Positions 1 through 35,101 of a DNA stretch of 35,101 bases are shown here, in pieces. A program made the translations under genes and the position numbers. Every line of letters starts with the position of its first letter. Within the stretch, counting starts at the first letter, position 1. This stretch comes from a virus, in IMG/VR virus record IMGVR_UViG_3300010883_000172, positions 1-35,101 of that record, one strand, 5' to 3'. The notes under the pieces were generated by a model. It searched no databases and had not been told where the DNA came from. It was given only the letters and a program-made list of their open reading frames with translations.

Positions 1-540
1 AGAGTCTTTAGTAGTTGCTCCACCGCCTGTTGCGCCGTTACCTGTTCTTGATTTTGCAACTCTAATTTTTCCACCTGCGTTAAAAAAGTGTCTCATTTTG
101 TTTGCGTCTGAAAAAGTTACTGAATGCTCAACCGTGTGTGAACCTGTCCAAGTTGAACTTGAACTTGAAGTTTGTTTTGCACTTGAAGTTGTAAGTGCTG
201 TTGCACTTGTACTACCACCTGCAACCGAAGCCGCTAGTGTTGCCAAGTCTGCCGCAACCGCCGCTCTAATAGCAATAGTGTTACCTGCTGACACGGCTCC
301 TCTTGAAGTCATAGTATCGTTAGTGTGATTAGCGATTGCATCTATGCCTGTCATTAATGTGTTCCACTGTGCGGCTTGTACTGTACCACCCGCTGAAACT
401 GTTGAAATTGCTGATTGTCCTAATCCGTACTGTGCCGACCCTGTTCCTGCAAAGTGGTTGTATCCGAATGGACTTGAACTGTTGTTAACGAATGCATTGT
501 ATTCGTCATCTAATATTGTATCGCCTGCACTGTATGCCAT
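1..540 (-). CDS. Virion structural/tail-fibre protein, partial (C-terminus beyond left edge)
   Basis: An open frame of 180 codons starts with ATG at 540 and is still open at base 1, so the gene continues outside the window. The start is supported by AGGAG at 550-554, nine bases upstream, and by the preceding gene ending at 542. The product begins MAYSAGDTILDDEYN, then has a segment with repeated short hydrophobic and Gly/Ser stretches, a Thr/Ser-rich stretch around residues 108-125, and an aromatic segment (HFFNAGGKIR) near residue 151. I recognise this style of N-terminus from structural proteins of marine T4-like phages, but I cannot assign a gene number. It is the last visible gene of the fibre cassette, so a fibre or baseplate-appendage role is inferred from context. 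No enzymatic motif is visible. Confidence 0.7.
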   Translation of the reverse strand, partial: MAYSAGDTILDDEYNAFVNNSSSPFGYNHFAGTGSAQYGLGQSAISTVSAGGTVQAAQWNTLMTGIDAIANHTNDTMTSRGAVSAGNTIAIRAAVAADLATLAASVAGGSTSATALTTSSAKQTSSSSSTWTGSHTVEHSVTFSDANKMRHFFNAGGKIRVAKSRTGNGATGGGATTKDS

Positions 541-541
541 G

Positions 542-2152
542 TTAATTAACTCCTATCACACATTCTGTTAATGTTGTTTCTTCGTTGTATTTATGTTTGA
601 TCAACCTACCTATGGTGTTAAAAGCGGTACATTCATCTATTTCTGCCACCCTTGCTTCACCATTTCCGGCACTTACTACACGGTCACCCGCTTTGCCTGT
701 GCCCACTAATTTTACCATCACACGTCCTTTGAGTGCTATCATAGGATGTGTGTCATTATTCCCTGCTTGAGCATTCATTAAAAACGCTGGACTGTCACTT
801 ACTACACCAAAAACCTGATCGCACAGCTCTTTGTTACATTTTGTAACCTCTGCGTGACCGCCTAGCATCATAACATCTCCCGCTTCGGTCTCACAATCGG
901 TTTCATATCTCTCTGCCAAGTCAGCATATTGTGCCGCTGTTGATGTTGCATGTACTATGTTTGCTCTTATATCAACCAGTGTAGCCGCTGATGGATATAA
1001 ATCTTGATCTGATGCAGATTTAAATGCTGTCCAGGCACCGCCTGCATCGCCGGCGAATGTTTCATCCCACACCCAATATAAATCTTGTTCTGTAACTGCT
1101 GATGTCTCACCTCTGTTTACTTTTAAACCTGAGTAGTTTGGCATTCCAGCATTGCTAGATATATTTCTGTTTAATTCTATAATGTTATCTTCAACAGATA
1201 GTGTTGTTGTATTCATAACAGTGTTGGTTCCTTCAACTGTTATGTCGCCTACTCTTAAATGTTCTATTCTTCCTGTTGACCCTTGAATTCTTAATGCTTC
1301 TTTTGTTGTCCCGCCATCGTTTACTGTAAAAATAATATCTTTGTTTTGTGTTGTCTGTGCAATAGTAAAGTCATCATTTGTTAATGACATTGTGATATCT
1401 GAGCCAGCGCCTAGTATTACACCTGTATCATTTAAAATACTAAATGAACTTGTTGTTGAATCATTTTGATCTGATCTTAGATAGTTTGATGCGGCAACTC
1501 CGCCCAATGACTCTGCATTTGTGGCTGTTCCTCTGAATTTATTTGATGTTACATTTGATGAAAGTGTAATACCTTGTGCAACTGTGCTGAAACCTGCTGT
1601 TGTTAATAATGTTCCCGAAGCGGCAGTTGTACTTGGTGTAAATGCTATATTCGATACAATGCCAACCACTGAATCGTTGTTGATCATTTTTAATATTGGT
1701 CTAATAACACCTGCATTGTCTTCAACAGAATCTGTTGTAAAAACTGTTTGGCCTGTCCCTGCAACCGTTGTTGGCCCAATTAGTGTCCAAGCAGTACCAT
1801 TATAAACATATAGCTGAGTGTTTGATGTGTCTAACCATAAGTCACCTTGTACAGCATTTGCCGGTGCTGATACTGAGTTAGTAGTCGAACCTACTGGTTT
1901 AAATTTTGCTCCGTCGTAAACATTAATTTGTTTGTTAGTTTGGTCAAACCAAAGTTGACCTTGAATTTTGTTGTTGGGAGCAGATGTGTTGTTGAAATTC
2001 TCTAATAACTTGACTAGGTTCTCGTTTAACTTTTCACCAAAGCCTGCATAGCCTTTTCCTATAAGTGTAAGGTCAGTAGTTGCAACATCAATTGTCCCGT
2101 CTGCTAGGCTAACCAATAAGGTTCCAAATGTGTTGTTAATCTTGTATGCCAT
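542..2152 (-). CDS. Tail-fibre-like structural protein, paralogue 3 (C-terminal YADLAE domain)
   Basis: This 536-residue protein is one of three paralogues in the window. Residues 1-130 share the fibre N-terminus (GKGYAGFGEKLNENLVKLLEN) followed by two copies of an LWxD...VYxG module (GQLWFD, then GDLWLD). The middle is a repetitive beta-rich shaft with FRGTATNAESLGG, NYLRSDQND and FTVNDGG motifs that recur in its paralogues. The last ~125 residues (AQYADLAERYE onward) match the C-terminus of the paralogue at 5585-7105. That domain resembles phage appendage tails of the peptidase_G2 type, but this is recognition by eye and I cannot point to catalytic residues. The ATG overlaps the stop of the gene before it by one base (TAATG), suggesting coupled translation. 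A virion fibre role is inferred from family and position. Confidence 0.8.
   Translation of the reverse strand: MAYKINNTFGTLLVSLADGTIDVATTDLTLIGKGYAGFGEKLNENLVKLLENFNNTSAPNNKIQGQLWFDQTNKQINVYDGAKFKPVGSTTNSVSAPANAVQGDLWLDTSNTQLYVYNGTAWTLIGPTTVAGTGQTVFTTDSVEDNAGVIRPILKMINNDSVVGIVSNIAFTPSTTAASGTLLTTAGFSTVAQGITLSSNVTSNKFRGTATNAESLGGVAASNYLRSDQNDSTTSSFSILNDTGVILGAGSDITMSLTNDDFTIAQTTQNKDIIFTVNDGGTTKEALRIQGSTGRIEHLRVGDITVEGTNTVMNTTTLSVEDNIIELNRNISSNAGMPNYSGLKVNRGETSAVTEQDLYWVWDETFAGDAGGAWTAFKSASDQDLYPSAATLVDIRANIVHATSTAAQYADLAERYETDCETEAGDVMMLGGHAEVTKCNKELCDQVFGVVSDSPAFLMNAQAGNNDTHPMIALKGRVMVKLVGTGKAGDRVVSAGNGEARVAEIDECTAFNTIGRLIKHKYNEETTLTECVIGVN
588..595 (-). promoter_or_regulatory. Possible T4-type late promoter element
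   Basis: The minus strand reads CATAAATA, one mismatch from the T4 late element TATAAATA. It lies about 48 bases before the ATG at 540, the same spacing as the perfect element before the tube-cap gene. It falls inside the last codons of the preceding fibre gene, so coding constraint alone could explain it. Confidence 0.35.
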
Positions 2153-2337
2153 TATTCGCTGTCCCTTATTGCTGTTAACATGCTAACATCTCCTAGAGTA
2201 TCGATCAATATATGTGTCAGTGCTATTTTATTAGGATGATTTTTTATTGAATCTTCCAAAGTCTTAATTTCTTCAGCAGTCAAAACAGTTTCTATGTTAC
2301 CATTAATATAATCTGCTAATTCGTTTTTGCTGATCAT
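2152..2337 (-). CDS. Small hypothetical protein (61 aa)
   Basis: A short acidic protein (starts MISKNELADYING) of predicted mainly helical character, with a central TAEEIKTLEDSIKNH stretch. It is coupled at both ends by TAATG overlaps, with the 70-aa gene upstream and the fibre gene downstream, which argues that it is a real gene expressed with the fibre cassette. I do not recognise a family. Small helical proteins beside fibre genes are sometimes assembly chaperones, but nothing in the sequence shows that here. Confidence 0.6.
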   Translation of the reverse strand: MISKNELADYINGNIETVLTAEEIKTLEDSIKNHPNKIALTHILIDTLGDVSMLTAIRDSE

Positions 2338-2549
2338 TATTGATTACTCCCATTTTGAGACACTGCTTTTATCATTATAGCATCACCAAGTAGTTTTCGC
2401 AATATTTTTGCTATCTCCGGAGACATCCAATTTTGCATGAGTCCTAATCTAGCGCCGTTATTACCTTCCCAATATTCTACGTTGACGTCATTACCGCCTC
2501 TTTCAAATTGGTTATCTATGTATTCTGTTACTTGTTCTTTAGTTGCCAT
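2337..2549 (-). CDS. Small hypothetical protein (70 aa)
   Basis: This 70-residue protein (starts MATKEQVTEYIDNQF) has an N-terminal acidic helix-like part and a C-terminal segment with PEIAKILRKLLGDA. Its stop overlaps the next ATG as TAATG, so it appears coupled to the 61-aa gene. The bases before its ATG read GTTAAATATACATAAAGATT, with no clear Shine-Dalgarno; TTAAATA there may be a weak late-promoter-like element. Both small proteins start with a similar short helix and a YI(D/N) motif (VTEYIDNQF and LADYINGNI), which hints at a distant duplication. I recognise no family and assign no function. Confidence 0.6.
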   Translation of the reverse strand: MATKEQVTEYIDNQFERGGNDVNVEYWEGNNGARLGLMQNWMSPEIAKILRKLLGDAIMIKAVSQNGSNQ

Positions 2550-2564
2550 AATCTTTATGTATAT

Positions 2565-4154
2565 TTAACGTATTAAATTTACGTCTTTGTTGTACTCCTC
2601 TAAAAACTTTAGATATTTGTCTGCAATAAACGGCTTTAACATTGATCCTACAATATAACAACCACCTTCTCCAACTAATCTAACCATTTTGCCGATCATA
2701 CTGCCTTTTGTTCTTGTTCCCATTTTGTGAGAAAGCTCAATTGCTCTAGTTGTTGCAAACATTCTTGTTGCATTTATAACCAATTTTGGCCACCAATGAT
2801 TTGATTGTTCATGTTTTTTCATCCAATCAACCAAAGGTATTGCCCATACCCAATAACCTATTTTAACATTATCACTTAGGTTTTGTCTAGAAAATTCTGT
2901 GTCATTTTGTAGGTCTTGCAGATCAAACTCACCTCTACCATAGAAGTATGTGCATATCACACGTGGGTTAGAACCATTTCCTGCACTGCAAGTGCCTGTA
3001 ACCGTTGTGCCTGGAAATGCGTTAGCGCCAGTATCTACATGCCAATCATTATTTTTGCAGGTGTCGGAAACTGTTCTGCCATCGCCGCCGCCGCCACCGC
3101 CGCCAATATTGGTTGGAGTTACTGTTGGAGCGCCTGCAACACCCGCCGTTCCTGATGTGGGGTTACCTGTTGGATCTCCAAATGCGGCATAATTTATTTG
3201 AAATGAAATATCATTTGCAAAAAAGGCCTTCCATGCGCCACCTACTTTGGTGTAACCCATTTTGATGTTCTTCCAAGCCCCTGACACTTTGTGATAGATT
3301 TGATCTAATTTTTTCCATTCTCCTGCTACCTTGTAGTTCGCGGCCGATGGTATGTTGAAAATCAACACTGCTCTGCCATCAGCACCTGATACTTCTGTTG
3401 CTCCGCCTACTGCTACGCCTGTTGAATAGTAAGCACTGCCTGTGCCACCTGGTGTTATACCGGAACCATCATCTGCTGATCCACCTGAAGGCACAGTATT
3501 ACTACCTGCTCTTCCTCCAAATGCGCCTATGTCACCTTGGTCACCCGAACCACCTTTTCCGCCGTCGGCTCCTCCGCCACCTGCTCCAGCACCACCACCA
3601 TCTGCATCGTGTGAGGCTCCGTTTTCTCCCAGTGTGCCAGGTGTTTCTGTTGTGGCACTGCTTGTGTTGGCTCCAACACCTCCAGTGGACAGTCTTCCCG
3701 CTCCACCTCCACCGGCTCCACCACCTGCTATTGCTAATACTGTTTGTGTGAGTGACGCACCGTCATCAAATACAGCGACAACCGTGGCACCGCCACCACC
3801 GCCTCCTGATCCTGAAACTCCGCTGGATCCTGATGGGCCTCCTGTTCCTCCTGAATAATTTGAAAGACTTTTTCCGTTGATACCACCCGCAGAGCCAGAA
3901 CCTAGAGTTCCGCCTGCTCCGCCACCACCAACTGATACTGAAATGTTTTTGACACCAGCATATGCTGTCATATCTAAAGTTGTTTTTGTTACATAGTGAC
4001 CGGAAGAGCCTGCTCCACCGTCACCACCAGAATCTTTACCGCCGCCGCCTCCGGCTCCGGCCCAAAGATGTAATGTTAATTCTGTTGTACCTGCAGGAAT
4101 TTCTGCTATTCTAACACCTGCTTCGTATGTGAATGTCTTAGTGATTATGGCCAT
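2565..4154 (-). CDS. Glycine-rich adhesin-like tail-fibre protein
   Basis: This 529-residue protein begins with a short beta segment (PAGTTELTLHLWAGAGGGGG) typical of phage glycine-rich domain proteins. About 230 residues follow with many runs of three to six Gly. Three tandem copies of Y-x-K-V-x-G-x-W-K come next (3217-3340), then a poly-Gly linker (GGGGGGG) and a Cys-containing stretch ending VICTYFYGRGEFDLQDL. The end is a ~100-residue helical, Trp-rich part (GYWVWAIPLVDWMKKH). The start is well fixed: GGGAGG lies at 4164-4169, nine bases before the ATG, the strongest ribosome site in this block. Glycine-rich loops in T4-family gp38 adhesins form polyglycine-II sandwiches that contact the receptor. 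By analogy this may be the receptor-binding component, but that is inference; homology to gp38 itself is not shown. Confidence 0.7.
   Translation of the reverse strand: MAIITKTFTYEAGVRIAEIPAGTTELTLHLWAGAGGGGGKDSGGDGGAGSSGHYVTKTTLDMTAYAGVKNISVSVGGGGAGGTLGSGSAGGINGKSLSNYSGGTGGPSGSSGVSGSGGGGGGATVVAVFDDGASLTQTVLAIAGGGAGGGGAGRLSTGGVGANTSSATTETPGTLGENGASHDADGGGAGAGGGGADGGKGGSGDQGDIGAFGGRAGSNTVPSGGSADDGSGITPGGTGSAYYSTGVAVGGATEVSGADGRAVLIFNIPSAANYKVAGEWKKLDQIYHKVSGAWKNIKMGYTKVGGAWKAFFANDISFQINYAAFGDPTGNPTSGTAGVAGAPTVTPTNIGGGGGGGDGRTVSDTCKNNDWHVDTGANAFPGTTVTGTCSAGNGSNPRVICTYFYGRGEFDLQDLQNDTEFSRQNLSDNVKIGYWVWAIPLVDWMKKHEQSNHWWPKLVINATRMFATTRAIELSHKMGTRTKGSMIGKMVRLVGEGGCYIVGSMLKPFIADKYLKFLEEYNKDVNLIR
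3217..3340 (-). repeat. Three tandem YxKVxGxWK repeats in the glycine-rich protein
   Basis: The encoded protein has three successive units of about 14 residues: YKVAGEWKKLDQI, YHKVSGAWKNIKMG and YTKVGGAWKAFF. Each pairs a Tyr-Lys-Val with a Gly-x-Trp-Lys. The DNA copies have diverged, so the repeat is maintained at protein level. It sits exactly between the glycine-rich head and the poly-Gly linker. Confidence 0.75.
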
Positions 4155-4158
4155 GGGA

Positions 4159-5574
4159 TTACGCCTCCCTTACAAACCAAAAGTCTCCGTCAGCACCGTC
4201 ACCACCCGTTGGTGCAGATGTTGAAACTGTTTTTGCTGATCCGCCCCATTCGTTGCTTAAGGTTGCAACCGCACCTATCGTTGGTACATTTAGATTTGTA
4301 GTGTCAGTGTATGTTATAGATCCAACGGCACCTAGTGTCATTGAAGTTGCTTTAACATTTCCGCCTGCTGTTGTTTTTAAAACTTTTCCTTTTGATGCAT
4401 TGCCGTCTTCGACTGCGTCTGCTAATCTAATTACTTGTGAATATGACGCACCATGGCCTGCTGACCAGAAGTTCTCTGAAACATCATAAAATATTCTAGC
4501 ATCATCTGAATCACCTGTCTCTACTATTAGGCCTGCATCTGCTTCTGAATTTCCTGTGTTTACTTTTATGAAAGCATCATCGTATGTTGATACATTTGAA
4601 ACTGAACTGTTGTATTCACCTGATATGCTCAAGTTACCTGTGATTGCTACATCACCTACAATGTTTACTTTTGTTTCTGATCCATCAAATGTCATTATGG
4701 TATTTGTTGACCCGCCGTCATTTACTGTGAATTTTAAATCTTTATCTTCTGATGTCTGTGCTATTGTAACATCATTTGTTGAAACTGTTATTGATAACTC
4801 TTGTGCATCTCCAACAATTATACCACCGTTGGCATCGATTGTTAGTGCACCTGTTGTTGTGTCTGCCGCATCTGCTCTTAAAAAGTTTCCACCTGCAATA
4901 ACTGTGCCTGAAGCGTTAGTTGTTCCTGACACATCTAATGCTGATGCTTGTGAACTCGATCCTTCAAATACTGCACCTAATAATGAGTTAAGTGTTATAC
5001 CTGCTTTGATTAATGCAAATCCTGCCTGTGTCACTGACGGCGTAAATGCTTCTTTTGAAAGTATTGCTACTCTTGTTCCGCCTGCGTACATAGATGAAAC
5101 AACTTTGTCTCCGCCTGCACTTCCTAGTGTTTCAATTTTCCAACCTGACTCTGTTTGTGAGGCTGTGAAAGCTGGACCTACTAATTCCCATTTGTCGTTC
5201 TTTTGATGTGCTCTCGAATCTCCAATATAAACAAAAACTTGATCATTTGTAGAATCTAACCAAAGATCACCTAATGACGGTGATGTCGGTAGTGAAGAAC
5301 TTGATTTTGCTCCACCTGTAGGCTTGAAACTTGAGCCATCATAAACTTTTATTTGATTTGTTGTTGTATCAAACCATAACTCACCTTGTAGTGGTGCCGC
5401 CGGTGCCGCTGTTGAAGCCGCATTCTCTAGTAACTTAACTAGATTTTCGTTTAGTGCTTCACCAAAATTAGAATAACTTTTTCCAAAAAGTGTTAAACTA
5501 GTACTATTATTACTAGTACCGTCTTGGATTACTGCTACCGTAGTTCCGTCTGTTTTGTTTATTGTGTATGGCAT
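4159..5574 (-). CDS. Tail-fibre-like structural protein, paralogue 2 (no YADLAE domain)
   Basis: This is the second of three fibre paralogues, 471 residues with the start chosen here. The frame could begin at 5604 (MWLEDNKYKQ...), but that would overlap the upstream gene by 20 bases. The MPYTINKTDG start at 5574 aligns directly with MAYTVNKTNS and MAYKINNTFG of the other two. The N-terminus carries the GEALNENLVKLLEN block and two LWxD modules (GELWFD, GDLWLD). The shaft shares NFLRADAADTTTGALTI and FTVNDGGSTN with its relatives. The C-terminus differs: the YADLAE domain is absent and the protein ends with a short Gly/Asp segment and FWFVREA. It probably forms a fibre shaft or adaptor; function is inferred from its paralogues and position. 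Confidence 0.8.
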   Translation of the reverse strand: MPYTINKTDGTTVAVIQDGTSNNSTSLTLFGKSYSNFGEALNENLVKLLENAASTAAPAAPLQGELWFDTTTNQIKVYDGSSFKPTGGAKSSSSLPTSPSLGDLWLDSTNDQVFVYIGDSRAHQKNDKWELVGPAFTASQTESGWKIETLGSAGGDKVVSSMYAGGTRVAILSKEAFTPSVTQAGFALIKAGITLNSLLGAVFEGSSSQASALDVSGTTNASGTVIAGGNFLRADAADTTTGALTIDANGGIIVGDAQELSITVSTNDVTIAQTSEDKDLKFTVNDGGSTNTIMTFDGSETKVNIVGDVAITGNLSISGEYNSSVSNVSTYDDAFIKVNTGNSEADAGLIVETGDSDDARIFYDVSENFWSAGHGASYSQVIRLADAVEDGNASKGKVLKTTAGGNVKATSMTLGAVGSITYTDTTNLNVPTIGAVATLSNEWGGSAKTVSTSAPTGGDGADGDFWFVREA

Positions 5575-5581
5575 TTGTTTA

Positions 5582-5589
5582 TATTTATT
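5582..5589 (-). promoter_or_regulatory. AATAAATA, late-promoter-like but very close to the start codon
   Basis: AATAAATA on the minus strand is one mismatch from the T4 late element. It ends seven bases before the ATG at 5574, so a transcript started from it would have almost no leader. The TAA inside it is also the stop codon of the upstream gene. I list it because the same arrangement recurs before the ATG at 7834. Confidence 0.25.
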
Positions 5590-7105
5590 GTCTTCCAGCC
5601 ACAATATTAATTGTGCCTATATCGGTTGAATTGTATTCTTCCAGTGCTTTTCCTATTACTGTTCCCATTTTAGGATCTATGCCTTTTCTAGCCACACCTG
5701 GATGTTGTGAGTGTGTAACTAGCATATCACCTTTGCTGATCTGTCCTACTACTTTACATGGTACTTTACCTTGCAACGCAACTGCTTGTCCTGTTGCTTC
5801 ATTGTTCATTAGGTATGCAGGATTTTCAGAGATAACGCCTGCTACTCTTGGATCTGCACCCATGCTTGAAACTGTAATTTCTTTTTCGCCACCAAATATA
5901 ACAACTGTACCCACTTCGTACTCCTCGTCGGACTCATATATCTCAGCCAAGTCAGCATATTGTGCCGATGTTGCTTTTGCATATACTGTGTTGTATTTTT
6001 TGGTACTTGACCCTATATCATATGTTAAATTTGCATCAGGCAATATTGCTTTTGATGTCAGTGTGCCTGCTATTGTTAACGTGCCCATTGTGTTAGCACC
6101 CGAACTTGTTAGGTTACCTGCTATGTTTCCTGTTACGTTTCCTGTAACTGCTCCTGTAATTGGTCCAGTGAATGCTGTTGCATTAATAGTTCCTGATACA
6201 TCTAATTTTGTTGTTGGTGTTGTTGTTCCAATACCTACCCTAGCATCTGCACCATCGATGGTCATTACTGCTGTATTTGTTCCGCCATCATTTACTTTGA
6301 ATGTTATATCTGTGTTTGCAACTGTGTTAGAAATAATTCCACCACTAGCATCAACTGTTAAAGTTAAGTCTGAGTCTGCACCAACAACTAGTCCACCGTC
6401 GTTAGCAACTGATAATGTGCCTGATGTTGTGTCGTTAGCATTTGATCTTAGATAATTTGCGGCTTCGATTCCACCTAGTGCATCTGCATCTGTGGCTGTG
6501 CCTTGAAATTTCGTATCTGCTATTGCTGTTGTTAAAGTAATACCTTTTTTAACACTTGTAAAACCTGAGATATTTGATTTTGGAGTAAAAGTATCTTCCG
6601 ACACTATTGCGATAAGATTACCGTCATTGTACCATTTTGTAATATTTTGACTTGCATCTGTAGAATCTAAAATACTATCATAAACAAATCCATTTGATGT
6701 ACCAGTTGCACCTGGAGGTCCTACTAGTACTGAACTCGAACCGTTGTAAAGATAAAGTTGAGCTGTGTCTGAATCAATCCAAAGATCACCTTGTGTTAAT
6801 CCTGAAGGTGCTGATGATTGATAAGGTGCACTACCACCTGAGTTTTGCCAAGCAGTACCGTTGTAAACTTTTAATTTTGCAGTTGTTGTATCATACCAAA
6901 GCTGTCCTTCGATTGGTTTTGTTGGCGCTGTTGTATTTGAAAAGTTTTCTAATAAGTGTAAAAAATTTTCTGCAATACTCTCACCGTAACCTGCATAACC
7001 TTTTCCAATAAAACTTAAATCAGTTTGAGCGTTAACAACTCCATCCTGAACTGTGTATTGATTGGGCGATGCCGCACTATTAGTTTTGTTTACTGTGTAT
7101 GCCAT
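5585..7105 (-). CDS. Tail-fibre-like structural protein, paralogue 1 (C-terminal YADLAE domain)
   Basis: This 506-residue protein is the first of the three fibre paralogues in transcription order. It has the shared N-terminus (FIGKGYAGYGESIAENFLHLLEN), two LWxD...VYxG or LYNG modules (GQLWYD, GDLWID) and a shaft with FQGTATDADALGG and NYLRSNANDTTSGTLS. A beta-repeat section follows in which TGPITGAVTGNVTGNIAGNL forms a run of short Gly-spaced strands. The C-terminal domain is AQYADLAEIYESDEEYEVG, as in the paralogue at 542-2152. DNA encoding the AQYADLA segment is identical over 22 bases between the two genes (915-936 and 5946-5967). The ATG follows a TAATAA double stop of the upstream gene. 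A fibre role is inferred from repeats, paralogy and location. Confidence 0.8.
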   Translation of the reverse strand: MAYTVNKTNSAASPNQYTVQDGVVNAQTDLSFIGKGYAGYGESIAENFLHLLENFSNTTAPTKPIEGQLWYDTTTAKLKVYNGTAWQNSGGSAPYQSSAPSGLTQGDLWIDSDTAQLYLYNGSSSVLVGPPGATGTSNGFVYDSILDSTDASQNITKWYNDGNLIAIVSEDTFTPKSNISGFTSVKKGITLTTAIADTKFQGTATDADALGGIEAANYLRSNANDTTSGTLSVANDGGLVVGADSDLTLTVDASGGIISNTVANTDITFKVNDGGTNTAVMTIDGADARVGIGTTTPTTKLDVSGTINATAFTGPITGAVTGNVTGNIAGNLTSSGANTMGTLTIAGTLTSKAILPDANLTYDIGSSTKKYNTVYAKATSAQYADLAEIYESDEEYEVGTVVIFGGEKEITVSSMGADPRVAGVISENPAYLMNNEATGQAVALQGKVPCKVVGQISKGDMLVTHSQHPGVARKGIDPKMGTVIGKALEEYNSTDIGTINIVAGRQ

Positions 7106-7108
7106 TTA

Positions 7109-7834
7109 TTAGTATCCAGTATTACTTCCTGAAGTTGTTCCGCTTACAGTATTTGATGTTGATAATGCTGTAGAACTTGTTTCAGTGAATGTTGTTAATG
7201 ATTGTATTCTCAAAGTGTAATCAATTTGGATTAATCTGTTTAAAGATTTTTGTACTGGGTGGAATACTACGTGTGTTAACAATTTGTTTGTACCACCGTT
7301 CTCTGTTCCTTCCCATGATTTTAATCCTAATTCGTCAAAAACATAATCACCGTTAAAATTTGTTGTGTTATCAAAAGCCGCTTGTCCTGTTGGCTCACCG
7401 TAATCGAGTGTACAAGTAACAACAATGTCAGTGTACTTGTTACCTGCTGTGTGTCTTACTTCCATTTTGTTTCTTGTTACATCTTTGTTAGTAGCAGAAT
7501 TATCATCTATTACTTTATAATATGTTTGATTGTACAGTGCGGCGTTTGTACCAGTTGAGTTTGGCGTTAGGTATGTAATAACTCCTGTTGTATCTACAGA
7601 TGTTCCGCCGTTTCCTAGTGCTAACTCGTGTACAAAACCGTTTGATTTATTTGCTAATGAGTTTGCTAATGCCTGAGACATATTTTCGTAGTGAATAGCA
7701 TTTCTTTTGTCTACTATTACTTCACCAGTTTCAGGGTCAAATATCTTAATATGCCCTGTCATCATAACACCTGTGTTATCCTGAGGCTTTTTGTTTTCTT
7801 CTTTTGATTCTGTGTGTTTAGTCTCTTGTGTCAT
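7109..7834 (-). CDS. Virion structural protein (241 aa), downstream of the giant gene
   Basis: The protein opens with a charged, disordered-looking stretch (residues 1-22). It then has MTGHIKIFDPETGEVIVDKR, which looks like a small beta unit, and NAIHYENMSQALANSLANKS, a likely helix. A beta-rich body with a HVVFHPVQKSLNRLIQIDYTL segment follows, and a Ser/Thr-rich tail ends NTGY. I recognise this layout from T4-like marine phage structural proteins that sit between the baseplate genes and the fibre genes, but I cannot give a gene number. Its place suggests a connector or assembly part for the fibres. The tail is like that of gp6 (see findings). No good Shine-Dalgarno precedes the ATG, and AATAAATA lies six bases upstream. 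Confidence 0.7.
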   Translation of the reverse strand: MTQETKHTESKEENKKPQDNTGVMMTGHIKIFDPETGEVIVDKRNAIHYENMSQALANSLANKSNGFVHELALGNGGTSVDTTGVITYLTPNSTGTNAALYNQTYYKVIDDNSATNKDVTRNKMEVRHTAGNKYTDIVVTCTLDYGEPTGQAAFDNTTNFNGDYVFDELGLKSWEGTENGGTNKLLTHVVFHPVQKSLNRLIQIDYTLRIQSLTTFTETSSTALSTSNTVSGTTSGSNTGY

Positions 7835-7840
7835 CTAGTG

Positions 7841-7848
7841 TATTTATT
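7841..7848 (-). promoter_or_regulatory. AATAAATA, late-promoter-like, overlapping the giant gene stop
   Basis: The minus strand reads AATAAATA here, one mismatch from the T4 late element, and includes the TAA stop of the giant gene. It ends six bases before the ATG at 7834. Same geometry as 5582-5589. Too close to the start for a normal leader, so a promoter role is uncertain. Confidence 0.25.
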
Positions 7849-10800
7849 CAGGTGCATTTGTCGGCTCGTCAGCTATGAATCTAGCTTGTTGAGTCGTAGA
7901 AGCCTGTAATCCTTTACCATCTGCTGGATTACCATCTGCCCCTGTATACCAAACCTGTCCTTTCTTGTGTAAGATTTTAATCTGTGTTCCGTCAGCCGGT
8001 ACAGTGCTTAAAGTCACTGTTGTGCTAGATCCATCCACAGAGTAGTTAATAGTTGATCCGTCCTCGCTAGTAAGCAACAATCGTTGGCCACCAATGAATA
8101 TGTCTAACTCACTAGCAGAGGCTGGGGTTTGTGATAGTGCAAATACTGTTGTACTGCCGTTACCTGTGAAGGTGTTGGTATGTACTGTATCTGCATAAGG
8201 TATGGTTTGAGTAGCTGACGCATCTACCACTTCGGCGCCTGATCCATGTACCTTAATTCCTGTTCCAAGAGTTCCACGTTTAATTTGTCCTAATACGTTA
8301 GTTGTCTTGGTAAAATATTCTATTCTCTCTTTGTCTATAAAGATTACACCTGGTTGATTACTTGCTATATCCGGCGTAGGCATTATACTTCCGTCTTTGA
8401 CTGTAATAGTTCTAGAACCTTCTATTAGATCTTGTGTTAATTCTGTTGTTGCATTTTTGTTGATACGTTTGTAGAAAGTTCTATTCAACATATCTTTGAA
8501 AATTCTAAATCCTGTGGCTCCTGTTGCTGATTCTAAAGCAAAGTACATAATATCTAATCTGTCTGACGATACTATTGTTTTGCCAACAACTGTTATTGTG
8601 TTGCCACTTAATGTGTAATCACTATTCTGTATTAACTGCTCTCCGTTTAACCAAACATACGTGTATGTAGAATTTAGTGGATCAAATCTCAATTTAAATA
8701 TGCCGTTTGCTCTACCTTCTAAAACTTCTCTTCTATGTTTCATACCAAGTGCATTGTTAAATGTTGTTACTGAAAGTTTATCACCATTGCTAATTGAGTA
8801 CGGTGATGTAATAGCACCTGGGATTAAAATAATATCTGTACCTTGATTGTAATAGTGGTTGTCAACCAGCGTTGAAATACAAATTACATCTGTCGATGTT
8901 GGACTTATAACAAAAATAACATTTTGACCTCCAATGTCCACTGTGTAGTCTGTATTGAGTAATTTTTGTACACCATTCACAAACACTTGAACTTGATTTG
9001 CATTTGTAATATTTTTTGCAGGATCAACTGTTGAGTCATCACCTAATCCTGATACCACTCCGTAAGTGTATGTGCTTCCGTCACCAACGTAATATGTGTT
9101 GTCCGGGCCTCTTAACACTCTGCCGTTTACTTCTATTGTTGTTAATCCTGAGAATGGACCAATCGATCCAGCCGGGTAAGTTAATGTATATCTGTTAGTT
9201 CCACTAGCATATGTCACTTCTTGATTTCGTACACTAGCAAAACTTCTTGTGCTTGTTGTAGATTTATTAAATCCTGCAACTTGTATAAATGCGTCGGCCG
9301 CCGGAGCAGAATTGAATGTTACTGTGACTGCGTTTGCAGTTGTTGTAGTTGTGAATGCTGTTGTCGGTACACCATCAATAGTAATGTAAACATCAGATAC
9401 TGTTGAGTCTAAATTAAACTCACCTCTTGTTGACGTTTTAAACTGTGTTGTTGACCCATCGCCTGTGTATTGATCCAATACTCTATAATTCTCTCCGCTG
9501 ATTGCAAATACTTTTGTCGATACAGTACTATTAGATGCCGGAGCTGATCCAAATGTAATTGTTTTGTTTGCTACATTTACTGTATAATCTGTTGTTAATT
9601 TTTTAACCGATCCATTAACACTTACAGTTACTGATCCAATTGTTCCTGGATAGTCTCCAATTGAGAATGTTGTTAGTGTTCCGTTACCGATATAATTATT
9701 TTCGCTTATGAACGGTACACCAGACTCCGGAGATGTGTAAACTTTAATGTCCACGGTGTCAAACATTTGTCCGGGAACTGTTTCTTCCGGAGCATAACTT
9801 GTAGATGGACTTATAAAATCATCACCTTCTAATAAAATGTCACTTGGTGCATGACCTAATGCCGATGTAAACAATCCGCCTTTAACAATTGAATCTAATG
9901 TTCTATCATCAGTCGGCGTTAGTACTCCATCATCATCAAATGGTATAAATTCTACCAATGCATTTGAATCTGCTGTTTCACTAATATTAAAAGTAACTGT
10001 TGACCCGTCACCTCTGATTACATCTGTAAGTTTTCTTCTTGTGCTATCTCCATGTGTTATGTACACTTGATATAAATCTGTTGTTGTAGGTGCAGTAGCA
10101 AAAGTATAAGCAGTTGTTGATCCGTCTGCTGTAAATGCCTTAACTCTCGATTGTCCATAGTTGTCCCATGGAAAATCATACCACCCTGCTTTATCCCACC
10201 CTGATTCTTGTGAGAATAATAATCCTGTAACCATTGTTCCACCATAATCAACACCTGTCATTACTTGTGACAGTTCGTTGCCTGGCATTCCTGAGCCTGG
10301 TGTGTAAAAACCTTTTGTTCTGTCAGCGGCTGTTAGTCCTGTTTCGTTACCGTACACTTTATATACATTGCCTTTGTTATCATCAAATTTTGTAGTTGCT
10401 GTAAAGGCACTTGTTGCTTTGTACAATTGATTGCTATATCTAATCAAATCTCCATATGCAAAGTATGTAGATGCTTTCCATTCTTTAACTTTCGATGTGC
10501 TTGATACTCTATCAAATTTAATTGTTGTGTTGAAATCTCTAACAAGATCATTGTTTAAATTTGCATATGCTTTAGCTGTGTCAGTCGGTGTTCCGCCAAG
10601 AGTCAATCCGCCTGTTAACATAACTGTTGGTGTTGTTGTATAATTTGCACCTGTGTCTGTTAGTGTAATTTTTGTAACCGCACCATCTTGAATTATTGCT
10701 GTTCCTTTTGCTGTTGTTGTACTAGGAGCAACATACATTTTAAATGTTCCAGATTTTGTAGTTTGTGCATGATTTGTTGATCCGGTTGGCATGTAAAATG

Positions 10801-13800
10801 TGCCTACTATACCATCAAAGGTGTGTGTATGTGTTGTTCCACTTCCGCTGTTTTGTGTATCATAAACTTTTGCTTGTTGTTCACTGGTAAACAATGGATA
10901 GTAATATCCATAACTGCCTGATGTTCCACCACTTGAACTTGTTGCTTGTATTTGGAATGGTCCTGTACTGCCTACTGTTCCACCTAATACCGTAACATCA
11001 GGAGCAACTTCATACCCCGATCCAGCTTTTGTTATTGTTATTGAAGCAACATATTTTTTATGGTAGTCGTTCCACATTTGATATGGAAGCTCGGTCAGTT
11101 TAGCAGTGTCTGTATTAACATTTAGTGGTCTAATTTTTTTAGTTGTTGTGTCATATAACGGAGGATTATCAAAGTCTGTAAATATTCCGTCCTGTGTTTC
11201 TATGCCTGTATACCCTAATTTGTACTCTCTTAATTTTGTATGGAATGGTTTTACTTCGTTTATATAACTTTCAATCCACGCATCTGTGCCTGTTTCATAA
11301 CTCTTTCTTTGATCTAATTTTCTAACAGAGTTTTTAACATTTATAAATGATGTTTTGAATAACCAATCTACATATGTTTGCTCTGCTAGTACTTTTCTTA
11401 ATCCTGTAAAGAATAAAGTATTATATTCTCCTGCAAGGTCTCCAATAAACAAATCATCTCTCAATGCTGTAAGTATCATTCTTGTTTCGTTTGCTGGTTC
11501 TTGGTCAAAGAAGTTTTCATCAAATGTATCATCGCCGGCAAAACCTGTAGCGTCTTGTGTGTAATCGTAAAGTTTTGTTGACAACCTAACTGTACCATTC
11601 TCTGTTCCTACGTTCTCCCAACCTGTTGTTGTTTTCATAAACAGTTTCCATCCGCCTGTATCTGCACTAGTAACTTTAACATGTTTTCCTATAGAAAGAT
11701 CTAGTCCGTCTAATTCATATTCATATGTAACTTGTTTGTCGATTTTTGTATTCGAATCATGTAGCATTCCGTGTACTGCTAGATCAGTACCATACCAATC
11801 TGTATAATTCCAATATGTAGCAGTGTTATATGTTTGTAATTTTGTTCTAGAAAATTCTGTGCCATCCCAAGTGTATATTGCCCAAAAGTTATTCGATGTT
11901 TCGTCTGCTTTAACCAAATATTTTACTATTCCGGATAAGTCTTTTGTATTAATGTATTTTAAGTCTGCATAAGTGTCAACTGTTGTGTCCCATTCTAAAC
12001 TCTGTGCTGTCGGCTCTGGTTCTTTAGCATCTAGGTTTGTTAGATTAATTTGTCCAACTAGTTGATATTTTTTAAGAACGCTGTTTGCATAATCAATAAT
12101 TTCTTTCAGTGCATCAAATCTATTCACATACCAACTCTGTCTCGGACGTATGCTGTTTCCATATCTTTGGTTTATTGGTAGATCTATATCTGGAACTTTG
12201 TCACCTGCTGTGTTTTGTCCTATTAGTGAATCCCACCAACGTTTTTCTATCTGTGTCCCTGGTCTGTAATCTTTGTCTCCTTCTCTTGCTAGTTTCCATA
12301 CCGAGTGCGAATCTCCTTCAAACGTATTAGATCTAATATCAACACTTAAAATTATATCACCATTTACTAGATTAGATATATTATTAAGAATAAATTTGTT
12401 TGTGTCTGTGATTGAATAATATTTGAAGTCGTATTGTTTTGGATTTCTAATTAGATTTGCTGTGAACAATATACTGTTGTTTCTTTTAACTACACTATTT
12501 GCCGGTATACTAGAGACGTCTTTCGCCCAAAAGTAATAGTAATCAACAAAAGTATCTAGTGTTGAATTATATTTTTGTTTTATTGTATAATTGTTTTCAT
12601 CTAGTGCGTTAGCTGTGCTACCTGTACTGATTGACTCAGCGTTATACTGTTCAGGTGATAATACAGACTCAGTCCATTCGTAAATGTCTATGCTAGATCC
12701 TGGGAAAGTGTTACCCCAGTTGTTAATTTTGTACTCTTGACTGCCTTGTTCATACCAAAGCCATTTCACTGCAGATAAATCCCACCAAACTTCCCCTAGG
12801 TGTGTTTCTGCCCAAGGTGTTTTAGTATTTGCATTTTCTCCAGTATTATATTGTGCTGGATCCCATGTTGTTTTAATATTAATTTCTCTGTCTGCTATTC
12901 CGAGAATTCTTCCTTTTATAGGATCATACAAGTCGTAATGATCTCTAATTTCTTTAGATTTATTATCAAATTCAAATACCTGTCCTACTTTTTCAAGATC
13001 AATTAATGCAGTTTCAGTAACAGTGTTGTTCCATGAATATTTGCCGTTTTCTTTTAAATCAAAAACGGTAACTGTTCCGTCGTTTGCAACTTTTGTGCTT
13101 CCATCGGCTGTTGTGTTCCCATCATCTTTTGGAGCTCCAATAACCACGACATTATCCACTACACATGTACCTCTGCCATAATCATCCATAGCACTAACAT
13201 TATCAGTCATTAATCTATCATCAATTATAAATTTTGTATTATACATTGTGGCTGTATATGCTCCGCCCGACTGTATATTATTATCAACAAGTCCTGTATC
13301 CTGTAAATCAAATGTTGTTTCTCCTAAATCTATTTTCATATTTCTAGGACTTGCAAAACTTTCAGCACCTATCACTAACCTGTTTCCTGCTGGATTAATT
13401 GCAAGTGTAGTTCCAAACTTCATATTAGTTTGTGAGTCTGGTGCATTAACTGTTTGTTGTAATGTATAAGTGTTTGTGGATCCGTCTGCATTCCATTTGT
13501 AGTAATATATTGCTCCGGCATCTGCTTGATCTGATTTATCAACTCCTGGAGCACCTATCATTAATGTTGTTCCGTCTTTGCTCATTGCTATTGAATCACC
13601 AAATGCTGTGTTTGCCGTAGAACCATCTGATGTAACACCTGTTAAAGTTTGTGTAAGCGTAAATGTGTTTGCTGAACTTCCGTCCGACCCTGCTCTTACA
13701 AATATTTCTACTTTGCCTGCATTACCTGGTGCTAATGAACTAACTGCTAGTATGTCACCGTTATCGTTGGCCTGTAATCTGTGTCCAAATCGTTGTCCGC

Positions 13801-16800
13801 TACCGCCAGCTGGTGCTTCTAATGTGTAATCTCTTGACCATCTATCGTATGTCGACCCGTCTGCTCCTACTCCCCAAGTGTACATATAGACTCTGCCCTT
13901 GTCGTTGTCATGTCCAGGTGCTGATGCAAAAAGATATTTTTGTGCTGTGCTTCTAACTGAATCTACTCCCGACTCTGTAATTTTGTGTGCCCATCCAAAA
14001 TTCTGCGATGCCGCATCTGTTGGTGGTCGTAGTGTTGTTAATGTTCCATACTTAAATGTACTTGGATTCCAAAGAAATATTTTAAGTAATCCTGCGTCTG
14101 TGAATCTTGTGCTGAGATCTGACCCTAAGGAATTTGTGTACGGACCGCCTGCTACAACAAAGTTTTCATCTGTACTCATTGATAATGATTCACCCAACCT
14201 GCCTGTAAAGTCATTTCCAGCAGATGTTGTAATTACTGATTGCGTTGCAAATGTTGATCCTGCTGTTGCTTCTCTTCTAAACAGGAAGTTTATATTTCCT
14301 TGTCCTAGGCCTGGTGCTGACACAATCAATGTTCTTCCGTCATTCCTAGCAACAATCTGTTGTCCAAAGTTTTGGTCTGTTGTTGTAGTATCTGGTGATA
14401 GTTGCAACGTTGTTGCGTACGGATCTTGTTTTTCGTACACACGCCATAACCCTGAGCTGTCAGCATCTGTGAATACTGTGTCACCGGTTCTGCCTATATT
14501 TTCCAGTTTGTCTTGATAATCAGCATAGCTTAATAGGTCATTCACATTATCCATGGATGATAATCTTACTGAAATAAATTTGTAAATGTTTCCATAAGAA
14601 TCAGCTGTCGAACCATCTGCTAATACTTCTGAGAATGGTGTGTTTAGAGAAAAGTCTATAACAATATTCTTGTGATCTACTACAGATAATACTTGATACA
14701 CACCATCTAAATTTTCAGTTTTAGCATTTGTTATGCCGAAATAATCCGATTGACTAGTTGTCGTTCCTGCCGATAATCCATGAGAATCTGTAAATGTTAT
14801 TTGTAATTGTGAATCATCATTAACTCTTTTAAGTTTCTGTATTTTGTACGATTGATTTGTTAATCTAAATACGTCCCAATCACTGTTTGATTTATTCGCT
14901 ACCCATATCAATTCATTTTGCGTAACTCTAGTCATGTCAAGTTTCAACAAATCAGATATATTAAATGCTGTATGGTGTACCTGTCCTAGTTGTGGATATC
15001 CTGCTGTTTTATAAACCTGTGCATGGTCTCTGCTACTGCCTTCTTTAGAATAATCTAATCTACTAAAAGTTGTTGCGGCATTATAATCTACTGGTTTGTA
15101 GTACATATCACCTTTGACTATTGCATCTGATCTTGCGTACTCAACTGTTTCGTTTGATGTGTCAAACAACTCAAAACTATTTGGATTTGCTGTTATTACA
15201 TCATCATGTAAACGAATCTGTATGTTTTCAATTGAATCTGTATTTCCAAACTGTCCTGTTCTTAACATCCACTCTGGATATAAATCAAGTGCAATATCTT
15301 GATCTTCATATTTGGCTTTCAATAATCTATCTATTGCATTTTGTGTTCCTTTTTCTCTGATGTACCCTTGATAAAATTTGTACTGTGATACATCGTTAAC
15401 AAATAAGTTTTCTAAATAATCTCGAGATTGATACCCGATTAATTTTTGTGCTAGTTTCTGTTGCGATTCATCAAAGTTAGTTGTTTCTAAATTATAAAAA
15501 TCATTAAACTGTGATATCTTATAATCAAAGTTTGGAATTAATTGTGGTGCTGGTTTTTCATCTTTTAATATCCATTGTGAAACATCAAATGACGACGTTG
15601 CTCCATGATTAAATCTTGCCACATAAAATTTACCTTGATATTCTATGCTGTCGCCTATTCTATAATCTGTATTAGCAGTCCAATACGTTACCTGTGCAGA
15701 ATCAAATATAAACCCAGGTGCATAGTAATCTCCATTCCAGCCTGCTGTTTTCCAACCTACCACTTTTAATCGGTTCTGTCTAAATCCTGTTGTAGGTTCA
15801 TGAATTATGTCTGCGAACACTGTTTTGTTATCAAACAAAATAATATGTTCTTTTTGCACAGTGGTTAGTGCTATATGATACAATCCAGTATTTTCATCTT
15901 TTATTTCTAAATCAAAAGTTTTACCTATTCTTTTTGTAGAAACTTGTCTTATAGGTATTTTTCTTCCGCCTGCATCTAACAATGAATAATCTCCGGCTAA
16001 ATTTTGTAACTTGCCCACTATCGAATTGTTTGTGTCTAACTCAAACCCGTGTGCCGCAGGTGAAACTGTTACTGCTGAGCCAGGTGCCCACTCTTGTGTC
16101 GTCCAAAATAAAAATTCTCTTACTGCATTTGACCAGTTTAATGTTTCTTTAATCTCATTTGAATATTTGTTAAATCTAAAACCTTGTGCTTCTAAGTAGT
16201 TTCCGTATCCTAGTAAGAAGTCTGCAACTTCTTGAACTGTGTTAAACACATAACCATATGGTATAGTTTGTACTGCTTCTTTAAAGATATTATATCCTAT
16301 TACTTCCACTGATCCTGCTACTGATAGTTTATTTCCTACTGCTGTTTTAACAGGATATTTAAAGTTGAAATATGGATCAGTTGTCGAATAACCTAAAACT
16401 TTAAAGCCTCCTAGTATTGTTGATCCGTCATGTGAAACATCTGTATTCTTTTCTATAAGAACACCTGAATAACTAAAACTTTTAACAGCGTTCGATGTTC
16501 TAAACATTATTTTGTAGTTTTCGTCTGGAATAAATTTAGATCCCGATGTAGAACCTGGTGATGTCGAATCTGTTAATATTTTTAAATTGTCTTTGTCTGT
16601 AAACCCGCCTAGCTTGTATGCTAATTGTGTTTTAAGATTCGACATTTTTTTGTAGTACAAAGGATCCGGATCAAGATTTTTTGATGTTATATAGCCAACA
16701 ACCAACGGCTGATATCCTGCTGTAAGATGTGTCGTCTTTACTCCAGTTGCAGTATTTGTCGATGTTTGTAAATGATACTTTGTAGTTTTAAGTGTTTTTC

Positions 16801-19800
16801 TAATTTCAGTGTCTTTATCTATTTGGTTTCCGCCAATATTTGTTGTTTGTCTAGACGGGTCAAACATATTAGAAAAGAATCTAGCTGGCTGTGTTAGTGC
16901 TAACGTTTTAATTACAGTAAACGGATATGCTGATGATCTTCTCCAAGATGTTTCTGATGGTGCTTGGTCTCCAAACTTCCATCCGGATCTTCTTCCTGGA
17001 ATATTTAGAGCATCTACTAGTCCAGCTGTAATAGGATCTAATAAATTTCCTGATGCATCAACTGGCAAATAATTTTTAATACCTGGCTTGCTGTATCTAC
17101 CTGTTTGTGTTTCAATAGCTGTCCATAATACATCATTGCCGGATGTGTAAGGTGCTGTTCCGTATGTTGCGTCCCAAGTACTTGGTTTTTCTGAATGTCC
17201 TAGCATCTCCCATGGTCTTACATGCGGCGCATCAGTGTCGTAAAAATATTTGTATATGCCTCTCCAATACCCCGGTAACTTTTCGTTTTTAACTCTGTCA
17301 GTACTGTTTGCATAGTTGTATGTGAATGGCGATCCTTCTGAGAACGTAGTGTTGTTAATGTATTGTACATTGTTACGGCCTGCCCATGTGTGGAAGTCTC
17401 TAGACATAACACCATCTACTTCAGCTAGACTATAATCTGTTGCTGTAAACACACTTGGTGTTACATCGCATATGTGTGATAATGATCTGTCATATACTGT
17501 TTTAATATTGTTGTAAATTCTTCTCTCTAATTCTATTATTAAATCATCTCTTTCATCACCGTACGCTTTAATAAAAGAACCATCATGTTTTCTAATCATA
17601 GAAGTTGTTGTTATATAAGTGTCATCTAATATTACTTCTGGTTTGAATTTTGGATACATTCCAAGTTTAGTCGGACTTGGTGGCATATAACTGCCTTTGG
17701 TATCTGCGTAATCTTTTATAACAATAGTATCACCTTCTGCAAGTGGTCTTGTTACTGTTATACTGTCGTCTACTGTGCTAAAAGTATAATCAGAGCCTAC
17801 TAATAAAAGTTCACCATTTAAATAAATGTACACTGCTCTATTGCTTAACGCAGTTATATCATGTTGTGAATCGATTGCATATTCTGTTTGCGTTGCTCCT
17901 GCAACTATGTGTGTTCTACTCGAAACATTTTCTCCCCAGCCTATCATATCCTCATAATAGAATGGGAAAGATGCAGTTCTTCCTGGTGTAATTGCTTTTA
18001 TAATTTCGTCAACTCTATCTCTTGCAACGCCTTCGTATGTTGTTTTCACTGCATGAGTTAAAAATGCACTGTACCATTTTTCGTATTCTAAATTCACATA
18101 ATCTAGTGCTAACGAAAGATTCGACTCACTGTCCATTAATCCAAAAATTGCTGGTAGTAATGATCCTTCGTGTTGTAGTATTGTTCCACCTTTTAATCTC
18201 GCATCGGGCTTGTCTCTTAAATTTGATGTTCCTGGTATTTGTCCTGTTACATCCTGATTTTTATCAAACATGTCATAAACATGATTTAATATTTGACCAT
18301 ATGTGAATGTACCTAGTGCTTCATTCTCACAGTTTGTCGACAAATTTTCCGGTACTTCATATATGCCTTTGTTTACAATTTTATTAGCAGAGCTGTAACC
18401 TGCTATTCTTATCTGATCGCCTACTTTTAAGTTTTTAATAAATTTAACATATTTGTTTGTTGTTCCGTTAACTAGTGTGTAGTCTGTTGTTATTGTTTTT
18501 CTTACTCCATTAACTTTTACTGATAATTCTAAATCTGTTAGTGCCGCAGAATTCTTGTAAAAATCAACTGCAAATAATTGTGATTCTGTCGAGTCAGCTA
18601 TGTGTGTTCTGATAACTCTCTGTTTACTGTTGTTAGTTCTTTTGACCCAAGGTCCTCTATAATTTTGAAGAGTAGTTAATGACGTGTAATGTAAGTGTCC
18701 CGATGCTAATCTTTTAGAAACTGCTTTTTCGCCTAATTTGTAAGTGAACGAATCTGATGTATGATCCGATTCAAACATTATGTTACCTACATTATTAATA
18801 GTGCTATATTTGACCTTCATTCCAAGTACAGTGTCAGTAACAGCAGTATCGCTAGTTGCAAAAGAAAAAATCTTTGCTCCTACAAATGACGAACTTGGAT
18901 ATTTTATAGCATCATCAAACGATGTCAGTGAATCGTCGAATATGTTGAACAACGGTTCTTGATTAAGTTTTGTTTTTTGTTGCGAGTCTACCCAAAGTTT
19001 TGTTGTCGAATCATAGTAAAGAGTTTTTCCTTGATGTGCTGTTCCGTATTCTATAAAAATTGATTCATTATCTGCCGGTGACCCGTCTGTTGCTTTTGTT
19101 AGTGCTATAAGCTGTGTCGAATCTCCTGCGTTAACAAAGTTTACATTATAAATCATTCCGCTTACTAACGGATCTGTGTCGTTAGCAAAAACAATTCTCA
19201 TTCCGTCTGCTAGTGCTAATCCGTCAACAATATAACCTGTTTGTTTAACCACTGTTGAGAAAGCATCTGTTGTAACTGTGTCATACAACGTTACAGATCT
19301 TTTAGCAACTGTTCCGTGATTGTACAGTTCTAGGCCTGAGTCAAATTCTATAATAGGTCTTTTTGCTCTATCGTCTTCATTTAAAACAGGAGTGAATCCA
19401 CTGATTCTTGCTGTTTCTTCAATTACAGATCTGTGAAACCATCTGTTATATCTTGACCAAGCATTTTGATCACGTGAATCTCTTTTAATTGTGATATAGT
19501 CTTTATCTTTTGCTGTGTAAACTGCTTTAGCATATGGTCTTGTATCGTAACCGACTGCGTCATAAGGAACAGTAGCTTCCTCAGAATATGGTCCAGGAGT
19601 AATTAAATCATCCACATCAGTAAGTGTGATCGATTCTCCAACACCTTCTACATAATATTGTTTGTTTATATATTCTTCAGATATTGCACTATCATCAAAC
19701 GTTATCTTCATTCCATTTGATAAATCTAAAGTTCTTAAACTGTAATTTTTTACACCAACAATATCATCAGCTGGATTTATTTTTACTGTTGTTGTAATGT

Positions 19801-20662
19801 CTTTAATTTGTAATATCCCATACATTGAATCATGGTTCCCACATTGATAGTACAACGTAGCAGGGCCTGTTGCTGGTACAGTAAACGTCACTGTGCCATT
19901 ATCTGTTCCGTTGTTAGAAACGCCTGTAGAATAAACTGTCGACGTTGATCCGTCCTCACTGATTTTACTCTTATAAGGTTCTGTCATTATCCACAACGGA
20001 TGACCTTTTGCATTTACATTAAATTTGTATGTGTTGCCTCTGTAAAGTGTCAATATTGGATTGTTCTCATTTTCTCTGTGTGTAAAATTGTAGGCACCTT
20101 TTGCTTTATTCTCTACAGAATATTCTGCAACTGCATTTGGTCCAACGGAATCAAACGATATAGCACTAGGGCCAATTGGCATCCAATAGTACTCTCGGTA
20201 ATTAATTAACTTATCGTAATCAATCGACGGATTCCATGAGTATACTGCTTCTTTTGAAAGTCTATCATGATTGTCAGTGTTACCACCTAAAAATTTAATT
20301 TGATTTATATAATCATCATATGTTCCTGTAAACTTAACTTGGTCTTCAGGATTTAGTGATGTTGTATCTCTGTCTGTGTAAGTTACAGCAGGCTCTAATT
20401 GATAAGCCATTCTATCTCGAGATGTTGCTGGAAGATATCTGTCTGTAGGTTTTCTTGTAGTAGCGTCTTGTTTACCTACAAAACCATCTAGTCTTTCCAA
20501 TGATCCTTTTTGTACTAGTGGATCTAATGTGCTTGATAAAAATCTTTGGTTAGCATCTGTTCTATAAAAAGCTGGTAAGTGTTGAACCGTACGTCTGTAC
20601 TCGTTATTGCCTTGTTTGACAACTTCCTGGTTTGCTTGTGAATTTATTGAATTATCTGCCAT
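7844..20662 (-). CDS. Giant 4272-residue composite virion (baseplate/fibre) protein
   Basis: A single uninterrupted frame of 12.8 kb follows gp6 directly, with its ATG overlapping the gp6 stop (TAATG). In T4 this position holds the wedge genes 7, 8 and 10, so a wedge-periphery or side-fibre role is inferred. The N-terminus (QHLPAFYRTDANQRFLSSTL; REYYWMPIGP near residue 156) looks like large structural proteins of T4-like marine phages. Visible modules in order are: a cupredoxin-like domain (201-288), a first DYT module (~730), a second (~960), a CBM5/12-like module (1659-1698) and a seven-bladed FG-GAP-like propeller (~2087-2536). These are followed by a His-rich THTHTF module (3249-3318) between two GSGY-type strands, a second CBM5/12-like module (~3393-3438), and a C-terminal array of DYT modules (~3500-4235). 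The DGST motif occurs twelve times. I see no signal peptide or membrane segment. No single name fits; it is probably a multidomain appendage exposed on the baseplate. Confidence 0.85.
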   Translation of the reverse strand: MADNSINSQANQEVVKQGNNEYRRTVQHLPAFYRTDANQRFLSSTLDPLVQKGSLERLDGFVGKQDATTRKPTDRYLPATSRDRMAYQLEPAVTYTDRDTTSLNPEDQVKFTGTYDDYINQIKFLGGNTDNHDRLSKEAVYSWNPSIDYDKLINYREYYWMPIGPSAISFDSVGPNAVAEYSVENKAKGAYNFTHRENENNPILTLYRGNTYKFNVNAKGHPLWIMTEPYKSKISEDGSTSTVYSTGVSNNGTDNGTVTFTVPATGPATLYYQCGNHDSMYGILQIKDITTTVKINPADDIVGVKNYSLRTLDLSNGMKITFDDSAISEEYINKQYYVEGVGESITLTDVDDLITPGPYSEEATVPYDAVGYDTRPYAKAVYTAKDKDYITIKRDSRDQNAWSRYNRWFHRSVIEETARISGFTPVLNEDDRAKRPIIEFDSGLELYNHGTVAKRSVTLYDTVTTDAFSTVVKQTGYIVDGLALADGMRIVFANDTDPLVSGMIYNVNFVNAGDSTQLIALTKATDGSPADNESIFIEYGTAHQGKTLYYDSTTKLWVDSQQKTKLNQEPLFNIFDDSLTSFDDAIKYPSSSFVGAKIFSFATSDTAVTDTVLGMKVKYSTINNVGNIMFESDHTSDSFTYKLGEKAVSKRLASGHLHYTSLTTLQNYRGPWVKRTNNSKQRVIRTHIADSTESQLFAVDFYKNSAALTDLELSVKVNGVRKTITTDYTLVNGTTNKYVKFIKNLKVGDQIRIAGYSSANKIVNKGIYEVPENLSTNCENEALGTFTYGQILNHVYDMFDKNQDVTGQIPGTSNLRDKPDARLKGGTILQHEGSLLPAIFGLMDSESNLSLALDYVNLEYEKWYSAFLTHAVKTTYEGVARDRVDEIIKAITPGRTASFPFYYEDMIGWGENVSSRTHIVAGATQTEYAIDSQHDITALSNRAVYIYLNGELLLVGSDYTFSTVDDSITVTRPLAEGDTIVIKDYADTKGSYMPPSPTKLGMYPKFKPEVILDDTYITTTSMIRKHDGSFIKAYGDERDDLIIELERRIYNNIKTVYDRSLSHICDVTPSVFTATDYSLAEVDGVMSRDFHTWAGRNNVQYINNTTFSEGSPFTYNYANSTDRVKNEKLPGYWRGIYKYFYDTDAPHVRPWEMLGHSEKPSTWDATYGTAPYTSGNDVLWTAIETQTGRYSKPGIKNYLPVDASGNLLDPITAGLVDALNIPGRRSGWKFGDQAPSETSWRRSSAYPFTVIKTLALTQPARFFSNMFDPSRQTTNIGGNQIDKDTEIRKTLKTTKYHLQTSTNTATGVKTTHLTAGYQPLVVGYITSKNLDPDPLYYKKMSNLKTQLAYKLGGFTDKDNLKILTDSTSPGSTSGSKFIPDENYKIMFRTSNAVKSFSYSGVLIEKNTDVSHDGSTILGGFKVLGYSTTDPYFNFKYPVKTAVGNKLSVAGSVEVIGYNIFKEAVQTIPYGYVFNTVQEVADFLLGYGNYLEAQGFRFNKYSNEIKETLNWSNAVREFLFWTTQEWAPGSAVTVSPAAHGFELDTNNSIVGKLQNLAGDYSLLDAGGRKIPIRQVSTKRIGKTFDLEIKDENTGLYHIALTTVQKEHIILFDNKTVFADIIHEPTTGFRQNRLKVVGWKTAGWNGDYYAPGFIFDSAQVTYWTANTDYRIGDSIEYQGKFYVARFNHGATSSFDVSQWILKDEKPAPQLIPNFDYKISQFNDFYNLETTNFDESQQKLAQKLIGYQSRDYLENLFVNDVSQYKFYQGYIREKGTQNAIDRLLKAKYEDQDIALDLYPEWMLRTGQFGNTDSIENIQIRLHDDVITANPNSFELFDTSNETVEYARSDAIVKGDMYYKPVDYNAATTFSRLDYSKEGSSRDHAQVYKTAGYPQLGQVHHTAFNISDLLKLDMTRVTQNELIWVANKSNSDWDVFRLTNQSYKIQKLKRVNDDSQLQITFTDSHGLSAGTTTSQSDYFGITNAKTENLDGVYQVLSVVDHKNIVIDFSLNTPFSEVLADGSTADSYGNIYKFISVRLSSMDNVNDLLSYADYQDKLENIGRTGDTVFTDADSSGLWRVYEKQDPYATTLQLSPDTTTTDQNFGQQIVARNDGRTLIVSAPGLGQGNINFLFRREATAGSTFATQSVITTSAGNDFTGRLGESLSMSTDENFVVAGGPYTNSLGSDLSTRFTDAGLLKIFLWNPSTFKYGTLTTLRPPTDAASQNFGWAHKITESGVDSVRSTAQKYLFASAPGHDNDKGRVYMYTWGVGADGSTYDRWSRDYTLEAPAGGSGQRFGHRLQANDNGDILAVSSLAPGNAGKVEIFVRAGSDGSSANTFTLTQTLTGVTSDGSTANTAFGDSIAMSKDGTTLMIGAPGVDKSDQADAGAIYYYKWNADGSTNTYTLQQTVNAPDSQTNMKFGTTLAINPAGNRLVIGAESFASPRNMKIDLGETTFDLQDTGLVDNNIQSGGAYTATMYNTKFIIDDRLMTDNVSAMDDYGRGTCVVDNVVVIGAPKDDGNTTADGSTKVANDGTVTVFDLKENGKYSWNNTVTETALIDLEKVGQVFEFDNKSKEIRDHYDLYDPIKGRILGIADREINIKTTWDPAQYNTGENANTKTPWAETHLGEVWWDLSAVKWLWYEQGSQEYKINNWGNTFPGSSIDIYEWTESVLSPEQYNAESISTGSTANALDENNYTIKQKYNSTLDTFVDYYYFWAKDVSSIPANSVVKRNNSILFTANLIRNPKQYDFKYYSITDTNKFILNNISNLVNGDIILSVDIRSNTFEGDSHSVWKLAREGDKDYRPGTQIEKRWWDSLIGQNTAGDKVPDIDLPINQRYGNSIRPRQSWYVNRFDALKEIIDYANSVLKKYQLVGQINLTNLDAKEPEPTAQSLEWDTTVDTYADLKYINTKDLSGIVKYLVKADETSNNFWAIYTWDGTEFSRTKLQTYNTATYWNYTDWYGTDLAVHGMLHDSNTKIDKQVTYEYELDGLDLSIGKHVKVTSADTGGWKLFMKTTTGWENVGTENGTVRLSTKLYDYTQDATGFAGDDTFDENFFDQEPANETRMILTALRDDLFIGDLAGEYNTLFFTGLRKVLAEQTYVDWLFKTSFINVKNSVRKLDQRKSYETGTDAWIESYINEVKPFHTKLREYKLGYTGIETQDGIFTDFDNPPLYDTTTKKIRPLNVNTDTAKLTELPYQMWNDYHKKYVASITITKAGSGYEVAPDVTVLGGTVGSTGPFQIQATSSSGGTSGSYGYYYPLFTSEQQAKVYDTQNSGSGTTHTHTFDGIVGTFYMPTGSTNHAQTTKSGTFKMYVAPSTTTAKGTAIIQDGAVTKITLTDTGANYTTTPTVMLTGGLTLGGTPTDTAKAYANLNNDLVRDFNTTIKFDRVSSTSKVKEWKASTYFAYGDLIRYSNQLYKATSAFTATTKFDDNKGNVYKVYGNETGLTAADRTKGFYTPGSGMPGNELSQVMTGVDYGGTMVTGLLFSQESGWDKAGWYDFPWDNYGQSRVKAFTADGSTTAYTFATAPTTTDLYQVYITHGDSTRRKLTDVIRGDGSTVTFNISETADSNALVEFIPFDDDGVLTPTDDRTLDSIVKGGLFTSALGHAPSDILLEGDDFISPSTSYAPEETVPGQMFDTVDIKVYTSPESGVPFISENNYIGNGTLTTFSIGDYPGTIGSVTVSVNGSVKKLTTDYTVNVANKTITFGSAPASNSTVSTKVFAISGENYRVLDQYTGDGSTTQFKTSTRGEFNLDSTVSDVYITIDGVPTTAFTTTTTANAVTVTFNSAPAADAFIQVAGFNKSTTSTRSFASVRNQEVTYASGTNRYTLTYPAGSIGPFSGLTTIEVNGRVLRGPDNTYYVGDGSTYTYGVVSGLGDDSTVDPAKNITNANQVQVFVNGVQKLLNTDYTVDIGGQNVIFVISPTSTDVICISTLVDNHYYNQGTDIILIPGAITSPYSISNGDKLSVTTFNNALGMKHRREVLEGRANGIFKLRFDPLNSTYTYVWLNGEQLIQNSDYTLSGNTITVVGKTIVSSDRLDIMYFALESATGATGFRIFKDMLNRTFYKRINKNATTELTQDLIEGSRTITVKDGSIMPTPDIASNQPGVIFIDKERIEYFTKTTNVLGQIKRGTLGTGIKVHGSGAEVVDASATQTIPYADTVHTNTFTGNGSTTVFALSQTPASASELDIFIGGQRLLLTSEDGSTINYSVDGSSTTVTLSTVPADGTQIKILHKKGQVWYTGADGNPADGKGLQASTTQQARFIADEPTNAPE
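7960..10155 (-). repeat. C-terminal array of DYT beta-modules in the giant protein
   Basis: This end of the giant gene encodes consecutive modules of ~70-90 residues. Each typically starts with GDGSTTxF, has a V(F/Y)(V/I)NG strand and a DYT turn, and ends with a hydrophobic strand after a small Asp/Ser-rich loop. Examples are VSVNGSVKKLTTDYTVNV (near 9590), VFVNGVQKLLNTDYTVD (DYT at 8942-8950) and VWLNGEQLIQNSDYTLSG (near 8615). More degenerate copies lie at about 9260-9490, 9930-10155 and 7960-8180. Two isolated copies lie far upstream in the protein, near 18480 and 17790. Such modules are common in phage fibre shafts. Confidence 0.65.
10349..10490 (-). other. CBM5/12-like carbohydrate-binding module 2 of the giant protein
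   Basis: Residues ~3393-3438 read KEWKASTYFAYGDLIRYSN, then QLYKATSAFTATTKFDDNKG. The W...Y-x2-GD-x-I-x-Y...LYKA...F-D pattern is the same as in the module at residue 1659, with Trp3395 in the first conserved position. The closing Trp is not obvious, so this copy is weaker. Confidence 0.4.
10709..10918 (-). other. His-rich YYYPLF...THTHTF...FYMP module in the giant protein
   Basis: Residues 3249-3318 carry YYYPLFTSEQQAKVYD, then THTHTFDG (3277-3284), then TFYMPTGSTNHA. The unit is inserted between two similar strands, ITITKAGSGYEVAPDVTVLG before and ITLTDTGANYTTTPTVMLTG after. Two His two residues apart plus a third His downstream could bind a metal; that is inference. Confidence 0.45.
13055..14405 (-). 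other. Seven-bladed FG-GAP/integrin-type beta-propeller in the giant protein
   Basis: Residues ~2087-2536 contain seven successive units built as xFGxx(I/L)...DG..L(V/I)(V/I)(S/G)APG...G.(V/I)..(F/Y). Clear markers are NFGQQIVARNDGRTLIVSAP, GRLGESLSMSTDENFVVAGG, NFGWAHKITESG with FASAPG, RFGHRLQANDNGDILAVSS, AFGDSIAMSKDGTTLMIGAP, KFGTTLAINPAGNRLVIGAE, and DYGRGTCVVDNVVVIGAP. The unit length (~60 residues) and number fit a closed seven-bladed propeller of the integrin-alpha FG-GAP type. Confidence 0.7.
15570..15690 (-). other. CBM5/12-like carbohydrate-binding module 1 of the giant protein
   Basis: Residues 1659-1698 run VTYWTANTDYRIGDSIEYQG, then KFYVARFNHGATSSFDVSQWI. The spacing W...Y-x2-GD-x-I/V-x-Y-x-G-x-x-Y-x-A...S-F-D...W is the pattern of chitin/cellulose-binding family 5/12 modules, with Trp1661 and Trp1697 at the two ends. 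Ligand unknown. Confidence 0.5.
19799..20062 (-). other. Cupredoxin-like domain of the giant protein
   Basis: Residues 201-288 read as a small beta-sandwich: LTLYRGNTYKFNV, then GHPLWIMTE, then GTVTFTVPATGPATLYYQC and GNHDSMYGILQIKD. His221, Cys274, His277 and Met280 sit in the order His...Cys-x2-His-x2-Met, close to the type-1 copper site of plastocyanins and azurins (His...Cys-xn-His-xn-Met). The flanking YYxC and MxG are also typical. The fold call is by motif only. Copper binding is inferred from the residues and not shown. Confidence 0.7.
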
Positions 20663-23600
20663 TAGTATCCAGCCCCACTACTGCCGGAAGTTGATCCCGA
20701 TCCTGTTGTAGTAGAGCCTGACACTGTTGATCCTGATGTGGTGTTTGTAGTAGATGTCGATGTGTTTGTTACTACTGTACCGGAAGCCGATAGTTGATTG
20801 GCTCCTAGTGCTGTAATAATTGTAACATCATTAACGGTGGCCCCACTAATAAAAATTTCATCTGCCGCGGAATCTATCTGGAACAAAGACCCAAACCCTT
20901 GTCCTGACTGATTTGGCACAATAACTGCTGTAAGCAAGTCTGGTGCTAGTGCATTGTGTACAAAAGCGGCTAGTTCTGTAAAATAAAAAGTATCTCCAAA
21001 ATCCCAATTATCTAGTGCAAAGAATTGGTTAATTGCGGCAATTACTCGTGTTTTAATAACTGCATCTGTTACGTTTGTTTTTGGATTTTTTACAACCTTA
21101 AATGTTGCTTGTAATTGTTCATCTGCATTTGTACCAAATAATATTTTATATTTTACTGGATGATATATTATTTGATCTGCTAACGATTTCATAGGGTTAA
21201 GTATGCCGGAATAATTTATTCTCATTTGATTAGATGTTGAAGGTACCGGAAGAGCTCCGCCATCTTGTAACCATATTCTATAAAGATTATCATATGTTCT
21301 TTCTAGCATGTACACATCTACAATGTTAGACACACTCGGGTCAATTCTAGTTTCTTGTCCTGCATTGTGTTTGTACTGGAAACTTATCGAACTTCTCCCT
21401 CTTCTTGCTATGTAATCTGTTGTTGTTGCTAATGTGTTTGTTGTCGAATTATATTTTTTAATAATATCTTCAGATGCATCATAAAAGTAAAATAACTGTC
21501 CGTTGGTATAAGTTCCTGAATTTAAAGTAATATCAGTTTCCTTTGCTGTTACAACAAAATTTGTTGATGCATAAGGTCTAAATCTAGATATATTATTGTA
21601 TGATATATATTTTTCTTGGAATATAAATTTTGTACTAATGCTTAGATCAGGTTCAACAATGATATCAAATATTTCCGGATTGTCTACTATACCATCATCA
21701 TCATTATCATAAAAGCCAACCTTAACCTTTCTATTATCTTGGAAACCGTCTGCTTCTGTAACTGTGTCTACTACTTGCCATGTAATTGGATAACCAACGG
21801 AATTACTTGTAGAAACAAGTGAGTTTGTTTTCAACAGTTTTACTGTGTCTTTAACACTAGTTCCTAATTTGTAATCATAAATTTTTTCCTGTGTATCAAA
21901 ATGAAATTTGTTCTGCGATTCTGATTCAAAAATATATTCTAATTTTCTGTATGTAACTGTATATGTGTTACCGTCGTTTGTAAATTTGAACCACCAACTA
22001 GCATCTGCATTTGTACCTGCTATTGATCCTTCGTTTGTTAAGCTAAACACATCACTTGCACTTAAATTTGTTGATGTAATAACTTTCCAAGTTTCTGTGT
22101 CCCAATCATATCTCAATCCAAATTCTTCGTATGCTTCAATTCTATCAATAACATCTGTTTCTAATGCTGTTGCAAATGATGTTGTAAAGTTTGGAATCAC
22201 ATCACTAACCACAGAACCATCCGGTAGTATATTATTCAGTGTTATTGGGCCTGCTCCCGACTCTAAATTTCCTACTCCGCCGTTTGCACCATCGCCCGAT
22301 ACTGCACCAATTTTTGCCCATACTCTATCTTCTGCGTTATCAGTTGTTGATGTTACTAATGTACTGTTTAAAAACTTTCTAGTGTCGGGAGATGTAAACT
22401 TAACTAATGCCCCTGGTTTAATGTATTTTAAATTTGAAGTTGCAAAATCGCCTACTACTAATGGACCAGCGGCTTTAATATAACCTGTATTAGTGTTTGT
22501 TGATGTAGTAGTTGAATTCCAAGTTGCACCCATACTTAAATCTTTTGTGCCGTATTTCAAATAGTAAAATTGTCTTGCGTACGGAGTTTTTAATTTTGCT
22601 TCTACTTTAGTATCTAGTGTAGATTGTATATCGCTTTTGGTATTAAATGTAAATGTAAATCGTTGTGTCGATTCTTCTCTGTACAATATTCCATCCTCAG
22701 CAAACACACTCACGTTTGAGTAAGCACCTGTTGGATCTAATATTTCTTTTGCTCTCGAAATACCTGAAGCAGATCTGTTTACTGATTTAACTTTAACAAT
22801 TTCTTGTGATGCTGAAAGAGGTACTACTTGATAATCTTCAGCAGTAATCATTCTGTTCTGTGCATAATAAACTTGTCCTGCTTTTTGTTTTATCGAAGCA
22901 TTTGATTCTGTTGCCGCCGCATTGTAAACACTAGCTTGTAGGCTCATTGTTATTGACAATGTTTGTTGTCCACTGTTAGCGTCTATGTAAGGTATCGAAA
23001 CTTGTATATTCTGCATGTCAGCAGGTTGAATAGCGTACTTGTCGTTATCACTTATTCTGTAATATGCTTTAAAAGAACCTAATGGGAGATTAGAAAAGTT
23101 TCCATCGCCGAACACTAAATCAACTGTGTCGTTTGCTTTTGTAACAACATTATAAATGTCTCTTTCTGATTTAGATAACGAATTGTAAATTGCATTATTT
23201 CCAGACAGTGCCGGAACCTGTGTCCATTTTTTTGTTATTTGTCCAAATTGATCTAATTGATATAACCAAACATCACTGTTGTTAATGTTTGGGGTATCTA
23301 GTGTCTCTATGTAATTTGTAATCGCCGAATTAACTGTAAAAGTTGATTGCTGTATATTTCCTTGTTTGAAAAGGAAGAAAAATCCTGTGTTGTTTGAACT
23401 GTCACCGGCACCATCATTTCTGTAGGTATATGTTAATCCTGTGCCTTCTATAGGATTTGATTCATAAATTGATTCTGAATCTTCAAGTGTCGATGGTACT
23501 ATTTCAAAAGCTCTGCTTATTCCGCCAACGTTCGAAGAAAAATTAAACATCGGTAAGTCTGATTGGTTCGAACTTAACGTGTAAACTTCTGTGCTAATGC

Positions 23601-24141
23601 CACCTATCTTTGCCGACTCTCTAGGCTGACCAAATAATTGTCCTGTTTGGTTTGCGGCATTTAATATTGCAGTAAATTGTTCTCTGTAATTCGAGTTTGC
23701 AGAGTCATTCCAAACAATTGTGCTGTTAGCAAGGTTACTGCCTGACGAATCTGTTACATCCTGTGTTGTTGAAATTGCATTAATTTTTAGTAGGCCTGTT
23801 GCTGGCTGATTTCTTTTAGCATTGTAATTGATTAGCCTTGCTAATCTTAAAATGGAGTTTCTTCTTTCTGCTGTTTCTAAAAAGTTTTCTCTAGCATTTA
23901 GATCAACTCTGAAAGATAATGCTTGAGCAATATAGGCTATTAGATCTAAGAGTGCTACATACTCAGAACTTTCAACAAAGTCATTGAAGTCATCTGGATA
24001 ATTTTCTTTAAGGTAATTGACCATTGTTCTACGAAGTGTTTCAAAATCGTAGGATTTAAAGTCTGCTTGTTGGAAGGATTGGTAAATCTTTCTCCAATCT
24101 TCTGCAACTAATAATCTATTTTGTCTATCTGTAGTGGCCAT
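20662..24141 (-). CDS. 6: Baseplate wedge protein gp6, enlarged
   Basis: The N-terminal 120 residues carry the gp6 signature: LLVAEDWRKIYQSF, YDFETLRRTMVNYLKENYP, DFNDFVESSEYVALLDLIAY and FRVDLNARENFLETAERRNS. A J-like core lies around residues 380-490 (YYAQNRMITAEDY, VKSVNRSASGISRAKEILDP). In T4, gp6 dimers join the wedges into the ring of the baseplate. At 1159 residues this one is far longer than T4 gp6 (660), with extra beta-rich material in the centre. The end is a Ser/Thr/Gly tail of about 40 residues finishing GSSGAGY. A perfect late element (TATAAATA) lies 26 bases before the ATG. The stop overlaps the start of the giant gene. Confidence 0.95.
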   Translation of the reverse strand: MATTDRQNRLLVAEDWRKIYQSFQQADFKSYDFETLRRTMVNYLKENYPDDFNDFVESSEYVALLDLIAYIAQALSFRVDLNARENFLETAERRNSILRLARLINYNAKRNQPATGLLKINAISTTQDVTDSSGSNLANSTIVWNDSANSNYREQFTAILNAANQTGQLFGQPRESAKIGGISTEVYTLSSNQSDLPMFNFSSNVGGISRAFEIVPSTLEDSESIYESNPIEGTGLTYTYRNDGAGDSSNNTGFFFLFKQGNIQQSTFTVNSAITNYIETLDTPNINNSDVWLYQLDQFGQITKKWTQVPALSGNNAIYNSLSKSERDIYNVVTKANDTVDLVFGDGNFSNLPLGSFKAYYRISDNDKYAIQPADMQNIQVSIPYIDANSGQQTLSITMSLQASVYNAAATESNASIKQKAGQVYYAQNRMITAEDYQVVPLSASQEIVKVKSVNRSASGISRAKEILDPTGAYSNVSVFAEDGILYREESTQRFTFTFNTKSDIQSTLDTKVEAKLKTPYARQFYYLKYGTKDLSMGATWNSTTTSTNTNTGYIKAAGPLVVGDFATSNLKYIKPGALVKFTSPDTRKFLNSTLVTSTTDNAEDRVWAKIGAVSGDGANGGVGNLESGAGPITLNNILPDGSVVSDVIPNFTTSFATALETDVIDRIEAYEEFGLRYDWDTETWKVITSTNLSASDVFSLTNEGSIAGTNADASWWFKFTNDGNTYTVTYRKLEYIFESESQNKFHFDTQEKIYDYKLGTSVKDTVKLLKTNSLVSTSNSVGYPITWQVVDTVTEADGFQDNRKVKVGFYDNDDDGIVDNPEIFDIIVEPDLSISTKFIFQEKYISYNNISRFRPYASTNFVVTAKETDITLNSGTYTNGQLFYFYDASEDIIKKYNSTTNTLATTTDYIARRGRSSISFQYKHNAGQETRIDPSVSNIVDVYMLERTYDNLYRIWLQDGGALPVPSTSNQMRINYSGILNPMKSLADQIIYHPVKYKILFGTNADEQLQATFKVVKNPKTNVTDAVIKTRVIAAINQFFALDNWDFGDTFYFTELAAFVHNALAPDLLTAVIVPNQSGQGFGSLFQIDSAADEIFISGATVNDVTIITALGANQLSASGTVVTNTSTSTTNTTSGSTVSGSTTTGSGSTSGSSGAGY

Positions 24142-24166
24142 TGTTTTTTATTAATATTAACAACGG

Positions 24167-24174
24167 TATTTATA
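24167..24174 (-). promoter_or_regulatory. T4-type late promoter before gp6
   Basis: The minus strand reads TATAAATA exactly, in the 53-base gap between gp25 and gp6. T4-type late transcription uses this -10-like octamer with the gp55 sigma factor and no -35. Start of transcription would fall about 15-20 bases before the gp6 ATG at 24141. It would boost gp6, the giant protein and the fibre genes. Confidence 0.7.
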
Positions 24175-24194
24175 GGATATATTAAGTGCGTACT

Positions 24195-24608
24195 TTAAGA
24201 TAGGCGTAACAGGGAGTTCTCATCGAAGTTGAATTGTAGCTTCTCTGTGATGTTTAGTGGAACATACGTTATTGACGCCTGTATAGCTATGCCCGAGTCT
24301 GCTTCAGTGACTGTTATATCGTTTGTAGATAACCTAGGGTCAGCATTTAAATTTTCTGTTACATCTTCGAGTATTGCGTCTTTTAGAGCTTCTGTGAAGG
24401 GTTCAAATATAGCATCATATATGATCGTACCAATCTCTGGATTTTCAACACGTTCGCCTTTACGCACTGATAATCTATTAATTAGATCCTGCTTGGCAAC
24501 TTCAAAATCGTATAGTTTAAAATTTTGATATTCTGCTCTTGACGAAAAACCTTTGAAAGTAACTTTCCCAGCGCCTGTGCTATTTGATGAATTTGAATCG
24601 TATGCCAT
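24195..24608 (-). CDS. 25: Baseplate wedge protein gp25
   Basis: This 137-residue protein fits the GPW/gp25 family (T4 gp25 is 132 residues). It has a Ser/Asn-rich start, KLYDFEVAKQDLINRLSVRK, and the conserved RKGERVENPEIGTIIYDAIF (residues 49-68) that resembles the EPR-type motif of the family. A helix (FTEALKDAILEDV) and beta strands in the C-terminal half follow. In T4-like baseplates gp25 sits at the junction of wedge, hub and sheath and helps start sheath assembly. It lies just before gp6, its structural partner. AAGGA upstream of the ATG is a plausible but distant ribosome site. Confidence 0.9.
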   Translation of the reverse strand: MAYDSNSSNSTGAGKVTFKGFSSRAEYQNFKLYDFEVAKQDLINRLSVRKGERVENPEIGTIIYDAIFEPFTEALKDAILEDVTENLNADPRLSTNDITVTEADSGIAIQASITYVPLNITEKLQFNFDENSLLRLS

Positions 24609-24624
24609 ATACTATATTTAATCC

Positions 24625-26448
24625 TTAAAATCTGAAGAAACTTCTCACAGCACTTACAGCCGTATTTGCGTAACCTTTTGCTATTGATGTTAATTGACCT
24701 TTGAACGCTGTTATTTTTCCTTTTACAAATGCCAATGCTTCATTTTTTATTAAACTTTCTACATTTTTTGCCTTAGTTACAAGGCCTTTGATCTGGCTAA
24801 TATTTAAATTTATGTTATCGTTTAATGCTACCATTTTTTTAACCTGAGAGGATACTCCGGAAATAGTTTTGTTTGACATTAATTTGTCTTTAATTTGTCT
24901 CAACTCAACCGGCATCATTTTTGGATTTTCTTTTGCTATCAGAGCCATTGCATCATTAATGAAGTTTTTCTTACGTGCTTCACTGCTGGTTCTAGTGTAT
25001 GGTTCGTGTGTTACAAAATCTGATACTGTGGTTGTAACATCCATAGTATTTGGCTTGCCGCCTTCTTTGATTGGTTTTTCTATGTCAATATCTTTACCGT
25101 CTGTTGTGATTATTCCCACAGAGCCATGTTCTGGCACTAGCCAACTAGGTCCCCATGATTTAAATGCAGGGATTGAATTCATGTGTACTTGCGATCCTGC
25201 CATGTGTACTTGCCCACCTGCACCAACCATTGTCCCACCGCCTGAGTATGATGAAAGAACAGATCCAGCATATGTCCTTACTGCTCCTTGAGATGAATTT
25301 TGTATTGAATTTTTTGCCATTGTGTTGACATTAAATCCTGCGTTAAGATTAACATTTTGTTCTGATGTAAAGTTTAAACTACCTCTTGCATGAAAGTTAA
25401 CATTTGTGTCCGAGTGTACATTAAAATCTCCGCCGGATCTTATGTTGATGCCTGATGCAGAATATATGCTGATTGTTCCGTCTTTGGACATTTCTATAAA
25501 TGCTTTTCCGGAACCGTTTGCAAGATACACAACACCATCTGTGTCATGCATTAATAACTGGTGTCCAGATGCTGTTCTAATCCTCGCAAGTTTATTGCTT
25601 CCGGATACATCTCCATCGTCCATAACAAAACAATGACCGAGATCTCTGTCCACCTGGATAGGCATGTTGTTCACCCCAATGTTTAATTCTCTCGAGTCTT
25701 TGCTTATTCCACCTGGTGTATTCCATCCAAACACTCTGCTAGGTGTTTCTCTTCTTGCACTTGATGACGTTGTGCCTCTAGTGTCGTCTTTGATTAATCC
25801 TTCTGCAAGTAGTTGGTCTGCTAAAACTGTGTTAACTGGAAACTCCCATTTATCCATAGTGAGGTTTGTTTCTCCATCACCATATCTTTTTTTGTTTTTT
25901 TCCTGTATCGGTAAAAAATTTGTACCATAATTTTTTATTTTTGATCCTGCGTTTGCACCTATCTGTCTTTCTCTATTACTAATTTTGTTTGAGTTGTTTA
26001 TTGTGTTTTCCGATGAACCGTTTCCAGGTATCATTTGGTTCGTTAATGGTTCTTGTATACAGCCCATCCAGAACGCACTATTTTGTCCTTTTTCACCTTT
26101 GGCAAATATTACTAATACGTTGGTATCCACATCAGGTGGAATAGCCCACATACCATATGATCGTTGTTGAGGTCCTTCTGATGGATCCTTAGTATTTGCT
26201 TTGAAAGGCTTTGCACCATAAAACGGTGACAGGTACTGACACCAAATAACCTGTGATGGATTAATATCATGCCCGTCTGTTTTAGACAGTTCAGGAATTA
26301 CCACACCTAGCCTTCCCATTTTGAGAGGATCAATTGTGTTCTTGACAACTGCTATGTACGGACCGGCATCATTCGAACTACCTTTTTGATTGAAGTTTTT
26401 TGAATTGTCCTGTGTGTCTGAAAAGCCTCCGCCTATTTTATAACTCAT
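24625..26448 (-). CDS. 5: Baseplate hub / central spike protein gp5 (no lysozyme domain)
   Basis: The 607-residue product starts with a probable OB-fold domain at ~30-135 (YIAVVKNTIDPLKMGRLGVV, WAIPPDVDTNVLVIFAKGEK) as in T4 gp5 and VgrG. Residues ~330-405 form eight-residue repeats (GGDFNVHS, DTNVNFHA, RGSLNFTS, EQNVNLNA, GFNVNTMA), the pattern of the triple-stranded beta-helix needle of T4 gp5C. No lysozyme-like domain is seen between them; residues ~150-260 show no T4-lysozyme motif. The last ~120 residues are Lys-rich and helical, with a hydrophobic end (AVRSFFRF). It probably forms the trimeric membrane-piercing spike. AAGGA precedes the ATG. Confidence 0.85.
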   Translation of the reverse strand: MSYKIGGGFSDTQDNSKNFNQKGSSNDAGPYIAVVKNTIDPLKMGRLGVVIPELSKTDGHDINPSQVIWCQYLSPFYGAKPFKANTKDPSEGPQQRSYGMWAIPPDVDTNVLVIFAKGEKGQNSAFWMGCIQEPLTNQMIPGNGSSENTINNSNKISNRERQIGANAGSKIKNYGTNFLPIQEKNKKRYGDGETNLTMDKWEFPVNTVLADQLLAEGLIKDDTRGTTSSSARRETPSRVFGWNTPGGISKDSRELNIGVNNMPIQVDRDLGHCFVMDDGDVSGSNKLARIRTASGHQLLMHDTDGVVYLANGSGKAFIEMSKDGTISIYSASGINIRSGGDFNVHSDTNVNFHARGSLNFTSEQNVNLNAGFNVNTMAKNSIQNSSQGAVRTYAGSVLSSYSGGGTMVGAGGQVHMAGSQVHMNSIPAFKSWGPSWLVPEHGSVGIITTDGKDIDIEKPIKEGGKPNTMDVTTTVSDFVTHEPYTRTSSEARKKNFINDAMALIAKENPKMMPVELRQIKDKLMSNKTISGVSSQVKKMVALNDNINLNISQIKGLVTKAKNVESLIKNEALAFVKGKITAFKGQLTSIAKGYANTAVSAVRSFFRF

Positions 26449-26466
26449 ACTTTAATTTATCCTTGC

Positions 26467-28959
26467 CTACGGCATGTAGTCGTTGTCATTGGCTTTATCT
26501 TTAGCATTTTTAATTGTCTTTTTGGCCCAGCTAGAAGCTTTTCCTTTTATTCTACCCCATGCGGCACCCATGTCAACATCGCTAGTTATGTCATTTAATC
26601 TAGCAAGTTTGTCAGCATTTTTACTGCCACCTAAAGTTACTACCGGCTGTCCTTTTTCTTCATAATTTTTAGAAATATGCTGTTCTATCACTGCTCCGGC
26701 ATTACCTGCCTGTTGCTGATTCATTCTAACACAATGCAACGTCTGTAGAAATTGTCCTTGATTAAATTTCGAATCAACCTTAACCACTTGATATATTCCA
26801 GAAAATGTGTTTTCTGCTTTAGTGCCTGCTCCGGCGTGGCGTACATATATGCCTACTTGATCATCTATGTCGTCGGGCGGTCTTACAAAATTTAATTGAA
26901 TTAATGGTTGAAAATTTTCTGAATTAAAACTGCCGAATTTTTTGCTTATTACCCCATGACCAATCCCTTCTGGTTTTTTAGCTCTGTCTTGGTGTATACC
27001 TATAAATTGATCCTGACAAATAAATGCCGGGTCTCCTAGTATTTCTAATTCTAGTTTCATCATATCCACTTGCGGATTTGTTATGTAATCGTAGAACTGT
27101 TGTGATTTGTTCGAACCTGCATTCATTGTGTTTTTACCCATTTGGATACTTGGCTCAATTCTAATATCAGAATCTTCATTCCCAAAAACTTTTATGAGAT
27201 TTTCTTGGAAGTCTTCATATTTTCCTTTGGATTTATATTCGTCTTTGAACGGTCTGACGTTTCTAAGATAGTATGCAGTCTTGTAATTGATTCGCAAATT
27301 TTGTACGTCCACATTGTCACCTGTGTATATGTAGTTGTACTGTTTTCTAACCCACTTGGACCAATCCATAAATCCTAAACTAACTCCTGGCGGAAAGAAT
27401 TTTAAACAGTGCAATTTTTTTGGTATTGCTTTAAAAATTATTCTTTTTGGACTTACTTTTCTTATCCTATCAATTATGCTTGGATTAGGTGTGTCAACGT
27501 CAACTTTAATTTCAAACCAAGGTATCCATTGATTGTCTTTCGCTTTGTTTCGAAAGTCACTACTGCTGTAAAACTTCATTAATCCGTCATAATCGTCTGC
27601 ACCGTCGCTAGTCTTTGACTGTTGACTAGGAGAACCTCCAGAAGATTGTGTCATTTGCATATGCCAGTACTGCCAAAATCTATCTGCAATAGCAGAATAT
27701 CCCTCACCTGTTCTGATAGCATCTTCAAAATATTTTACTAGACTTGTCTGTCCGTCTACCTGTGCTTCTGCTAATTTGATTTTGGGAGTAAAATCAATTT
27801 TGGTTTTATCTCCTGCTATCCAGTTGTTGTAAAACTTTTCAAGGAAACTTGCATTAGATTCTGCTATTGTTGTTTGTAAGGTTTTAGCGTACTTGGCCTT
27901 TTCAGCAACTTCCGACGACACATAAAACTCGTATTGATCTTTGTACTGTCTTATCCCTTCTTTTATTTCCTTATCTTGGTCTAGGTCCAGTTGTTCTGTA
28001 ACCTCTTTTATCCATTCGCCCACACTGTCTACACTGGTTGTTATTTGGGTACGTGGAAATTTAAATCTATCGTCATGAGCTAAATCACCGAATGGTACTG
28101 CAATTATTTGATATTTTGTTCCTGATTGATCTAGGTCAAATTCAACCCTAACTATTAGTATTGGAATTTTCCGTACATAGTTTTTATCTTCACTGGTGAT
28201 TGGTTTTCCGTGTTCGTCTGTGCCTTTGAATTCTATTGTTAGTAGTAACGGAGCATCCATAAAATCTCTGTATCCATTTATAAATGTTGCCGCTTTGACT
28301 TTCTCTACAAGTGATGTACCAAACGGTTCTATTAAATCAAAATTCATTTTTGTTATGTTTGCTAGTCCTCTGTCTGGATTTGGACCAACAGTGCTTAACA
28401 TAGTAAAGTTTTCAATAAACAGATCTAATCCTCTGCTTAGGATAAAAGCAGATTCTTTTGGATCATATTTTTTATTAGCCGTTTTACCATGAAGGAATGT
28501 TCCTCGCTTGGTTTCTTTAGCTTCTGCTTTTAATTCGTTTTGTTGTTCTTGGTATTTGCCATTACTAACTTTTGGATCTCCTATCCCTCCGGATCTCGCA
28601 ATAATATCATGCACAGGATTCTTCATGTATGCATGACTTTTTAATTCATCTTCGGACAGCCCACTTATTGTAAAAATTGTGTTGAAGGTTGCAAACTTGT
28701 GTAGTACGTTTTCTAGTAAGCCGACTTCATTGTCTGTTGTTGTTTCTTTATCTTTTACAACACCAAACGATGAGAGATCACCACCTGTAAACTTCTTGAA
28801 CCAGTCGTTTTTTGTGTCAGAGATTTTCTTCGTTATATTGTTCTTAATTTTATTGCTAACCGTTTTGGATGCTCGTTTTAGATAGTCTTTTTCATTGGAA
28901 ACAAAAGAAGAATCCCTAAAGTTTTTTGGTCTGCCTGTGTACTCATCGTATTCAGACAT
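26467..28959 (-). CDS. Large virion protein, probable baseplate hub component
   Basis: This 830-residue protein has a Lys-rich N-terminal ~60 residues and FNTIFTISGLSEDELKSHAY with the downstream SGGIGDP (~92-130). The body has beta-type segments (LLTIEFKGTDEHG, RKIPILIVRVEFDLDQSGTK, YQIIAVPFGDL). A later segment contains FMDWSKWVRKQYNYIYTGDN, and near the end comes MMKLELEILGDPAFICQDQF. The last strand-helix pattern resembles gp27/gpD-type hub proteins that dock on the spike. It lies between gp53 and gp5, as in marine T4-like phages where it is usually called a structural protein. I think a hub role is likely but cannot show homology to gp27. AGGA precedes the ATG at good spacing, one base after the gp53 stop. 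Confidence 0.65.
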   Translation of the reverse strand: MSEYDEYTGRPKNFRDSSFVSNEKDYLKRASKTVSNKIKNNITKKISDTKNDWFKKFTGGDLSSFGVVKDKETTTDNEVGLLENVLHKFATFNTIFTISGLSEDELKSHAYMKNPVHDIIARSGGIGDPKVSNGKYQEQQNELKAEAKETKRGTFLHGKTANKKYDPKESAFILSRGLDLFIENFTMLSTVGPNPDRGLANITKMNFDLIEPFGTSLVEKVKAATFINGYRDFMDAPLLLTIEFKGTDEHGKPITSEDKNYVRKIPILIVRVEFDLDQSGTKYQIIAVPFGDLAHDDRFKFPRTQITTSVDSVGEWIKEVTEQLDLDQDKEIKEGIRQYKDQYEFYVSSEVAEKAKYAKTLQTTIAESNASFLEKFYNNWIAGDKTKIDFTPKIKLAEAQVDGQTSLVKYFEDAIRTGEGYSAIADRFWQYWHMQMTQSSGGSPSQQSKTSDGADDYDGLMKFYSSSDFRNKAKDNQWIPWFEIKVDVDTPNPSIIDRIRKVSPKRIIFKAIPKKLHCLKFFPPGVSLGFMDWSKWVRKQYNYIYTGDNVDVQNLRINYKTAYYLRNVRPFKDEYKSKGKYEDFQENLIKVFGNEDSDIRIEPSIQMGKNTMNAGSNKSQQFYDYITNPQVDMMKLELEILGDPAFICQDQFIGIHQDRAKKPEGIGHGVISKKFGSFNSENFQPLIQLNFVRPPDDIDDQVGIYVRHAGAGTKAENTFSGIYQVVKVDSKFNQGQFLQTLHCVRMNQQQAGNAGAVIEQHISKNYEEKGQPVVTLGGSKNADKLARLNDITSDVDMGAAWGRIKGKASSWAKKTIKNAKDKANDNDYMP

Positions 28960-28960
28960 T

Positions 28961-29260
28961 TTATATTCCTAAATCGTTAGAGATGTTGTTTGCCTTGGGT
29001 AATTGTATTGTTACTCCAGGTTTAAAATCATATATTGGATCTTCTATTTCATCTGGATTTCTCTGTGCAAACACCCACCAAAGTCTCGGTGTGCCATAAA
29101 GGTCATAAGCCAATAGATCTGGTCGGTAAGCATATGTTCTTTCTATTGTGTATGTTTGATCATCTGCTTCTGCTGTTATCGTTCTAGGAACCAATGGTTC
29201 TAAATTAATTGAATTTTGCGGTGTATCGTGATATGGTGATGTGTTTGAATAGTCAGCCAT
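28961..29260 (-). CDS. 53: Baseplate wedge protein gp53
   Basis: A 99-residue protein with the gp53 core: YTIERTYAYRPDLLAYDLYG followed by TPRLWWVFAQRNPDEIEDPI and YDFKPGVTIQLPK. This is a LysM-like domain found in gp53 of T4-type phages. T4 gp53 is about twice as long (196 residues), so this version has only the core. In T4, gp53 joins neighbouring wedges to each other and to the hub. Its ATG overlaps the stop of the upstream tube-cap gene (TAATG), and the hub gene starts one base after its own stop. Confidence 0.9.
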   Translation of the reverse strand: MADYSNTSPYHDTPQNSINLEPLVPRTITAEADDQTYTIERTYAYRPDLLAYDLYGTPRLWWVFAQRNPDEIEDPIYDFKPGVTIQLPKANNISNDLGI

Positions 29261-30111
29261 TATACTAATCCTATCCCTCTTTCTTTATCTAGTGATCCAT
29301 CAGCAAACTTTTTCAGTGAAAAGTTTTTAACTGTGTCTCTGCTGTATACTGGAGTTACCATACAAGAAATAGTTGATATTGTCGGTGCCCACGAGGCATC
29401 GGCCGCCATGTCTGCATCTTGGTTAAATCTATTCATATCTTCGCCGTCGACGCCAACTCCACCCAAACTTCCAACTTCTGCTTGTTTTGTAGAAATATAA
29501 TCAATGCCGGGTCTTAATTCAACACTAAACTGATTTATCACCACCGGAACTTTATCATAAACATGATCTCCATATCCTGACAAATGCATAATTGGTGGCG
29601 GTGAACCTTTTAATTGATCCTCGGATTTTCCAAAAGACATTTTGCTCATTGTTCTTAAAAATTTTACTGTGGCTATCCAATGTTTGGCATCATCGGAATT
29701 TTGTACTGGAAATTCTCCCACAATACTAATAGTGTCTACTTGTGAATTTTGATATGCTTGAAAAGGATAGTTGCTGTGTGTCTGTGCTAGTGCATTGTAG
29801 TTTGCCGAGTTCTGCACAATTACTGCAGGTGTTATTGGCCAAAACACACCATTTGATTGTTGCAAAGGTTCCAATAGCTTATTGTTGTCTAACAACAAAT
29901 ACTTAAAAGGAGATTTCGATGGTAATGTTAATCTTACTCTCCAATCTCTTGTGGCAGTTCTTCCAGACCACTTTGCTTTAGCCGACTGTATACGACTGTT
30001 GTCACCCAATCCGGCACCCGTTAATCGTGCCCAGGTTTTGCTAAAAAACCCCGATCCTACTTTTTTAATAACGTTTCCTAAAGACGGTCTTTTTGGTATA
30101 TTAAATGACAT
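29260..30111 (-). CDS. Probable baseplate-tail tube cap protein (gp48/gp54-like)
   Basis: I start this gene at 30111 (MSFNIPKRPS, 283 residues), not at the longer ATG at 30204. The late promoter TATAAATA at 30159-30166 lies between the two, so the longer start would not be in the late transcript. The ten or so codons near 30204 also look like noise. The protein has WRVRLTLPS, VFWPITPAVIVQ, NYPFQAYQNSQVDTISIVGE, AKHWIATVKFLRTMSKMSFG and PPPIMHLSGYGD. I recognise these as a conserved virion protein beside gp53 in marine T4-like phages, usually called tail tube cap. It would end the tube at the baseplate. The gene-number call (48 or 54) is less certain than the family. Confidence 0.65.
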   Translation of the reverse strand: MSFNIPKRPSLGNVIKKVGSGFFSKTWARLTGAGLGDNSRIQSAKAKWSGRTATRDWRVRLTLPSKSPFKYLLLDNNKLLEPLQQSNGVFWPITPAVIVQNSANYNALAQTHSNYPFQAYQNSQVDTISIVGEFPVQNSDDAKHWIATVKFLRTMSKMSFGKSEDQLKGSPPPIMHLSGYGDHVYDKVPVVINQFSVELRPGIDYISTKQAEVGSLGGVGVDGEDMNRFNQDADMAADASWAPTISTISCMVTPVYSRDTVKNFSLKKFADGSLDKERGIGLV

Positions 30112-30144
30112 ACTTAAATGGTTGCTTTCCTTTTCATAATTGCG

Positions 30145-30150
30145 TATACT
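30145..30150 (+). promoter_or_regulatory. Sigma70-like promoter for the gp55-gp47-gp46 operon (-10 box)
   Basis: TATACT (30145-30150) lies 17 bases after TTGCTT (30122-30127), which fits a host sigma70 promoter; the -10 box matches five of six bases and the -35 box three of six. Start would be near 30157, giving a 100-base leader before the gp55 ATG. It overlaps the opposite late promoter region. Confidence 0.5.
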
Positions 30151-30158
30151 ATAAAGTA

Positions 30159-30166
30159 TATTTATA
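30159..30166 (-). promoter_or_regulatory. T4-type late promoter at the head of the structural block
   Basis: The minus strand reads TATAAATA, an exact T4 late element. It lies 47 bases before the chosen ATG of the tube-cap gene (30111), so the transcript would have a leader of about 40 bases. It is the natural starting point for the minus-strand genes from gp48-like to the fibres. Its expected transcription start lies within a few bases of the plus-strand -10 box. Confidence 0.75.
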
Positions 30167-30256
30167 GGCATAAGAATAGGCGCATTTAATAACCCATACG
30201 ACACGAAACAACAGACCTGTTTGTGGTCACTTTTACACTAACAACATTGGAGAATT

Positions 30257-31237
30257 ATGAAAAGAGTAAAGTACCTAAATAACAGAGATTTATTGGCACA
30301 AATACATGCCAGCAAAAATTCCTACTGCTCATATGTCGGTGATGAAGATTCGCTGTTTGATTTAATAGTGCCTAGTTTGAAAAAACTAAATGCAAGTGCT
30401 GTGGCACAGGCTAGAAAAGCCAAAGCAAAGAGATTAACACAGATAGCATGGGAACAGGCTAAAGAAGCAGGACTTAAAAAAATTAAACTTTCAGACTACA
30501 CAGTATCACCTAGGAAGATCGAAAAGACAGATCTTGTGTTTAGGGTAATGATGTTTGATCATGTGCCACTAGATGACCTAAGAAAAAAGAATAAAAAGAC
30601 AGTAGCGGATCATCACACCAAAGTGAACTTCCCACCGTTTCAACATTATAGGCTTGATGTTAAAAGTGCACCACAGTGTGTAGGAAAATCACATTGGGTG
30701 GGCGGAATGGACAACGGAAACTTTAGTTGTACTCATGGCAAGATGACTAATAGTCTAGCAATGATGTACATGAAATTGTGTGAACGTTATGGAACAAGAT
30801 CCAATTGGAGAGGTTACACATACAATGATGAAATGCAATCACAGGCACTGATGCAACTATCACAGATTGGTTTGCAATTCGATGAGTCAAAATCAGACAA
30901 TCCTTTTGCATATTATACTGCGGCAATTACAAATAGTTTTACGAGAATACTAAACATAGAAAAGAAAAATCAAGCAATCAGAGACGACTTGTTAGAAGTT
31001 AATAACATGATGCCTTCGTTTACTAGACAAAATGAGAATGATGCAAAATCACCTGCACACATAAAAAGAATGTTAACTGTGCATGGCGATGTTATGCAGG
31101 TTAATAAAACTGGTATTGCAAAACTAAACAAAGTGTTAAAGAAAAAAGGTAAGATTGAAACAAAAGACTTTAAAACTGTTAATTCTAAAAAAGTCGATTT
31201 AACCAATCACCAACCAATTGTAAAAAAGAGATGGTAA
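30257..31237 (+). CDS. 55: Late-transcription sigma factor gp55
   Basis: This 326-residue protein matches gp55 of T4-like marine phages. Residues ~125-165 have FPPFQHYRLD and GKSHWVGGMDNGNFSCTHGK. Residues ~180-250 have SNWRGYTYNDEMQSQALMQL, LSQIGLQFDESKSDNPFAYY and TNSFTRILNIEKKNQAIRDD, the sigma region-2-like part that binds RNA polymerase and the late -10 element. T4 gp55 is only 185 residues; here there is an N-terminal extension of about 120 residues, very Lys-rich. The ATG has GGAG at good distance. It heads the operon with gp47 and gp46. Its product should read the TATAAATA elements on the opposite strand. Confidence 0.9.
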   Translation: MKRVKYLNNRDLLAQIHASKNSYCSYVGDEDSLFDLIVPSLKKLNASAVAQARKAKAKRLTQIAWEQAKEAGLKKIKLSDYTVSPRKIEKTDLVFRVMMFDHVPLDDLRKKNKKTVADHHTKVNFPPFQHYRLDVKSAPQCVGKSHWVGGMDNGNFSCTHGKMTNSLAMMYMKLCERYGTRSNWRGYTYNDEMQSQALMQLSQIGLQFDESKSDNPFAYYTAAITNSFTRILNIEKKNQAIRDDLLEVNNMMPSFTRQNENDAKSPAHIKRMLTVHGDVMQVNKTGIAKLNKVLKKKGKIETKDFKTVNSKKVDLTNHQPIVKKRW

Positions 31238-31242
31238 TATAA

Positions 31243-32265
31243 ATGGCATTCTTTAAAAAAGTTGCTTGTTTTACAGATATACACTTCGGCATGAAGGGTA
31301 ATTCTAGAATACACAACGATGACTGCGAAGAGTTTGTTAAGTGGTTTATCGAGCAGGCCAAAGCAGAAGGCTGTGAGACTTGCATATTCCTAGGCGACTG
31401 GCACCATCACAGATCAGCTACCAATGTTTCCACAATGAACTACACCGTGTCCAACATGGAACGACTGGGTGCGGCGTTTGAAAAAGTTTATGTTATCATG
31501 GGTAACCATGATTTATTCTATAGAGAAAAAAGAGAAATTAATTCTATGGAGTTTATAAGAAACATACCAAATATACAGCTTGTTAACGAATGGATTGTTG
31601 AAGATGACGTTGCAATTATACCATGGATTGTAGGAGATGAATATAAAAAGATTCAAAAAATGAAACAGCCGTATGTGTTCGGCCACTTCGAACTGCCATA
31701 CTTTAAAATGAACGCTATGGTAGAAATGCCAGATGTAGGCGGAATACAAACTGATCACTTTGCAGGTTGCGGACAAGTGTTCTCAGGACACTTCCATAAA
31801 AGACAGCAGATGAAAAATGTAACCTACATGGGTAATGCGTTCCCTCATAATTACGCAGATGCATGGGACGATGACCGAGGCATGATGATCATAGAGATGG
31901 GCGGAAAACCTAAATACATTAATTGGCCTAACATGCCTAGGTACATCACTATTAAAATAAGTGAATTATTAGAAGATCCAGAGAAATACTTAAAACCGAA
32001 AATGTATGTGAGAGTTACACTTGATGTAAAAATATCATATGAAGAGGCTAATTTTATTAGAGAAACTTTTATAGACAAATATAAATTAAGAGAATTACAA
32101 CTAATACCAGAACAAATTGATCAAGCACAACAACCACTTGTTGAAGTACAAAAGTTTGACAGTGTAGACCAAATTGTTATCAAACAGTTACAAGGTGTTG
32201 ATTCTGAGACCTACGACAAAAACATTTTAACAGCAATTTACAACGATCTAGATGTCACAAATTAG
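31243..32265 (+). CDS. 47: Recombination endonuclease subunit gp47 (Mre11-like)
   Basis: This 340-residue protein carries the calcineurin-like phosphoesterase motifs of the Mre11/SbcD family in order: D12 and H14 in FTDIHFG, D52 in FLGDWHHHR, GNHD at 87-90, GHFE at 147-150 and SGHFH at 181-185. All the metal-ligand positions are present. With gp46 it forms the nuclease that processes DNA ends for recombination-dependent replication and that helps degrade host DNA. It follows gp55 after a five-base gap, and its end overlaps the small gene at 32252. Confidence 0.95.
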   Translation: MAFFKKVACFTDIHFGMKGNSRIHNDDCEEFVKWFIEQAKAEGCETCIFLGDWHHHRSATNVSTMNYTVSNMERLGAAFEKVYVIMGNHDLFYREKREINSMEFIRNIPNIQLVNEWIVEDDVAIIPWIVGDEYKKIQKMKQPYVFGHFELPYFKMNAMVEMPDVGGIQTDHFAGCGQVFSGHFHKRQQMKNVTYMGNAFPHNYADAWDDDRGMMIIEMGGKPKYINWPNMPRYITIKISELLEDPEKYLKPKMYVRVTLDVKISYEEANFIRETFIDKYKLRELQLIPEQIDQAQQPLVEVQKFDSVDQIVIKQLQGVDSETYDKNILTAIYNDLDVTN

Positions 32266-32413
32266 TAAAAAGAAATTTTGGAAATTATTAACTCAAAAAC
32301 CCAAAAAGAATTGGGTATCAAATGTATCAGACAAAGACACTCCGCAGAGTGTATGGTTATCTGGTTATTGGAGATGGCGTAAACTAATGGATAAAGTAAA
32401 TGCTGACGATTAA
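32252..32413 (+). CDS. Small basic, Trp-rich protein (53 aa) between gp47 and gp46
   Basis: An ATG at 32252 opens a 53-codon frame ending TAA at 32413. It overlaps the end of gp47 by 14 bases and the start of gp46 by 14 bases. The product (MSQISKKKFWKLLTQKPKKN...) is basic and has five Trp, four of them in SVWLSGYWRWRKLMDK and nearby. It fills what would otherwise be a 134-base gap between two genes that are closely coupled elsewhere in this operon, which supports it as real. I know of no family for it. It might bind nucleic acid or the gp46/47 complex, but that is speculation. Confidence 0.6.
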   Translation: MSQISKKKFWKLLTQKPKKNWVSNVSDKDTPQSVWLSGYWRWRKLMDKVNADD

Positions 32414-34175
32414 AGAACTTACAGTAAAAAACTTTATGAGTGTGGGCAATCAAGTTCAGGCTATTAACTTTGCCGACAAAAGCCTAGTATTGGTTATTGG
32501 TGAGAACATGGACCTAGGTGGTGATGATGCAGGTGCTAGGAACGGTACAGGTAAGACAACAATCATTAATGCACTATCATATGTGTTCTTTGGAGAAGCC
32601 CTAACAAATATTAGAAGAGATAATCTTGTAAACAAAACCAACGAGAAGGGCATGGTAGTAAGTGTTAAATTTATTAAAAACAATATTGAGTACACTATTG
32701 AAAGAGGAAGAAAACCTCAGATATTTAAATTCTATGCAAACAATATTGAACAGAATTTAGAATCTAACGAAGCACAAGGTGAGAATAAAGAAACACAATT
32801 AGAGATAAACAGGTTAATGGGCATGACTCATGCTATGTTTAAAAACATAATTGCATTGAACACTTATACACAACCGTTTTTATCGACTAAACAAGCAGAG
32901 CAAAGAGAAATTATAGAACAGTTGCTTGGTATTACGTTACTGTCAGCAAAAGCAGATCTTTTAAAAGAAAAACAAAAAGCAACTAAACAAATACTAACTG
33001 AAGAAAAGTTAATGCTGGACACGAGAGTTGCATCCAATGAAAAAATTAAAGAATCAATCGAAAGTTTAAAAATAAGATCCAATGCATGGCAAACACAGAA
33101 AGAAGAAGATGCTAAGAATTTTGGTGAAGCAATAGCAGAGCTTGAGAAGGTCGACATTAAGGTCGAGCTCGATGCACATAAACGTCTGCAAAAACATAGC
33201 GAACTGCAAACTGCATTAAGAAGTTTACAAAAAGAAAAAGCGTATCATGAGGATTCATTTACTAAAGCAAAAAGCACAGTTGAGAAAACAGTAACAGATC
33301 TAGAATTTGCCGAAGCGGCCAAATGTCCCACATGTGAACAAGGCTTGCATGACGACAAACATGAACATCTAGTAGGTAAACTTAAAGCAACACTAACTGA
33401 ATCAAAAGAATACAGCACCAAACTAGAAAGCGATCTTGTAAAAATACAACAGGACATAGACACAATAGGTGATCTAGGTAATACTCCAGACACGTATTAC
33501 GACACAATAGACGAAGCACACGATCACAAAGGTTCTCTAAAAGATTTGAAAAGACAGCTGGAACAGAATGAAGCAAAACATGACCCGTATGCAGAACAAG
33601 TTGAAGAACTTAAAAAGACTGCAATACAAGAAGTTAGTTTTGAAAAAGCTAACGAACTCGAAGATTTACACAGACATCAAGAGTTTTTGTACAAGTTATT
33701 AACAGCAAAAGATTCGTTTATAAGAACAAGAATTATAGAACAAAACTTAACGTATTTGAATCAAAGACTAGCACACTTCTTAGGCAAAGTAAAACTACCA
33801 CACTCGGTAACTTTCCAATCAGACCTAAGTGTGCGTATTGAAGAGCTAGGCAGAGAGTTAGACTTTGATAATTTGAGTAGAGGTGAAAGAAATAGATTAA
33901 TCCTAAGTTTAAGTTGGGCATTTAGAGATGTTTGGGAAAGTTTATATCAACAGATTAACCTACTGTTCATCGATGAATTAATCGACGCTGGTATGGATCT
34001 ATCGGGCGTTGAGAGTTCCATGGCTGTGCTTAAAGACATGAGCAGAACACAGAATAAAAACATTTTCTTAATTTCCCACAAAGACGAACTAGTAAGCAGA
34101 GTAAATTCTGTACTAAAAGTTGTTAAAGAAAACGGCTTTACAAACTATGCCAACGATGTCGAAATAGTAATATAA
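32400..34175 (+). CDS. 46: Recombination endonuclease subunit gp46 (Rad50-like ATPase)
   Basis: This 591-residue protein has the full Rad50/SbcC layout. Walker A GARNGTGKTT is at residues 45-54. Two Lys/Glu-rich coiled-coil arms flank a zinc hook with CPTC at 309-312. The ABC signature LSRGE is at 492-496, Walker B LLFIDE at 521-526 and an H-loop SH at 559-560. T4 gp46 is of similar length (560). Together with gp47 it is an ATP-dependent nuclease for double-strand break processing. The ATG at 32400 has GGAT about ten bases before it and overlaps the 53-aa gene. Its stop overlaps the next ATG as TAATG. Confidence 0.95.
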   Translation: MLTIKELTVKNFMSVGNQVQAINFADKSLVLVIGENMDLGGDDAGARNGTGKTTIINALSYVFFGEALTNIRRDNLVNKTNEKGMVVSVKFIKNNIEYTIERGRKPQIFKFYANNIEQNLESNEAQGENKETQLEINRLMGMTHAMFKNIIALNTYTQPFLSTKQAEQREIIEQLLGITLLSAKADLLKEKQKATKQILTEEKLMLDTRVASNEKIKESIESLKIRSNAWQTQKEEDAKNFGEAIAELEKVDIKVELDAHKRLQKHSELQTALRSLQKEKAYHEDSFTKAKSTVEKTVTDLEFAEAAKCPTCEQGLHDDKHEHLVGKLKATLTESKEYSTKLESDLVKIQQDIDTIGDLGNTPDTYYDTIDEAHDHKGSLKDLKRQLEQNEAKHDPYAEQVEELKKTAIQEVSFEKANELEDLHRHQEFLYKLLTAKDSFIRTRIIEQNLTYLNQRLAHFLGKVKLPHSVTFQSDLSVRIEELGRELDFDNLSRGERNRLILSLSWAFRDVWESLYQQINLLFIDELIDAGMDLSGVESSMAVLKDMSRTQNKNIFLISHKDELVSRVNSVLKVVKENGFTNYANDVEIVI

Positions 34176-34654
34176 TGAAAGTGTTAATTACAGGTGGTAA
34201 TGGATTTTTAGCAAACAGTTTAAAGCAGTATATCGACGGTGATTACTACGGTAAAGATATGCTAGATGTTACAGATAGAAACTGCATACGTAACCTACGA
34301 ACATACGATGTACTAATACACACAGCAACAGGCAACACTAGTGTTAATGATAACTTGCCTTTACTGTTTTCTAAAGCAAAAAGAATATTTGCGTTCACAA
34401 GCAAACAAGGCACATTTATGAATTGGCAAAAAGCCGGTCCGTTAGATTATGGCTTAGAAAAATTAACTTTAAATTTTCTTGCCTATAGACACAACATAGA
34501 AAATCACACTGTCCAAGTGTTTGAGCCTGGGCATATGGAAACACAACAACAATACAACAACATTGCTAAAAAATTTAGTGATGTTTATTTAGATTGGCAG
34601 TTCAAAAAGAACATGATCTATGATCTGTCAGCTGATAGATATCTTGCTTATTGA
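34175..34654 (+). CDS. Compact SDR-fold protein (NAD-dependent epimerase/dehydratase-like)
   Basis: This 159-residue protein begins MKVLITGGNGFLANSLKQY, with the Rossmann GGxGxxx nucleotide-binding loop at residues 7-13. It also has DVLIHTATGN (strand 4 region), FAFTSKQGTF and YGLEK, which fits the YxxxK catalytic pair of short-chain dehydrogenases, then VQVFEPGHME. Most SDR enzymes of this kind have 230 or more residues, so the substrate-binding half is largely absent. The start is TAATG-coupled to gp46, which places a metabolic-type protein in a recombination operon. It may modify a sugar nucleotide, or may have lost activity; the substrate is unknown. Confidence 0.65.
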   Translation: MKVLITGGNGFLANSLKQYIDGDYYGKDMLDVTDRNCIRNLRTYDVLIHTATGNTSVNDNLPLLFSKAKRIFAFTSKQGTFMNWQKAGPLDYGLEKLTLNFLAYRHNIENHTVQVFEPGHMETQQQYNNIAKKFSDVYLDWQFKKNMIYDLSADRYLAY

Positions 34655-35101
34655 TACCTAACGTACAGACTGGTTCTACCGTCTTTGTCTATTTCCTCTA
34701 CGCCATGATAACTGTATGCACCATTATACAGTGCATAACCATAATTTGCTTTAAAAGGAAATGTATATAGTAGTTCTCCTTGAGGATTGTACAATGATGT
34801 TCCCTCATTGTCGTTGCTGAGGTATATTTGTAAATGTAATTTAATTCTTGAATCATCGACATGCGGTACTAGTTTATAGCCTTTGCCATCAATCCAAACA
34901 TCTGCAGAGTCAAACGTTAATTTAGTATTAAACTTTTTTTCAAGTGCTTGAGTTATACTAGAGTTCATAAAAAACACAGTAAGTTTTTTCATATCAACAT
35001 CATGTTTGGATAGTTTTACCCTATTCAAATGAGTTTGATTTTCTAATTTTTCAAAGTTTTCTTTCTTGCCTAAATCAAAATTAAAGGTATTACCAAAGAA
35101 A
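34648..35101 (-). CDS. 2-oxoglutarate/Fe(II) oxygenase-like protein, partial (N-terminus beyond right edge)
   Basis: The frame is open to the window edge, so I treat the gene as starting outside; a possible TTG at 35028 sits in the middle of continuous coding sequence (FNFDLGKKENFEKLEN lies upstream of it). The C-terminal 126 residues carry VPHVDDSRIKLHLQIYLSND with an HxD pair (HVD), then a second His in YSYHGVEEIDKDGRTSLYVR with an Arg ten residues on. This is the HxD...H...R set of iron/2-oxoglutarate oxygenases, a group common in marine T4-like phages. The substrate could be a protein side chain or a nucleotide and cannot be told from sequence. It converges with the SDR gene, and the two stops overlap by seven bases. 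Confidence 0.65.
   Translation of the reverse strand, partial: FFGNTFNFDLGKKENFEKLENQTHLNRVKLSKHDVDMKKLTVFFMNSSITQALEKKFNTKLTFDSADVWIDGKGYKLVPHVDDSRIKLHLQIYLSNDNEGTSLYNPQGELLYTFPFKANYGYALYNGAYSYHGVEEIDKDGRTSLYVRYQ

Follow-up and report, generated by a model that had tools for sequence, protein, structure and literature searches.

The question raised by this locus is whether a cupredoxin, the small blue-copper fold, is truly built into a phage baseplate protein, and what a metal site could contribute there. The window, that is the whole stretch of DNA analysed, is a virus record of 35,101 bases in which a T4-like baseplate block is encoded on the minus strand. Within it a giant protein occupies the place of gp7 in T4-like gene order, immediately after the gp6-like gene, as listed below.

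7844..20662, minus strand: giant structural protein of the virion, 4272 aa (phrog_10938; match of 1098.8 bits spread over four stretches)
19793..20137, minus strand: cupredoxin domain, residues ~176-290 of the giant protein (AlphaFold2, Foldseek and homologues)
20662..24141, minus strand: gp6-like baseplate wedge subunit (phrog_10646, 4e-291)
24195..24608, minus strand: gp25-like baseplate wedge subunit (phrog_261 and phrog_43)
24625..26448, minus strand: gp5-like baseplate hub / tail lysozyme (phrog_13211, 6e-34)
28961..29260, minus strand: gp53-like baseplate wedge subunit (phrog_7145, 1e-30)

The assignment of the giant protein to phrog_10938 is met both by homology over long stretches and by the adjoining gp6-like wedge gene. 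The nearest relatives of the gp6-like protein are jumbo phages (Phosso, Atu_ph07, SCTP-2, RaK2 and allies), mostly in records of 345-490 kb, and homologues of the giant protein itself were found in PA5oct, RaK2, Atu_ph07, Phosso and SCTP-2. In PA5oct (287 kb) the homologue is annotated as a virion protein by ESI-MS/MS. The original prediction had placed the domain within a phage baseplate protein, and this is supported by the gp53-, gp5-, gp25- and gp6-like neighbours together with the PA5oct annotation. The source is concluded to be an uncultured marine jumbo myovirus, with the domain lying within its giant tail/baseplate protein.

It had further been claimed, from the sequence alone, that residues 201-288 at 19799-20062 have a cupredoxin-like fold with His221, Cys274, His277 and Met280 in the expected order. 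The positions proved exact to the base on the minus strand (residue 201 at 20060-20062, residue 288 at 19799-19801), and the fold held in prediction. By using a 29-sequence alignment of the domain and no templates, AlphaFold2 gave a model of residues 176-290 with a pLDDT of 93.2 and a pTM of 0.86. When this model was compared by Foldseek with 350,542 PDB chains, 156 matches were obtained at E<=1e-3, and the top 50 listed were all cupredoxin-fold copper proteins with a probability of 1.00. The best match was AcoP (E 6.8e-6), and a pseudoazurin with an engineered amicyanin loop scored 2.5e-5; rusticyanin, nitrite reductases, plastocyanin and laccases, including small laccases, were also matched. 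TM-scores against solved cupredoxins were moderate (0.44-0.59), as expected of a distant member. The family profile, searched against PDB sequences, matched plastocyanin with an E value of 0.0011, and also copper nitrite reductase, azurin and amicyanin. The domain of this stretch falls below every Pfam and NCBIfam cut-off; that of Pfam Copper-bind (PF00127) is passed by sister domains from AG-345-E02 and Flavobacteria. Residues ~176-290 are thus predicted to form a genuine cupredoxin domain with a Greek-key beta-sandwich, and the outcome that would have refuted the original prediction, a fold other than this one, was not borne out by structure prediction and fold search.

Among viral models in BFVD, the predicted fold also matched A0A481Z6J5 (Pithovirus LCPAC302) and A0A481YVH3 (Marseillevirus LCMAC201). 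These giant-virus "beta-sandwich proteins" are small, with E values of 3e-8 to 4e-7 and identities of 20-30%.

The order of ligands in type-1 copper sites, His...Cys-x(2-4)-His-x(2-4)-Met, is met by four residues of the domain, whose conservation in the ligand-bearing clade described below, outside it and in 29 homologue clusters is given with each codon.

20000..20002, minus strand: His221, first predicted copper ligand, followed by the invariant Pro222 (49/50 in the clade, with one Met; 29/29 clusters)
19841..19843, minus strand: Cys274, predicted thiolate ligand, one of 5 Cys (50/50 in the clade, 0/20 outside)
19832..19834, minus strand: His277, predicted ligand (50/50 in the clade, 0/20 outside)
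19823..19825, minus strand: Met280, predicted axial ligand (50/50 in the clade, 0/20 outside)

Only 5 cysteines are present in the whole 4272-residue protein. Across the 29 clusters, defined at <70% identity, 7 of the 87 well-filled columns are invariant (P202, H221, P222, Y272, C274, H277 and M280), and all four ligands are among these seven, for which the chance probability is 1.6e-5. This set was found partly with retrieval patterns containing H221, C274 and H277; M280 was in no pattern. In the fetched loci, a profile HMM recovered HCHM at the four places in 134 of 135 unique domains, the remaining one being truncated. The Foldseek matching to copper proteins suggests, by inference only, that the side chains of all four residues come together in three dimensions. 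In its ligand set, a type-1-like mononuclear site is intact and kept under strong selection; that it binds copper is inferred, with no metal data.

A referee might object that such conservation merely reflects retrieval by patterns that contain the ligands. A bias-free sample was obtained by retrieving relatives through the segment 3' of the domain, ignoring the ligands, which yielded 80 loci, and the domain was present in 80/80. In the alignment of unique segments, from which L253 was left out, one clade carries C, H and M in 50/50 segments and H221 in 49/50; the exception, L224, has Met in place of His221 and keeps the other three. Pro222 is present in 50/50 segments of this clade and in 29/29 clusters. 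In the other 20 unique segments C, H and M are all absent; Cys is replaced by Ser in 15/20, and H221 is kept in 5. Y272 and G282 are kept in ligand-bearing and ligand-less states alike, whereas C, H and M are not. In a tree built from the flanks, with the domain excluded, the ligand-bearing rows form one clade with an SH-aLRT of 100, and the presence or absence of ligands maps onto this tree with the minimum possible number of changes. Cys, His and Met vary in a coordinated, all-or-none way, not freely. Free variation of the four residues among homologues would have counted against the original prediction; instead they are kept together, and C, H and M are lost together.

A ligand-less domain was also used as a query against annotated phages and returned 307 records, of which three were read (P-SSM2, RB11-B and S-N03); these and AG-345-E02 all have HCHM. 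An artefact of ligand-containing patterns is rejected by the flank sampling and by this query. "Loss" is itself an inference, drawn from the retention of the ligands across the wider family; long outgroup branches leave both the rooting and the sequence of gain and loss uncertain. The model of a ligand-less domain, built from 11 rows, is of low confidence (pLDDT 64.6), and its Foldseek matches mix cupredoxin and Ig folds. Examples of giant proteins in the ligand-less state are L254, L270 and L277 (within L200-L279). In these environmental phages the fold is a constitutive part of the giant protein and the metal site a lineage-specific trait. The ligand-less lineages imply that the baseplate protein can function without the metal site. 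From lineages in which the fold persists without ligands it may be inferred that the fold is needed structurally and that the metal would add something extra; the lineages that keep the fold without C, H and M offer a natural control for the metal's role.

The spacing Cys-x2-His-x2-Met had been described originally as shorter than the usual loop, with the worry that the site had been lost or binds another metal. This part failed, and the worry is unfounded as a loop argument. The loop of amicyanin (1aac), HCTPHPFM, reads C-TP-H-PF-M, with a spacing identical to that of the phage domain, and the spacing is rejected as a sign of a lost site. Amicyanin shares with the phage domain the Greek-key cupredoxin fold and the ligand order, and it aligns with the phage family profile at an hhalign E value of 1e-4 and a probability of 55%. 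However, amicyanin works as a free carrier of electrons in the periplasm, serving methylamine dehydrogenase, whereas the phage domain is part of a 4272-aa virion protein, and the gap from the first His to Cys is longer in the phage domain. At most, the phage domain resembles an amicyanin site in how it works. AcoP from Acidithiobacillus ferrooxidans (7z3b), although the best Foldseek match, has a TM-score of about 0.5 and 16% identity, and unlike the phage domain it is a stand-alone bacterial protein.

It is the His-Pro at the first ligand, not the loop length, that is the unusual feature of the phage site. Plastocyanin and amicyanin have Asn after the first His, and this is not met in the phage domain, which has Pro222. 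This residue speaks against membership of the classic small cupredoxins in detail, but not against copper binding, because laccases have Pro there. The laccase motif HPFHLHG contains His-Pro (PMC5855693). The first His of this motif is a type-1 ligand. Laccases and multicopper oxidases thus share with the phage domain the His-Pro at the first ligand (His-Pro-Phe in their type-1 domain), and a laccase region (399-458) is weakly matched by the phage family profile; unlike them, the phage module has no type-2/3 His, consists of a single domain and has a short, amicyanin-type C-terminal loop. The phage site is accordingly a hybrid of a laccase-like first ligand and an amicyanin-like loop. Pro222 removes a backbone NH near the thiolate, and the site may as a result be atypical; from established knowledge of type-1 sites, a raised potential would be expected.

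By computation, the domain is shown to be a modular insertion close to the N-terminus of the giant baseplate protein. PA5oct, RaK2 and SCTP-2 have a homologous giant virion protein, which lies beside gp6 in PA5oct and RaK2; alignment with these cultured jumbo relatives showed conserved flanks but no cupredoxin domain at that place, and Phosso and Atu_ph07 carry a different insert at its position. The same family forms the C-terminal domain of the cyanophage gp9 "baseplate wedge tail fiber connector" (phrog_677), and other carriers include tail fibres, proximal fibres, a subtilisin-like protein and T7-like cyanophages. The gp9 and tail-fibre copies belong to the same domain family, with 30-48% identity and four identical ligands, although their carriers differ from the giant protein, and in the records read neither copper nor cupredoxin appears in the annotation. 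With the P-SSM2 copy as query, 353 records were retrieved, nearly all <60% identical; in all, more than 300 cyanophage records have the module in a tail or baseplate protein. Among the cyanophage copies read, the four ligands are kept in all strong full-length matches, and in the S-SKS1 copy the Cys-to-His spacing is longer by two residues. Outside phages, the domain was found with all four ligands in long flavobacterial proteins with signal-like starts (L173-L174, L176-L179), and a search for it in plasmids found none.

As separate observations, the giant gp7 of Prochlorococcus phage P-HM1 (L197) has two divergent copies, one with ligands and one weak and degenerate, and contigs from "Pelagibacter" and "Betaproteobacteria" MAGs (L168-L170) encode the giant phage protein and are probably phage contigs binned with bacteria.

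Several other explanations must be weighed against a copper-bearing cupredoxin. That the resemblance is one of chance can be all but dismissed: a single-sequence PDB search with the domain gave nothing convincing, but profile searches did give matches, and fold prediction, profile searches and conservation together contradict this reading and refute it computationally. A metal-free structural beta-sandwich, in which the residues are conserved for packing only, gains support from homologous domains retained at the same place in the same protein entirely without C, H and M. It is nevertheless very improbable, as the conservation focuses on the predicted ligands in an all-or-none pattern, with Y272 and G282 kept in both states, and packing needs no lone Cys and Met. 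Less remote, though still unlikely, is a purely structural knot holding another metal (Zn, Ni or Fe) or only Cu(I). For it speak Pro222, where Asn would be typical of a small blue-copper protein, and L224, whose Met for His221 with C, H and M kept makes a Cu(I)-friendly set; against it, Cys, two His and Met in such a geometry are a copper set, and the nearest solved folds are copper proteins.

The closest competitor, and a real possibility, is an electron-transfer site, by which copper on the baseplate would exchange electrons with a component of the host envelope, or sense the reducing cell, and switch the baseplate or fibre. The type-1-like ligands are accompanied by the loop found in amicyanin, which carries electrons, and the same module is found in many phages of photosynthetic hosts. 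However, no redox partner or second redox centre was seen in the giant protein, and the varied tail proteins of unrelated phages, along with the secreted-looking flavobacterial proteins, better fit a generic surface module. A role in contact or stabilisation is inferred to be the better supported of the two by a small margin, because no partner centre was seen and the module occurs in many different tail proteins.

The reading preferred here, towards which the balance tips modestly, is that of an intact type-1-like copper module on the baseplate, probably serving as a metal-stabilised contact or in redox sensing. Computation has shown the predicted fold, the conserved ligands and their coordinated loss, the insertion of the domain as a module and its setting in a virion protein; that the metal is copper, that it occupies the site in the particle and that it serves in contact are inferred, and the originally proposed copper binding, appendage stabilisation or host contact remains at that level. 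In this view, the site would lie on an exposed part of the baseplate and copper would most likely be taken up in the envelope, or outside the cell or after lysis. By pinning the loops that carry the ligands, at one end of the domain, the metal may create a rigid and redox-sensitive surface for contact on the baseplate or the fibres; such a surface would act in assembly of the particle or in contact with the host.

The metals known from phage tails are mainly iron or zinc, each in a small number of tail tips. In the open-access literature searched, no account of a cupredoxin or type-1 copper site in phage tail or baseplate proteins was found; subscription papers and superfamily annotations were outside this scope, and an earlier mention of a phage-tail cupredoxin cannot be excluded. 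If the preferred reading is true, a redox metal would be added to the host-contact machinery of abundant ocean phages. A bolder reading, doubted more than believed, is that unrelated ocean phages (T4-like and T7-like cyanophages and marine jumbo phages) carry tail copper through a shared, exchangeable metalloprotein module with the hybrid site, laccase-like His-Pro and amicyanin-like Cx2Hx2M. Were this so, baseplates and fibres would be redox-active or copper-dependent, and infection would be tied to sea-water copper. Cultured cyanophages (P-SSM2, Bellamy and S-RIM8) would allow the idea of a copper site to be tested directly.

Elsewhere in the same giant baseplate protein, residues 1661-1688 and 2345-2386 match Pfam CBM_5_12 and FG-GAP repeats above cut-off, representing carbohydrate-binding and propeller-like parts. 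Three tail-fibre-like neighbours on the minus strand (542-2152, 4159-5604 and 5585-7105) have in common an N-terminal match of ~90 aa to phrog_15511, and these genes look duplicated.
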